64,000 nucleotides of DNA from Arcobacter acticola (GTDB taxonomy: Bacteria > Campylobacterota > Campylobacteria > Campylobacterales > Arcobacteraceae), in NCBI RefSeq assembly GCF_013177675.1, contig NZ_CP042652.1:2356001-2420000 (forward strand), read 5' to 3'. Positions 1 to 64,000 of this stretch are shown piece after piece. The translations under genes were made by a program, and so were the position numbers. Each line of letters starts with the position of its first letter. Position 1 is the first letter of the stretch. The notes under the pieces are model-generated. The model saw only the letters and a program-made list of their open reading frames with translations, did not search any database and had not been told where the DNA came from.

Positions 1-608
1 TCTGCTACTTTTATTGAGCTTGCTTTATGAGTACCTGCTGTTATAATTGATTTATATAAATCATCAACTACATCAGCTATTTGGGGAGTTGAACCAGCTG
101 TTATTTTAAGTATCTTAGTAACTGTATGTTCTTTATCTCCTGGATTAATTCGCTCAGGTGAATATCCACAAAAGAAATCTTTATTGAAAGTCATTCCTGA
201 TACAAGTTCTAGTTGTGGAACACAAACTTCTTCTGTAACACCTGGATAAACTGTTGATTCATAAATAACAATATCATCTTTTTTTAGAACTTTTCCAATA
301 GTTTGTGAAGATTTAATTAAAGGAGTTAAATCAGGTCTATTTGAAGAATCTATTGGTGTTGGAACCGTTACGATATAAACATTACAATCTTTAATATCTT
401 CCATATTAGTTGAATAAACCATACCATTTTCTATAGATTCTTTTACTTCAGTTTCTGTTAATTCTAAAGTTCTATCAAAACCTGAATTTAATTCATCAAC
501 TCTTGGTTTATTAATATCAAAACCTACTACAGAATATTTTTTACTAAAAGCATGTGCTAGGGGAAGACCTACATATCCTAGCCCTATTATGCATATTTTT
601 TTATTCAA
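1..608 (-). CDS. Nucleotide-sugar dehydrogenase, UDP-GlcNAc/GalNAc type (3' part missing)
   Basis: NAD-dependent oxidation of a UDP-sugar to the uronic acid for surface polysaccharide. The reading frame opens with a TTG at 606-608 behind an AAGG box and starts with the Rossmann motif GLGYVGLPLA. Further in are a VPTPID segment, YESTVYPG and the AGT.KASSIKVA stretch typical of the TviB/WbpO branch rather than of UDP-glucose dehydrogenase. About 202 codons are present before the window edge, so the catalytic cysteine region is not seen. It is last in the gltB-to-LPS gene run and follows the ELM1-like gene after 35 bases. The family is clear, but the exact UDP-sugar is not. Confidence 0.85.
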   Translation of the reverse strand, partial: MNKKICIIGLGYVGLPLAHAFSKKYSVVGFDINKPRVDELNSGFDRTLELTETEVKESIENGMVYSTNMEDIKDCNVYIVTVPTPIDSSNRPDLTPLIKSSQTIGKVLKKDDIVIYESTVYPGVTEEVCVPQLELVSGMTFNKDFFCGYSPERINPGDKEHTVTKILKITAGSTPQIADVVDDLYKSIITAGTHKASSIKVA

Positions 609-643
609 ATTTTTTCCTTTAAATTAATTACTTTTAAAAACTT

Positions 644-1522
644 TTATATTTTCACTTTTTTAAGTAATTTCGCAAAATTAACTTTTTCATCATCCATATC
701 TTCTATTATTTTTACTAATCTATGGTATTTTGTATTTTCTTTTTTAGAGTCTAAATCTACTATGTTTATTATTGCATTACTATTAGCTCTGACTTCACTT
801 AACATTGATGTAGAATCTGTTGTAATGAAAAACTCATCACAAACAGCTATAAAATCTCCAATAGGATTTATATTTGGTTCTTCTGAGTATATAAGTTTAT
901 AGTCAAATTTATATTCATTAATTAAATTTTCAATCTCTTTTGACGTTCTTCTTGAAGTGGTTATATATTTCAAATAATCAGGATATTTCTCAAAAATATC
1001 ATCTAACTCATCTTTTATAAGCTCATGTTCCATATCAAAAACATCATTATCTCCACCTATTATTATAGCTAAAGATTTTTTTCCTTCAACTTTTTTTACA
1101 TATCCTTTTTCTCTAGGGAAAGAAAGATTTAAAGGAAGTGTTAAAATATTATCTAGTCTTACTGGATTATCATGTTCTTGCGCAATAATATAATAAAAAT
1201 CTTTGTATTTATAAGATTTTGGAAGCATAAGAGCTATTGCTTTTTTATTATATTTTTTTGAGATGTATTTATTAAAATAATAAGTTCCTGAACCAGCACT
1301 TATTACAGCATCATAGAAATCACCATAATACTTTTTATAATCTGTAAATAAGAAATCTGTGTAATAACCTAGTTTATCAAAAAGATATGATAAAGCTTTA
1401 TGAAATTTTGATTTAAATTTAACTTCCAAAATATCATAACTAACATCTTTTATTTTACAAAAAGCGATTGATTGATTTAGGTGACCGGGCTTCCCATCAC
1501 TTATTATTAGGATTCTTTTCAT
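644..1522 (-). CDS. ELM1/GtrOC1-like putative glycosyltransferase (old DUF1022)
   Basis: A 292-residue protein with the opening ILIISDGKPGHLNQS, which matches bacterial relatives of the mitochondrial-fission ELM1 family. These are thought to have a GT-B-like glycosyltransferase fold. A second family block reads IIGGDN near residue 155, followed by TTSRRTSKEIE and the TTDSTSMLSEV segment expected in the C-terminal nucleotide-binding half. There is no signal peptide. The start overlaps the LpxL-type gene by 26 bases, so the two are translationally coupled, and a nucleotide-sugar dehydrogenase follows. A role in lipid A or surface-sugar assembly is inferred from these neighbours; no substrate is known. 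Confidence 0.7.
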   Translation of the reverse strand: MKRILIISDGKPGHLNQSIAFCKIKDVSYDILEVKFKSKFHKALSYLFDKLGYYTDFLFTDYKKYYGDFYDAVISAGSGTYYFNKYISKKYNKKAIALMLPKSYKYKDFYYIIAQEHDNPVRLDNILTLPLNLSFPREKGYVKKVEGKKSLAIIIGGDNDVFDMEHELIKDELDDIFEKYPDYLKYITTSRRTSKEIENLINEYKFDYKLIYSEEPNINPIGDFIAVCDEFFITTDSTSMLSEVRANSNAIINIVDLDSKKENTKYHRLVKIIEDMDDEKVNFAKLLKKVKI

Positions 1523-2408
1523 ATATTTCCCTATAATGACTTTTAAATCTTTTATGTGGCCAAAACCACTGTTTTTTATCTTCCAAAATTATATCAGATA
1601 TTGCATTAGCTTCTAATTGGGAAATATGTTTTAAATCCTCTATTTCGTTATCAGTTTTTATTGGTATTATTGGTTCATATACTTTTATCTTATATTTATA
1701 ATCATCTTGATTAAAAACAGCAATAGGTACAATATACGCACCAAACTTTCTTGCTAGCAAAGCACTTGAAGAAGTTTGGTAAGCACGTTTGCCTAAGAAT
1801 TCTACTTCTTTTCCATCTTTTGAATTTGTGTTTTGATCAATTATCAAAGAAACAGATTCCTTTTTCATCATAGCTTTTACAAGTGTTTTTAAAGCACCAC
1901 TTTTAAAAACTATTTTACTACCTGATGCTTCCCTTGCTTTTATTAAAAATTCATCAATTTCATTAAAATTTGATTCACGTGCTACTTGGTAAACAGGAAA
2001 TAGAAATTTATTAAAATAGTAGCTCATCATTTCAATATTACCATAATGTGCAGAAATTAGAATAATGGGTTTGTTTTCTTTTCTAAGCTTAATAAGAGTC
2101 TCTTCATTTTCTATTGTTACAGTTTCTTTTAACTCTTTCTCACTAACATCTAAATTTTCAATCATAGATTGAACCCATAAAACCATATTAAAATATGAAT
2201 ATTTCTGAATTTCTTTTATCTCTTTTTTTGACAATGAATTTTCGAAAACTAAATTAAGATTTGCTTCAATTACTTTATTTGTTTTTTTTGCAAAAACATA
2301 TCCCAAATATGCAATAAATCTGAAAAATGATCTTCTTATAAATCTTGGCATTTTTCTTAGTATAAAAACAACTATTAGAAAAAGTCTATAAACTAATTTT
2401 TTCATCAT
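1497..2408 (-). CDS. Lipid A biosynthesis acyltransferase (LpxL/HtrB family)
   Basis: Inner-membrane enzyme of 303 residues that adds a secondary acyl chain to the lipid A precursor. It has one hydrophobic N-terminal segment (about residues 5-20). The HX4(D/E) catalytic motif is seen as HYGNIE near residue 121, and a later block reads IIDQNTNSKDG. The length is normal for the family. The stop of the upstream Ppx/GppA gene and this ATG share one base (TAATG), indicating coupling. A second ATG follows directly (MMKK), so the true start could be one codon later. Whether it acts as LpxL or LpxM cannot be told from sequence. Confidence 0.88.
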   Translation of the reverse strand: MMKKLVYRLFLIVVFILRKMPRFIRRSFFRFIAYLGYVFAKKTNKVIEANLNLVFENSLSKKEIKEIQKYSYFNMVLWVQSMIENLDVSEKELKETVTIENEETLIKLRKENKPIILISAHYGNIEMMSYYFNKFLFPVYQVARESNFNEIDEFLIKAREASGSKIVFKSGALKTLVKAMMKKESVSLIIDQNTNSKDGKEVEFLGKRAYQTSSSALLARKFGAYIVPIAVFNQDDYKYKIKVYEPIIPIKTDNEIEDLKHISQLEANAISDIILEDKKQWFWPHKRFKSHYREIYEKNPNNK

Positions 2409-3873
2409 TAAATCTTTATAATCAAATCTTCTGGACTTTCCAATTTATCAATATTTGATTGTATTAAAAATGATTTATTTGATAAATCTATTTCTAAAGT
2501 ATTATTATTTAACACATATTCAACTTTTGGTCTTGATAAATCTTGATTTATTGCAATATTTAATGAAATCATAAAAGACATCCATTGCATAACTTCTAAA
2601 GAGGGTAACAATTCTTGATATTTTAAGATATCACTTTTTGAAGGTAATGATTTCTTTGAGAACTTAATAGTATGAGCTACAACAACCCTTGATGTATGTA
2701 AAAAATCATAGTTTAAGCCATTTAAAATAAAATCAAATGCATTATCATTTGATTTATAGAAGTTAAGAGTTGATCCAATAGAATGAAGTTTAGAAGCAAT
2801 AACTAATAAGGTTCTAAATTTATCATCTAAATTATGCATTGGTTTTAGAACATCAAATATTTTACCAGCATTTGAACCCAAATAGGCACTTTGTTTTTCA
2901 TCAATTTGAAATCTATCAAGAAGAGATCTAACGCTTACATTAAAGTTTTCAGGAAATTTATGATTAGAGTTTCTTAATAAATCTGTTAAATAAACACCTT
3001 CTCTAACACCAACACCTGATGTTACAACTTCTTTTATATTTAACTCATCTAAAATTGTTTTAAATATAAATGTACCTTCTTTTATGGTATCAAATCTATC
3101 TTTTTTTACACCTACTGATTTTAAATCATCATTATTTCGTGCATTGATTATTTTATTAAATAAAGATACTTCATCTTTTACATTATATGTATATCCATGT
3201 AAGATATCTAAAGGATAATCATTTTTAGCCATTACAATTTTTGAAAAAGCTCTAATACTTCCACCAATTCCAACAACTTTTTTAGGAATTTCAATACCTA
3301 ATTCAAAAATCTTTTTTAAATTATCTAAAATATTTTTCTTAGCACCTTCAATATCATCTTTATTGAAAAATAGCTCTTTTATTCTAACCGTTCCAATATT
3401 TAAAGATATTGATTTTTCTATCTTTCCATCTCTTATAAAAGAGAATTCAGTAGAACCACCACCTATATCCATAGTTATAAAAGTATTATCATGTAAAAGA
3501 TTTAATGCAGCAACGCCACCATAATAAGCCTCTTTTTCTCCCTCAATAACTTTTATATTAAGTCCTAGTTCTTTTTGAACACGAGATATAAATACTTTTG
3601 AATTTGGAGCATCTCTTAAAGCAGATGTTGCAACACAGATAATTTTTCGTGATTTTAGTGCGTGAGATATATTTAAAAAAGATTTTAAAGATTCATAAGC
3701 TCTTTGCATAGGAAGATCTTGAAGGTTTCCATTATTTTCATAACATCCTTCAGATATTTTAACCCTACTTTTTGTTTCATTTATTAAACTAAAAGAGAAC
3801 CTAGAGCTTTTTTGCAATACAACCATACGCATTGAGTTAGACCCAATGTCGATAATAGTTGTTACTTTAGACA

Positions 3874-3874
<1 letters not shown>
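2408..3874 (-). CDS. Ppx/GppA family exopolyphosphatase/pppGpp phosphohydrolase
   Basis: A 488-residue member of the sugar-kinase/actin-fold phosphatases that release phosphate from polyphosphate or convert pppGpp to ppGpp. The N-terminus shows the phosphate-1 motif IDIGSNSMRMV. Further motifs are SALRDAPN, IEGEKEAYYG and the phosphate-2 motif MDIGGGSTEFS around residue 136. The C-terminal part (about 310-488) is helical and HD-like, as in longer Ppx proteins. It is joined to its neighbours on both sides by one-base TAATG overlaps. Ppx and GppA activities cannot be separated by eye. Confidence 0.88.
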
Positions 3875-4152
<278 letters not shown>

Positions 4153-4169
4153 TTATGTGGAGTTATAAC

Positions 4170-4922
4170 CTATTTCTCTTTAATAAATTCTTTAATTAGC
4201 TCAAATTTATCTTTATTTTTACATATAAGTAGAAATTTATCTGTTTTGTGAATGAAAAAATCATTACAAATATACATAGAAGCTGCAATATCAAAGATTC
4301 TAATTTCTCCTGCATATAACACAAATTCATAATTTCTTGTATCACTTAATGATAATGCAACTGCGCCTAAAGTTCTAAATTTTATATTATTTTCATTTAA
4401 TTTTTCACATATTTCTGGATATTTATAAGCTCTTTCAAAAATAGCAATTTTTGTTTTTTTAACTTCTTTTATATTTATTTCTTTTAAATCTATTAGTGAT
4501 ATTTGTTTTATTTCTTCATCAAATGCTTTATATGTAACAAGTGATGAAATTAAGTTTGTTACAAATCCAGCAACTGTAATTCCATCTTTTTGGATAGCCA
4601 CGGAAGTACCATAATATGGTAGATTTGAATAGAAATTATTACTACCATCAAGTGGATCAATTATAAAAGTATATTCTTTATTAGTGTTTAATAATCCACA
4701 CTCTTCTGAGTATATATTGCCAAGTTTTTCAAGATGTTTAATAAAAATATTTTCTGCAAGTAAATCCATCTTCAAAGAATTATCTCCACCAAAACCTATG
4801 ATATTTGTATATTCATAATCTTTTGAAGATAGATTTGTATTTATGTAAGTATGTAATTCTTTATTAGCAAGAATTACAGCCTCTATAAAAGTTTTTTTAT
4901 CAAAGGCTGTAATATTATTCAT
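4170..4922 (-). CDS. Inositol monophosphatase family protein (CysQ/SuhB-like)
   Basis: A 250-residue Mg2+-dependent, Li+-sensitive type phosphatase. Metal-binding motifs are visible in order: YSEECG near residue 76, then IIDPLDGSNNF near 88. The C-terminal motif, usually WDxAAG, appears as FDIAAS, so the final glycine is replaced. The likely substrate is inositol-1-phosphate or 3'-phosphoadenosine 5'-phosphate, but sequence alone does not decide. It starts 6 bases after gltD ends and is followed by the ferredoxin after 41 bases, so it belongs to the same transcript. Confidence 0.83.
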   Translation of the reverse strand: MNNITAFDKKTFIEAVILANKELHTYINTNLSSKDYEYTNIIGFGGDNSLKMDLLAENIFIKHLEKLGNIYSEECGLLNTNKEYTFIIDPLDGSNNFYSNLPYYGTSVAIQKDGITVAGFVTNLISSLVTYKAFDEEIKQISLIDLKEINIKEVKKTKIAIFERAYKYPEICEKLNENNIKFRTLGAVALSLSDTRNYEFVLYAGEIRIFDIAASMYICNDFFIHKTDKFLLICKNKDKFELIKEFIKEK

Positions 4923-4928
4923 TTGTTA

Positions 4929-6305
4929 TTATAAAAGTTCTTTTACCATAATTCTAGCAGCATCTCTTCCATCAGCAGCAGCAGTAACAGCTAAGTGAGC
5001 ACCTCTTTGGCAATCTCCACCTGCATAAACTTTTTTATTTGAAGTTTTAAATGTAGAATCAATAACAATTCCACCCCATGAATTAGTTTCAACATTTAAT
5101 TCTTTTAAAAATGCTGGAACTTCAGGAGAGAATCCAAGAGCTAATATAACAATATCAGCATCTTCTAAATATTCACTACCTTCATTTATAACAACTTTTT
5201 GTCTACCACTTGAATCAGCTTCACTCATAGAAGTTTCTAATAATTCAACTGCAACAGCTAAATCATTTTCTAGTTTTATTGATTTTGGACTTACATTAAA
5301 TACAAATTCAACACCCTCTTCTTTAGCATTTACAACTTCTTTTTTAGATCCAGGCATATTTGCTTCATCTCTTCTATAAAGACATTTAACACTAGCTGCA
5401 CCTTCTCTAACAGATGTTCTAACACAGTCCATAGCAGTATCTCCACCACCAATTACAACTACTTTTTTATCTGCAACATCAATATAAGAAACATTTTTAT
5501 TCCCAAGATTTCTTTTTTGAAGCCCTGTTAAAAAATCTATTGCAAAATGAACATTAGAAGCATTTGATCCATCAATTTTTATACTATTACTTTTTGTAGA
5601 ACCAATTCCTAAGAAAATTCCATCAAACTCTTCTTCTAGTTCTGATATAGCTTTATCTTTTCCAATTTCACATTTTGTATGTAGTTTCATTCCTGCTTCT
5701 AATAACCAGTTAATTCTTCTATCAACTGTTGTTTTATCAAGTTTAAATCCAGGGATTCCATACATTAAAAGACCACCTGCTCTATCTTCTCTTTCAAACA
5801 TTTCAACATTGAAGCCTTTTCTTAAAAGAAATGTTGCAGCTGAAATTCCAGCAGGTCCTGAACCAATTACCGCTACTCTTTTATCATTTTTATGAGTAGG
5901 GAATTTCGGTTTCATACCTTTTTCAAAAGCATCTTCTGAAATATAAGTCTCAATTGCTCCAATAGAAATAGCTCCATGACCTGTATTTAATGAACAAGCA
6001 CCCTCACATAATACATCTTGAGGACAAATTCTTCCTAAAATTTCAGGGAAAGGAGATGTTTCATTTGATAAAGCAAAAGCTAATTCTGGATTCTTTGTTG
6101 CTGTTTGTTTTAACCATGCAGGAATAAAGTTTCCTAATGGACATCCTGTATGACAGTATGGATCTCCACACTGCATACATCTATCAGCTTGTTCAGTAGC
6201 TCTTGATTTTGAAAATACTTGATATACTTCATTAAAATCTTTTAATCTTTGAAGTACATCTCTTTTTTCAGGGTTAATTCTTTCAAATTTTGTAAAGTTT
6301 AACAT
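4929..6305 (-). CDS. gltD: Glutamate synthase small subunit (NADPH-GOGAT beta chain)
   Basis: A 458-residue FAD/NADPH subunit that passes electrons to GltB for glutamate synthesis from glutamine and 2-oxoglutarate. The N-terminal iron-sulfur region contains CMQCGDPYCHTGCP and CPQDVLCEGAC. An FAD-binding GSGPAGISAA motif follows near residue 148, then the NADPH-binding GGGDTAMDC, and finally the C-terminal GGDCQRGAHLAVTA segment. The length and domain order are standard. It starts three bases after the gltB stop, as expected for a gltBD operon. Confidence 0.96.
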   Translation of the reverse strand: MLNFTKFERINPEKRDVLQRLKDFNEVYQVFSKSRATEQADRCMQCGDPYCHTGCPLGNFIPAWLKQTATKNPELAFALSNETSPFPEILGRICPQDVLCEGACSLNTGHGAISIGAIETYISEDAFEKGMKPKFPTHKNDKRVAVIGSGPAGISAATFLLRKGFNVEMFEREDRAGGLLMYGIPGFKLDKTTVDRRINWLLEAGMKLHTKCEIGKDKAISELEEEFDGIFLGIGSTKSNSIKIDGSNASNVHFAIDFLTGLQKRNLGNKNVSYIDVADKKVVVIGGGDTAMDCVRTSVREGAASVKCLYRRDEANMPGSKKEVVNAKEEGVEFVFNVSPKSIKLENDLAVAVELLETSMSEADSSGRQKVVINEGSEYLEDADIVILALGFSPEVPAFLKELNVETNSWGGIVIDSTFKTSNKKVYAGGDCQRGAHLAVTAAADGRDAARIMVKELL

Positions 6306-6308
6306 CTC

Positions 6309-9300
6309 TTAATCTCCCTTGTCCGGATCTAATGGTAACACTGTCATATTTTTAGGTTTTACCATCCAGAAATTTCTAATTTCAGCTCTAAAGTTTTGTA
6401 AAATATTATCACTCATCTCACTATCTGTTTCATGTAAGTAATCTAATAATAATCTTTTTAAATATAATCTTTCTCTTTCAGTATCATCTGTATCAATTCT
6501 TACTGATTCAATTAATTCTTGATTCATTTTATCTACAAATGTTTTTTCAGGGTCATAGACAAAAGCTAATCCACCTGTCATACCAGCACCAAAATTGATA
6601 CCTGTATTTCCTAAGATTACTACGATTCCACCTGTCATATACTCACAAGCATTGTCTCCAGTACCTTCAACAACTGAAGTACATCCAGAGTTTCTTACTG
6701 CAAATCTTTCACCTACATTAGCTCTGATATACAGTTTTCCACCAGTTGCTCCATATAGACATGTATTACCACCACCTGAGAAATCTTTTCCTTGTTGAGC
6801 TGGATTAATGATGATTTTTCCACCATTCATACCTTTACCAACATAATCATTCGCAGCACCATTTAGATATAAATTCATACCTTTTGACAAGAAAGCACCA
6901 AAAGATTGTCCTGCAATTCCATTTAAATTAATAGTAATTGAATTTTCAGGTAATCCTTTATCTCCATAAAATCTTGCGATTTCTCCTGAGATTAAAGCAC
7001 CAAATGATCTATTTAAGTTAGAAATATCTGTACTTATTTTTATAGGAGAATTTGGATTTTCAATAGTTCTATGAACTTTTTTCAATAATTCTTTTTCAAA
7101 TTTATTATTATCAAAAGGAGCATTTGTTTCTTTTTGACAAGTATCAATTCCATCAATTCTTCTTAAAATATTTTGGAAATCAAATTTTTGTGCAAATTTA
7201 TCATCTATAACCTTTAATAAGTCAGATCTTCCAACAATTTCTTCAATTGTTTTATAACCTAATGATGCAAGAATATTTCTAATGTCTTCTGCAATAAATG
7301 TAAAGTAAGAAATTAATCTGTCAACTGTTCCTGTGAAGAAATCTCTTAGATTTTCATCTTGAGTTGCAACTCCCACTGAACATTTATTTGTATGACAAAT
7401 TCTTAAAATTTTACATCCAAGTAATGTTAATGAAGCAGTTCCAAAGGCATAAGACTCAGCACCAAGCATTGCTGCTTTTACAACATCAAGACCTGTTTTT
7501 AATCCACCATCTGTTTGAACATGAACGAACTCTCTTAACTTATTAGCTTTTAAAGCATTATGAGCTTCAGAAAGTCCCATTTCCCAAGGATTTCCTGCAT
7601 GTTTAATAGAAGTTAATGGAGCAGCTCCAGTTCCTCCATCTCCACCTGAAATAACAATTTTATCAGCATAAGCTTTTGCAACCCCAGCAGCAATTGTTCC
7701 AACACCAATTGATGAAACTAATTTAACTGTAATTTTAGCCAATGGATTAACTTGTTTTAAGTCAAAAATTAATTGAGCTAAATCTTCAATTGAATAAATA
7801 TCATGGTGTGGTGGTGGCGAAATTAATGTAACACCTGCAACTGTATGTCTAAGTGTTGCAATTAATGCAGTTACTTTATGTCCAGGTAATTGTCCACCCT
7901 CACCTGGTTTTGCACCTTGTGCAACTTTAATTTGCAACTCTTCTGCAGATCTTAAATATGCAGGTGTAACACCAAATCTTCCTGATGCAACTTGTTTGAT
8001 TTTAGAATTTTTAATAGTTCCAAATCTTTTTGAATCTTCTCCACCTTCACCTGAGTTACTCATTCCACCAATAGTATTCATAGCTGTTGCCATTGCTTCA
8101 TGAGCTTCAGGAGAAATTGAACCAAGAGACATAGCTGCACTTGCAAATCTTTTGAAGATATCTTCTTTAGATTCAACTTCACTTACGTCAATAGCTTCTT
8201 TATCTGAATTAAATTCAAAGAAATCTCTAATAAACTTTTTATCTCTATTATTAACTAAATCTCTTAAGCCTTCAAAATCAGTAATATCTTCTTTTTTAGC
8301 AGCTTTTTTATTATGCATTGCATTTGTTGTAGCTGGACCATAATCATGGTATTCCCCACCATTACTATATTTATAAAAACCACCCAAATCAAGTGGGAAC
8401 ATAGTATTTTCTTCAACAAAAGCATTTTTATGTGACTTGTTAATTCTATCTTCAATATCACCATATGTTAATCCAGCTAAATCACTATGAGCACCTGTGA
8501 AACAATCATTAACGATTTCATCACTTAAACCAATAATATCAAATAAACCTGAGTTTCTATACGATGCAACTGTACAGATACCCATTTTTGACATGATTTT
8601 TAAGATTCCTGCATTTACTGATTTTTGTGTATTCTTTAATAACTTTTGTGTTTCGTATTTAGATGGTTTTTCTCTTTGGAAAAATGCAACAGTTGATGCA
8701 AACATCATATATGGATAAATTGCAGTACATCCAAATCCGATTAATACAGCTGCCATATGAGGATCATAAACTTCACCAGTAATAGAAATTATTGAAACAT
8801 TATGTCTAATTTCCTCTTTTAATAATTTTTGATTAATGTATCCAACTGCTAATGCAGCAGGAATCACTTTTTCATTTTCATTTATTGATCTATCATCTAA
8901 AATAACAACTGAAACACCATCTTTAGATACAGCTTTAACTACATATGACGCTAATTTTTCCAATGATTTTTTTAAATCATTTTTAAAAGTAGTTGAGAAA
9001 ACTCTATTTTTATAATACTCGTCATATCTTGGTGATTTTTCATCTCCAAATGAATAAACAATATCATATTTTTCTTTCATTAAAATAGGACTTGTTATTT
9101 TTAATCTTTTTGCATACTCAGGTTTTTCATCTAAAATATTATGAACTCTACCAAAACCTGTTTCCAAAGACATTACAACTTTTTCTCTATATGGGTCAAT
9201 TGGTGGATTTGTAACCTGTGCAAATTTTTGTCTAAAGAAATCTGTAAAATTTCTATTAACTTGAGAAAAACATGCTAATGGCGTATCATCTCCCATAGAA

Positions 9301-10748
9301 CCAACTGGTTCTTTACCATCTTTAGCCATTGGCTCAATTACTTGATCTAAAACTTCATATGTAATATTAAAGAATTTTTGTTTTTTCTCTAAATCTTCAA
9401 TCTTATAATCTTTTACATTTAAAAAAGTATCCTCAATATATTCTTGAACATAATCCATATCATCATTTAACCATTTAGAATAGTGTTGTGCTGATTTTAA
9501 ATAGTTATTAATATCATCTTCTTTTAGAACTTTCCCGTGCTTTAGGTCAAGTGCTATCATTTGTCCAGATTGTAATCTTCCACGCTCTAAAATATTGTCA
9601 TCTTCAATTTCTAATGTTCCATACTCAGATGTAATATATAATTTATCATCTTTAGTAATAACATATTTAGATGGTCTTAAACCATTTCTATCAATTAAAC
9701 AACCAATGTGTCTTCCATCTGTTAATGAAACAGCGGCAGGTCCATCCCAAGCTTCCATAGCAGTTGCAGTATACTCATAGAATGCTCTTAAATTAGAGTC
9801 CATGTGTGGAGCATTTTGCCAAGGAGCAGGAACTAATGCACGTGCTGCTTTAAAGAAATCCACACCATTTGCCAATAAAAATTCAAACATATTATCTAAA
9901 GATGTAGAATCCGAACCTACATTTTGTAAAATTGGAAGTAATCTTTTCATCTCTTCTTCAGAGAAAATTTCTGATTTTAATTGTTCTGATTTTACTTCAA
10001 CATTAAATCTATTTGCTTCAACTGAATTTATCTCTCCATTATGTGCAATTGCTCTAAATGGTTGAGCTAATCTCCATAAAGGAAGTGTATTAGTCGAAAA
10101 TCTTTGATGAAATAAAGAGAATGTAATTTTAAAATCTTCATCTCTTAAATCAATATAAAAATGCTTTATATGCGTTGGCATAATAAGCCCTTTATACGCA
10201 ATTACTTTTGAAGAGAATGTAGGAATATAAAAATCTTTATTATCTACTAATCTATGCTCACACTCTTTTCTTGTTAAGTAAAGCATTGCATCAAATCTTT
10301 TTGATGACATTAATGTATTTGGTATAACAAATACTTGTACAATGTTAGGTAAACTATCTAACGCTTGTTGACCTAAAGCATCAATATCAACAGGAACTGT
10401 TCTTGTTAATAAAACCTTTAAATCATTTTTTTCACAGTATTCTTTAAATATATCTATTTCAGCTAGATCTCTTGTGAAAATCATTGCAACTGCATAAATT
10501 TCTGGTAAGTCAACACCTTTTTGTGTTGCTACTTTTCTCATAAAAGAATCTGGCATTGATAATAATAAACCTGAACCATCTCCAGTTTTACCATCAGCAG
10601 CCACTGCACCCCTATGCATCATTCTTTCAAGTGAAGTTATTGCATCTTCTAAATTTTTATGACTTGGTCTGTTTTTCATATCAGCTACTAAACCAAACCC
10701 ACAATTATCTTTAAAAGAAGTTAATAAGTCTAAATTGCACCCCATCAT
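6309..10748 (-). CDS. gltB: Glutamate synthase large subunit (GOGAT alpha chain)
   Basis: A full-length 1479-residue GltB. Domains in order are an Ntn amidotransferase, a central domain, the FMN/3Fe-4S synthase domain and the GXGXG beta-helix. The nucleophile is Cys16 in DNCGFGL, implying removal of a 15-residue propeptide, as known for GltB. The FMN-domain block GEGGEDSKRFG and the cluster segment CHTNKCSVGVATQ are present, and GGTGAAPLTS is seen in the synthase domain. An AAGGG box precedes the ATG. It heads a long minus-strand run that goes on into lipid A genes; the divergent neighbour is the TRAP operon. Confidence 0.97.
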   Translation of the reverse strand: MMGCNLDLLTSFKDNCGFGLVADMKNRPSHKNLEDAITSLERMMHRGAVAADGKTGDGSGLLLSMPDSFMRKVATQKGVDLPEIYAVAMIFTRDLAEIDIFKEYCEKNDLKVLLTRTVPVDIDALGQQALDSLPNIVQVFVIPNTLMSSKRFDAMLYLTRKECEHRLVDNKDFYIPTFSSKVIAYKGLIMPTHIKHFYIDLRDEDFKITFSLFHQRFSTNTLPLWRLAQPFRAIAHNGEINSVEANRFNVEVKSEQLKSEIFSEEEMKRLLPILQNVGSDSTSLDNMFEFLLANGVDFFKAARALVPAPWQNAPHMDSNLRAFYEYTATAMEAWDGPAAVSLTDGRHIGCLIDRNGLRPSKYVITKDDKLYITSEYGTLEIEDDNILERGRLQSGQMIALDLKHGKVLKEDDINNYLKSAQHYSKWLNDDMDYVQEYIEDTFLNVKDYKIEDLEKKQKFFNITYEVLDQVIEPMAKDGKEPVGSMGDDTPLACFSQVNRNFTDFFRQKFAQVTNPPIDPYREKVVMSLETGFGRVHNILDEKPEYAKRLKITSPILMKEKYDIVYSFGDEKSPRYDEYYKNRVFSTTFKNDLKKSLEKLASYVVKAVSKDGVSVVILDDRSINENEKVIPAALAVGYINQKLLKEEIRHNVSIISITGEVYDPHMAAVLIGFGCTAIYPYMMFASTVAFFQREKPSKYETQKLLKNTQKSVNAGILKIMSKMGICTVASYRNSGLFDIIGLSDEIVNDCFTGAHSDLAGLTYGDIEDRINKSHKNAFVEENTMFPLDLGGFYKYSNGGEYHDYGPATTNAMHNKKAAKKEDITDFEGLRDLVNNRDKKFIRDFFEFNSDKEAIDVSEVESKEDIFKRFASAAMSLGSISPEAHEAMATAMNTIGGMSNSGEGGEDSKRFGTIKNSKIKQVASGRFGVTPAYLRSAEELQIKVAQGAKPGEGGQLPGHKVTALIATLRHTVAGVTLISPPPHHDIYSIEDLAQLIFDLKQVNPLAKITVKLVSSIGVGTIAAGVAKAYADKIVISGGDGGTGAAPLTSIKHAGNPWEMGLSEAHNALKANKLREFVHVQTDGGLKTGLDVVKAAMLGAESYAFGTASLTLLGCKILRICHTNKCSVGVATQDENLRDFFTGTVDRLISYFTFIAEDIRNILASLGYKTIEEIVGRSDLLKVIDDKFAQKFDFQNILRRIDGIDTCQKETNAPFDNNKFEKELLKKVHRTIENPNSPIKISTDISNLNRSFGALISGEIARFYGDKGLPENSITINLNGIAGQSFGAFLSKGMNLYLNGAANDYVGKGMNGGKIIINPAQQGKDFSGGGNTCLYGATGGKLYIRANVGERFAVRNSGCTSVVEGTGDNACEYMTGGIVVILGNTGINFGAGMTGGLAFVYDPEKTFVDKMNQELIESVRIDTDDTERERLYLKRLLLDYLHETDSEMSDNILQNFRAEIRNFWMVKPKNMTVLPLDPDKGD

Positions 10749-10890
10749 TTCCCTTTATATTAATCTCACATATTCCTTAAGTAAAGTCCGATAATATACT
10801 ATAAATTAGTTTAAAAAAAGTTAATAGCTAAAATAATAGAATCTTTACGATACCACATTATACAAAATATTTGAGCATTAATTTTTTCAC

Positions 10891-10967
10891 ACATGTATAT
10901 TTTTTATACATATGTTGTTTTTGTACACTTTTTATTTATGTGTATAAAAAATTCCTTTTGTACATAA
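10891..10967. promoter_or_regulatory. Cluster of TGTA-type inverted repeats upstream of dctP
   Basis: Three related sites lie in the divergent gltB-dctP gap. TGTATA (10894-10899) faces TATACA (10905-10910). TGTACAC (10922-10928) faces GTGTATA (10940-10946). A third TGTACA lies near 10959. They sit upstream of the dctP -10 box. A regulator-binding role is inferred from their repetition and position; AT-rich chance palindromes remain possible. Confidence 0.4.
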
Positions 10968-10986
10968 TACTTACACAAGATTTAAC

Positions 10987-10992
10987 TATAAT
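10987..10992 (+). promoter_or_regulatory. Candidate -10 box of the TRAP operon
   Basis: A perfect TATAAT lies 35 bases before the dctP ATG, with AT-rich upstream sequence and no clear -35 box. This is usual for housekeeping promoters in Campylobacterota, which often lack a -35 hexamer. The strong AAGGAG ribosome site follows at 11011-11016. Confidence 0.55.
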
Positions 10993-11026
10993 TTTTGTAT
11001 ATCAAAAATTAAGGAGAAAAAGAGAT

Positions 11027-12019
11027 ATGAAAAAATTAGTTATAGGTACAATAGCAGCAGCTATGATGGCAACTGCAGGTTTAGCAGCAGATTATGTAAT
11101 GAAAGTAAGTCATGTTGTAAGTGACAGTACGCCAAAAGGTAAAGCTGCAATTTTCCTTGAAAAAAGAATTGAAGAATTAACTGCTGGAAAAATTGATGTT
11201 CAAGTATTCCCAAATTCACAATTATATGGTGATGGTGAAGAAATGAAAGCTCTTGTAATGGATAATGTACAATTAATTATGCCAAGTTTATCAAAGTTTA
11301 CGAGTATCGCACCAGAAATGCAACTATTTGACTTACCTTTCTTATTTAGAGATAAAGCACACCTTTACAATGTAATGGACGGAGAAGTTGGTAATATTTT
11401 AAAATCTAAAATTGATGCAAAAAAACAAATGATTGCACTTGATTACTGGGATGCAGGATTTAAACATTTTTCTACAAATGCTAAACCTATCGTATTACCT
11501 GAAGATGCTGCTGGTCATAAATATAGAATTCAAAGTTCAAAAGTTCTAGAAGCACAATTTAAAGCAATTGGTGGGAATCCTCAAGTTCTTCCATTCTCAG
11601 AAGTTTACTCAGCTTTACAACAAGGTGTTGTTGATGGAACTGAAAATCCATTATCAAACTTCTATACAAAAAAATTCAATGAAGTACAAACAAGTCTTAC
11701 TTTAAGTAGTCATGGTTACTTAGGATACTTAGTAGTTATGAGTGATAGATTCTGGAAAAAACTTCCTGCAGATCTTCAAGCAAAAGTTTCTCAAGCTATG
11801 AAAGAAGCAACTGCATTTGAAAGAGAAGAATCTGCTGTAGAAGATGCAAAAATCATGGAATCTTTAAGAGCATATGCTAAAGATACAAACAAACTTGAAA
11901 TTATTGAATTAACAGCTGATCAAAAAGCACAATGGAAAAAAGTAATGGCTACTGTTTATCCAAAGTTCTATGATGTAATTGGTGAAGATTTAATTCAAAA
12001 AGCAATTGACGCAAAATAA
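11027..12019 (+). CDS. dctP: TRAP transporter periplasmic substrate-binding protein (DctP family)
   Basis: A 330-residue periplasmic receptor for a carboxylate, working with the DctQM membrane pair. The start is the ATG at 11027 behind AAGGAG; an in-frame ATG at 10871 lacks a ribosome site and would add a nonsense hydrophobic leader. The chosen start gives a clean signal peptide ending TAGLAADY. The family core shows FPNSQLYGDGEEMKALVMD, and around residue 160 SSKVLEAQFKAIGGNPQVLPF with the conserved arginine just before it. QQGVVDGTENPLSNFY follows. C4-dicarboxylate is the commonest ligand, but the specificity is not readable. Confidence 0.92.
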   Translation: MKKLVIGTIAAAMMATAGLAADYVMKVSHVVSDSTPKGKAAIFLEKRIEELTAGKIDVQVFPNSQLYGDGEEMKALVMDNVQLIMPSLSKFTSIAPEMQLFDLPFLFRDKAHLYNVMDGEVGNILKSKIDAKKQMIALDYWDAGFKHFSTNAKPIVLPEDAAGHKYRIQSSKVLEAQFKAIGGNPQVLPFSEVYSALQQGVVDGTENPLSNFYTKKFNEVQTSLTLSSHGYLGYLVVMSDRFWKKLPADLQAKVSQAMKEATAFEREESAVEDAKIMESLRAYAKDTNKLEIIELTADQKAQWKKVMATVYPKFYDVIGEDLIQKAIDAK

Positions 12020-12031
12020 AAAAGTAAAAAT

Positions 12032-12583
12032 ATGAAAAAATTCTTTGATACTATTGATTTAATAGTAGGTATGATTAACCAAACAATGGCAGTCGTAGGA
12101 CTGTCATTAGGGGTTATATTAGCATTTATTAATGTAATATTGAGATATGCGTTTGATATGAGTCTTACTTGGGCTGCTGAACTAACTAACTATCTTTTTA
12201 TCTGGGCTGCACTTTTTGGAGCTGCGTATGGATTTAAACAAGGAGCGCATATTTCAGTAAGTTTAATTATTGAAAGGTTTTCGCCAAAAGTCACCAAAGG
12301 CTTTTTGATCTTTGCGAATCTAGTCTCTATTGGATATTTAGGTTTAATTTCATACTTTGGGTATGAATTAATACTGTTATTACAAGATTTTGGTGAAATG
12401 AGTGTGGATTTAGGTATCCCTATATGGATTCCACATCTAGTTCTTCCTATATCATTTGCACTAGCTGCATATAGATGCGCTGAAAAATTAGTTGAAATTT
12501 ATTATACAGATGCAGACGATATAAAATTATATAATGAACATGAAGCAGTGATTCATGAAATTAAATCACAAGGAGATAAATAA
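12032..12583 (+). CDS. dctQ: TRAP transporter small permease (DctQ family)
   Basis: A 183-residue inner-membrane protein with four predicted hydrophobic helices (about residues 15-38, 48-70, 88-110 and 130-150). It has the family block TWAAELTNYLFIWAALFGAA, followed by a GAHISV motif. It is thought to bridge the periplasmic receptor and the large permease. It begins 12 bases after dctP and its stop lies one base before the dctM ATG, so the three genes are one operon. Confidence 0.92.
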   Translation: MKKFFDTIDLIVGMINQTMAVVGLSLGVILAFINVILRYAFDMSLTWAAELTNYLFIWAALFGAAYGFKQGAHISVSLIIERFSPKVTKGFLIFANLVSIGYLGLISYFGYELILLLQDFGEMSVDLGIPIWIPHLVLPISFALAAYRCAEKLVEIYYTDADDIKLYNEHEAVIHEIKSQGDK

Positions 12584-12584
12584 T

Positions 12585-13865
12585 ATGGTTATCGGTACTT
12601 TATTTATTTTACTTTTCGCTCTTATGTTAATAGGAGTTCCAGTTGCTGTTTCATTAGGAGCTACAACATTAATAACTTCATTTCTTTTTACAGATATGGA
12701 TTTAATGGGTATTTCATCTAAAATTTTTGATGGATTAAACAAGTATACACTTATGGCTATCCCTATGTTTATTTTAGCAGGTGCTTTACTTTCACGTGGT
12801 TCATCTGCAATGAGAATTATTAATTTTGCAAAAAGCTTAGTTGGACATCTTCCAGGTGGTCTTCCAATTGCTGCTATTCTTGCATCTATTATTTTTGCGG
12901 CTGTTAGTGGAAGTTCTCCTGCTACTGTTGCTGCTATTGGTTCTGTTATGTATGGAGCTATTAAACAAGCTGGATATAACGAACAATTTGCTATTGGTAC
13001 TATTGCAACATCAGGAACTCTTGGAATTTTAATTCCACCTTCTATTGTATTTATCGTATTTGGGGTAACTGCTGATCAATCTATTGGAAAGCTATTCATG
13101 GCTGGAGTTATTCCTGGACTTATGATTGGTATTATGATGATGATTGCTACATATTTCTTAGCAAAAAGAAGTGGATTCAAAGCTACAAAACCTGCTACTT
13201 TTAAAGAACGATTTACAGCATTTAAAGATTCTTTTTGGGCTTTATTAATTATTGTTGTTGTTATTGGTGGAATCTATGGGGGTATTTTTACTCCAACAGA
13301 AGCCGGTGCGTTTAGTGTTATGTATGCATTTTTTGTTTCATTCTTTATTTATAAAGATACAAAATATAAAGATTTATATAGAATTATTTTAGATTCAGCA
13401 CAAACAAGTTCAATGATTTTCTTCATTATTGCTAATGCAATGTTATTTGCGCACTTTTTAACAGATGAGCAAATTCCTCAACATATCACTCAACTGATAT
13501 TAGAAGCTAATGTTGGACCATTAATGTTCTTATTAATAGTAAATATTTTACTTTTATTAATGGGACAATTTATGGAACCAAGTTCTGTGGTAATGATTAC
13601 AGTACCTCTATTACTTCCAATTGGTATTGCTTTAGGAATAGATCCTATTCACTTAGGTGTTATTATGGTTGTAAATATGGAAATAGGAATGATAACCCCA
13701 CCTGTGGGACTCAATCTCTTTGTAGCCAGTGGAATAACGGGGCTTAGTCTAAAACAAGTTATTGTTGCATCTTTACCGATGACAGGAATATTACTTATTG
13801 GATTAATGCTAATAACTTATATTCCAGAAATTTCTCTTTGGTTGCCAAGATTAATGTATGGATAA
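12585..13865 (+). CDS. dctM: TRAP transporter large permease (DctM family)
   Basis: A 426-residue, roughly 12-helix membrane protein that carries out Na+-coupled solute uptake. The start is ATG 12585 behind an AGGAG box at 12571-12575; a longer in-frame start at 12555 would lie inside dctQ. Family signatures include AAVSGSSPATVAAIGS near residue 106, TSGTLGILIPPSIVFIVFG, FTPTEAGA and MEIGMITPPVGLNLFV near the C-terminus. An intrinsic terminator follows the stop, closing the operon. Confidence 0.93.
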   Translation: MVIGTLFILLFALMLIGVPVAVSLGATTLITSFLFTDMDLMGISSKIFDGLNKYTLMAIPMFILAGALLSRGSSAMRIINFAKSLVGHLPGGLPIAAILASIIFAAVSGSSPATVAAIGSVMYGAIKQAGYNEQFAIGTIATSGTLGILIPPSIVFIVFGVTADQSIGKLFMAGVIPGLMIGIMMMIATYFLAKRSGFKATKPATFKERFTAFKDSFWALLIIVVVIGGIYGGIFTPTEAGAFSVMYAFFVSFFIYKDTKYKDLYRIILDSAQTSSMIFFIIANAMLFAHFLTDEQIPQHITQLILEANVGPLMFLLIVNILLLLMGQFMEPSSVVMITVPLLLPIGIALGIDPIHLGVIMVVNMEIGMITPPVGLNLFVASGITGLSLKQVIVASLPMTGILLIGLMLITYIPEISLWLPRLMYG

Positions 13866-13872
13866 AAAATTA

Positions 13873-13900
13873 AGTAAGAGTTTATCTCTTACTTTTTTTA
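13873..13900 (+). terminator. Intrinsic terminator after dctM
   Basis: AGTAAGAG (13873-13880) pairs with CTCTTACT (13886-13893) around a TTTAT loop and runs into a T tract. It ends the dctPQM transcript. Confidence 0.85.
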
Positions 13901-13932
13901 TAATTTAGATAGACTTTCAAAAAAGGGTACTT

Positions 13933-14040
13933 ATGACTACTTTACAATCTGAAATATTCTCTTTTACAATTATCGCTTTTGTTGTTATACTTTTAGCATT
14001 TTTCACCCAAAAACTTCAAAATAGAGAACCTAAAGAATAA
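13933..14040 (+). CDS. Small single-helix membrane protein (35 aa), unknown
   Basis: A short frame with an AGGG-like box six bases before its ATG. It begins MTTLQSEIFS and has a 16-18 residue hydrophobic stretch (about residues 9-25) rich in I, F, V, L and A. A charged tail follows (QKLQNREPKE), giving a one-pass, positive-then-acidic C-terminus. It lies after the dctM terminator and its 3' end overlaps the converging glycerophosphodiesterase gene by 11 bases. The composition looks coding rather than random, but no family is recognised. It may be spurious. Confidence 0.45.
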   Translation: MTTLQSEIFSFTIIAFVVILLAFFTQKLQNREPKE

Positions 14041-14734
14041 ACTTCTCAAAAATTACTCCATTTACTTTTTTTTTTATATTTTCATAATCTTCTTTATTTT
14101 TTATGGTCCAAGTTATTAATTCTAAATTATTCTTTTTACAAAAATCATAGACTGAACTATCTAATAATTTATAATCTAAAGAGATAAAGTCTGCTTTTGT
14201 TTTGTAGTATTTATATAAAAAAAGTATTTTATTATATTTTTCAAACTTCTTTGGATTTGATTCAAATATCAATCCTCTTTTTAAATGTGGGTTATTATTT
14301 TTAAACCAAGTTAATACATTTCTTTCAAAGGAACAAATAAAATATTCACCATCGTAATTGTTTAATAACTTAACTATATTGTCTTCTAATACTCCAATAC
14401 TATTATGCTTTTTTATTTCTATTATAAGGGCAATTTTTCCATTTACTAAATATAAAACTTCTTTAAATAAGGGTATTTTTTCATTACTATTATGAAGGTT
14501 CAGTTCTTGTAAATGTGAGTATGTAACATTTTCTATATCTTTATCAACATTACACAATCTAAGCAAATTATCATCATGAAATACAACTACTTTTTCATCT
14601 TTTGTGATTGTCAAATCAAACTCAATCGCATAGTTATATTCAAGAGCCTTTGAAAAAGACAATAATGAGTTTTCAGGTATTAAGTTATTGTGTAAACCCC
14701 TATGAGCGATAAATCTATTTTTAAATAAACTCAT
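14030..14734 (-). CDS. Glycerophosphodiester phosphodiesterase family protein
   Basis: A 234-residue TIM-barrel enzyme that hydrolyses glycerophosphodiesters to glycerol-3-phosphate and an alcohol. The catalytic and metal motifs are at the N-terminus: AHRGLHNNLIPENS (about residues 10-23), then EFDLTITKD and VFHDDNLLRLC carrying the second catalytic histidine. IALIIEIKKH and ITWTIKNKEDYE occur later. There is no signal peptide, so it is cytoplasmic. Its ATG lies inside the end of the upstream histidine kinase gene (14-base overlap), so it is co-translated with that kinase. This pairing is odd and its meaning unknown. Confidence 0.87.
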   Translation of the reverse strand: MSLFKNRFIAHRGLHNNLIPENSLLSFSKALEYNYAIEFDLTITKDEKVVVFHDDNLLRLCNVDKDIENVTYSHLQELNLHNSNEKIPLFKEVLYLVNGKIALIIEIKKHNSIGVLEDNIVKLLNNYDGEYFICSFERNVLTWFKNNNPHLKRGLIFESNPKKFEKYNKILFLYKYYKTKADFISLDYKLLDSSVYDFCKKNNLELITWTIKNKEDYENIKKKVNGVIFEKFIL

Positions 14735-16364
14735 AATTAATCTTTGTATTCTCTTCTATATTTTTAGGAATAATAATAGCAAACTTCGCACCCTCTTTTG
14801 TATTTTTCACTCTTAATTTACCTTTCATATTTTTATCAACAATAATCTTTGACATATAAAGCCCTATTCCTGTTCCATTACTATTTTCTTTTGTAGTAAA
14901 ATATGGTTCAAAAATTTTTCCTTTTGGCTCAACTAAAACTCCACCACCATTATCTTCAATTGTTAAAATCACAAGAGTAGATTCTTCTTGCGCTTTTATT
15001 TTAATATATGGAGATTCAGTATTCTTTTCTATTAAAACATCTTTAGCATTGTTTATTATATTTAATAAAACCTGCTCATACTCATTTACATATGTTTTTA
15101 AAACTATATTTCTATCAATATCAATTTCAAGTTTTATATTATAGTTTTTTAAAGTACTAGAAACAATATTTATTACTATATCAACAACACAGTATAAATG
15201 AAATTCCTCTTTTTCTTTTTTAGGCATAAAGAAATTTCTAAAATCATCAATAGTATGAGACATAAAATCTAAAACCTTATCCGCTTCTTGAAGTTTTTGA
15301 TTCATGGTATTTTCATCTAATGCTTTAATACTTTGTTTAAATTTTATATACATAAGTATAGAGGACAATTCACTTAAAGGCTGTCTCCATTGGTGAGCTA
15401 TATTTGATATCATTTCACCAAGGGCAATAAATTTTGATTTTTGTACAAGAAGTTGTTCTTTTTCCCTATTTTTTTCAATCTCTTTTTGTACTTTTATCTC
15501 TAATGATTCATTTAATTCTTCTAACTCTTTAGCGTTGGATTTAACTTTATTTTCATAACTTTTTAATACCTCATCAATTTTTTGAGAAATTATTATTGAT
15601 ATTAAAATTGCAATTGATAAAAACATTACAAATAAAACTAGATTTTGAACAACTTGATTTTTAATCTTTATCTCTAAATCTCTTTTTTTTATAGCTATTT
15701 CACTTTCAATATCATCGGTATAAACTCCAACAGCTATAATCCAATTCCATTGCTCAAAGTATTTAAAATAAGAAAGCTTTTGTTTTACTTCATCTGAATA
15801 AGGTTTTTTATAAGTATACTGAGTAAAAGATTCTTTATACATTCTTATATCTTTTAAAAAATCTTCTCTGAATTTCTTTCCATTAGTATCTTCTAAATTA
15901 GTAGAAATCAAAGTTCCTACTAAATCAGGTCTATTTGGGTTTACCATTAATCTAGCAAAGTTATCTCCACCTTGAATATTTTCAACTTCATATACAAAAA
16001 AATAGTTACTTTTATTTTCTTCAAATGTAATATTATTTAATAATCTAACCGCATCAATTTTTAACTGTTCATCATCTAAATTTGATTTTGCTATATTATA
16101 ATTTAAAATATCAATTACAGTATTTATCTCTTTTTTTAAAGTCTTTTTTTTATCTAGATAATACTCATTTACAAACTTATCCATTTCTTGCTCAAAATCA
16201 TCATAAGTATTTTTTACATAAAAATAAGATATCGCAAATATCATTGAGGTCATTATTATTATAAAAGTAAAAATTATTGTTTTTGATAAATTTTTTTCTG
16301 TTATTAAATTCAATACGCCCCTTTTTATTTCATCTATTCTTTTATTATAGCGGTAGTTTATCAT
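14721..16364 (-). CDS. Cache-domain sensor histidine kinase
   Basis: A 547-residue membrane sensor. One helix lies at about 28-50 and another at about 240-263. Between them is a periplasmic region with single-Cache features (MVNPNRPDLVGT, then FEQWNWIIAVGVY). A coiled coil (about 265-310) leads to the HisKA box [13 protein letters not shown] with His324. The HATPase part shows NNAKDVL, LTIEDNGGGV, FEPYFTTK and GTGIGLYMSK. It diverges from the response regulator at 16554, its likely partner, and lies near the TRAP operon, which could be the target. The ligand is unknown; a carboxylate is plausible. Confidence 0.87.
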   Translation of the reverse strand: MINYRYNKRIDEIKRGVLNLITEKNLSKTIIFTFIIIMTSMIFAISYFYVKNTYDDFEQEMDKFVNEYYLDKKKTLKKEINTVIDILNYNIAKSNLDDEQLKIDAVRLLNNITFEENKSNYFFVYEVENIQGGDNFARLMVNPNRPDLVGTLISTNLEDTNGKKFREDFLKDIRMYKESFTQYTYKKPYSDEVKQKLSYFKYFEQWNWIIAVGVYTDDIESEIAIKKRDLEIKIKNQVVQNLVLFVMFLSIAILISIIISQKIDEVLKSYENKVKSNAKELEELNESLEIKVQKEIEKNREKEQLLVQKSKFIALGEMISNIAHQWRQPLSELSSILMYIKFKQSIKALDENTMNQKLQEADKVLDFMSHTIDDFRNFFMPKKEKEEFHLYCVVDIVINIVSSTLKNYNIKLEIDIDRNIVLKTYVNEYEQVLLNIINNAKDVLIEKNTESPYIKIKAQEESTLVILTIEDNGGGVLVEPKGKIFEPYFTTKENSNGTGIGLYMSKIIVDKNMKGKLRVKNTKEGAKFAIIIPKNIEENTKINYEFI

Positions 16365-16553
16365 TTTTTTTAATTCTTAATTTTTTATTAATATCTAAGT
16401 AAAATAAAATCTCATAAAAAACCTTCCTCATATAATAAACCCTTATAATATCTAAAAAAATGTTTAATTACTTCAATGCATAAATTTTTTATGCTTTATT
16501 CTTAACCTAAATTTGATATGATAATATAAATATTTATAAGGATTCATAAAGTT

Positions 16554-17240
16554 ATGCAAAATAATTTTACAAATAAACTTAATGCTTTTTCTGTTTTATA
16601 TGTAGAAGATGAAGATGGAATCAGAAAAAATATTGAAGAAATCTTACGGCATTTATTTAAAGAAACCAATAGTGCTTCAAATGCAAGTGAAGCCTATGCG
16701 AAATACTTAGAATTTAATCCTGATTTAATTATTACAGATATAAAAATGGGTGCTGAAACAGGAATTGATTTAATTAAAAAGATTAGAAAATCTGATTCAA
16801 AAACTAGAATTATTATAAGCTCTGCACATACAGATTTAGATTATTTGCTACAAGCTGCTGAACTTCACCTTGTAAAATATATAGTAAAACCTATAACTCA
16901 AGATAAACTAATGAATGCATTAGAAGCTTTTGTTAATACCTACAATGAAGATAAAATATATAACCTTGATCCAAATTGGATTTTTGATTATAAGGAATCA
17001 ATCATCTCAAATGGAAATGAAATATTTACTTTAACAAAAAAAGAAAACACTTTTTTAAGACTTCTCATTACTAAAAATAGACTTATTACATATGAAGAGT
17101 TAGAAAATAGTGTTTGGGATGATGACTCAATTATGACAGCAAATGCCATGAGACTTTTTATTAAAAATTTTAGGAAAAAACTTCCTCAAAATTTTCTAAA
17201 AAATATTCAAGGCCTTGGATATAAATTAATTAAGGAATAA
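16554..17240 (+). CDS. OmpR/PhoB-type response regulator
   Basis: A 228-residue DNA-binding regulator. The receiver domain (about 10-125) has the acidic pair EDED, the phospho-acceptor Asp62 in LIITDIKMG, a switch serine in IISSAH and the conserved lysine in YIVKPI. The C-terminal part (about 140-228) is a winged helix with LTKKENTFLRLLI and RLFIKNFRKKLP, then NIQGLGYKLI. It is transcribed away from the Cache kinase across a 189-base gap, the usual arrangement for a cognate pair. The TGTA repeats upstream of dctP are a possible binding site, by inference only. Confidence 0.9.
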   Translation: MQNNFTNKLNAFSVLYVEDEDGIRKNIEEILRHLFKETNSASNASEAYAKYLEFNPDLIITDIKMGAETGIDLIKKIRKSDSKTRIIISSAHTDLDYLLQAAELHLVKYIVKPITQDKLMNALEAFVNTYNEDKIYNLDPNWIFDYKESIISNGNEIFTLTKKENTFLRLLITKNRLITYEELENSVWDDDSIMTANAMRLFIKNFRKKLPQNFLKNIQGLGYKLIKE

Positions 17241-17260
17241 AAAGAGATAAAACTCTTTTT
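17240..17260. terminator. Bidirectional terminator between convergent genes
   Basis: AAAAGAG (17240-17246) pairs with CTCTTTT (17253-17259), with A and T runs on the two sides. The regulator and the EI24-like gene converge here. Confidence 0.7.
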
Positions 17261-18086
17261 ACTTCTCTTCAATTAAAAGTATCTCTTCTTCTTTTTTATA
17301 CTCTTTTTTTACATCTAATTTACTTATTTCATCAAGTTTTATAAAATAAGCATGACCTAAATAAATAATATAATAAACAGCAGTAAAAAGTGTAGCAAAG
17401 GGAAACATTGAAATAAAATATAAAAACAGTGTTCTTAATCTAAAACTATTACCCTCTTTTGCATATATCTCTTTATACTCTTCTTTACTTAATATTGTTG
17501 AGCTAACATCAAAATTTAATAGCTTATGAAAGAAATAATACAAGGGCAATGCAAATGCAATTATATTTAATACAGGTACAAAATAAACAGGTATTAAAAC
17601 GATAAATAAAACTATCATTACAAGACCACTTTTAGCCATTACCCACAATGGTGACAATAAACTACCATGTCCATGTAAAGTTAAATGAGAATAATATCTT
17701 TTATGTAAAATATCTAAAATCATAGGAGTTAAAAATCCAATTACAACTATTGATAAAATTACCGATGCTTGAAGAACTATTACCGTACCTATAGTATAAA
17801 GTAAGAATCCTGCAATCCATGATGTAAAAGAGTACTTAAATAAAAATACTATAAAGTAAGTTGCCCATACAAAATAAAAAGGTGCATTTTCATCAATTAC
17901 TACTTCTTCTCCATTTTGAGAAGCTGCTGCAATTTCTTGAAGTGAAGTTATACCAAAATCAGCTGCCGCAAAAAATAGCATATATAATATAACCATAGTT
18001 ACAATCAAGGGAATTAATGCAATTTTTAGCATAGAACTTGTAAAAAAGTCTCTTATACTTTTTATTATAATTTCTATTTCATTCAT
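17259..18086 (-). CDS. EI24/CysZ-like membrane protein
   Basis: A 275-residue integral membrane protein with about five to six hydrophobic segments (near 15-45, 68-95, 100-125, 150-180 and 210-240). It resembles the EI24 domain group that includes the sulfate permease CysZ; the segment LNFDVSSTILSKEEYKEI before the last helices fits. The C-terminal tail is highly charged (KKEYKKEEE). No other sulfate gene is nearby, so sulfate transport is not supported by context. It begins 12 bases after the end of the radical SAM gene and the two are probably co-transcribed. Confidence 0.7.
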   Translation of the reverse strand: MNEIEIIIKSIRDFFTSSMLKIALIPLIVTMVILYMLFFAAADFGITSLQEIAAASQNGEEVVIDENAPFYFVWATYFIVFLFKYSFTSWIAGFLLYTIGTVIVLQASVILSIVVIGFLTPMILDILHKRYYSHLTLHGHGSLLSPLWVMAKSGLVMIVLFIVLIPVYFVPVLNIIAFALPLYYFFHKLLNFDVSSTILSKEEYKEIYAKEGNSFRLRTLFLYFISMFPFATLFTAVYYIIYLGHAYFIKLDEISKLDVKKEYKKEEEILLIEEK

Positions 18087-18098
18087 ATTATTATTCCT

Positions 18099-18956
18099 TT
18101 ATTTATCGAATCTAGTTCTATATTCACACTTTTGACAAAGTTCTTCTACAACAATATTTTTTCTAAAACCATTTTGAATTGCTTTTACTCTGTTTGAATT
18201 TAAAATATCACTTATTTGTGTAGTATTTGTATTTCCAAGATTTATACAAGCATTTTGGTCCAAACAACAAGGAACCACATCTCCACTTGTTAATATTCCA
18301 AAGTGAGAATCTAAACCATAACAAAAACCATTTGAAGAAACTATTTCATTTTCTAAACTCGGCCAGTTAAAATATTCATCAAAATTGAAAAATATTTTTC
18401 TATCTATCCTTATATTTTTAGGACGTTCTTTATATACATTTTCTAAATCTATATTTGTATTAAAAGTTTCATTTATTTTATCAAATACTTTTTTATTGAA
18501 TTCTTTTGCACTTTTTTCTTCATCTAAATTCCAAATTCTAAAGTTTATAAAATATTCATGTTTTTGTTCTTGTGCAAATTTTACAAAATCTAAAATTGGA
18601 TTTAGATACTCATCTAAAGATTTTTTATGGGAATTTGCATTATATGAATTTATAGAAAAATTTATTTGTTTAATTGTTGGATTCATCAAAGCTTTATAGT
18701 GCTTTTCATTTATATTATTAGCTGTTGTTGTGATATTTACTTTTAAATCATGTTTTAAACTAATATTTAAATACTCATTTAAATTTGATAGAACTAATGG
18801 ATCACCAACCATATGATAAGCTAACTCTTTTGTATATGGTTTTAATTGAAAATTCAAATCATCAAATTTTTCTAAACTCATTGTTCCATTTGGAAGAATT
18901 TTTGGAGGACAAAATGTACACTTTAAGTTACAAATATTTGTAATTTCTATATGCAC
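18099..18956 (-). CDS. Radical SAM protein with SPASM-like C-terminal cysteines
   Basis: A 285-residue enzyme with the SAM-binding cluster motif C-x3-C-x2-C as CNLKCTFC (Cys9, 13 and 16) right at the N-terminus. The C-terminal part has further cysteines (CYGLD, VVPCCLDQNAC and LCQKCEYR), as in SPASM/twitch domains that hold auxiliary iron-sulfur clusters. Such proteins modify peptides, anaerobic sulfatases or small molecules. No precursor peptide gene or partner was recognised next to it, only the EI24-like gene downstream. The substrate is unknown. Confidence 0.82.
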   Translation of the reverse strand: MHIEITNICNLKCTFCPPKILPNGTMSLEKFDDLNFQLKPYTKELAYHMVGDPLVLSNLNEYLNISLKHDLKVNITTTANNINEKHYKALMNPTIKQINFSINSYNANSHKKSLDEYLNPILDFVKFAQEQKHEYFINFRIWNLDEEKSAKEFNKKVFDKINETFNTNIDLENVYKERPKNIRIDRKIFFNFDEYFNWPSLENEIVSSNGFCYGLDSHFGILTSGDVVPCCLDQNACINLGNTNTTQISDILNSNRVKAIQNGFRKNIVVEELCQKCEYRTRFDK

Positions 18957-19084
18957 TTTCTTAAATTTTTTAATAATATTTTCCTTTTTTGATTTTGCAA
19001 ATTGTATCTAATACTTGATAAATATAATCAATTACTAACTAGAGTTTAAATATAATCCCAACTACTATTTAAAAAGGTGAAAAT

Positions 19085-19408
19085 ATGGAAATGATTCTAA
19101 ATGAAAATGATTTAGTAGTTGGTGCTTTATTTGAAAATGGAACAATTCAAGATTATGTTGATGAAAATAAAACTTATGGTCTTGTTAGAATTGAAGATTC
19201 AACTGTGAATTGGTTTTTATTTAATAAAGATGAGAGTGAAGCTGATTTACAAAAATTATATAAAAAAATTTTAAAAGAAGAGCATTTTATCCAGGATGAT
19301 TTTGGAGAAGAAATCGTAGTTTTCAATAGAACAGGTAATAAACCATTCGAAGATTTCATCAAAAAAATTGATGAATATCTAGGAGATGAACTAGGAGAAT
19401 TTATTTAG
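19085..19408 (+). CDS. Acidic hypothetical protein (107 aa)
   Basis: Not recognised. It is small, soluble and strongly acidic, with an alternating pattern suggesting an alpha/beta fold: LVVGALFENGTIQDYV, a central aromatic NWFLFNK, a lysine-rich helix (LQKLYKKILKE) and an acidic tail (IDEYLGDELGEFI). It has a good ribosome site (AAGGTG) seven bases before the ATG. It stands alone between a divergent radical SAM gene and a converging membrane-protein gene, which it overlaps by 8 bases at the 3' end. The coding composition is convincing; no function is proposed. Confidence 0.7.
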   Translation: MEMILNENDLVVGALFENGTIQDYVDENKTYGLVRIEDSTVNWFLFNKDESEADLQKLYKKILKEEHFIQDDFGEEIVVFNRTGNKPFEDFIKKIDEYLGDELGEFI

Positions 19409-20147
19409 TATTTATAAATAGTTTTTTATAAATATTATCAAAATTTTCAATAGGAGGAAGATTAAATTCATCTTCTTTCTCTTGCGTCCAGAATAAATAC
19501 TTATTTCTAAACTTAGTATAACTTGTCAAAAATGATATTTTAAATGCAGTTGCTATTACAATATTTGTTTGTTTATCTAAAAATTTATACTCATATTTTC
19601 CAAAAATTTTTGGAAGAAAACCATCTTGATAGCTTTTAGAAATAACAAATCTAGCTTCTTCATTTGGATTTGATATTAAAGAATTATCATACTTATAAGA
19701 GTTTAAATAGACTCTTTCAGTATTGTAAGTATATTTATTAAATTTATATGTAAAAGTTGATATGTCAATAAATTTCTCAATATAATTTTCATGCATACTA
19801 GCTATTTCTTCTTTTTCAGAAGAACTAAGTGTACTTGAATATTTTAAAGGATAAATATAAGCGCCAACAACAGATAAACTTTCGATTTTTGAATCTTTAT
19901 TTTTAAAAGCTTGCGTATATATTTTTGAATCCATTTGAGATAATTCATAATAGTTTTTTACTACGTATTTAATTATTAAATCATAATATCCAGTACTAAA
20001 TAAACATATCAAAAGTACGAAAAAAACAATTGCACTTTTTAATATTTTTGACACAATGAAACTAATAAAGAAACAAAAAGATATAAATGATAAGTTTGAT
20101 ATTATAAACATAAAGTTTTCTGGCATTAAAATCTGAAAAGATGGCAT
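19401..20147 (-). CDS. Hypothetical two-helix membrane protein (248 aa)
   Basis: Not recognised. Two adjacent hydrophobic helices at the N-terminus (about residues 12-30 and 34-56) form a hairpin. They are followed by about 190 residues of polar, tyrosine- and lysine-rich sequence that should be extracytoplasmic or cytoplasmic. No cysteine motif or nucleotide-binding loop is visible. It begins 7 bases after the end of the 179-aa gene upstream, so the two are likely one operon. A phenylalanine-, serine- and isoleucine-rich start is normal for this genome. Confidence 0.6.
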   Translation of the reverse strand: MPSFQILMPENFMFIISNLSFISFCFFISFIVSKILKSAIVFFVLLICLFSTGYYDLIIKYVVKNYYELSQMDSKIYTQAFKNKDSKIESLSVVGAYIYPLKYSSTLSSSEKEEIASMHENYIEKFIDISTFTYKFNKYTYNTERVYLNSYKYDNSLISNPNEEARFVISKSYQDGFLPKIFGKYEYKFLDKQTNIVIATAFKISFLTSYTKFRNKYLFWTQEKEDEFNLPPIENFDNIYKKLFINTK

Positions 20148-20154
20148 TATAAAC

Positions 20155-20694
20155 CTATTTTACCAAATAAGGTAAATCTCTTTTTAAAGACTCTAGTAAA
20201 TCTTCATTTAAAAAGAATTTAAAAAACTCTTCACTTTTATTGTTTTTATAACAAAATGCACATACATATCTATTTCTTTTTATCAGTTCAACTGCCTGTT
20301 CTAAAGCACTTTGAAAATCAACATTACTAATATAATACTCATACATAGTTTTTAAAAACTCTGCTTTAATTTCTTCTTTTACAAATACTACATTTTCTTG
20401 CATAAATTCTATTACATTTTCTTCATCTGATTTTATATTTAAAAACGCTTCTTTAACATCATCAAATCTCATATCAAATTTTGCACCAACTAATAATACT
20501 TCTTTTAAATTTTTTAAATCATTTTTTTGAAAATAATATTGTAATAATAGATTTAAATAATGTTCTTGTACATCAGTGTCATAATCTTCTATAAATTCAA
20601 AAACTTCTTCCGCTTCTAATATTTTATTAGTTTCTATTAGGGTGTTGTGAATTATTCCAATTTCCCCGATAATTTCATGTATTCTATCACCCAT
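20155..20694 (-). CDS. Hypothetical helical-repeat-like protein (179 aa)
   Basis: Not recognised. It is predicted all-helical and acidic, with spaced helices such as VQEHYLNLLLQYYFQKNDLK and EFLKTMYEYYISNVDFQSAL that have the rhythm of TPR-like repeats, without a clear TPR consensus. A CAFC pair lies near residue 147. It has no signal peptide or membrane segment. It heads a two-gene unit with the following two-helix membrane protein and could act as its cytoplasmic partner, which is inference. Confidence 0.6.
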   Translation of the reverse strand: MGDRIHEIIGEIGIIHNTLIETNKILEAEEVFEFIEDYDTDVQEHYLNLLLQYYFQKNDLKNLKEVLLVGAKFDMRFDDVKEAFLNIKSDEENVIEFMQENVVFVKEEIKAEFLKTMYEYYISNVDFQSALEQAVELIKRNRYVCAFCYKNNKSEEFFKFFLNEDLLESLKRDLPYLVK

Positions 20695-20817
20695 TAAAAA
20701 GTGTCCTTCATATTTTATTTTATTTATTAATTAGATTATATCTAAAATACATTTCAGAATAATTAGAATGTTAATGTTATAATAAATAACTATTTATATT
20801 AAACAAAAGAAGATTAA

Positions 20818-23800
20818 ATGAAAAATATTCTAAAAATTATAATTATATTATTTGTATTGATAACAAACTTAACATTTGCAAACGAAAAATCAATAACAAA
20901 ACCTTTAGAAAAAGATATTTTACGTTTAGAATGGAAACATCAATTTGAATTTGCAGGATTTTATGCAGCACTTGAAAAAGGCTACTACAAAGATATTGGC
21001 ATTGATCTTGAGATAAAAGAGTTCGAAGAAGGTATTAATATAAGTGAAGAAGTTTTAAGTGGGAAAGCAACTTTTGGAATATCTTCATCAGCATTAATCC
21101 TAGAGAGACTAAAAAATAAACCAGTTGTTTTAATTGGTTCATATTTTAAACAAAATGCTTTAGCACTAGTAACAAAACCTGAAATAAAAACTCCTTCTGA
21201 TTTAAAAAATAAAAAGATTTTGGCTGTAGATTGGGAGATGGGCCATACAAGCTTGGGAGTTATGCTAAAGGATTATGGAATAAATGAAAATGATTATACC
21301 TTAGTAAAACATGATTTTAAAGTAGATAAGTTCCTAAATGGTGAAGTTGATGCTATGAGTATTTTTACAACATCTCAACCTTTTGAACTTGATAAATTAG
21401 GAATAAAATACAATATATTAAACCCTGCTAACTTTGGAATTTACTCTTATGATGTTGAATTATTTACAAGTGAATTTGTAATAAATAAGGATTTAGAAAA
21501 AGTAAAAGATTTCGTTAATGCAACAAATAAAGGTTGGGCTTATGCATTTGAGAATAAAGAAGAGATCATTGATTTAATTTATGATAAATACACAAAAAGA
21601 AAAACAAAAGAGGCTTTGTTATACGAAGCAAATAAAACTGAAGAAATATTTAAAACAAATGTATTTAAAATAGGAGCTATTGTTCCTGAATTAATAAAAT
21701 TAAATGCAGATATGTATGCAAATCTTAATTTAGTAGATAAAAATTTTAATATAAATACTATATTAAAAAACTATTATATAACGCAAGATAAACTTCCTAT
21801 AATTAATTTCACAGAAGAAGAAAAAGCTTTTTTGAGAAAAAAACCAATTATAAAAGTACATAATGAATTAAATTGGCCACCTTATAACTACTCTATAAAT
21901 AATAAAGCAGAAGGATTTTCTATTGATTATATGAATTTATTAGCTTCAAAAATTGGATTAGAAGTTCAATACATATCTGGCTTTTCATGGAATGAATATA
22001 TAGAAAAATTAGAAAAAAATGAAATAGATATTATGTTAAATATTTCAAAAACTCCAAGTAGAGAAGAAAAATTTCAATTTACATCTGCATATACAAAAAA
22101 TATAGATGCTATTTTTGTAAAGAAAGATAATAATAATTTAAAAAGTTTAAATGACTTTAAAGGAAAAACACTAGCAGTTATAGATGGATTTTATGAAGAA
22201 GATGTTCTAAAAAAACATTATCCAGATATAAAACTTTTAGTAGTTAAAGATTCTCTTGAAGGTTTAAAAAAAGTAGCTTTTGGACAAGCAGATGGAGCAT
22301 TTGATAATTTTGTAGTTGGTAATTATTTTATCGAAAAAAATTTTATTACAAATATAAAACCTGCATTTGAAATAAAAAATTCTAACTTTAATTTAGATAT
22401 GCATATTGCTGTTAACAAAAATAATACTGTATTAAAGAATATATTAGAAAAAGTTAAAAAAGAAATAACTCAAGAAGAATTAAACTTAATAAATGAAAAA
22501 ATCTTTACTGCTAATAAAATTTCTAAAAATACAATTGCATTAACAAAGGAGGAACAATTATATCTTGATAAAAAACAAATTATTACAATGTGTATTGATC
22601 CAAATAGAGAGCCTTTTGAAAAACTTGATGTTAACAATAATCATATTGGTATTGCAGGTGATTATATTAAACTTTTAACAGATAGACTTGGTATTCAAAT
22701 AAAAATTATTCCGACAAAAAATACAGAAGAAAGTACAGCTTTTTCAAAAAATAAAAAATGTGATTTATTAAATTTTATAAATCAAACTTCTTCAAGAGAT
22801 CAATGGCTTGATTTCACAGATACCATATTTATTGATGAAAATGTAATTATTGGAAGAATAGAAATGCCAGAAATCAAAGATTTATCAAAAATCAATGCAA
22901 CTATTGCTATTCCAAAAGGAACAGCAATGTATGAAAAGATTGAAAAAGAATTTCCTAACTTGATAATAGTTCCTGTAAATTCACAAAAAGAAGCCTTTGA
23001 TTATGTTGAACAAAAAAAAGCTGATTTAACTATACATTCTTTAATAATTTCAGCATATACAATCAAAGAAAATAGTCTTTTTAATTTAAAAATTTTATTA
23101 AAACCTAAAGAGTTTGAAAATGAATTAAGAATTGGTATACAAAAAAATGAAGATATTTTAAAATCAATTTTAAATAAAGGCATATACTCAATAACACAAG
23201 ATGATAAAAATAAAATCATTAATAAATGGGTTGTAGTTAAATACGAAGAAAAAATAAATTATACTTATTTATGGATATCTATTGCTTTTATGTTAGTAAT
23301 ATCCGTATTCTTTTTATATAGACAATATATCTTAAAACATAATAATAACTATTTAAAAAATGAAGTAACAAAAAGAACTGCTCAATTAGAAAATTCTAAT
23401 TTAATTTTAAAAGAAAAAAAAGATGAACTCTATGAATTAAACAAAAATCTTAAAATAAAAATAGAAGAAGAAGTAGAAAAAAATAAATTAATTCAAGAAA
23501 GATTATACAGATCTGATAAATTAGCTTCAATGGGTGAGATGATAGGTAATATAGCTCATCAATGGAGACAGCCATTATCAATTATATCAACAATTGCAAC
23601 AGCCATAAAAATACAAAAAGAGATGAATCTTTTAGAAGATAAAGAATTGATAGAAAATATGGAAATAGTAAATAAAAATGCACAATATCTATCAAAAACA
23701 ATAGATGATTTTAAAAATTTCATTAGAACTGATAAAACAATAGAAAATTATAATTTAACTAATTCAATAGATCATTTTATTCATATTATTGAACCTTCTT

Positions 23801-24216
23801 TAAAAAGTCATAATATTGATTTAATATTAAACTTAGATGATAATATTGTCATTAATGGAAGTTCAAATGAACTAACACAATGCTTAATTAATTTATTCAA
23901 TAATTCAAAAGATGCACTTGTAGATTCAAACCCTGATCGTTCTTTATTTTTTATTGAAACAAAATTAGTAAATAATATAATTTATATATTTGTAAAAGAT
24001 AATGCAGGAGGAATTCCAGCTGATATTATTTCAAAGATATATGAACCATACTTCACTACTAAACATAAATCACAAGGTACTGGTCTTGGATTAAGTATGA
24101 CATATAAACTTATAACTGAAGGAATAAATGGTAAGATAGAAGTTTCTAATAAAGAGTTCACATATGAAAATAAAATATATATAGGTGCTGAATTTGTTAT
24201 AAGTATAGAAAAATAA
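20818..24216 (+). CDS. Large sensor histidine kinase with three tandem substrate-binding-like domains
   Basis: 1132 residues. A signal peptide (1-22) is followed by an NMT1/THI5-like domain (about 35-300; [19 protein letters not shown]). Then come two SBP_bac_3-type domains, about 335-560 ([18 protein letters not shown]) and about 575-810 ([20 protein letters not shown]). One membrane helix lies at about 822-842, then a coiled coil. The HisKA box [10 protein letters not shown] carries His914. The ATPase part shows [24 protein letters not shown] and [10 protein letters not shown]. It is a periplasmic small-molecule sensor. No response regulator is adjacent, so its partner must lie elsewhere. 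Confidence 0.9.
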
Positions 24217-24264
24217 AGACCTTAATATTTCTATATATTTATATATATTAAATAGAGTTACTTT

Positions 24265-24474
24265 TTATTGGCATTTTTTATAGTGCATACGCTTTAAGGC
24301 ATTAGTTGATGGATTTAATTGATCTTTAAATTCTGAATCAATTCTATCAAATTCATCAGACTTATTATTTTCTTCAGAAACTATTTGTTCATCTGAAGTC
24401 ATTTTATTTTGATTAGCTTGTGAGCATCCTATAAAAACAACTAAAATCAATCCCGTAAATATTAATGTTTTCAT
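24265..24474 (-). CDS. Small putative lipoprotein (69 aa)
   Basis: A short protein with a typical export signal (MKTLIFTGLILVVFIGC), where the cysteine at residue 17 fits a lipobox. A polar, acidic mature region of about 50 residues follows, ending with a basic stretch and a terminal CQ. No domain is recognised. It lies alone between the large sensor kinase, which converges on it, and the tRNA operon. The lipobox is somewhat imperfect (F at -3), so anchoring is likely but not certain. Confidence 0.6.
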   Translation of the reverse strand: MKTLIFTGLILVVFIGCSQANQNKMTSDEQIVSEENNKSDEFDRIDSEFKDQLNPSTNALKRMHYKKCQ

Positions 24475-24624
24475 AAGAATTGCTTCCCCTTAAATAATTA
24501 AAAATTGTATCATATTATTATAGTTTTTATTCAAAATATGTTTAAGAATTAAAAGAATGAAAAAAATAAATACGGATATTTCTAGATTAGAAAGATTCTA
24601 ACTTGTATAATAGGAAAGAAGACT

Positions 24625-24675
24625 AAAAAAAAGCTTCTAGCTAAAAGAACACTTGGTTCAAATAGCTAAAAGCTT
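24625..24675 (-). terminator. Terminator of the tRNA operon
   Basis: On the minus strand AAGCTTTTAGCTA pairs with TAGCTAGAAGCTT over 13 bases (one G-T), followed by a run of eight T. The outer stem has the same design as the terminator of the rRNA operon at 45534-45589. Confidence 0.8.
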
Positions 24676-24679
24676 GTAT

Positions 24680-24756
<77 letters not shown>

Positions 24757-24833
24757 GATTATGTATATGACATACAAAGTTAAATAATCAACAGTATCAA
24801 GTATTAATTAGATTTTATGTTTTGTAAGAAATG

Positions 24834-24908
24834 TGGATGGGGTACTAGGATTCGAACCTAGGAATGACTGCACCAAAAGCAGTTGCCGTACCACTTGGCG
24901 ATACCCCA
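24834..24908 (-). tRNA. tRNA-Gln (TTG)
   Basis: A 75-base cloverleaf. The acceptor TGGGGTA pairs with TACCCCA. The anticodon loop TTTTGGT gives TTG. CCA is encoded. Confidence 0.93.
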
Positions 24909-24927
24909 AGAAAATATGGTTTAAAAA

Positions 24928-25004
24928 TGGAGCTGGTGAAGGGAGTCGAACCCCCGACCTGCTGATTACAAATCAGCTGCTCTAGCCAACTGAGCTACAC
25001 CAGC
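24928..25004 (-). tRNA. tRNA-Thr (TGT)
   Basis: A 77-base cloverleaf. The acceptor GCTGGTG pairs with CACCAGC. The anticodon loop TTTGTAA gives TGT. CCA is encoded. Confidence 0.95.
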
Positions 25005-25055
25005 ATCCAAAAATCGTTTAATTAAAAACGCACGCATTATACACTTTTAATTCGA

Positions 25056-25132
25056 TGGTGTCAAGAGAGGGACTCGAACCCTCGACCTCCGGCTTATGAG
25101 ACCAGCGCTCTAACCAGCTGAGCTACCTTGAC
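25056..25132 (-). tRNA. tRNA with CAT anticodon (probably elongator Met)
   Basis: A 77-base cloverleaf. The acceptor GTCAAGG pairs closely with TCTTGAC. The anticodon loop is CTCATAA and CCA is encoded. CAT is read by elongator Met or, when the C is changed to lysidine, by Ile2. The AGGTC variable region resembles Met tRNAs, which is a weak hint only. Confidence 0.85.
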
Positions 25133-25143
25133 GTTTAAAAAAT

Positions 25144-25220
<77 letters not shown>

Positions 25221-25259
25221 TTATAAATAAAAGATCATTTAATCAATCAAGATTAACCG

Positions 25260-25336
25260 TGGAGCGGGAGACGAGACTCGAACTCGCGACAGTCTGCTTG
25301 GAAGGCAGAAGCTCTAGCCAACTGAGCTACTCCCGC
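25260..25336 (-). tRNA. tRNA-Gly (TCC), copy 2
   Basis: A 77-base cloverleaf. The acceptor GCGGGAG pairs with CTCCCGC. The anticodon loop CTTCCAA gives TCC. CCA is encoded. It is identical to the copy at 25392-25468. Confidence 0.95.
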
Positions 25337-25391
25337 ATCACTTTTGGTAAAATAATAAAAACTAAATAGCATTACCAAATCTATTTAATAG

Positions 25392-25468
25392 TGGAGCGGG
25401 AGACGAGACTCGAACTCGCGACAGTCTGCTTGGAAGGCAGAAGCTCTAGCCAACTGAGCTACTCCCGC
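25392..25468 (-). tRNA. tRNA-Gly (TCC), copy 1
   Basis: A 77-base sequence identical to the copy at 25260-25336. The two are separated by a 55-base spacer that is not duplicated. Confidence 0.95.
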
Positions 25469-25531
25469 ATAAAAATGTACTGAAATACATTTTTAAATCA
25501 CAAAAAATGAAAACTATTTACTTAAAAATAG

Positions 25532-25608
25532 TGGTGGGTCATGAAGGACTCGAACCTTCGACCACTCGGTTATGAGCCGAGTGCTCTAACCAGCTGAGCT
25601 AATGACCC
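25532..25608 (-). tRNA. tRNA with CAT anticodon (possibly Ile2, lysidine type)
   Basis: A 77-base cloverleaf. The acceptor GGGTCAT pairs with ATGACCC. The anticodon stem CTCGG/CCGAG encloses CTCATAA, and CCA is encoded. The second non-initiator CAT tRNA of the operon must be elongator Met or Ile2. Its TGGTC variable loop and TTAGCTC junction look more like Ile2, but this is not settled. Confidence 0.85.
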
Positions 25609-25610
25609 AA

Positions 25611-25701
25611 TGGCGGACAGTGAGGGATTTGAACCCTCGGTACCGTTACCAGTACGTCTCCTTAGCAGGGAGGTGGTTTCAGCCAGCTCACCCAACTGTC
25701 C
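25611..25701 (-). tRNA. tRNA-Ser (GCT)
   Basis: A 91-base class II tRNA with a long variable arm. The acceptor GGACAGT pairs with ACTGTCC, with discriminator G. The anticodon loop CTGCTAA gives GCT. CCA is encoded. It is the first tRNA of the operon, about 34 bases after the likely transcription start. Confidence 0.94.
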
Positions 25702-25733
25702 GCTGTTTCCGTAATTTTACTTTCATAAAATCA

Positions 25734-25747
25734 GGACGGAAATTATA
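25734..25747 (-). promoter_or_regulatory. tRNA operon promoter with GC-rich discriminator
   Basis: On the minus strand TATAAT (25742-25747) is followed by TTCCGTCC. The same box and discriminator occur at the rRNA promoter (16 of 17 bases shared), where a consensus -35 is also present. Here no good -35 is seen. A GC-rich discriminator after the -10 box is a known mark of stable-RNA promoters under growth-rate control. Confidence 0.7.
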
Positions 25748-25789
25748 ATACTACATCACTTAAAACATACTTAAAAGACAAAGAGATCA

Positions 25790-26488
25790 TTAAATATTTT
25801 TTAATATCTCTTCAACTACATTTTTTGGATTAGAAGATTTATATATTGGTCTTCCAACAACTATGAAATCAACAAGGTTTTTTTTAGCAAATGCAATATC
25901 AGCAACTCTTTTTTGATCACCACTGTCTTCACCAAAAGGTCTAATTCCTGGACATAGAGTAATAAACTCTTTTGAAGTATTATTTTTTATATCAAAACTT
26001 TCATAAGCAGAACATACAACTCCATCAACACCTGAATTATATGTATCAATTGCAAATTGTCTTGCTTTTGTTTTTATATCTTCATTATAAATTGCTTTAA
26101 AAGCATCATTATCAAAAGAAGTAAGTGCAGTTACAGCTAAAACTAAAGGTTTATTTGGAATATCTTTAATTCTATTCATAACAGTACTCATAGCTTCTAC
26201 GCCTGAACTAGCATGAACGTTAAACATATCTACTAAACCAAAGTTTGCAATCTCTTGGGCTGCATCTGCCATTGTATTTGGTATATCATAAAGTTTTAAA
26301 TCTAAGAAGATTTTAAAATTAGGATTAATAGCTTTTATTTTTTCTAAAAATGATTTTCCATCTCTAATGTAAGTTCTAAATCCAACTTTTAACCAAACAT
26401 CAAAATCTTTTATTTGTTTTACTAGTTCTAAATTTTCTTCAGCACTTGATAAATCTAAAGATACACATAATTTCATAGCATTACTCAT
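25790..26488 (-). CDS. pyrF: Orotidine 5'-phosphate decarboxylase
   Basis: Last step of UMP synthesis: decarboxylation of OMP. 232 residues, TIM barrel. The catalytic motif FLDLKLYDIPNTMADAA lies near residue 60, with the conserved Lys-Asp network. A CPGIRPFGEDSGDQKRV block and VVGRPIYKSSNP close the phosphate-binding site. It begins three bases after nusB ends and is the last gene of the eight-gene minus-strand run. Confidence 0.95.
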   Translation of the reverse strand: MSNAMKLCVSLDLSSAEENLELVKQIKDFDVWLKVGFRTYIRDGKSFLEKIKAINPNFKIFLDLKLYDIPNTMADAAQEIANFGLVDMFNVHASSGVEAMSTVMNRIKDIPNKPLVLAVTALTSFDNDAFKAIYNEDIKTKARQFAIDTYNSGVDGVVCSAYESFDIKNNTSKEFITLCPGIRPFGEDSGDQKRVADIAFAKKNLVDFIVVGRPIYKSSNPKNVVEEILKNI

Positions 26489-26491
26489 AAA

Positions 26492-26887
26492 TTAAGCCTT
26501 TATAACTTTATCTAATAATCCATTTACAAATTTTGGAGCACCATCACTTGCTAATTTTTTTGATAATTCAATTGCTTCATTAATAACGATAGCTTTTGGT
26601 AAATCTTCAAATAATATTTCATAAATCGCAAGTTTTAGAATTGATTTTTCAACAGAACCAATATCTTCTAATGTTCCTTGATTTAAATGTGAAATAATTT
26701 CTTTATCAATAGCTTCAATATTTTGTATAGTTCCATTAAAAAGTTTTAAAGCAAATTCTTTTTGTTGATTTCTAATTTTTTTATCTTCTAAAATTTCATC
26801 AACAAATTTTACAATACCTTCATTTCCCAAATCGTAAGCATACAATAACCCAATTACAGACTCTCTTGCTTGTGTTCTTGTTGCCAA
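26492..26887 (-). CDS. nusB: Transcription antitermination factor NusB
   Basis: A 131-residue all-helical protein that binds boxA RNA together with NusE (S10) to promote rRNA antitermination. It starts ATRTQARESVIGLLYAYDLG and ends with the family block PKAIVINEAIELSKKL, then GAPKFVNGLLDKV. The size is normal. It begins one base after ribH ends, the usual ribH-nusB linkage. A boxA-like site occurs in the rRNA leader of this window at 51455-51466. Confidence 0.95.
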   Translation of the reverse strand: MATRTQARESVIGLLYAYDLGNEGIVKFVDEILEDKKIRNQQKEFALKLFNGTIQNIEAIDKEIISHLNQGTLEDIGSVEKSILKLAIYEILFEDLPKAIVINEAIELSKKLASDGAPKFVNGLLDKVIKA

Positions 26888-26888
26888 A

Positions 26889-27359
26889 TTACTTCCCCAT
26901 TTCGCTATATAAATCTAGCATTTCAATAATAGTAACCATAGCTTCTGCACCTTTATTACCAACTTTAGAACCAGCTCGCTCAATTGCTTGCTCAATTGTA
27001 TCAGTTGTTAAAACTCCATTTGCAACAGGTTTACCGTGTTTAATTCCAACAGTTGCAATTCCTTTTGTAGCTTCAGCTGAGATATAGTCAAAATGAGGAG
27101 TAGCTCCTCTTATAACTGCACCAACACAACAAATTGCATCATATTTTCCACTTGCAAGTGCATTTTCTAATGCAAAAGGGATTTCAAAAGCACCTGGAAC
27201 TAAAATCAAATCTAAATTATCATCATTTCCTCCATGTCTTTTAAATGCATCCCTTGCACCTTCAACCAATCTATCTGTTATAATATGATTAAATCTTCCA
27301 TTTATAATAGCTACTCTTTCAGTACCTTTTAATCGCAAATTACCTTCAATAATTTTCAT
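26889..27359 (-). CDS. ribH: 6,7-dimethyl-8-ribityllumazine synthase
   Basis: Penultimate step of riboflavin synthesis: condensation of the ribityl-uracil amine with dihydroxybutanone phosphate. 156 residues, forming icosahedral or pentameric assemblies in the family. Signature blocks are [12 protein letters not shown] near residue 54 and [15 protein letters not shown] near 80 with the catalytic histidine. [19 protein letters not shown] follows. It lies 29 bases after kdsA. The later enzyme ribF is encoded elsewhere in the window at 39108. Confidence 0.96.
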
Positions 27360-27388
27360 TTATTTCTCCAAAAATATGTGTATAAGGA

Positions 27389-28189
27389 TTAATTATATCC
27401 TAAAGCCTCTTTAATAGCAAAAATGTCACTTACTGTTTTATATAAGTCTTCGATTTTTAGCATATTTGGTCCATCACTAAGTGCAGCACTTGGGTTTTCA
27501 TGTGTTTCAAAGAAAAATCCATCAACTCCAACAGCAGCAGCTGCTTTTGCCATATATGGAACAAATGAAGAGTTTCCACCTGTTGTTCCACCTGTGCTTG
27601 GAATTTGAACACTATGTGTTGCATCAAAAATTACAGGAGCATATTTTCTTAATAAAAGCAGATTTCTCATATCAACAACTAATGCACCATATCCAAAAGT
27701 ATTTCCTCTTTCACAAAGCCAAACTCCAGCTTTTTCAGAAGTCTCATAAGAAACTTCTGTTATTCCTCTTGTATTTAGAATTTTTTCAACTGGATGTTTC
27801 ATTGCATCAGCTGCTAAGAATTGTCCTTTTTTAATATTTATAATTGCAGGTGTTTTAGCTGCTGCTACTAATAAATCAGTTTGTCTACATAAAAATGCAG
27901 GAATTTGTAAAATATCCATTACTTCACCAGCAGGTGCTGCTTGATATGATTCATGAATATCAGTTACAACTTTATATCCAAATTGCTCTTTTATTTCTTG
28001 GAATAGCTTTAATCCCTCATCAAGTCCTGGGCCTCTAAAAGAGCTTATACTTGTTCTATTTGCTTTATCAAATGAAGCTTTAAAATAAAATTCAACTCTT
28101 TTATCTTCACTTAATGGTTTTAATTTTTCAGCAATTCTCATTACTGTATCTCTATCTTCTAATACACATGGTCCTGTTAAAATTTTCAT
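27389..28189 (-). CDS. kdsA: 3-deoxy-8-phosphooctulonate synthase
   Basis: Condenses phosphoenolpyruvate and arabinose-5-phosphate to KDO-8-phosphate for the LPS core. 266 residues, TIM barrel. The N-terminal [10 protein letters not shown] carries a cysteine (Cys8) where the metal-independent E. coli enzyme has asparagine, so this is probably the metal-dependent class. Other motifs are [31 protein letters not shown] and FFETHENP. Its ATG overlaps the end of the potassium channel gene by four bases (ATGA type). Confidence 0.95.
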
Positions 28190-29874
28190 TTAATTCCTTT
28201 AAAAATTGTTCGTTTTTCTTTACCTGTTATTGCATAATAAAATTCATAAGCATTTTGACAAATATATTCTATATCATCTTTTGCATGATTATCGCATGCC
28301 AATAAAATTTTATCGCCTATTTTAATTTCATTTTCCCATTCAGGGGTTAATATTATATCATTTTCTCGTTGAAGTAACAAAGGAACAATATTATTTCTAT
28401 GTTCTTTATTATGTAAAGATATTCCTAATAAACTTAAATACGCTATTTCTTCTGACTTTAAATAATTAAAAATTTGGGGAGTTGTACTTTCACTTATCTC
28501 AACTTCCAAAAGAAGTGGCTTAGCATCGATTTCTTGTAAAAGCTTACTAACTAGTTTTGATGCCCATTCATTGTCTTTTTTTATAATCATCTTTAAAAAT
28601 TTATCACTAAGTGGGTTTACTAAAGCATTTGTAACTTTATTTACCAAAATCTTAGAAGGTGTAAAAATATGATTTATATTTGCATTCTTAAATAAAAAAT
28701 CATCCAAAATATCATTTTCTCTAACTATGGTTACAATATTAGGATTTAACTTTTTAGCCGTTGCTAAAATAGATAAATTAGTAGTATCATCTTCAGTTGC
28801 TGCAACTATTGCAACTGCATTTTCTATTCCAACATTTAACAATAACTCTTTGTCATCTGCATTTCCGAAAACTAAATGAGATATTTCATCTGGAGTAAAT
28901 TTTCTATCTTTATTTTTATCTAATTCAATCAATTTAACTTCCACATTGGTATCTGTTAATTTTTCAAAAATCTTTCTTCCCATTCTTCCATATCCACATA
29001 TAATATAAAGACCTTTGGGAAAAATCGGTAAAGTTGCATTTAAATCATCAATACCATATAACCATTTTTCAAGTTTAAATAGATTTGGGGCAGAAAGTGC
29101 CATATTAATTTCTGATGAAATAATTGAAAAAGGATTAATAACAACCTCAGCATTTAGATCTTTTAAATTCTCCGTATGATTTGTAGTTGTAGATTTAACA
29201 GCAACTTTGATGTTTTTATTTAATGTTTTTGCAATTAATGTAATCTTCAAATTTAAAGCATCGTCTTCCAATAGAGATACTATTGCTTTACAATTTCTTT
29301 TATTTAAACCTGCTACTTCTAAAACTTTTACAGAATAGTTTTCACTAAATAATACAGGTACTGTTGGTGTAAAATTTTCTAAAAGTAAATTATTTATTTC
29401 CATTTTATCTTTTGTTATCACAACTGTTCGTAAGCCTTGATTAAGAGCTTTTGTAATAATTTTTCTTGTGATTTGGTTATATCCAAGAACCACAATAAAT
29501 TTTTCATTTAGATTTTTTATTTGTCTTAAAAATTTTGTTTTTTCTATTTCTTGTAAAAATAGTTGATCTTGCAATAAAGTAAGTAATGAACCAATACTAT
29601 AAAACCATCCTAAAACCGTTAAATATGTTGAAAAAGTAACCCAAATTCTTTGAGTGTAAGTAAAAGGGTAAGGTAACTCACCAAATCCTATTGTAGTTGC
29701 TGTATACGAAATAAAATAAAAAGCATCAAAAATAGTCATATGATAAGTATTTCCATTTAAATCCATACCTGGAATTAAAAGGAAGCCTATCATTGAAATA
29801 GTATATGTTATTAATATTACTAAAAATGGTTTCCTCATTTTTTGTAATATTATAAATAAAGAATTATTTCTCAA
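28186..29874 (-). CDS. K+ channel/TrkA-N family protein with two Rossmann domains
   Basis: 562 residues. Two N-terminal membrane helices (about 17-33 and 75-100) flank a pore loop with the filter-like TATTIGFGE (near residue 56). Two nucleotide-binding units follow: [14 protein letters not shown] (about 132) and [16 protein letters not shown] (about 292, GxGxxG). The second is followed by a typical RCK acidic strand and [10 protein letters not shown]-terminal TrkA-C-like part ends near 540. The filter reads GFG rather than GYG. It probably gates K+ in response to nucleotide or redox state. It overlaps kdsA by four bases. Confidence 0.85.
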
Positions 29875-29888
29875 TATATTTACCTATT

Positions 29889-30266
29889 CTATCTCTTAGA
29901 TTTTAGTGTATCACCAACATAAAGTGCTACTGAAGTTATATTTGCTAATAATGCTCCACCTGATAAAGAAACAACAACTGACATAACTGAAGAATCCATA
30001 GTAGATGAATAAGCAACAACTGTCCAAATAATAGCTGCTGTGATTAATTGAATATCAGCTACTAATGAAGTTGCTAATAATACAGAACCTAACTGAGTCT
30101 TATCACCCAGTTTTAAAATTGTAGCAATTAAGTTTATTATTATTGCTGCAAATAATTCATATTTACTATGGCTTTCTATAGATTGAATATCTCCATAAAA
30201 AAATCCAAAATTTAAAGTCATTGCAAGGATTATAAAAAATCCTGAAATTACTTTATCTAAGTTCAT
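29889..30266 (-). CDS. Small four-helix membrane protein (possibly DUF6394 family)
   Basis: 125 residues with about four hydrophobic helices (near 5-25, 36-55, 60-90 and 98-118), a DKTQLGSVLLATSL loop and a basic C-terminus (LKSKR). I think it belongs to an uncharacterised family found in Campylobacterota (recalled as DUF6394), but cannot confirm this. Its ATG lies inside the upstream FMN-protein gene (14-base overlap) and the channel gene follows after 14 bases. A role linked to the K+ channel or the membrane redox protein is possible from context only. Confidence 0.65.
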   Translation of the reverse strand: MNLDKVISGFFIILAMTLNFGFFYGDIQSIESHSKYELFAAIIINLIATILKLGDKTQLGSVLLATSLVADIQLITAAIIWTVVAYSSTMDSSVMSVVVSLSGGALLANITSVALYVGDTLKSKR

Positions 30267-32001
30267 GGTATTCGTCCTCCAAATCTTTTCCTAAATCTAA
30301 TTTTCTTTTAAATACTTCATCTATATTATCATGCACTCTTGAATCTTTATCTAAAAATAGTAATCTATGTTTATTTAATTGATTAATATTTTTAAGTCCC
30401 ATGATTGCTAATAAACCTTTTACATTTTTTAAAAGATTTTTATGATAATTTGCCACATAAGTAGCATGTCTAAATACAAAATATTTTCTTCTTTTACTCT
30501 TATTTTGAGTTGCAAGTCCAACTGGACAATCACGACCTGTTGTACCTGAACAATAACGTGCCCTAATACATCCAGCACTCATCATAAATCCCCTTGCAAT
30601 TTGCAAGAAGTCAGCTCCTAAGCTCATAATAATTACAATATCATCAGGTGTTAAAATCTTACCACTTGCAACTAGTCTTACCTTATCTCTTACTCCATAA
30701 TCTATTAAAACTTTATTTACTAAATAAACAGAATCTCTAACATTAAGACCTACTCTTTCCATCATTTCAATTGGAGCCGTTGCACTTCCACCACTTCCTG
30801 CATCAATTGTAATATAATCAGGATAAGCATCATTTCCTTGATCTATTCTTTTTTTAATCTCTTTAGCATATGGTTCAATATTTTCAATATCTGAAATTAC
30901 GATTTTAATACCAACTGGTTTTTCAGATAACTTTTGAAGTTTTCCAACAAAATCAAATAATTCTTCAATAGAATTCGCATATGGAAATCTATTTGGTGAG
31001 AATACGTCTTTATACGCTTCAACGTTTCTATAATATGCGATTGCTGGAGTTACTTTATGCCCTGCAAGTTTTCCACCTGTTTGTTTTGCACCTTGAGCCA
31101 TTTTGATTTCAGTCATTTGACAAAATCTCATAACTTTTTGATATCTATCAGGATCAAAATTCCCTTCTTTATCCCTAGCACCATAAAGACCTGAACTAAT
31201 TTGGAATATAATATCAGGCATATCAGATGGAACTTCTTTTGGGAAACTTTCTAAAGGAGCATCCCAATTTGGTCTATAAAAAACTTTACTTTTCATATCT
31301 AAAATATAAGTTTCTGCTTCTGGATCATTTTTAAAAACTAATTTTCTATATACATCAGCAGCAGTTGAACCATTAAAAAAGAATTTAACATAGTGTTTTA
31401 TTTTTTTCTTTAAAGGCGTACTATCTACTATTTTCATATATGCAGAATCATAATTAACATGGGTAACAAAAAAGTTAGAGGTTACACCTCCTTCTCCTGA
31501 GTTAATAGGAAAACCACCAATTTGAGATCCTTGAACAAAAGCTCTTGTTCCTTCAGGAGAAATAGAACCATCACTCATAGCAGATCTAGCAATTATACTT
31601 TTTGCGGTATAAGGTTTTTTTCTTCTTTCACCAAAAGTTACTTCAAATTTATCTTCAACTTCATTATCATTTAAAACAATATTTGCATGTCTAATCATAA
31701 ATTTTGGTTTTGGTAAAGGCTGAGATGGTGAAAAAGATGCATAATTTGGCAAATCTCTTGCAGCTTTATAAACCCAATCAAGTTTATCTTTTGATTCATA
31801 AAACTTTTCATCACCAAAATATTGTCTAAAAGGTTCTCTGGCTTCTTCAAATACATATCTTAATCTTCCAATAATTGGATAATTAACAAGTAACTGATGT
31901 TCTCTTTGTACATATTTATCATGAATATACCAAGCAATCATAATGATTGCAAAAATAATCCAAAACTCTTCCCAAAATGTAAAATCTTCTAAAAAACTCA
32001 T
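30253..32001 (-). CDS. Membrane-anchored FMN-binding glutamate-synthase-like protein
   Basis: 582 residues. One N-terminal helix (about 9-25) is followed by a domain equal to the FMN/3Fe-4S synthase core of GltB. Signatures are AMSDGSISPEGTRAF, NSGEGGV, AQGAKQTGGKLAGHKVTP, IDAGSGGSATAPIEMM and the cysteine block CIRARYCSGTTGRDCPVG. It has no amidotransferase domain and no GXGXG helix, so it cannot take nitrogen from glutamine by itself. It is clearly different from the gltB product at 6309. Its physiological reaction is unknown. Confidence 0.85.
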   Translation of the reverse strand: MSFLEDFTFWEEFWIIFAIIMIAWYIHDKYVQREHQLLVNYPIIGRLRYVFEEAREPFRQYFGDEKFYESKDKLDWVYKAARDLPNYASFSPSQPLPKPKFMIRHANIVLNDNEVEDKFEVTFGERRKKPYTAKSIIARSAMSDGSISPEGTRAFVQGSQIGGFPINSGEGGVTSNFFVTHVNYDSAYMKIVDSTPLKKKIKHYVKFFFNGSTAADVYRKLVFKNDPEAETYILDMKSKVFYRPNWDAPLESFPKEVPSDMPDIIFQISSGLYGARDKEGNFDPDRYQKVMRFCQMTEIKMAQGAKQTGGKLAGHKVTPAIAYYRNVEAYKDVFSPNRFPYANSIEELFDFVGKLQKLSEKPVGIKIVISDIENIEPYAKEIKKRIDQGNDAYPDYITIDAGSGGSATAPIEMMERVGLNVRDSVYLVNKVLIDYGVRDKVRLVASGKILTPDDIVIIMSLGADFLQIARGFMMSAGCIRARYCSGTTGRDCPVGLATQNKSKRRKYFVFRHATYVANYHKNLLKNVKGLLAIMGLKNINQLNKHRLLFLDKDSRVHDNIDEVFKRKLDLGKDLEDEYHELR

Positions 32002-32002
32002 T

Positions 32003-32887
32003 TTATTCCTTTTTACTTGATACTAACAAGCCACTTAAAATTATCAATAGTATACCAAAAACTATTGAAATACTAGGAAAGTTGTCTCCTAGTATTAGTC
32101 CAAGAATTATTGAGAAAAGTATGTTGCTATAAGATATTGTTCCAATAATTCCAGCTTTTGCACAAGCGTAAGCTTTTGTCATGTAAATTTGGGCAAAAGT
32201 AGCAAAAATACCCAATAAAATAATATATATCCAATCATTAGCCTGGGGCATTACAAAAGTACCCAACATAAAATCTAAAGACTCATTTGAATAGAAACTT
32301 GAAATTATCATTAAAATCAAAGGTCCAATTGTTCCAACAGTCATAAAAGATAAAACTATAGCTCTTGAATCATAATAATTTCTAAGCTCTCGCACAGATG
32401 TATAAGCCAAAGCAGCCCCTACTCCTGAAAGTATTCCTAAATAATCTGTTTTTTCTAAAGAACTTCCATCAAACTCTGTTATAAATACAATTCCTATGAA
32501 ACCTACAAAAACTCCAAGCCAACCTTTTATTCCTAGTTTTTCTTTTAGTAAGAAATATGCAATAATTGCTGTAAAGATTGTAGATGTTTTTGAAAAAGTC
32601 ATTGCTTCCCCAAGTGAAATCTCTGCAATATTATAAAAGAAAAATAATAAAGCTATAAAACCCGCCATTCCTCTAAATACCAATAACCAAAACTTACCAC
32701 CTATTTGCTTTAAAGGTGAATTATATATTGATATTAAAATTAAAAAAACTCCAAATATATTTCTAAAAAAAACAACTTCTACAGAACTCATAGAATCACT
32801 AAGTTCTTTTGCAGCAGCTCCCATAAATGCAAACAATACAGATGCATAAAGCATATATTGAATACCTTTATTTACTTGATTTTCCAT
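32003..32887 (-). CDS. DMT-superfamily permease (EamA domains)
   Basis: 294 residues with about ten membrane helices in two EamA repeats (about 8-135 and 150-290). The repeats show FFRNIFGVFLI, TFSKTSTIFTAIIAYFLLKE, and in the second half AYACAKAGIIGTISYSNILF then GLILGD, the usual export-type drug/metabolite transporter pattern. The substrate cannot be inferred. It heads the eight-gene minus-strand run, one base before the FMN-protein gene, and diverges from murA. Confidence 0.85.
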   Translation of the reverse strand: MENQVNKGIQYMLYASVLFAFMGAAAKELSDSMSSVEVVFFRNIFGVFLILISIYNSPLKQIGGKFWLLVFRGMAGFIALLFFFYNIAEISLGEAMTFSKTSTIFTAIIAYFLLKEKLGIKGWLGVFVGFIGIVFITEFDGSSLEKTDYLGILSGVGAALAYTSVRELRNYYDSRAIVLSFMTVGTIGPLILMIISSFYSNESLDFMLGTFVMPQANDWIYIILLGIFATFAQIYMTKAYACAKAGIIGTISYSNILFSIILGLILGDNFPSISIVFGILLIILSGLLVSSKKE

Positions 32888-33013
32888 AAAACCCTTTCAT
32901 TATAAAGTGGCAATTGTATTTATAATCCTATTAAAAAAAGATTATTAATGCTTTTCATATTAAAGCAACTTTTAGATATTATATTAGCTATATATAAATA
33001 TTTGTGGGGTAAC

Positions 33014-34279
33014 ATGGAATACTTAAAAATTGTTGGGGGAAAAGATATTTCTGGAAGCGTAGAAATATCAGGAGCAAAAAATGCAGCCCTCCCTTTAATT
33101 GCTTGTACTATTTTAGGAAAAAATGAAATTACAATTGGAAACTTGCCAAACGTAGTTGATATCAATACTTTTTTAAAATTAATCAAAAAACTAGGTGGTA
33201 GTTTTGAAAAAGATAATCATACTGCAAAAATCAATACAACAACAATAAATAATACAACAGCTACTTATGATATTGTAAAAACAATGAGAGCTTCTATTTT
33301 AGTTTTAGGACCAATTCTTGCAAGATTTGGACACTGTGAAGTTTCACTTCCTGGTGGTTGTGCAATTGGACAAAGACCTGTTGATTTACACTTAAAAGCT
33401 TTAGAACAAATGGGTGCAAAAATCGAAATTTTGCACGGTTACATAAGAGCTACTGCACCAAATGGATTAAAAGGCGCAAAAATTGTATTTGATAAAGTTA
33501 CAGTTGGTGGGACTGAAAATACAGTAATGGCAGCAGCATTAGCTCATGGAACAACTACAATAATAAATGCAGCAAAAGAGCCTGAAATTGTACAACTTTG
33601 TGAAGTATTAGCAAACTCAGGAGTAAATATTCAAGGTATTGGAACTTCAAAAATAATTATTGAAGGAACAGGACAAAAACTAATAGATATAAAACCTTTT
33701 GATGTTATTCCGGATAGAATTGAAGCTGGAACTTATATGTGTGCAGCAGCAATCAAAAATCAGAAATTAAAAATTGATAAAGTTGTTCCTTTACATTTAG
33801 AAGCAATTATCTCAAAACTTGAAGAGATGAATTTTGAAATTTTACAAGATGAAAACAGTGTTACAATTCTTCCTACAAATGAAATTAAACCTGTAAATAT
33901 CATTACAACAGAGTATCCAGGATTTCCTACAGATATGCAAGCTCAATTTATGGCATTAGCAACTCAAGCAAATGGAACTAGTACAATTGATGAAAGACTA
34001 TTTGAAAATAGATTTATGCATGTTAGTGAACTTTTAAGACTGGGAGCTGATATTCATTTAAATGGTAATACTGCAACTATAAATGGTAAAAAAGGAACTC
34101 TAAATGGGACTGATGTAATGGCTACAGATTTAAGAGCATCATCTGCTTTAGTTTTAGCGGCATTAGTTGCTGATGGAGAAACAAATATTCACAGAATCTA
34201 TCATCTTGATAGGGGTTATGAAAACCTTGAAGGGAAACTTTCAAAAATTGGTGCTGATGTAAAAAGGTTTACAGAATAG
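33014..34279 (+). CDS. murA: UDP-N-acetylglucosamine 1-carboxyvinyltransferase
   Basis: First committed step of peptidoglycan synthesis: transfer of enolpyruvate to UDP-GlcNAc. 421 residues from ATG 33014, preceded by GGGG. An upstream in-frame ATG at 32948 adds a hydrophobic stretch not seen in the family. The start [26 protein letters not shown] is normal (motif at about residues 5-30). Cys116 in [13 protein letters not shown] is the fosfomycin-reactive residue. The end shows [13 protein letters not shown] and [14 protein letters not shown] strong terminator follows. Confidence 0.97.
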
Positions 34280-34290
34280 GACATTTTTTT

Positions 34291-34330
34291 AATGATAAGT
34301 ATAAAAATCATATACTTATCATTTTTTTTA
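34291..34330 (+). terminator. Intrinsic terminator after murA
   Basis: AATGATAAGTATA (34291-34303) pairs perfectly with TATACTTATCATT (34311-34323) around a 7-base loop, then a T tract. Flanking A/T runs could allow use on both strands. Confidence 0.9.
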
Positions 34331-34378
34331 AGTATAAATTAAATAAAATCTAACTAATTACAAAAAAGGCTACTATTA

Positions 34379-35473
34379 ATGAAACTAGAAATCTCTTTAT
34401 TCAAATTTGATAAAAATTCAGACTATTTACCATACTACACAAAACATTTTTTGAAAATAGAAGATGAAAAAAATATCTTAGATATATTAAAAACCATAAA
34501 CAAAACAGCAAAATTTGGTTTTAAAGATTGTGAAAATTTTGATTTAGTTATAAATGGTGTTTATGTAAAAGCATCTATTAAATTAGAAGAAATTTTAGAA
34601 AATTTTGGAAAAGAACTTACAATTGAACCTATTTCAATTAGAAGGGCAAATAATGATTTATTAATTGATGATAATGACTTTAAAGATAAAATCAATGTTT
34701 TAAAAGAATTTATTGATGAAAATGATATAGTAAATTATTCTAAGTTAAAACAATATTATTATGCTTCAAACACCCTAAACTACAATAATGATTATATTGG
34801 TGATTCAGTGCTAATTTTTGCACATGATTTAATAGAACAAAAACCAGCATATGAAAACTATATACTTCATGCTCTAAATGAAGTTGAAATTGGTGCACAA
34901 TTTCATACTAATTTAGAAAATAGAATTTATAATTTTGATTTATCAATTGAAGAAAAAATAAAAAATATTCAGAAAAAATTAGATTTATTTGAAGAATTAC
35001 CTAAACAAAATTTTAGAATCAATAAAACACTAATTATTGATTTTGGGGATTTTGAAGATAATTATGAAATAAAACATGATTTTAAAGATTTTAATATTGC
35101 ATATTATCCTTCAAAAAATAATGAAAAAACTCTAGAGTTATTAGAAAAATTAAATGCAAAGATTTTAAATCTTGATACTTTAAACCTTGATTTAGCAAAA
35201 AACACATTTAATAAAAATCCAAAGATTACATATTGTGTAGCTTCAACAATATTATTAGATGCTTTTGATACAAATGCTGATTTTTTATTAGTTGATACAA
35301 TTGAAGACTTCTATATCTTTGATTACAATAGAAAACAAATTGAGAAAATTTCAGGAAGAGAAATCATATTGCCTGTAATTTATATAAATGAGCTACAAAA
35401 ACTAGCATCAGGTAAACATGATGAAGCTAGAAAAACACTTGAAAAACATCAAATAAACCCAGAAATAATATAA
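34379..35473 (+). CDS. SdhB/HdrB-like protein without cluster cysteines (possibly DUF5644)
   Basis: 364 residues, soluble. The first about 100 residues (ISLFKFDKNSDYLPYYTKHF) look like the beta-grasp ferredoxin domain of succinate dehydrogenase iron-sulfur subunits. The tail (YCVASTILLDAFD, then LPVIYINELQKLASG) looks like the end of HdrB/CCG domains. Only two cysteines are present (one near residue 52, one near 285), so no iron-sulfur cluster can be held as in the relatives. This suggests a pseudo-enzyme or scaffold. The resemblance is by eye. It lies between murA and a degenerate HNH gene. Confidence 0.6.
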   Translation: MKLEISLFKFDKNSDYLPYYTKHFLKIEDEKNILDILKTINKTAKFGFKDCENFDLVINGVYVKASIKLEEILENFGKELTIEPISIRRANNDLLIDDNDFKDKINVLKEFIDENDIVNYSKLKQYYYASNTLNYNNDYIGDSVLIFAHDLIEQKPAYENYILHALNEVEIGAQFHTNLENRIYNFDLSIEEKIKNIQKKLDLFEELPKQNFRINKTLIIDFGDFEDNYEIKHDFKDFNIAYYPSKNNEKTLELLEKLNAKILNLDTLNLDLAKNTFNKNPKITYCVASTILLDAFDTNADFLLVDTIEDFYIFDYNRKQIEKISGREIILPVIYINELQKLASGKHDEARKTLEKHQINPEII

Positions 35474-35486
35474 TGAAAGAAATACC

Positions 35487-36101
35487 TTGCGATTAGAATT
35501 AGATTTTGTTATTTATGCTAGTTTATTAATTGCTGCATTATTACCATTATATATTTATAGAAAAAGAATATTCCGTGCTAAATACAGTGATAATGGATTT
35601 TCTTTTTTTATAAAAGACTTAAAACTGCATATGTCAGAATATCATCCTAAAATAAAAATTGATTATTCAATAATTGAAAAAACTCAAAATGAACTAGATT
35701 TAAGAGTAAGAGAAACAATTATTGTTGAAAATATTGTTACTCAATTCTTTAACTATAAATATGAAAAAAGAACACAAGAATCTATTCCAAGAGATAAACT
35801 CTGGTCGAATTACATTGAAAAATCAAATTCAAATCCTAAATACCCAAATGATTGGACACAAAGAAAAGAAATATCATGGAAAAGAGATGATAAGTCTTGT
35901 AACAGATGTGGAACAAAAATCTCTCTAGAAGCTTCTTATACTTGTTTTGTCCAAGATATAAAAGATGGAGGAGGATACAATATTGAAAATATTATAATCT
36001 TATGTTCTGATTGTAACAAGGTTATAAATTCTACAAATCCAAAAAATACAATCAGTTCTCTTTCTTTAAATGATTCCTTAATGGTGTATGTAAAATCTTA
36101 A
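35487..36101 (+). CDS. Membrane-anchored HNH-like zinc-finger protein, catalytic His missing
   Basis: 204 residues, starting at a TTG (35487), 13 bases after the previous stop; no in-frame ATG gives a better start. One N-terminal helix (about 7-24) is followed by a basic linker and a long polar region. The C-terminal module has CNRC (138-141) and CSDCN (173-176) framing GGGYNIENIIILC, the layout of HNH nucleases. Where HNH enzymes have Asp-His this protein has VQDI, so the nuclease is probably inactive. It converges on the secretin gene with a 5-base gap. Confidence 0.7.
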   Translation: MRLELDFVIYASLLIAALLPLYIYRKRIFRAKYSDNGFSFFIKDLKLHMSEYHPKIKIDYSIIEKTQNELDLRVRETIIVENIVTQFFNYKYEKRTQESIPRDKLWSNYIEKSNSNPKYPNDWTQRKEISWKRDDKSCNRCGTKISLEASYTCFVQDIKDGGGYNIENIIILCSDCNKVINSTNPKNTISSLSLNDSLMVYVKS

Positions 36102-36106
36102 TTAAT

Positions 36107-37798
36107 TTAGTATCCTAATATCTCCGCAACTCTTTTTTCATGTTCTGTTTGACTATCATCTTTAGTAGTTTTATTATCTGTATTTTCTAGTTTTTCTAAT
36201 TTCTCAGTTAGAGCTATTATCTTTTTCTCTCTATTTTTTGCATCTATTTTCTTTTTTAATGATTCTTCTTTTAATCTTACTAAACTATCTGCTAAGTATT
36301 TGTCTTCAAGATTCTTAAGTTCACTTAACTTATTTCTAACAAAAGTTATATCTTTTGTTTTTGGAATTAAATAAGGAGTTACAATAACTACTAAGTTGTT
36401 TTTTTCTGTATTATTTACAGTATTTTTAAACAATTCCCCAAATAAAGGAATATCCCCTAATATAGGAACTTTTTGATTTGTAGATTCAATCTTATTTTCT
36501 ATTAATCCACCAATAATTACACTTTCTCCATTATTTAGAATTGTAGTTGTTTTTATTCGTTTCTTCGAAGTATCAGCATTTCCACTTATTGTTTGAGTTG
36601 TTTTTACTCCTTCTAAAATTGTTTCAATTTCCAAAGTAACTTTTGTATCATTTGAAATTCTAGGTTTTACTTTTAATGTTAATCCAACATCTTCCCTTTC
36701 ATAGTTTTCTTTTATTGTTCCACCATCAGTTACACTTGAAGAAACTTTTATTGAAATTGTTTCTCCAACATAAATAGAACTTTCTTTATTATTTATAGCT
36801 AATATAGATGGTTCTGACACAATATCTAAAGCTCCATTTTGTTTAAGTAGATTTAATGATGCTCCTAGTGCTAAACCTGAAGTTAAGTCAGGAATTATTA
36901 AGCCATCAATAAATAAAGAAGGAATTTCGCCATTATTCAAACTTGAAGAGAAACTTGATAAAACATTACTACTTGCACGTGCACCAAAAATTCCATACGA
37001 AACACCAATTTGATTTACTAAATCATCATTTACTTCTATAATTCTAGCTTGAACATATACTTGAGTTTTTTCTTTATCCAATTCTTTAATTAAACTATCT
37101 ATACTAGATATTTCGTCAGGAAGGCCCATGATAATAATAGAATTTGATTCTATATCCAATGAAAAGAGAGGTTTATCAGCAGAATTAATAAACTCTCTTT
37201 TATTAATAATTTCATCTAGAATTTTAATTACATTTGTAGCTTCAACATTTTTTAAAGGGAAAATTCTAATCTCTTTTTTTCTTGAAAGACTACTAATATC
37301 AATTGATTTAATATGCTTAGATAATATTTCTAGATTTTTCTTTTGACCAATTAATATTAAAGAATTACTGTATCCATTTTCAATTATTACAGTTTTTTCT
37401 TCTTGATTATTCATCATTGTTAGAGAAATTAAATCTAAACTTTTTTTAGCATCACTTGCATTTATATTTTTTAACTTTATTATTAAATTCTCTTTTTTTA
37501 ACATTGAAGACTTTACTACTCTTAATATATCCTTCTCACTTACTAATGAATAACCTTTTTCCTCTAATACTAAATCTAGTATTCTAATTAATTCATTTTT
37601 TGATACTTCTTTATTAGGAATAAAATCAGCAGTTCCTTCTATTTCATCTGTAAATAATATGTTTTTATTTATAACTTTTGATGTAATCTTAATTAAATCA
37701 CTTATTTTTAGATCTTTGAAATTTATATTTATCTTATCATTTGCATTAATTACATAATTGAAAGAAAAGATAAAAAAAAGTACTAATAATACTTTCAT
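36107..37798 (-). CDS. Secretin (GspD/PilQ/MshL-like outer-membrane channel)
   Basis: 563 residues with signal peptide (about 1-19). N-domains include VINKNILFTDEIEG and repeated KIFPLKNVEATNV-like units with GNxL-type spacing (about 20-240). The secretin core (about 250-490) has VYVQARIIEVNDDLVNQIG, EPSILAINNKESSIYVGE and VIIGGLIENK, then VPILGDIPLFGELFKN, the classic C-gate block. A lysine-rich coiled tail (500-563) follows. No other secretion or pilus gene is adjacent, so it is an orphan here. It could serve a type II, type IV pilus or phage-like system encoded elsewhere. Confidence 0.88.
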   Translation of the reverse strand: MKVLLVLFFIFSFNYVINANDKININFKDLKISDLIKITSKVINKNILFTDEIEGTADFIPNKEVSKNELIRILDLVLEEKGYSLVSEKDILRVVKSSMLKKENLIIKLKNINASDAKKSLDLISLTMMNNQEEKTVIIENGYSNSLILIGQKKNLEILSKHIKSIDISSLSRKKEIRIFPLKNVEATNVIKILDEIINKREFINSADKPLFSLDIESNSIIIMGLPDEISSIDSLIKELDKEKTQVYVQARIIEVNDDLVNQIGVSYGIFGARASSNVLSSFSSSLNNGEIPSLFIDGLIIPDLTSGLALGASLNLLKQNGALDIVSEPSILAINNKESSIYVGETISIKVSSSVTDGGTIKENYEREDVGLTLKVKPRISNDTKVTLEIETILEGVKTTQTISGNADTSKKRIKTTTILNNGESVIIGGLIENKIESTNQKVPILGDIPLFGELFKNTVNNTEKNNLVVIVTPYLIPKTKDITFVRNKLSELKNLEDKYLADSLVRLKEESLKKKIDAKNREKKIIALTEKLEKLENTDNKTTKDDSQTEHEKRVAEILGY

Positions 37799-37847
37799 AT
37801 AACAACTCCTTGATATTTATTTTTAAATTAAATAATATTAAAAGTTA

Positions 37848-38420
37848 CTATACTACTAAAATATTTCTTGAAAGTAAAGCTTTAAGCTCTTCAAATTGCT
37901 CAATTGTTAGTTCAATTTGCAAATTTATTTGATTTGTAAACTCTTTTGATTTTATATTTATATTTTCTTGACTTAAAAGATATTCAAGTTTTGATAATTC
38001 AGAATAATCGCAAATTAAAGTTTTTGTTATTAGTTTTTGATACTCAACAAATGAAGCTATTTTTATAACTTCATTTACACTATCTCCATAGGCTCGAACT
38101 AATCCACCTGTTCCTAGTTTTATTCCACCAAAATATCGCACTATTATTACAGCTGTATTAATTAGTTCATTTCCAGCGAGTACTGCAAGGCTTGGTTTTC
38201 CACTTGTTCCTTTTGGTTCTCCATCGTCACCACTATTTTCTACAATTTGCTCAAATTCATTTAAATATCTATATGCATAAACATGATGTCTGGCTTTTGG
38301 ATGCTCATTTTTTAGTCTAATCATTACTTCATCAAACAAATCATACGGCATTAAATGAGCTATGAATTTTGATTTTTTTTCTTCGAAAGTGCAACTAAAC
38401 TCTTTTTGAACAAACTTCAA
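37848..38420 (-). CDS. YigZ/IMPACT family protein
   Basis: 190 residues. The UPF0029/IMPACT N-terminal domain (about 1-115) shows SKFIAHLMP, HPKARHHVYAYR, GDDGEPKGTSGKP and VRYFGGIKLGTGGLVRAYG, which are hallmark motifs. The C-terminal domain (about 125-190) has the ferredoxin-like fold associated with RNA binding. The family links to translation control and has been proposed to act on nucleic acids or proline peptides; the molecular role in bacteria is unsettled. It is divergent from tlyA with a 14-base gap, so promoters must overlap. Confidence 0.9.
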   Translation of the reverse strand: MKFVQKEFSCTFEEKKSKFIAHLMPYDLFDEVMIRLKNEHPKARHHVYAYRYLNEFEQIVENSGDDGEPKGTSGKPSLAVLAGNELINTAVIIVRYFGGIKLGTGGLVRAYGDSVNEVIKIASFVEYQKLITKTLICDYSELSKLEYLLSQENINIKSKEFTNQINLQIELTIEQFEELKALLSRNILVV

Positions 38421-38434
38421 CTATAATTGCCCCC

Positions 38435-39145
38435 ATGAGATTGGATTTATATTTAACAAAAACCTTTAATATTCAAAGCAGAAACAAAGCTTGTGAATTA
38501 ATAAAATCAGAAAAAGTTAAAATTGATGGAATGATTATATCAAAACCATCTTTTAATGTGGAAGAAAATCATATAATAGAGCTATTGGAAGATGATTTTT
38601 ATGTATCACGAGCTGCTTATAAACTTAAATATTTTTTAGAAGAATTACCAGACTTTATTTTGGAAAATAAAAATGCCCTTGATATTGGAAGTAGCACAGG
38701 TGGATTTACTCAAATACTTCTTGAAAAGAATGTTAAAAAAGTAACTTGTGTTGATGTTGGCTCAAACCAACTTCATGAAAGAATAAAATATAACCCAAAA
38801 ATAAACTTTTTTGAAAATACAGATATTAGAAATTTTAAAAGTGAAGATATTTTTGAAATAGTAACTTGCGATGTTTCGTTTATTTCTATTTTACATATTA
38901 TAGAAGATATAAATAGATTATCTTCAAAAGATATTATAATACTTTTTAAACCACAATTTGAAGTTGGAACAAATGTAAAAAGAGATAAAAAAGGTGTGGT
39001 TAAAGATAAAAATGCAATCATTAATTCAAGAGAGAAATTCTTAGATTACACGCAAAATTTAAAATGGAAATTAAATTACTCATCAATGAGTAAATTACAA
39101 GGAAAAGATGGAAATGAAGAAGAGCTCTTCTATTTTAGTAAATAA
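38435..39145 (+). CDS. tlyA: TlyA-family rRNA 2'-O-methyltransferase
   Basis: 236 residues. An N-terminal S4 RNA-binding domain (about 1-60; MRLDLYLTKTFNIQSRNKACELI) is followed by an FtsJ-like SAM domain (about 75-236). The SAM motif is LDIGSSTGGFTQILLE, with CDVSFISI later and FKPQFEVG for the catalytic region. Known TlyA proteins methylate cytidines in 23S, and in the longer type also 16S, rRNA. At 236 aa this is the shorter form, expected to act on 23S only. Its 3' end overlaps ribF by 38 bases. Confidence 0.92.
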   Translation: MRLDLYLTKTFNIQSRNKACELIKSEKVKIDGMIISKPSFNVEENHIIELLEDDFYVSRAAYKLKYFLEELPDFILENKNALDIGSSTGGFTQILLEKNVKKVTCVDVGSNQLHERIKYNPKINFFENTDIRNFKSEDIFEIVTCDVSFISILHIIEDINRLSSKDIIILFKPQFEVGTNVKRDKKGVVKDKNAIINSREKFLDYTQNLKWKLNYSSMSKLQGKDGNEEELFYFSK

Positions 39146-39950
39146 AAATACAATCACTTCAATAGCTATTGGGGGATTTGATGGAATGCACAGCGCTCAT
39201 CAAGAGTTATTTAAAAACCTTGATGAAAATGGTGCGATTTTATCAATAGAATCAGGTTATGCAAACTTAACTCCTAAAAGATATAGACAAGAATATAGTA
39301 TTTATCCTATTTATTATTATGTATTAGAAAATATTAGACATCTAGAAGGTGATGAATTTATTAAACTAATAAAAGAAGAATTTCCAAATCTTAAAAAAAT
39401 AGTAGTTGGTTTTGATTTTTGTTTTGGGAAAAATAGAAAATATTGTATAGAAAAACTAAAAGATTTGTTTAATGGTGAAGTTTTAGTAATTGATGAAATA
39501 AAAATAGACGAAATTCCTGTTCATTCAAGAATAATAAGACAATATTTAAAAGATGGCAATATAAAAATGGCAAATAAACTTTTAGGGAAAGAGTATAAAT
39601 TATATGGTCAGCAAATAAAAGGACAAGGATTAGGAACTAAAAGTTTTGTGCCAACAATAAATCTAAAAGTAGATGAATTCTTACTTCCTCAAGAGGGAGT
39701 TTATATCACAAAAACCATTTTAGATAATAAAGAATATAAGTCAATAACTTTTTTAGGACATAGGGTTACAACAGATGGATCTTATGCAGTTGAAACACAT
39801 ATTTTAGATGAAAACATTACAAATGATAATTATACCACTCAAGTAAAATTTTATGAGAAAATTAGAGATAATAAAAAATTTGATAATTTTGAGGACTTGA
39901 AAAAACAAATTTTTGATGATATAGAATTAGCAAAAAACTACTTTAAATAA
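39108..39950 (+). CDS. ribF: Bifunctional riboflavin kinase/FAD synthetase
   Basis: Converts riboflavin to FMN and FAD. 280 residues. The N-terminal nucleotidyltransferase has AIGGFDGMHSAHQELF (in place of the more usual HxGH box order), GFDFCFGKNR and HSRIIRQYLKDGNIKMANKLLG. The C-terminal flavokinase domain (about 165-280) shows GQGLGTKSFVPTINL and LLPQEGVY. It is short for the family, and the adenylyl-transfer loop is compressed, as is common in Campylobacterota. The ATG at 39108 has an AAGG box; ATG 39114 is an alternative. It overlaps tlyA. Confidence 0.9.
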   Translation: MEMKKSSSILVNKNTITSIAIGGFDGMHSAHQELFKNLDENGAILSIESGYANLTPKRYRQEYSIYPIYYYVLENIRHLEGDEFIKLIKEEFPNLKKIVVGFDFCFGKNRKYCIEKLKDLFNGEVLVIDEIKIDEIPVHSRIIRQYLKDGNIKMANKLLGKEYKLYGQQIKGQGLGTKSFVPTINLKVDEFLLPQEGVYITKTILDNKEYKSITFLGHRVTTDGSYAVETHILDENITNDNYTTQVKFYEKIRDNKKFDNFEDLKKQIFDDIELAKNYFK

Positions 39951-39991
39951 AGAAATATTTATTAAATTTATGATTATTAATATTTATTAAT

Positions 39992-40726
39992 ATGCATTTA
40001 GATAAAATATCTACCATGGTAGATAAAGTATTTAAAAAATCAATTATAAAACAGTTTGAATTTGATGAAGAAGTAGCATCAGTATTCGACGATATGTTAA
40101 ATAGATCAGTTCCTTTTTACAAGGAGATGCAAAGATTATCAATAAATTTTGCATGCAATTTTTTAGAAGAAAATGACAAAGTGTACGATTTAGGATGTTC
40201 AACTGCATCAACATTGATAGAACTAAGTAAGCATTGTAAAAATAATCTAAAACTAATTGGTATTGATAACTCAAGTGCAATGTTAAATCGAGCTAGTAAA
40301 AAAGCTAAAGCATTTGGAGTTGAAATAGATTTAGTAAATGCTGATTTACATGATGTTTCTTTTGATGATGCAAAACTTATTCTTTCTAATTATACTTTAC
40401 AGTTTATAAGACCGCTTCAAAGAGAAAAATTAGTAAAAAAAATATATGATTCATTACAAAATAAAGGTATTTTTATTTTTAGTGAAAAAGTGATATCTTC
40501 AAACTCAACTTTGAATAAACAAAGCATTGATGAATATTATGAATTTAAAAAAACACAAGGTTACTCAGAATTTGAGATATCTCAAAAAAGAGAAGCTTTA
40601 GAGAATGTGCTAATACCATATACAGAAGAAGAAAATAAAAAAATGATACTAGATGCTGGATTTACTCATTGTGAAACAATTTTTAAATGGGTAAATTTTG
40701 CTACATTTATTGCAATAAAAAAATAA
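39992..40726 (+). CDS. cmoA: Carboxy-S-adenosyl-L-methionine synthase
   Basis: Makes carboxy-SAM from SAM and prephenate, used by CmoB to modify the wobble uridine of tRNAs. 244 residues. Family blocks are [24 protein letters not shown] near residue 20, the SAM motif [15 protein letters not shown] and [15 protein letters not shown]. The end [15 protein letters not shown] leads to [11 protein letters not shown]. No cmoB is seen in the window. It sits between ribF and bcp in a plus-strand run with small gaps. Confidence 0.94.
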
Positions 40727-40741
40727 ATTAAGGATTTATAT

Positions 40742-41248
40742 ATGTTAAAAATAGGCGAAATTGCTCCTAGTTTTTGTGCAGCTAATCAAGATGATGTTGA
40801 AATTTGTTCAAGAGATTTACAAGGAAAATGGATAGTTTTATATTTTTATCCAAAAGACTTAACTCCAGGATGTACAACACAAGCTTGTGACTTTACAGAT
40901 AAACACTCATCTTTTGATGATTTAGATGCTGTTATTTTAGGAGTAAGTCCTGATGATACTACAAAACATAGAAAATTTATTGACTCAAAAGATTTAACAA
41001 TAACTTTATTATCTGATACAAGTAAAAAAATGTGTGAAGATTTTGGAGTTTGGCAACTAAAAAAATTTATGGGAAAAGAGTTTATGGGAGTAGTTAGAAC
41101 TACATTTATAATTGACCCTGATGGTAAACTAGCTGCAATTTGGCCAAAAGTTTCTGTTAGAAAGAAAAAAAGTGTAAAAGGTGAAAAAATAGAAGTTTTA
41201 CACGTAGATGAAGTGAAAGAAAAACTTCAAGAATTACAATCAAAATAA
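40742..41248 (+). CDS. bcp: Thioredoxin-dependent thiol peroxidase (Bcp/PrxQ)
   Basis: 168-residue peroxiredoxin that reduces hydroperoxides. It has the motif DLTPGCTTQACDF, with peroxidatic Cys44 and resolving Cys49 five residues on, the atypical two-cysteine Bcp arrangement. The conserved Arg of the active site lies in VVRTTFIIDPDG. A lysine-rich loop (SVRKKKSVKG) after it is longer than in E. coli Bcp. It starts 15 bases after cmoA. Confidence 0.94.
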   Translation: MLKIGEIAPSFCAANQDDVEICSRDLQGKWIVLYFYPKDLTPGCTTQACDFTDKHSSFDDLDAVILGVSPDDTTKHRKFIDSKDLTITLLSDTSKKMCEDFGVWQLKKFMGKEFMGVVRTTFIIDPDGKLAAIWPKVSVRKKKSVKGEKIEVLHVDEVKEKLQELQSK

Positions 41249-41260
41249 TTAGGAATAACG

Positions 41261-42268
41261 ATGACAAAAATATTTAATAAGATTTTATTGCTTAGTGCTA
41301 CATGCCTTCTTTCAAGTAATTTACTTGCACAAGAAACAGTATGTTTTAAGAATAATGTAGAAAAACCTTCTTTAATTGAAAATACAGCTTTAGATGGTGG
41401 TGTTTGTAATGGAAACCTTTCATTAAATCAAATGAAAAAAGATGGATGGAATGTTTTAGACATAAAAATCACTCCTAGTGAAAATAAATTTAATTATAGT
41501 TATTATCTAATAAAAAATGATAATCAAAATATAGCATTAAACAATTCAAATGATTCTAAATACAATGTAGAGAACAATTTTTCTGTTAAACCAATGGGAA
41601 CAAAAATTGAAAATATTGATGATAATAAAAGTACAATAAATATTGGAAATTTGATCATTGGTCAAACAGGCATTGTAGTTCATATTTATGATAATGACAA
41701 AAGATTAATTGTATCAAATGCAAAAGTAATTAGTTCAAATAGTAACTCATCGATTGTAGAATTTTTTAAATTTGATGATTTAAAACAAGATGCACTTCCT
41801 ACTACGAAAAGAATGGTAGAAAAAGGAGATGTTTTAGTATTAAATTATATGTATAATTCTTCTTTATTAATTACTCCTACACAAGATACATTTCAAGCTG
41901 TAAGAAATAATTTCAAATTAAATAACTTCATACATTCTGATATATTTGCAGCAAAATTAAAAATAAATAATAAACCTTTCCCAACAAAAGAAGATTTTCA
42001 AGAGTTTGCAATTGAGCAAAATCTAGGAACAATATTTTATGTTTTAAATAAAAAAGTTTATATTTTAGATACAAAAACATTCACAATTTTAGATACTTAT
42101 CCTCTTTCTTATGATGAGAATGAAACTAAAATGCCATTTTATACAAGAGTTGAAGAAATCGAAAGTTCAATACTTGATTTCTCATTTTCTGACTTATTAT
42201 TCTTTAATGATAAAAAAGAGTTAAGTTATGATGAATATTATGAAGAAATTCTAGGATTAAAAAAATGA
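41261..42268 (+). CDS. Plasminogen-binding PgbA-like N-terminal domain protein
   Basis: 335 residues with signal peptide (about 1-23, ending LLAQET). The middle and C-terminal parts match by recall the Helicobacter plasminogen-binding protein family. The pattern is LIIGQTGIVVHIYDND near residue 130, then FKFDDLKQDALPTTK, KGDVLVLNYMYNSSLLITP, then FAIEQNLGTIFYVLNKKVYILD. The family is exported to the cell surface in Helicobacter, but similar proteins occur in non-pathogens, so plasminogen binding is not implied. It overlaps the following glcD-like gene by four bases. Confidence 0.72.
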   Translation: MTKIFNKILLLSATCLLSSNLLAQETVCFKNNVEKPSLIENTALDGGVCNGNLSLNQMKKDGWNVLDIKITPSENKFNYSYYLIKNDNQNIALNNSNDSKYNVENNFSVKPMGTKIENIDDNKSTINIGNLIIGQTGIVVHIYDNDKRLIVSNAKVISSNSNSSIVEFFKFDDLKQDALPTTKRMVEKGDVLVLNYMYNSSLLITPTQDTFQAVRNNFKLNNFIHSDIFAAKLKINNKPFPTKEDFQEFAIEQNLGTIFYVLNKKVYILDTKTFTILDTYPLSYDENETKMPFYTRVEEIESSILDFSFSDLLFFNDKKELSYDEYYEEILGLKK

Positions 42269-43653
42269 TTCAACAAGAACATTTAGATTACGTTACATCT
42301 ATTGTAGGTAGCGAAAATGTTAAAAGTGATAAAGCTCACTTAATTGCATTTTGTTATGATGCCACAAGAACTAGATTTGAGCCAGATGCTGTTGTTTTTC
42401 CAAGAAATGAACAAGATATTTCAGATATATTAAAATATTGTAATGAGCATAAAATTGTAATTGTTCCAAGGGGTGCAGGTTCTGGATTTACAGGTGGAGC
42501 ACTTCCATCAAATGGCGGAATTATTCTTTCTCTTGAAAGACATATGAATAAACTTCTTGAAATTGATATGGAAAATATGGTAGGAGTTGTTCAACCAGGT
42601 CTTATTAATATGGAGTTCCAAAAAGCAGTTGAAGCCGTTGGATTATTTTATCCTCCAGATCCAGCAAGTGAAGAGTATTCAACGCTTGGTGGAAATGTTA
42701 GTGAAAATGCAGGTGGTATGAGAGCTGCTAAATATGGTATTACTAAAGATTATGTAATGGCTTTAAGAGCTGTTCTGCCAAATGGAGATATCATAGTTGC
42801 AGGTAAAAAAACTATCAAAGATGTTGCTGGTTATAACACAGCTGGTATTTTAATAGCAAGTGAAGGAACTTTAGCCATTATCACAGAGATTACATTAAAA
42901 CTAATTCCTAAACCAAAATTCAAACAAACTTACATGGGAGTTTTCCCTAGCGTTGATACAGCAATGACGGCAGTGTTTAAATCACTAGCAGCTGGAGCAA
43001 ATCCTGTTGCAATGGAATTTTTAGATGCACTTGTAATTAAAGCATTAAAACAAAAGTTCCCACAAATTTCACTTCCTGATAATGCAGGTGGAATTCTTGT
43101 AGGTGATGTTGATGCTAGTTCTTTAGCAGAAATCGATTCACAACTTCAAACACTAAAAGAATCTTTTGCAGCAAATGGTTCAACTGAGTTTATAATTGCC
43201 AAAGATGAAGAAGAAGGTAAAAAACTTTGGTTTGCAAGACGAAATGCAAGTCCAGCAACTATGATTTATGGAACTAAAAAATTAAATGAAGATATTTCAG
43301 TTCCAAGAAGTAAATTACCAGTTGCCCTTGATGGTATTTATAAAATTGGTGAAAAGTATGGCTTCCAAGTTCCTTGTTTTGGTCATGCAGGAGATGGAAA
43401 TATCCATGTTAATGTAATGGTAAAAGATAAAACAAATGAAAAAGAGATGGAAGATGGACACAAAGCTATTGAAGAAATTTTTCAATATGTAGTTGATTTA
43501 GGTGGAACATTAAGTGGCGAGCATGGAATTGGAACTTCAAAAGCTCCTTTTATGCATATTGCTTTTACGGAAGCTGAAATGAATCTATTTAGAAATATTA
43601 AAAAAGCATTTGACCCAAATAATATTTTAAATCCATTTAAAATGGGATTATAG
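42265..43653 (+). CDS. glcD: FAD-linked 2-hydroxyacid oxidase, GlcD family
   Basis: 462 residues. The FAD_binding_4 domain shows PRGAGSGFTGGALPSNGGI near residue 68, then PPDPASEEYSTLGGNVSENAGG and YGITKDYVMALRAVLPNGD. The C-terminal oxidase domain has FGHAGDGNIHVNV and SGEHGIG. Members oxidise glycolate or D-lactate; this type is the flavin subunit and would need an electron acceptor. glcE and glcF are not next to it, so D-lactate is at least as likely as glycolate. It starts in a four-base ATGA overlap with the PgbA-like gene. Confidence 0.9.
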   Translation: MIQQEHLDYVTSIVGSENVKSDKAHLIAFCYDATRTRFEPDAVVFPRNEQDISDILKYCNEHKIVIVPRGAGSGFTGGALPSNGGIILSLERHMNKLLEIDMENMVGVVQPGLINMEFQKAVEAVGLFYPPDPASEEYSTLGGNVSENAGGMRAAKYGITKDYVMALRAVLPNGDIIVAGKKTIKDVAGYNTAGILIASEGTLAIITEITLKLIPKPKFKQTYMGVFPSVDTAMTAVFKSLAAGANPVAMEFLDALVIKALKQKFPQISLPDNAGGILVGDVDASSLAEIDSQLQTLKESFAANGSTEFIIAKDEEEGKKLWFARRNASPATMIYGTKKLNEDISVPRSKLPVALDGIYKIGEKYGFQVPCFGHAGDGNIHVNVMVKDKTNEKEMEDGHKAIEEIFQYVVDLGGTLSGEHGIGTSKAPFMHIAFTEAEMNLFRNIKKAFDPNNILNPFKMGL

Positions 43654-43660
43654 TTATTCA

Positions 43661-44452
43661 ATGAATGAGATAGATAATAAAGATGGTTTATTTAAAAAGG
43701 TACTAAAGGTTGTAGATTCATTTTTTAATGATGATACAACTTATTATGCAGCCTCATTAAGCTTTTTTACTATCTTTTCTATTCTTCCTATTATTGCTTT
43801 ATTAATAGCATTTATTTCAAACTTTTCAGAGTTTGAAAGCTATTTAGAAATATTTACCTCATATATTTTTAACATAATCAACCCTACACATTCAACTGAA
43901 ATAATAGACGCACTAAAGAACTATATATCAAATTCAAACAAACTAGGTCTACTAGGTACTGTTTATATGTTATTTGTATTTATAATGTTTTTTAAAGATT
44001 ATGAATATATTGTAAATAAAATACATAAAGCAAAAAGAAAATCAATTCATATTTCTTTTTTATTTTATTCTGTTTATTTAATAGTTTTACCAATCTTATT
44101 TATAGTATTAAACGTAATTATGTCTATTTATAACAATAATATACTAAATAATATATTTTCATATGTCTTTGCATGGTTAATATTTTATTCTTTATTTAAA
44201 TTAAGTGTAAACAAAACTATAGATAATAAAGCTGCTTTAATCTCATCCTTTATTACACTATTAGTTTTATCTATTACAAAAAATTTGTTTGTATATTATG
44301 TTGTCTATAATAAAACATATACAACAATCTATGGCTCTCTTGCAACACTATTATTTACTTTTTTTTGGATTTATATTTCATGGATTATTTATTTATACGG
44401 AATAAAAATGTGTCATAAATTAAATATTAAATATCTTATAAAAAAAGATTAA
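43661..44452 (+). CDS. YihY/BrkB-family membrane protein
   Basis: 263 residues with six predicted helices. The family start is recognisable: DDTTYYAASLSFFTIFSILPIIALLIAF (in part, about residues 25-52). LATLLFTFFWIYISWIIYLYG occurs near the C-terminus. The family was once called ribonuclease BN or BrkB; its function is not established and it is often annotated as a virulence factor. It begins 7 bases after glcD and is in the same direction. Confidence 0.88.
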   Translation: MNEIDNKDGLFKKVLKVVDSFFNDDTTYYAASLSFFTIFSILPIIALLIAFISNFSEFESYLEIFTSYIFNIINPTHSTEIIDALKNYISNSNKLGLLGTVYMLFVFIMFFKDYEYIVNKIHKAKRKSIHISFLFYSVYLIVLPILFIVLNVIMSIYNNNILNNIFSYVFAWLIFYSLFKLSVNKTIDNKAALISSFITLLVLSITKNLFVYYVVYNKTYTTIYGSLATLLFTFFWIYISWIIYLYGIKMCHKLNIKYLIKKD

Positions 44453-44474
44453 TAATTTTTAAGTATAATAGCAT

Positions 44475-45191
44475 ATGAATAAATTATTAATACCTATATT
44501 ATTTCTTGCTAATAGCTGTTATGCCAATACAAATGAAGAAACTAACAACTTATCGTATCTCGAAACTGCTTTAGTAAAAGTAAACAAAAATAGCAGATAT
44601 GCAAAGCCTGTGATTTTAAATTCACAAAATAAAAGACAAAATAATTTAGTACCAAAAGTAAATAATGACTTTAATTTATTGATAGATTCTCAAGGAGAAA
44701 GAGAATTGAGATATATTTTTGAGAAACCTTATAGAAATAATAACTCTCTTATAAATTTTGGAATATCTTTTAAAGATAAAGCATATAAAAATATAGATTT
44801 TAAAACAAGACTTGGATTAAAATTAAACAATAAAATAAATCCTTTTATTCAATTGACAACAAACAAAACTTGGAAAAATATATATGGTGTAGATTATGCT
44901 CTTGGTCAAATATTAAAAAAATCAGTAAAGAAAAAAGCAGAGTATAGAAGCTATTTAAAACTAGATAGAAAACTAAATGATAAATACTCTATTCATAACT
45001 ACAATGAATCATACTGGCAAGATACAGAAGTTGATTATGTAGATATAAACTCTTCTCTTTATCTAAAACAAAAACTAACTAGAAAAAGTAACTTGATATA
45101 TAAAATTGGTTTAAAAGCTAATGATTCAGAAGGTAGACAAGAAATAAAGAACTATGGAATAAATATAAAATATAAAATAGCTATACTTTAA
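44475..45191 (+). CDS. Putative exported beta-barrel-like protein (238 aa)
   Basis: Not recognised. A signal peptide of about 18 residues (MNKLLIPILFLANSCYA) is followed by a mature part with alternating hydrophobic and polar residues and repeated aromatic strands. Examples are LINFGISFKDKAYKNIDF, LKLNNKINPFIQLTTN and YGINIKYKIAIL at the end. This strand pattern, with a hydrophobic C-terminal strand, fits a small outer-membrane barrel. It lies between the BrkB-like gene and the repeat-rich region before the rRNA operon. No partner is visible. Confidence 0.6.
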   Translation: MNKLLIPILFLANSCYANTNEETNNLSYLETALVKVNKNSRYAKPVILNSQNKRQNNLVPKVNNDFNLLIDSQGERELRYIFEKPYRNNNSLINFGISFKDKAYKNIDFKTRLGLKLNNKINPFIQLTTNKTWKNIYGVDYALGQILKKSVKKKAEYRSYLKLDRKLNDKYSIHNYNESYWQDTEVDYVDINSSLYLKQKLTRKSNLIYKIGLKANDSEGRQEIKNYGINIKYKIAIL

Positions 45192-45282
45192 TATAGAACT
45201 ACAATATCTCTAAAAAACAACAAACCCCATACCAAGACTAAGTAAAATAGAAAAAGCCCGTATAATAGAAATATAGAGGATT

Positions 45283-45352
45283 ATTAATTTTGAATTATTA
45301 ATTTTGAATGATTAATTGTGAATTATTAATTGTGAATGATTAATTGTGAATT
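45283..45352. repeat. Five tandem 14-bp units
   Basis: Units of ATTAATT(T/G)TGAAT(T/G) follow each other without spacers at 45283, 45297, 45311, 45325 and 45339. The last base alternates T, G, T, G, T. Similar TTTTGAATT words recur in the rRNA spacers. Confidence 0.9.
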
Positions 45353-45449
45353 ATGAATGGAAAAGAGGATTTGTATATTTGTAATTGGTATATTGGTCTA
45401 TTAGTGTATTAAAGACCTGTGCTAAGTATTAAGCGCTAAGTAAAAAACC

Positions 45450-45491
45450 AGAATTCAGTGCTCAGAATTCAGTGCTCAGAGTTCAGTGCTC
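45450..45491. repeat. Three tandem 14-bp units
   Basis: AGAATTCAGTGCTC occurs twice and AGAGTTCAGTGCTC once, head to tail. The inverse complement of the third unit recurs within the 16S-23S spacer near 49334-49347. Confidence 0.9.
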
Positions 45492-45533
45492 AGAAAGTCA
45501 AGCCAAAAAAGATAAAACCCAAAAAAACAAACT

Positions 45534-45589
45534 AAAAAAAAAGCTTCTACCTAAAAATACTTTTTAAAGTATGAATAAGTAAAAGCTTT
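45534..45589 (-). terminator. Terminator of the rRNA operon
   Basis: On the minus strand AAGCTTTTAC pairs with GTAGAAGCTT, with an inner ATACTT/AAGTAT hairpin, followed by nine T. The outer stem sequence is shared with the tRNA operon terminator at 24625-24675. Confidence 0.85.
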
Positions 45590-45604
45590 GATTAATAAAC
45601 TCAA

Positions 45605-45722
45605 GAGCTGGCAGCGGCCTACGTTTCCACCAGGGGACCCGGCAGTATTATCGGCGATGAAGTGCTTGACTTCCAGGTTCGGAATGGGACTGGGTATTTC
45701 CACTTCTCTATAGCCACCAGCA
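45605..45722 (-). rRNA. rrf: 5S ribosomal RNA
   Basis: About 117 bases. The ends GCTGG (5') and CCAGC (3') pair as helix I. Core blocks CCCAGTCCCATTCCGAACC and GAAGTCAAGC are the usual 5S loop B/C sequence. It is last in the rRNA operon. Ends are approximate to a few bases. Confidence 0.95.
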
Positions 45723-45724
45723 AA

Positions 45725-45809
45725 GTTGAGTGTTAAATTTAATTTTGAATGCTTAATTTTGAATTTTGAATTAAAACCCAAATTAAGTAAATTATACTTA
45801 ACACTCAAC
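45725..45809 (-). other. Inverted repeat just upstream of 5S
   Basis: GTTGAGTGTTAA (45725-45736) and its exact complement TTAACACTCAAC (45798-45809) flank 61 AT-rich bases in the 23S-5S spacer. In the transcript this forms a hairpin ending three bases from the 5S start, probably a processing signal. Confidence 0.6.
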
Positions 45810-45992
45810 TCTATACTAGAGTTAAGAAAAAATAATGTTAAAGTCTTAAAATAAACACAATTTGTTTATTAAATATATCCTGCGCTTATGCATAACCATA
45901 AAAGCTACGGTTCCGAAACTATAAAAGTGAAGCAGTTCACTTTTAATAACGTTTCTCATATATTTAATAAGATAGTAAACCAAAGAATATAA

Positions 45993-48944
<2,952 letters not shown>

Positions 48945-49370
48945 AATAAACAGAATTAAATTCTGTCGCATTTTTGATAATTATTCTTTGGCTACTATCT
49001 TATTAAACATATTTAAATTAATGAATCTAATCATCAACTCTTACATCTTAATAAAATTAGTTGTGTTCTATCTATTTCAAATTATCTTAAAAAAACAAGT
49101 TTTTTCAAGGTAACAATTTTTAGATAATTAAATTTTTGTTTTTAAATTATGTTCTTTCGAACGTAAATTAAACGAAAAAATTAAAGACTTTAACATTATA
49201 TTTTTAAATATCATTTTAGATTTCTCTAAAAGTTTTGATTCGAAAATCAAATATAAATTCAAACTAATTTGAACTTATATTTAATTTTACTCTCAAGCTA
49301 AATTATTATAACTGAACTTTAAATTCTATCTTCTGAGCACTGAACTCTGATTACTGAACTCTAAAATAGG
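48945..49370 (-). other. 23S-proximal part of the 16S-23S spacer
   Basis: 426 bases without a gene. It holds the 5' arm of the 23S processing stem (48983-49014), a short GTTCTTTCGAAC palindrome (49150-49161), and near 49332-49350 a copy of the 14-bp repeat found past the operon end. Nothing else is recognised. Confidence 0.7.
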
Positions 49371-49446
49371 TGGTGGAGAATAGCGGGATCGAACCGCTGA
49401 CCTCCTGCGTGCAAAGCAGGCGCTCTCCCAGCTGAGCTAATTCCCC
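49371..49446 (-). tRNA. tRNA-Ala (TGC)
   Basis: A 76-base cloverleaf in the rRNA spacer. The acceptor GGGGAAT pairs with ATTCTCC. The anticodon loop TTTGCAC gives TGC. CCA is encoded. It follows tRNA-Ile in the transcript. Confidence 0.95.
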
Positions 49447-49541
49447 TGGGACTAATAATTTTGAATTCTAAATTCTGAATTTTGAATTAAAAAAATTAAT
49501 TCAACATTTAAAATTTAACATTCAACATTATAAGATTATCA

Positions 49542-49618
49542 TGGTGGGCCTACCAGGACTTGAACCTGGGACCTCACGATTATCAGTCGAGCGCTCTAGC
49601 CAGCTGAGCTATAGGCCC
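49542..49618 (-). tRNA. tRNA-Ile (GAT)
   Basis: A 77-base cloverleaf in the rRNA spacer. The acceptor GGGCCTA pairs with TAGGCCC. The anticodon loop CTGATAA gives GAT. CCA is encoded. Confidence 0.95.
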
Positions 49619-49631
49619 CTACTACCTATTT

Positions 49632-51435
<1,804 letters not shown>

Positions 51436-51454
51436 TTATAAACGTTATAATTTA

Positions 51455-51466
51455 TTTTAAAGATCA
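51455..51466 (-). promoter_or_regulatory. boxA-like antitermination site in the rRNA leader
   Basis: The minus strand reads TGATCTTTAAAA, matching 10 of 12 bases of the E. coli rRNA boxA (TGCTCTTTAACA). NusB, encoded at 26492 in this window, would be its reader. Confidence 0.55.
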
Positions 51467-51532
51467 TCACATTCAAACTATCTCGTTACCATCACACTTT
51501 CGTTTGATGCGTTCCAGTCAAATTGGACGGGA

Positions 51533-51561
51533 ATTATAATAGATTCCTCTGGGTTTGTCAA
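51533..51561 (-). promoter_or_regulatory. rRNA operon promoter
   Basis: On the minus strand TTGACA (51556-51561), a 17-base spacer and TATAAT (51533-51538) form a perfect consensus sigma-70 promoter, rare in this AT-rich phylum. It is followed by the discriminator TCCCGTCC and preceded by A-tracts on the minus strand (51600-51690) that could act as an UP element. Confidence 0.9.
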
Positions 51562-51698
51562 GACCTTTTAGCTGAAATTTGGCTTAAATTTTTGGATTCA
51601 ATTTCTTCTTTGTGTTTTTTTGGGGTTTTACTTGCTTTTTATTGGGTTATAATGGGATTTGAGTGTTTTTATTTGGTTTTTTATGGATTTAATTAGTC

Positions 51699-51734
51699 AA
51701 AATTAAAGAAAAGATTAAAATCTTTCTTTAATTT
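51699..51734 (-). terminator. Terminator after the cytochrome lipoprotein gene
   Basis: A hairpin of AATTAAAGAAAGA with TCTTTTCTTTAATT on the minus strand, followed by TTTG. It would stop transcription before the rRNA promoter region. Confidence 0.65.
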
Positions 51735-51757
51735 CTATTTACATAGTAAGTATGTTA

Positions 51758-52516
51758 TTATAATTTTGAAATAAATGTAGCTAATGCATCAATTTCCGCA
51801 TCTGTTTTAGTAGCTACTTGTCCTTTCATAATATTTTTCATAACTCCACCGTATGTTCCAGCTTTATATCCATTTAATGCTTGAATAGTTTTTTCTTTAT
51901 CCCATCCTGCAATTACTTGTGATTTACCTAATGCTTCTTTTTCAGCTTTTTGACCATGACATGATGCACAAGATTTGTATAATGCTTCTCCATCTAAACC
52001 TTCTGCAACTGGAGCTACTGCTTCTGTTGCATTTGCAACTACAGCTTCAGCAGTAGTTACAGCTGCCGCAACTGCTGTTTCACCTTGAGCTACTGCAGTA
52101 GCTGCAACTTCTTTTGTTTCTTCAACAACTGCAACTGCCATTTCTTTTGTACTTTCTTTAACTTCTTCAACTTTAGCAGCTGTTTCAGTAACTGCTGTAT
52201 TTGCAGCTTCTTTTACTGTTGTATCACTTGCAGATACAGCTTCTTTTGCAGTTTCCATCACGTTTGCAGTAGTTTCTTTAACTGCTTCACTTGTGTTTTC
52301 AACAACTTTATTAGTTGCTTCAGTAACTGTGTTAGTAACTTCTGTTGCGGCTTTTGTAACTGTTTGTGCTACATCTTTTGTAGCTTCAGCAACCACTTCT
52401 TTTGTAGTTGTTTGCTCTGTTGCAACTTTAGTTGCTTCAGCAGTTGTTTTTTTCTCGTCTCCACATCCAGCTAATAAAAGTACTGTAACCGCAGAACCTA
52501 ATAAAATTCTATTCAT
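51758..52516 (-). CDS. Lipoprotein: long A/T/V/E-rich helical repeat region plus C-terminal cytochrome c
   Basis: 252 residues. The signal ends LLLAGC, a clear lipobox. Residues about 20-170 are a low-complexity, amphipathic helical region built of repeated short units such as EATKDVAQTVTKAA. It is rich in Ala, Thr, Val and Glu and poor in other residues. Residues about 175-252 form a small class I cytochrome c: heme motif CASCH (near 182) and a likely Met axial ligand in GGVMKNIMKG. The repeat region may act as a spacer across the periplasm or envelope. An electron-carrier role is likely; the partner is unknown. Confidence 0.82.
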   Translation of the reverse strand: MNRILLGSAVTVLLLAGCGDEKKTTAEATKVATEQTTTKEVVAEATKDVAQTVTKAATEVTNTVTEATNKVVENTSEAVKETTANVMETAKEAVSASDTTVKEAANTAVTETAAKVEEVKESTKEMAVAVVEETKEVAATAVAQGETAVAAAVTTAEAVVANATEAVAPVAEGLDGEALYKSCASCHGQKAEKEALGKSQVIAGWDKEKTIQALNGYKAGTYGGVMKNIMKGQVATKTDAEIDALATFISKL

Positions 52517-52612
52517 TTTCTTAATCCTTTTAATCGAAATTATTCTAAATTTAAGTTTTTTAATAAAAAACCATATTTTTCATTATAGCTAAAATATTGT
52601 ATAAAGATTGTG

Positions 52613-54838
52613 TTAGTTTTTCTCATATTGGAAAATAAACTCTTTATCAAAATCAATTTTAACTAATCCGCCTTTTTTTAATTTACCAAATAAAATCTCA
52701 TCTGTCAATATATTTTTAATTTTATCTGATATAACTCTATTAAGTGGTCTTGCTCCCATTGCTTTATCATAACCTAAAACAGCAAGTTCATTTTTTGCTT
52801 TTGCACTTATTTCAATTTTAATTTTTTTATCTATTAATTGTCTTTCTAAATCTTCAATAAATTTACCTGCAACTTTTGAAACAACCTCTATTGTTAATGA
52901 ATCAAATGGAACTACAGCATCAAGTCTATTTCTAAATTCAGGTGCAAAGAATTTATTTATTGCTTTATTTTCATTTAACTTATCATTTTTCGCAAATCCC
53001 ATAACATTTGCTTCTGTTGCTCCAAGATTTGAAGTCATTATCAATACTACATTTTGAAAATCAGCTTTATTACCACTATTATCTGTAAGTTCCGCGTTAT
53101 CCATAACTTGTAATAAAATTGACATTAAATCAGGATGCGCTTTTTCAATCTCATCTAATAATAAAACCGTATGAGGATGTTTTCGTATAGCTTCTGTTAA
53201 AAGTCCACCTTGTTCAAATCCAACATATCCAGCAGGTGCTCCAATTAATCTTGATATTGTATGAGCTTCCATATACTCACTCATATCAAATCTTTCAAAA
53301 TGAATTCCTAATTGTGATGAAAGCTCTTTTGCAACTTCTGTTTTACCAACGCCTGTTGGTCCTGTGAATAAAAAACTTCCAATTGGTTTTTTATCAAGTC
53401 CAAGACCTGCTTTGTTTCTTTTTATTGATTGAACAATAGTTGTTATTGCACTATCTTGTCCAAATACTCTTTTTTGCATATTCTTTTCTAATGTTTTTAA
53501 AAGAGTTAAATCAGATTTAGTTGCACTTCTTTCAGGGATATGTGCCATTTTAGCAATTGTCGCTTCCACATCTTTTTGTGTAACAGTTATATTATTTGTT
53601 GATTTAGTTTTAAGCTCAGTTGCTAATAATATTTTTTTAGTAGCTCCAACCTCATCGATTACATCAATTGCACAATCTGGTAAAAATCTATCTGTTATAT
53701 ATTTTTTACTTAATTCAACAGCACTTTGAATTGCACTTTTTGAATACTTTACACCATGATACTCTTCATATTTTGATTTTAAACCTTCTAAAATAGTAAT
53801 ACTATTTTCAATTGAAGGCTCTTCCACATCAACTTTTGCAAATCTTCTACTTAGTGCTTTATCTTTTGAAAAATCATTTCTATATTCTGCAAAAGTTGTT
53901 GCTCCTATACATCTTAATTTTCCATTAGCAAGCATTGGCTTTAATATATTTGAAGCATCCATTGCAGATCCTCCAACACTTCCCGCTCCTACTATTGTAT
54001 GAATTTCATCTATAAATAAAATAGAATTTGGTATTTTTGCAACTTCTTTTAAAAGTGTTTTTAATTTTTTCTCAAAATCACCTCTATATTTAGTTCCTGC
54101 AATCATAGAACCCATATCAAGTGAATATACTTTTGCTTTTAATAAAAATTCAGGAACTTTCTCTTGTGCAATTTCTAAGGCTAAACCTTCTGCAATTGCA
54201 GTTTTTCCAACTCCTGGCTCCCCTACTAATATTGGATTATTCTTTTTTCTTCTACTTAATATTTCAATTACCCTTGAAATCTCTTTTGATCTTCCAATAA
54301 CTGGATCTATTTCACCTTTTTTTGCAAGTGCAACTAATTCAGCTGAATTTTTATCTAATACTTTATTTTCATTATCTGCATCATTTTCTTGATTTTCGTC
54401 TTCCTCTGATTCTTTATGAGAAATCTCTTCTAAAATATCAACTCTTTGAATTCCTAATTTCTTTAATAAGTAAGTAGCATAAGACTTTTCTTCTTTTAAA
54501 ATTGCTACAAACATATCTTCTACATTTGCATTTTGTTTCCCACTTGTTTGAGAATGGGCAACCATGTATTCAATTGTAGATGCTAAAGAAACTGTTTCAA
54601 TTGGTTCTTCATCTAAATTTTGATCTTCTGGAAATTTTGGTGTATTTTCATCTATATAAATTTTAAGTTCTGTAAAAAGGATATTTGTATCTACACCTAA
54701 ATCTATAAATAAATTTTCAATTGTTTGATCATGTATTAACATTAGAAAAACGTGTTCTATTGTTAAATACTCATGTTTACTAGTTTTTGCATAGCCAACG
54801 GCTTGTGCAAAAATATTTCTTAATTCTTTACTAATCAT
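52613..54838 (-). CDS. clpA: ATP-dependent Clp protease ATP-binding subunit ClpA
   Basis: 741-residue unfoldase that feeds ClpP. An N-domain (about 1-140, two Clp_N repeats) is followed by a linker rich in acidic residues. AAA-1 has GEPGVGKTAIAEG and SILFIDEIHTIVG. AAA-2 has GPTGVGKTEVAKEL and VLLLDEIEKAHPD, and a C-terminal D2-small domain ends GARPLNRVISDKI. A hydrophobic MGF loop after TSNLGATEANV corresponds to the ClpP-docking IGL/F loop. It starts two bases after clpS ends, as in the standard clpSA pair. Confidence 0.96.
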   Translation of the reverse strand: MISKELRNIFAQAVGYAKTSKHEYLTIEHVFLMLIHDQTIENLFIDLGVDTNILFTELKIYIDENTPKFPEDQNLDEEPIETVSLASTIEYMVAHSQTSGKQNANVEDMFVAILKEEKSYATYLLKKLGIQRVDILEEISHKESEEDENQENDADNENKVLDKNSAELVALAKKGEIDPVIGRSKEISRVIEILSRRKKNNPILVGEPGVGKTAIAEGLALEIAQEKVPEFLLKAKVYSLDMGSMIAGTKYRGDFEKKLKTLLKEVAKIPNSILFIDEIHTIVGAGSVGGSAMDASNILKPMLANGKLRCIGATTFAEYRNDFSKDKALSRRFAKVDVEEPSIENSITILEGLKSKYEEYHGVKYSKSAIQSAVELSKKYITDRFLPDCAIDVIDEVGATKKILLATELKTKSTNNITVTQKDVEATIAKMAHIPERSATKSDLTLLKTLEKNMQKRVFGQDSAITTIVQSIKRNKAGLGLDKKPIGSFLFTGPTGVGKTEVAKELSSQLGIHFERFDMSEYMEAHTISRLIGAPAGYVGFEQGGLLTEAIRKHPHTVLLLDEIEKAHPDLMSILLQVMDNAELTDNSGNKADFQNVVLIMTSNLGATEANVMGFAKNDKLNENKAINKFFAPEFRNRLDAVVPFDSLTIEVVSKVAGKFIEDLERQLIDKKIKIEISAKAKNELAVLGYDKAMGARPLNRVISDKIKNILTDEILFGKLKKGGLVKIDFDKEFIFQYEKN

Positions 54839-54840
54839 TT

Positions 54841-55140
54841 TTATTCTTCTTCCATTGTAGCTTTTAAAGGAAAGCCCTTTTCTCTTGCCATTGCTTTTAC
54901 TTGTGCAACTTTAGTTCCTGCAATTTCGTAACTATAAGTTCCACATATCTCTTTCCCGTTATTATGTATGTTTATCATTATTACTGATGCTTCATCTACT
55001 GATTTTCTAAATACTTTAACTAATACATCTATTACAAAATCCATTGTTGAAAAATCATCATTCAATAAAAAAACTTTATATTTTTTTGGCTCTTGTAAAT
55101 CTAATTCATCATTTAATTCTATCTCTATTTCATTACTCAC
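54841..55140 (-). CDS. clpS: ATP-dependent Clp protease adaptor ClpS
   Basis: 99-residue N-degron adaptor for ClpA. Family motifs are YKVFLLNDDFSTMDFVIDVL (about residues 22-41), a middle block with NIHNNGKEICGTYSYEIA that carries the substrate-pocket histidine region, and a C-terminal QVKAMAREKGFPLKATMEEE. The acidic N-terminal tail that enters ClpA is present. It is the first gene of clpSA and diverges from bioD with a 69-base gap. Confidence 0.95.
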   Translation of the reverse strand: MSNEIEIELNDELDLQEPKKYKVFLLNDDFSTMDFVIDVLVKVFRKSVDEASVIMINIHNNGKEICGTYSYEIAGTKVAQVKAMAREKGFPLKATMEEE

Positions 55141-55209
55141 ATCAAACCTTTATTATGATAATATATCTATTTATTAAAAAACACATTATTATAACAAAAA
55201 AGAGATTAT

Positions 55210-55842
55210 ATGAAAAATGATATTAGCTATTATATAAACAAATCTATATTTATTACTGCAACTAACACAGATGTTGGTAAAACTTATGCATCAGAAAAAT
55301 TTCTTAGATATTTTACTTCAAAGGGATTAAAAGTTGGATATTTCAAACCTTTTGAAACAGGAGTTATTGATTTTCCCCTTGATGGAACTAAGATGTTAAA
55401 TTTAGTAAAAACTTTAAATCCCTCTTTTGATGTAACAATTAATGATGTTGTTCCTTATCAATTCAAACTTCCAGCAGCTCCTTATGTTGCAAAAGAAAAT
55501 ACAATTATAGATATAGAATTTTTAAAAGAAAAGAAAAAATATCTAGAACAGTTTTGTGATTTACTTATTATTGAGGGAGCTGGAGGATTAATGGTTCCGG
55601 TTGAAAAAGATTTGTTTATTATAGATTTAATAAAAATATTTGATGCAAGTGCAATTTTAATAGCTCCTTCAAAACTTGGATGTATTAACGATACTTTACT
55701 TTCAATTAACGTATTAAAAGCTAAAAATATTGATTTTGAACTTTATATAAATTTATATGAAGACTTAGATAGTTTTGAAAATGTATCTAAACCTTTTCTA
55801 ATTGATTATTTTAAAAAACTAAATTTTTTACAAGATTTATAA
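55210..55842 (+). CDS. bioD: Dethiobiotin synthetase
   Basis: ATP-dependent closure of the ureido ring of dethiobiotin in biotin synthesis. 210 residues. The P-loop is ITATNTDVGKTYASE near residue 17, followed by FKPFETG with the conserved Lys. IIEGAGGLMVPV is near 118 and APSKLGCINDTLL near 155. No other biotin gene is adjacent, so it stands alone with a strong symmetrical terminator behind it. Confidence 0.93.
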   Translation: MKNDISYYINKSIFITATNTDVGKTYASEKFLRYFTSKGLKVGYFKPFETGVIDFPLDGTKMLNLVKTLNPSFDVTINDVVPYQFKLPAAPYVAKENTIIDIEFLKEKKKYLEQFCDLLIIEGAGGLMVPVEKDLFIIDLIKIFDASAILIAPSKLGCINDTLLSINVLKAKNIDFELYINLYEDLDSFENVSKPFLIDYFKKLNFLQDL

Positions 55843-55878
55843 AAAAAGGAGAATATTTATATAAATATTCTCCTTTTT
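55843..55878. terminator. Perfect palindromic terminator after bioD
   Basis: AAAAAAGGAGAATATTTAT is followed directly by its exact complement (centre at 55860/55861), with A and T runs outside, so it can work on both strands. It separates bioD from the CoA-ester cluster. Confidence 0.88.
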
Positions 55879-56090
55879 TTATAATTTTTCTTAATTTTAG
55901 CTGATTTTTTACTCTAAATATACTATATTTTTACTACTTTTAGCCCTATTTTACAAGATCATTTAAGTTTTCTTTACCTTATTCATGGGCTTAGGTAAAG
56001 TTTTATTATTTTAAACTTAAATTTATTTGCTATTTCAAAACACATTAAAACAATTCATTTTAAATGCTGTATAACTTTCCTGTTGGTTTT

Positions 56091-56117
56091 CATGTATAAT
56101 AATACGTTTATTACATG
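56091..56117 (+). promoter_or_regulatory. Candidate promoter/operator before the CoA-ester cluster
   Basis: TATAAT (56095-56100) lies inside an inverted repeat, CATGTA (56091-56096) and TACATG (56112-56117), about 43 bases before the first gene of the cluster. The overlap would let a repressor or regulator block the promoter. The arms are short, so confidence is limited. Apart from this, the 282 bases 55879-56160 show no gene. Confidence 0.45.
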
Positions 56118-56160
56118 AAACAAAATAGTACTTAAAATCAAACAATGAAAGGTAGATAAA

Positions 56161-57291
56161 ATGACTTCTGCAATAGATTTATCTAAATTAACAGCAAATG
56201 ATGATTTAACACCAGTTCTTGGTGGATATTGGCCTGGTATTCAAATTTATTACCCACCAATTAAATTTAATCCATTAGATGGAACATATGAGAGTATGGA
56301 ACAAGCAAAGCTTAGACTACAAAAACACGCTTATAAAACTAAAGCACATACAGTTTTATTTGACTTAGAAGATGGTTGTAGACAAAAAGCAATGTCAAGA
56401 GAACTTTTAATTCAAGAGTTACCAAAGTTTCCTGAAAGAACTTTCCAGATAGCTGTAAGAATAAATCCATTTAGAACAGATGAATATGAAGAAGATTTAA
56501 AAATGTTAAAACAAATTCATCAATACATTGATGTTATTGTTCTTGCGAAAGCTGGAGAAGTTTATGGATCTGCTGAAATTAGAGATTTATCATCTTGGTT
56601 AATTTCAATCGGTAGTAATTTAACAATTCAACCAATTATTGAACATCCAAAATCTCTTCAAATCGCTGATAGATTAATGGATCATTCAACTGTTAAACAT
56701 GTTGTTTTTGGTATTCACGATTTCTCTAAAGCTATGGCTTATAAAATCACTCCTCAAGGATGGATTAATGAGTTAGAAACTTTCTTTAATATGCTTACGA
56801 TGGAAGCTAGAATTAAAGGTAAAGGGGTTATTGGTGGAGTTGAAGTTATGTTAACACCACATTCACTACCTGATAATTGTGTTGAGAAAAAAGATATTAG
56901 AAGATGGTTAGATTTACATGGTGATGATGCATCAAGACATGTTTATGCTCATGCAATTAGAGAAAATGCAATGGGATTAACAGGTAAACAAGTTATTACC
57001 CCAAATCATATTAATGTTTGTAAAGTTGCTTTTACTCCTTCTCCTAAAGAAATTGAAAAAGACATAAGAATATTAAAAGAAGCTATCAATGCTGATGCAC
57101 TATTAAGTGGAGCAATCAGATATGAAGGTGAAATGTTAGATCCACCAATGTTTGGTAAATCTTTACAAAATATTTTAAGAGCTTATGCATTAAGATCTTT
57201 AGCAAAAGAGGATGAGATTTTTGCATTATCTGTACTAAACAGAATGCCAATTCATACATTTAAAGAAAACTGGCCTTACGGTCAAATTTAG
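56161..57291 (+). CDS. HpcH/HpaI-family CoA-ester lyase (citrate lyase beta-like), 376 aa
   Basis: CitE/malyl-CoA-lyase superfamily with all the usual active-site blocks: VLFDLEDGCRQKA (about 67), AVRINPF (about 101), LAKAG, PIIEHPKS with the metal-ligand Glu, and FGIHDFSKAM with the metal-ligand Asp. The C-terminal GKQVITPNHINVCKVAFTPS equals the GK.xIHPxQ block. About 60 extra residues (GGVEVMLTPHSLPDN and following) lie between the two halves, making it longer than classical members. AAAGG precedes the ATG. It starts the cluster; the substrate, probably a malyl- or citramalyl-type CoA, is not known. Confidence 0.82.
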   Translation: MTSAIDLSKLTANDDLTPVLGGYWPGIQIYYPPIKFNPLDGTYESMEQAKLRLQKHAYKTKAHTVLFDLEDGCRQKAMSRELLIQELPKFPERTFQIAVRINPFRTDEYEEDLKMLKQIHQYIDVIVLAKAGEVYGSAEIRDLSSWLISIGSNLTIQPIIEHPKSLQIADRLMDHSTVKHVVFGIHDFSKAMAYKITPQGWINELETFFNMLTMEARIKGKGVIGGVEVMLTPHSLPDNCVEKKDIRRWLDLHGDDASRHVYAHAIRENAMGLTGKQVITPNHINVCKVAFTPSPKEIEKDIRILKEAINADALLSGAIRYEGEMLDPPMFGKSLQNILRAYALRSLAKEDEIFALSVLNRMPIHTFKENWPYGQI

Positions 57292-57306
57292 TAAGGAGAT
57301 TATATT

Positions 57307-59826
57307 ATGAGTTCAAACGTAAAAATTGAAATACCTGAATTTTTAAACATCGGGTTTGCTTGTACTTCTGCTCATGTGGGAACACCTAAAGAGAACAGTA
57401 TTGCAATGATAATCGAAGATGATAAATTAGGTACAGATGAAATAAGTTATAAAGATTTAGCTACTAAATCTGACCAAGTTTGTAATTTCTTTACTAGTAT
57501 TGGTCTTGAAGCTAGAGATAGAGTTCTTGTTTGTTTAAAAAACTCACTTGCATACCCTATTTCATTCTTTGGAACAATGAAAGCTGGAATCATAGCAGTT
57601 CCAACTTCTACACTTTTAAGTGGTAGTGAAGTTAAGTATCTTGCTGAAGATTCACAAGCAAGAGCAATTGTATTATCAGCTTCTATGTATGAGAATTTAG
57701 TTCCATACTTAGAAAACCTTGATAACTTAAAAACAATTGTAATTGCTGGAATTGATAGTGTTGAAAATATCAAAAAACCAAAAGATATTAATGTTTATTC
57801 ATTAAATGAAATTTTTGCAAATACTGATAAAACACCAAATCATTATAATTCTAAATCAGGAGAACCTGCATATTTAGTTTATACATCAGGAACAACTGGT
57901 TATCCAAAAGGTGTTTTACACTCACATAGATCACTTGTAGGAAGAACTCCTGCTACTAAATTTTGGTTTGATTTTAAAGAAAATGACAGAATCATGCATT
58001 CTGGTAAATTTAACTGGACTTATGTATTAGGATCAGCACTTATGGATCCATTGTTTAATGGTCATACAGTTATTGCTTATGAAGGTTCAAATGATGCATC
58101 TACTTGGATTAATTTAATTAAGAAACATAGTTGTACTATCTTTATTGGAGTTCCAACCATTTATAGACAAATCATTCAAAAAACTGATTTTACTTTAGAA
58201 GATTGCCCAAGCTTAAGATATTGTATGAGTGCTGGTGAGCATTTATCAGATGAGATGTTAGGTCTTTGGAGAGAAAAATTCAAACAAGATATTTATGAAG
58301 CAATCGGAATGAGCGAGTGTTCATACTATATTTCTCACTCAAAAAACAATCCTATTAGACCTGGGTCTGCAGGATTCGTACAACCAGGACATACTGTTAA
58401 ACTTTTAGATCCAGATACACTTGAAGAAGTAGTTGATGGTGAAGAAGGAATGATTTGTATTGGTGAAGATGATCCAGGTTTATTCTTAGAGTATTGGCAA
58501 TTAGAAGAAGAAACTGCAAAATCAAGACATGATGGGTATTTCTTCACAGGTGATTATGCTAAAAAAGATGAAGATGGATATATCTGGTTTATTGGTAGAA
58601 AAGATGACATCATCAATACTTTTGGATTTAGAGTATCACCTCATGAAATTGAAAGAGTTGTAAAAACACATGATGCGGTTGCTGATTGTGTTGCTTTTGG
58701 TTTAGATATTGGAAAAGATAAAACAATAGTTGCTATTGCAGTTATTGGTCATGAAGAATTAAGCGAAGAAAAACAAACAGAAGTATTAGCATTTGCACAA
58801 GCTAATCTTGCAAAATATAAAGCTCCAAAAGAGATTTTTGCAATGCTTGATTATCCAAGAACTAAAAATGGAAAAGTTTTAAGAAAACAACTTGTAAAAC
58901 AATTACATGAAAAATATCATGCAATTGAAACTGGAACTGAAATTGTTGAATATAAAGCTAGAAGATCTATGTTATTTGTACCCGCTTATAATAAGCATAA
59001 TGTACAAAAAGCAAAAACAGTACTTGCAGATGCTGTTATTTTTGACCTTGAAGCTATTTTACAAGAACAAAGAGAACTTGGAAGATCAACAGTTGCTGAA
59101 GTTTACAAAGAAGATGGAGCTAAATTTGGTGAGTCTGAAAGAGTTTTAAGAATTAATAATCTTGGAAGTGAAGACTTAGCAAAAGATTTAGAACTTGCTA
59201 AAACAATCGAACTTGATGGTTTATTATTTTCTAAAATTCAAACAAAAGAAGATGTACTAGAAGCGGTAAGATTATTAGAAGAAGTAAATCCAGAATTATC
59301 TTTGATGATTATGGTTGAAACTCCATTATCAGTTTTAAATATTCAAGAAATTTGTGCTGCTAGTCCTAAAGTTGAAGTTATTGTTGTTGGATCTAATAAA
59401 CTTGCAAATAGACTTCAAATTGATATTAAAAAAGGTTCAAAAGCAATGCTTAACTATTTATCACAAATTGCCCTTGCTGCTAAAGCATATGGTAAAACTG
59501 TGATTGATGGACCACACTTTGATGTTCATGATGAATTTGCATGTGAAGATTCAACTAAAGATGCATTTAACCTAGGATATGATGGAAAATCACTTATTCA
59601 CCCTGTTCAAATTGAATATATTAATGATATCTTCACTCCAAAACAAGCTGAAGTTGAAGATTATGAATTAATGATTTCTAAATATGAAGAAGCAACTAAA
59701 GAAGGTAAAGAAGTAATCTTACATAATGATAAATTAGTTGATTCATCAAAAATTAAATGGGCTAAAAAAATGATTACATTATATGAAACATATAAATCAT
59801 TAGGTCAAAACCTATTTAATAAATAA
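57307..59826 (+). CDS. Acyl-CoA ligase fused to a degenerate CitE/Mcl-like domain
   Basis: 839 residues. Residues about 1-545 are an AMP-forming acyl-CoA ligase, of the benzoate-CoA-ligase-like kind. They carry LVYTSGTTGYPKGVLHSH (about 190), YEAIGMSECS, FFTGDYAKKDEDGY, FIGRKDDIINTFGFRVSP and the catalytic lysine in TKNGKVLRKQL (about 522). Residues 552-839 are a CitE/Mcl1-like barrel (RRSMLFVPAYNKHN; LGYDGKSLIHPVQ; DKLVDSSKIK). There the DLED block reads DLEAIL and the metal-ligand Asp is replaced (VGSNKLANRL), while the Glu (MVETP) is kept. The ligase is probably active; the second domain may not be. An AAGGAG box precedes the start. Confidence 0.85.
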   Translation: MSSNVKIEIPEFLNIGFACTSAHVGTPKENSIAMIIEDDKLGTDEISYKDLATKSDQVCNFFTSIGLEARDRVLVCLKNSLAYPISFFGTMKAGIIAVPTSTLLSGSEVKYLAEDSQARAIVLSASMYENLVPYLENLDNLKTIVIAGIDSVENIKKPKDINVYSLNEIFANTDKTPNHYNSKSGEPAYLVYTSGTTGYPKGVLHSHRSLVGRTPATKFWFDFKENDRIMHSGKFNWTYVLGSALMDPLFNGHTVIAYEGSNDASTWINLIKKHSCTIFIGVPTIYRQIIQKTDFTLEDCPSLRYCMSAGEHLSDEMLGLWREKFKQDIYEAIGMSECSYYISHSKNNPIRPGSAGFVQPGHTVKLLDPDTLEEVVDGEEGMICIGEDDPGLFLEYWQLEEETAKSRHDGYFFTGDYAKKDEDGYIWFIGRKDDIINTFGFRVSPHEIERVVKTHDAVADCVAFGLDIGKDKTIVAIAVIGHEELSEEKQTEVLAFAQANLAKYKAPKEIFAMLDYPRTKNGKVLRKQLVKQLHEKYHAIETGTEIVEYKARRSMLFVPAYNKHNVQKAKTVLADAVIFDLEAILQEQRELGRSTVAEVYKEDGAKFGESERVLRINNLGSEDLAKDLELAKTIELDGLLFSKIQTKEDVLEAVRLLEEVNPELSLMIMVETPLSVLNIQEICAASPKVEVIVVGSNKLANRLQIDIKKGSKAMLNYLSQIALAAKAYGKTVIDGPHFDVHDEFACEDSTKDAFNLGYDGKSLIHPVQIEYINDIFTPKQAEVEDYELMISKYEEATKEGKEVILHNDKLVDSSKIKWAKKMITLYETYKSLGQNLFNK

Positions 59827-59835
59827 GGAGTAAAT

Positions 59836-60906
59836 TTGTCAAAAATAAGTAATAAGATTAATTTCGGGAATTTCTTTGAAGATTTTTCAATTGGTCAAAA
59901 AATTGTTCATCCACTTCCTAGAACAATAAGTGATGGTGATGTATCTTTATACATCGCTTTCACTGGTTCTAGATTTGCTCTGCACTCTTCTGATACAGTA
60001 GCAAAACAAATGGGATATGATAAAAAACCAATTGATGATATGTTAATGTTTCACTTAACATTTGGTAAATCTGTTCAAGATGTATCTTTAAACGCAATTG
60101 CTAACTTAGGTTATGCAGAAATGTCTTTCCCTAATTCAGTTTTTGTAGGTGACACAGTTTCTATGACATCTACTGTTATTGGATTAAAAGAGAATTCAAA
60201 TGGTAAAAGTGGAGTTGTTTATGTTCACTCTATTGGTGTAAACCAAGATGGAGCTGAAGTTTTAAACTTCAAAAGATGGGTAATGGTTCATAAAAAAGAT
60301 AAAGAGACCTTATCAAATATCAATGAAGTTCCTACTTTTGCGAAAACGACACCAATTGCTGATGTTATTAATATCCCAACAATTAAAACTGTAGATACAG
60401 ATTCGACTGGTGGAAAATATTTCTTTGAAGATTATGTAGCAGGTGAAAGACTTAATCACCCAGAAGGTATTACTATTGATAATAGTGACCATACATTAGC
60501 AACAAAGTTATATCAAAACAATGCAAAAGTACATTTCAATGACCACATGATGAAATCAACTCCTATGGGTCAAAGACTTATGTATGGAGGAATCATTATT
60601 TCAATGGCAAGAGCTATTTCATTTAATGGTTTACAAAATGCGCAATGGGTATACGCTATTAATAGTGGTGCTCATGCAAACCCTACATATGCAGGTGATA
60701 CAATTTATGCATATACTGAAGTTATTGAAACAATTGAAGTGAATAGAGATGATATTGGATTATTAAGACTTAGAACTGTGGCTATTAAAAACCAAGTTTC
60801 TAAAGAAATTGAAAATCCAAAAGATGAAGATGGTAAATATTTACCATCGGTTGTACTTGACTTAGATTACACTGTTGTAATCCCAAAAACTAAAACAAAA
60901 AAATAA
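59836..60906 (+). CDS. mch: Mesaconyl-CoA hydratase (double-hotdog MaoC type)
   Basis: Interconverts mesaconyl-C1-CoA and beta-methylmalyl-CoA. 356 residues starting with TTG behind AAGGAG (59825-59830). It has close agreement with what I recall of the Rhodobacter mesaconyl-CoA hydratase: NFFEDFSIGQKIVH, PRTISDGDVSLYIAFTGSRFA (in part), VSLNAIANLGYA and GVVYVHSIGVNQDG in the first hotdog. YFFEDYVAGERLNHPEG, TKLYQNNAKVHFN, AINSGAHANPTYAGDTIYA and DLDYTV follow in the second. It sits between the ligase fusion and an Mcl-type lyase, which fits its role. Confidence 0.88.
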   Translation: MSKISNKINFGNFFEDFSIGQKIVHPLPRTISDGDVSLYIAFTGSRFALHSSDTVAKQMGYDKKPIDDMLMFHLTFGKSVQDVSLNAIANLGYAEMSFPNSVFVGDTVSMTSTVIGLKENSNGKSGVVYVHSIGVNQDGAEVLNFKRWVMVHKKDKETLSNINEVPTFAKTTPIADVINIPTIKTVDTDSTGGKYFFEDYVAGERLNHPEGITIDNSDHTLATKLYQNNAKVHFNDHMMKSTPMGQRLMYGGIIISMARAISFNGLQNAQWVYAINSGAHANPTYAGDTIYAYTEVIETIEVNRDDIGLLRLRTVAIKNQVSKEIENPKDEDGKYLPSVVLDLDYTVVIPKTKTKK

Positions 60907-60933
60907 ATTTAAATTAAAAAAAAGGATAATATT

Positions 60934-61917
60934 ATGACACACCCAAAAGAAGCACTATTCGGTTCTGGGGATAACTTACCAATCATTCCATCTTGTGAAC
61001 ACTTTGCAGGTAGCGAAAAGCTAATCTTAAAAGGTTTTGAGATGCAAAAAAAATTAGGACCTGTTTTTGATATTACTTGTGACTGTGAAGATGGAGCTGA
61101 AACTGGTAAAGAAGTTGCACATGCTGAAATGATCGTAAGAGTTGTAAATTCTGATGCTAATCCATATTCAATGGCAGGAACTAGAATCCATGATTTTGAC
61201 CATCCAGATTGGAGACAAGATATTGATATTTTAGTACCAGGTGCTGGAGAAAAATTAGCATATATTACAATTCCTAAATCAACTTCTTATGAAGATGCAA
61301 AAACTCAAGTTGAATATATTCAAGCAACTGCAAAAAAAGCTGGAATTACAAGAGAAATCCCAATTCACGTTTTAATTGAAACACATGGTGCTTTAAGAGA
61401 TGTTGAAAAAACTGCAACATTACCTTGGGTACAAGTATTAGACTTTGGATTAATGGATTTCGTATCTGGTTATCAAGGTGCAATTCCAGCTTCTTGTATG
61501 AGAAGTCCAGGTCAATTTGATCATAGATTAATTGCTGCTGCAAAAGCTAAAGTTGTTCAAGCTGCACTTTCTAATCATATTATTCCTTGTCACAATGTTA
61601 CACTTGATTTAAAAAACCCATACCAAACTTATAAAGATGCTGAAAAAGCAAGAAATGAGTTCGGATTCTTAAGAATGTGGTCAATTTATCCAACACAAGT
61701 ACAAGCTATTGTTGATGCAATGAAACCTGACTTTACAGAACTTGAAGATGCTCAAAATATCTTAATTGCTGCTCAAAATGCTGAGTGGGGACCAATTCAA
61801 TATGATGGTGAATTACACGATAGAGCAACTTATAGATATTTCTGGGAATTAGTTCAAAGAGCAAAATTCTCTGGAACTAAATTACAAGATATCGTTGAAG
61901 AAAGATTCTTCGCTTAA
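60934..61917 (+). CDS. Malyl-CoA/beta-methylmalyl-CoA lyase-type enzyme (HpcH/HpaI), 327 aa
   Basis: Reversible aldol cleavage of malyl-CoA or methylmalyl-CoA to glyoxylate and acetyl- or propionyl-CoA. The active-site blocks are complete: ITCDCEDGAETGKE (about 50), TRIHDFDH, YITIPKS, HVLIETHGALRD (metal Glu) and VLDFGLMDFVSGYQG (metal Asp). The C-terminal FLRMWSIYPTQVQAIVDA stands for the IHPxQ block. It differs from the Rhodobacter Mcl1 type and represents another subfamily. A hairpin follows the stop. Its position next to mch strongly suggests beta-methylmalyl-CoA as a substrate; this is inference. Confidence 0.85.
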   Translation: MTHPKEALFGSGDNLPIIPSCEHFAGSEKLILKGFEMQKKLGPVFDITCDCEDGAETGKEVAHAEMIVRVVNSDANPYSMAGTRIHDFDHPDWRQDIDILVPGAGEKLAYITIPKSTSYEDAKTQVEYIQATAKKAGITREIPIHVLIETHGALRDVEKTATLPWVQVLDFGLMDFVSGYQGAIPASCMRSPGQFDHRLIAAAKAKVVQAALSNHIIPCHNVTLDLKNPYQTYKDAEKARNEFGFLRMWSIYPTQVQAIVDAMKPDFTELEDAQNILIAAQNAEWGPIQYDGELHDRATYRYFWELVQRAKFSGTKLQDIVEERFFA

Positions 61918-61923
61918 TTTTCT

Positions 61924-61945
61924 AACTTAAGGCTTTTGCCTTAAG
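61924..61945 (+). terminator. Hairpin after the lyase gene
   Basis: ACTTAAGGC and GCCTTAAGT pair around TTTT; the T-rich tract comes some 15 bases later. It is probably a terminator or attenuator separating the lyase from the fumarase-type gene. Confidence 0.55.
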
Positions 61946-62147
61946 TTAATCTTCAAATCCTCTTTTTTTATTTTAAACTTTTTCATAAATATATAAACCT
62001 TATAATTTCTAAAATTTACACAAAACACAACCAATAAAAGGTAAAAACTAAACACTTTAGGAAAAATAAATATTAAAATTTAAATAAAAGAATTCTTTCA
62101 TACTAGCATTGGTATAATATTAAAATTTCTAAGCAAAAAGGAAACAA

Positions 62148-63641
62148 ATGAGCGTAATAAAACAACAAGATATAATCGATAGTATTGCTGATGCATGTCA
62201 GTATATTTCATATTTTCACCCAGAAGATTTCGTAACAGCAATGGTAGAAGCTTATGAGAATGAAAAATCAGAAGCTGCAAAAAATGCACTAGGACAAATT
62301 TTAATTAATTCTAAAATGTGTGCTTTAGGACATAGACCTTTATGTCAAGATACAGGTTCTGTAAATATTTTTGTAAGAGTTGGATTAAAAGCTAACTTAG
62401 AATTAACAAAAGAATTAGTAGATGTATTAAATGAAGGTGTAGCTAAAGGTTATACTAATCCTGATAATACATTAAGATATTCAGTTGTTTCTGATCCTGC
62501 AGGAAAAAGAACAAATACAAAAGATAACACTCCAGCTGTTATTCATGTTACTGTTGATAATTCAGATGAATTAGATATTACAGTTGCTGCAAAAGGTGGA
62601 GGAAGTGAAAATAAATCTAAATTTGCAGTATTAAATCCATCAGATTCAGTTTATGACTGGGTTATGGCAAATGTTAGAGAAATGGGAGCTGGATGGTGTC
62701 CTCCTGGAATTTTAGGTATTGGTATTGGTGGTAATCCAGAAAAATCAATGCTTTTAGCAAAAGAGTCTTTAATGGGGCATGTTGATATTCATGAACTTCA
62801 AGCAAGAGGTCCTCAAAATGCTTTAGAAGAATTAAGATTAAGACTTTATACAGATATTAATAAAATTGGAATTGGTGCTCAAGGTTTAGGTGGTTTAACT
62901 ACAGTTGTAGATGTTAAAATCTTAGATTACCCATGTCATGCTGCTTCACTTCCTGTTGCTATGATTCCTAACTGTGCTGCTACTAGACATATTCACTTTA
63001 AATTAAAACCAGGGGAAGGTGTAGCTAAATTTAAAAAACCAAATTTAGATTTATGGCCAGATGTAAAATTACCATTAGATTCTATTAAAAAAGTAAATAT
63101 TGCAGACTTAACAAAAGAGAACTTATCTCAATTTAAATCAGGTGATACACTATTATTAACTGGAAAAATTTTAACAGCTAGAGATGCTGCTCATAAAAAA
63201 ATTGTTGAGTACAAAAATGCTGGTAAACCACTTCCAAATGGTGTTGATTTAAAAGATAGATTCATCTACTACGTTGGACCTGTTGATCCTGTTCGTGATG
63301 AAAAAGTAGGACCTGCGGGACCAACTACATCTACAAGAATGGATAAATTTACAAAAGATATGATGGAAATTGGAATCATGGGAATGATTGGAAAAGCTGA
63401 AAGAAAACAACCAACTATTGATTTAATTAAAGAATACAAATCTATGTATTTAATTGCAACAGGTGGAGCAGCATACTTAATTTCTCAATCAATCAAAGAT
63501 GCAAAAGTTCTTGCATTTGAAGAGATGGGAATGGAAGCTATTTATGAGTTTGATGTAGAAGATATGCCTGTAACTGTAGCTGTTGATACAGAGGGTGTTT
63601 CAATTCACACAACTGGTCCTGCTAAATGGAGAACTATTTAA
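62148..63641 (+). CDS. Class I (iron-sulfur) fumarase/mesaconase
   Basis: 497 residues with fused alpha and beta parts. Candidate [4Fe-4S] ligands are Cys66 (GHRPLCQDTGSV), Cys184 (GWCPPGILGIGIGG) and Cys276 (NCAATRHIHF); spacings of 118 and 92 agree with class I fumarases. The beta part shows LLTGKILTARDAAHKK, YYVGPVDP and GPAGPTTSTRMD. Enzymes of this class hydrate fumarate and, in several bacteria, mesaconate to citramalate. It has its own upstream region (230 bases), so it may be separately regulated. The cluster context favours mesaconase, but housekeeping fumarase is equally allowed by sequence. Confidence 0.88.
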   Translation: MSVIKQQDIIDSIADACQYISYFHPEDFVTAMVEAYENEKSEAAKNALGQILINSKMCALGHRPLCQDTGSVNIFVRVGLKANLELTKELVDVLNEGVAKGYTNPDNTLRYSVVSDPAGKRTNTKDNTPAVIHVTVDNSDELDITVAAKGGGSENKSKFAVLNPSDSVYDWVMANVREMGAGWCPPGILGIGIGGNPEKSMLLAKESLMGHVDIHELQARGPQNALEELRLRLYTDINKIGIGAQGLGGLTTVVDVKILDYPCHAASLPVAMIPNCAATRHIHFKLKPGEGVAKFKKPNLDLWPDVKLPLDSIKKVNIADLTKENLSQFKSGDTLLLTGKILTARDAAHKKIVEYKNAGKPLPNGVDLKDRFIYYVGPVDPVRDEKVGPAGPTTSTRMDKFTKDMMEIGIMGMIGKAERKQPTIDLIKEYKSMYLIATGGAAYLISQSIKDAKVLAFEEMGMEAIYEFDVEDMPVTVAVDTEGVSIHTTGPAKWRTI

Positions 63642-63650
63642 TTTTATAAT

Positions 63651-63678
63651 TTTACAAAAGGCATTTGCCTTTTGTAAA
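63651..63678 (+). terminator. Hairpin after the fumarase gene
   Basis: TTTACAAAAGGCA and TGCCTTTTGTAAA pair almost completely with a minimal loop. There is no T-run after it, so its strength is uncertain. Confidence 0.45.
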
Positions 63679-63823
63679 TCATACCTATAGTTATTTTAAA
63701 TAAATATTTATAAATGCTTATCTAAAATAATTCTTATATGATTAAACTACATTCAATATTTGACTTTAAGAAGATAGAGTTTTTGCTATTCTTCAAACAA
63801 TAATAAAAAATACAGGAAAAAAA

Positions 63824-64000
63824 ATGTTATTAGATGATTTAAAAGACTATTTAGGCTTTGCAGTTGCAGGAAACTTTGCAAATCACTTAGGTGAAGCTGG
63901 AGAAGCTGACGAATTTTCTGTTATAAAAACTGAAGAAAAAAATGCGCCAAAAGGAATGTTTCCTATTTATATAAAAGGACATGATAGTTTTTTAGGAACT
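63824..64000 (+). CDS. Conserved hypothetical protein, 3' part outside the window
   Basis: Only the first 59 codons are present. An AGGA box lies before ATG 63824. The start MLLDDLKDYLGFAVAGNFAN is followed by HLGEAGEADEF and APKGMFPIYIKG. I think it belongs to an uncharacterised family (recalled as DUF5718), which shares parts with fumarylacetoacetate-hydrolase-like proteins, but this cannot be shown from 59 residues. Its link to the upstream cluster is unclear; 182 bases separate them. Confidence 0.6.
   Translation, partial: MLLDDLKDYLGFAVAGNFANHLGEAGEADEFSVIKTEEKNAPKGMFPIYIKGHDSFLGT

Follow-up and report, generated by a model that had tools for sequence, protein, structure and literature searches.

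An acyl-CoA ligase of Arcobacteraceae is fused to a CitE-like domain that appears to have lost its lyase metal site

The 64,000-nucleotide stretch of Arcobacter acticola DNA analyzed here (the window) encodes an 839-amino-acid protein, at positions 57307 to 59826 of the plus strand, in which an acyl-CoA ligase is fused to a CitE-like pseudo-lyase domain. Judging from its sequence and those of its homologues, it is well supported that this domain would no longer have canonical Mg-dependent lyase activity. We consider it probable that it is a pseudoenzyme, with features of the CoA-ester pocket and of the trimer type retained, that is kept in a non-catalytic role within a mesaconate/citramalate-type module, where it would serve oligomerization, docking, or regulation. 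The absence of activity, as well as trimerization, ligand binding, regulation or docking, and a mesaconate/citramalate substrate, is what we infer from the data presented below.

The open reading frame was confirmed at these coordinates and is preceded by a good ribosome-binding site. Its product matches the Pfam families AMP-binding (residues 42 to 397), AMP-binding_C (residues 447 to 523), and HpcH_HpaI (residues 553 to 766), each above the gathering score. The first 540 residues (57307 to 58926, plus strand) form an AMP-forming CoA ligase domain with the features of the ANL superfamily, namely, the AMP-binding and AMP-binding_C matches, the P-loop TSGTTGxPKG (here TSGTTGYPKG), and the catalytic C-terminal lysine. 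These signature motifs are kept, T193 to G198, P200 to G202, and K523 being invariant in 24 aligned fused proteins. Regarding the substrate of the ligase (mesaconate or another acid), none of the best 25 NCBIfam models reached its own cutoff. A linker of low confidence in the full-length model (residues 541 to 549; 58927 to 58953, plus strand) leads to the CitE-like part (residues 550 to 839; 58954 to 59823, plus strand).

This part belongs to the CitE-like superfamily, a TIM barrel of the HpcH_HpaI type followed by a C-terminal lid. It matches PF03328 with 110.7 bits, and its AlphaFold2 (AF2) model has a pLDDT of 90.1. By structure comparison (VIA; Foldseek was also run), the best match was the human citramalyl-CoA lyase CLYBL (5VXC, 5VXO, and 5VXS), with a Z score of 33.5 over 282 residues, and malyl-CoA lyase gave 33.3, in both cases with the lid included. 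The sequences by which the initial annotation had recognized the fold (LFVPAYNKHN, LRINN, MVETP, and YDGKSLIHPVQ) are all present. CLYBL differs from the fused domain in having kept the acids of its GGED and CEDG motifs, and the two share 22% identity. The full-length AF2 model (pLDDT of 71.9, pTM of 0.47) was too weak to be read for domain packing, oligomerization, or contacts with the ligase.

Residue equivalences were set by alignment to solved lyases and from a structural study of malyl-CoA lyases (MCL) (PMC3832036). In the C. aurantiacus enzyme, the metal ligands are Glu157 and Asp184 (Asp168 in R. sphaeroides MCL), the second-shell acids Glu60 and Asp61 correspond to the DLED pair, and Arg92 and the lid residue Asp318, the putative catalytic aspartate, are further key residues (PMC3832036). 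In the window protein, Lys698 (59398 to 59400, plus strand) aligns with Asp184, the second Mg ligand, as had been claimed from the motif GSNKLAN. The DLED block, read as DLEAIL by the initial annotation, is indeed DLEA (residues 580 to 583; 59044 to 59055, plus strand); the loop is additionally one residue shorter than DLED, which leaves a single second-shell acid where the solved lyases have two. Thus, neither the second metal aspartate nor the complete Glu-Asp pair of a catalytic lyase is present in the window protein. It has kept the other three residues, Arg615 (Arg92 in MCL; 59149 to 59151), Glu671 (the first metal ligand, Glu157; 59317 to 59319), and Asp812 (the lid Asp318; 59740 to 59742), all on the plus strand, a retention that the initial annotation had not mentioned.

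The same picture emerged from an alignment of 59 distinct fused proteins. None of them has the metal aspartate, its position being occupied by lysine in 45, asparagine in 8, threonine in 3, and serine, alanine, or arginine in one each; the absence of this residue is therefore not due to chance. The position of Asp61 is likewise never acidic (55 alanines, 3 glycines, and 1 methionine). Position 615 is arginine in 54 proteins and lysine in 5, position 671 is glutamate in 54 and aspartate in 5, and Asp812, alone among the seven positions checked, never varies (59/59). With redundancy weighting, the entropy at position 698 was 2.06 bits, at the 90th percentile of the domain, while that of the lid aspartate was 0 bits; the variable metal position lies within an invariant GxN-x-L motif formed by G695, N697, and L699. 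A reading-frame or assembly artifact was rejected because dozens of independent genomes show the same state, and Lys698 was rejected as a family-wide catalytic or charge-substitute residue because the site varies among K, N, T, S, A, and R.

The initial annotation had left room for another acidic residue in the metal site. In the alignment, no acid is conserved near position 698, Asp706 being replaced by serine or asparagine in other members, and a shifted metal ligand was rejected on this basis. This also speaks against an active Mg-dependent lyase whose metal site has been rearranged, as does the fact that Glu671 and the shortened DLED loop supply at most two of the four acids. Despite the retention of Glu671, Arg615, and Asp812, and despite the suggestion in the A. 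butzleri genome paper that malyl-CoA lyase activity could reside in any of the three CitE proteins (PMC2147049), we regard such an enzyme as highly improbable.

The domain could, alternatively, still be an enzyme with an altered, metal-free chemistry, such as CoA-thioester hydrolysis or acyl transfer, carried out by Asp812, Arg615, and Glu671, with Lys698 replacing the cation in some members. The invariance of Asp812 and the conservation of charge at positions 615 (Arg/Lys) and 671 (Glu/Asp) are consistent with this idea. So is the lid glutamate reported as the signature of the malyl-CoA thioesterase clade of R. sphaeroides (PMC3832036), which is shared by the nearest intact relative that we found (citA of locus L067, a sister lineage described below) and by most standalone homologues. 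By its description, however, the thioesterase clade differs from the fused clade, which has a lid aspartate and no metal aspartate. Moreover, Lys698 is not conserved, its site is among the most variable of the domain, and all characterized CitE-like enzymes, the thioesterase included, require a divalent metal (PMC3832036). We therefore consider metal-free catalysis unlikely.

The fused gene lies in a same-strand run of five genes. It is preceded by a CitE/HpcH-type lyase of 376 amino acids (lyase 1; 56161 to 57291, PF03328) and followed by a MaoC-like protein resembling mesaconyl-CoA (2-methylfumaryl-CoA) hydratase (59836 to 60906; PF19315, 77 bits, above the cutoff), by a second lyase similar to malyl-CoA/beta-methylmalyl-CoA lyases (lyase 2; 60934 to 61917, PF03328), and by a class I fumarase-type hydro-lyase, possibly a mesaconase (62148 to 63641; PF05681/PF05683), all on the plus strand. 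In many Arcobacteraceae, though not in every one, the fumarase-type gene adjoins the module. The citD and citF neighbors of a true citrate lyase beta subunit (CitDEF) were not found, the neighbors being lyases, MaoC, fumarase, and BioD. Lyases 1 and 2 served as same-operon controls for the active-site loss, and both were intact at all seven positions, as were 71/71 and 54/54 of their relatives, respectively, which extends the earlier remark that both sites are kept in the cluster's other two lyases. Together, the family-wide loss of the aspartate, the deletion in the DLED loop, and these intact controls strongly support the earlier proposal of an inactive CitE-like domain on an intact ligase. 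As a separate observation, the MaoC-type gene of two other loci (L057, 10521 to 11585, and L124, 5327 to 6391, perhaps one organism) is split into two adjacent open reading frames of 121 and 233 amino acids by a single stop codon that falls between the two halves.

The fusion is present in the window genome and in 30/30 other genomes of the genus (one copy being split by a contig end), in 18/30 sampled genomes of other Arcobacteraceae, and in two genomes from a different family within the order. Among the genomes examined, no lineage was found that has dropped the domain. The median dN/dS of the CitE-like domain was 0.18, compared to 0.14 (ligase), 0.15 (MaoC), and 0.10 to 0.11 (active lyases). 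This is the highest value of the five module parts compared, yet it is well below 1, and dN was higher in the CitE-like domain than in the ligase half in 1145/1255 pairs, which are not independent. Selection on the domain is relaxed but clearly purifying. We argue from the conserved lid aspartate and the charge-conserving changes at the arginine and glutamate positions that the pocket and the lid contact are still under selection. The faster evolution of the domain and the variability of its catalytic positions would also be expected if the domain were decaying, left over from a bifunctional ligase-lyase and no more than tolerated. We find this very unlikely in view of its presence in 31/31 genomes of the genus and 18 of other Arcobacteraceae, its dN/dS, the invariance of the lid aspartate and the GxN-x-L motif, and the lack of domain-less lineages among the genomes examined.

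Some gammaproteobacteria, among them Thalassotalea, Thalassomonas, and Chromatiales, encode the CitE-like domain in a gene of its own within the module. The order there is, as a rule, lyase 1, ligase, CitE-like gene, and MaoC, with lyase 2 divergent; in locus L158, exceptionally, the CitE-like gene adjoins MaoC and not the ligase. These module-linked standalone genes are eroded as well, with DLQE, DLHE, DLYE, DLGA (L158), or DLHR (L154) in place of DLED. The Thalassotalea type has DLQE, both primary metal ligands, and a lid glutamate, and four genes (L066, L155, L156, and L157) have asparagine at the metal site and glutamine at the lid. In a maximum-likelihood tree, the fused proteins formed a clade (support 100/100), which was joined with the module-linked standalone proteins (99/96), and the intact L067 citA (DLED, GTSD, and lid glutamate) was placed as their sister (100/99). 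Both clades persisted after removal of long branches. These sequences indicate that the fusion arose once, in the Campylobacterota lineage, and that the metal aspartate was lost at least twice, independently and to asparagine in one gammaproteobacterial group. Since separate-gene relatives in the same module are eroded and are grouped with the fused proteins by the tree, the erosion of the DLED pair is older than the fusion. The idea that fusion caused the erosion was rejected on the same grounds, and the original framing of the fusion had to be corrected in two respects: the erosion predates it, and both fusion and cluster had already been described in A. butzleri (PMC2147049). The L067 stretch (Chromatiales; 7956 to 16737) carries ligase and MaoC genes together with three CitE-like genes in which DLED and the metal aspartate are intact; lyase 1 is absent from the part examined, and the arrangement is possibly ancestral.

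We propose that the domain descends from the third CitE-like gene of a conserved module that also comprised two active CitE-type lyases, a CoA ligase, and a MaoC-type mesaconyl-CoA hydratase. This gene would already have been losing its second metal shell when a single fusion event joined it to the ligase. The resulting barrel and lid would lack the canonical means of holding Mg2+, and Claisen-type C-C cleavage would consequently not take place. CitE-like proteins are trimers or hexamers whose swapped lids close the pocket of the neighboring subunit and provide it with the lid aspartate (PMC3832036), so the ligase would be expected to become trimeric or hexameric through this domain. The leftover pocket may bind a CoA ester or a 2-oxo or hydroxy acid, and this ligand may regulate the ligase, or the domain may dock the active lyases and the hydratase. 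From this analysis, we infer that the simplest role would be to oligomerize the ligase and possibly to bind a CoA ester so as to regulate or dock it. The initial annotation had suggested a sensor, a docking unit, or a product channel; the retained fold, lid aspartate, arginine, and glutamate are compatible with all three and do not tell them apart. Two observations weigh against a purely non-catalytic role. Arg615, Glu671, and Asp812 are kept or conservatively changed, which makes residual or different catalysis conceivable, and both primary metal ligands persist in the Thalassotalea-type standalone relatives, so that the wider family is perhaps not wholly dead.

The swapping of lids (PMC3832036), together with Asp812 as the only invariant position of the seven (59/59), also raises the possibility that the domain forms mixed trimers with an active lyase, lending it the lid aspartate as a regulatory or channeling subunit of a hetero-oligomer. 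The active lyases, however, fall in separate clades on long branches from the pseudo-lyase domain, and this distance makes co-assembly less likely; in addition, some standalone relatives have glutamine at the lid. We hence judge mixed trimers to be quite unlikely.

Compared to the malyl-CoA lyases of R. sphaeroides (4L9Y), C. aurantiacus (4L80), and M. extorquens (5UGR), the fused domain shares the TIM barrel, the swapped lid, the arginine, the first metal glutamate, the lid aspartate, and the GKxxIHPxQ motif, but it has lysine, asparagine, or another residue for the second metal aspartate, a shortened DLED, and an attached CoA ligase. For the non-catalytic role that we favor, a functional analogue is the pseudo-dihydroorotase of P. 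aeruginosa aspartate transcarbamoylase, reported to be an inactive enzyme-fold partner needed by the active enzyme, although it is a separate chain of unrelated fold and pathway (PMC7053772). There is also a precedent in A. butzleri, where Miller et al. (2007) described the same five genes (AB1917 to AB1921), including AB1918, an acetyl-CoA synthetase with a CitE domain (PMC2147049). They proposed parts of the 3-hydroxypropionate and citramalate cycles, in which the lyase could be any of the three CitE proteins, and took the CitE domain of the fusion as a possible active lyase; the accessible part of their paper does not remark on the loss of its metal site (PMC2147049). In the open-access literature searched, we found no CitE-like clade without a metal site that is kept as a fused non-lyase domain. 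While the fusion and the cluster were thus known since 2007, a maintained fused clade with a lost metal site appears to be new. The working model of an Arcobacter pathway with three candidate CitE lyases should be corrected, as probably only two of them can be lyases. Furthermore, the eroding relatives in two bacterial lineages offer a way to test how an enzyme domain turns into a fused non-catalytic part.

Regarding the pathway, the window genome gave no match to malate synthase; an isocitrate lyase was likewise not found, the only hit being a short match in a 297-amino-acid open reading frame, probably a methylisocitrate lyase. IclR-family regulators adjoin the module in relatives (L119, 10567 to 11331; L058, 5762 to 6493) but not in the window, and the best match of the L119 regulator was the BhcR model, below its cutoff. 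These observations are consistent with an anaplerotic role in which glyoxylate and propionyl-CoA would take part, but they are no proof of it. In a gammaproteobacterial carrier (G519, contig 1, near 134193 to 135560), lyase 2 is followed by a PrpB-like open reading frame, and the cluster also contains genes for malic enzyme and PEP synthase; these genes hint at an anaplerotic route of the citramalate/methylcitrate type. More tentatively, we can imagine a dedicated pseudo-lyase family, standing alone in gammaproteobacteria and attached to the ligase in Campylobacterota, as the organizing or sensing hub of an uncharacterized anaplerotic route of the mesaconate/citramalate type, where it might bind a CoA ester without metal and gate or channel the ligase, hydratase, and lyase steps. 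Elsewhere in the window, on the minus strand (51758 to 52516), a lipoprotein-like open reading frame contains a long low-complexity stretch rich in threonine, alanine, and glutamate, followed by a cytochrome c-type CASCHG motif.
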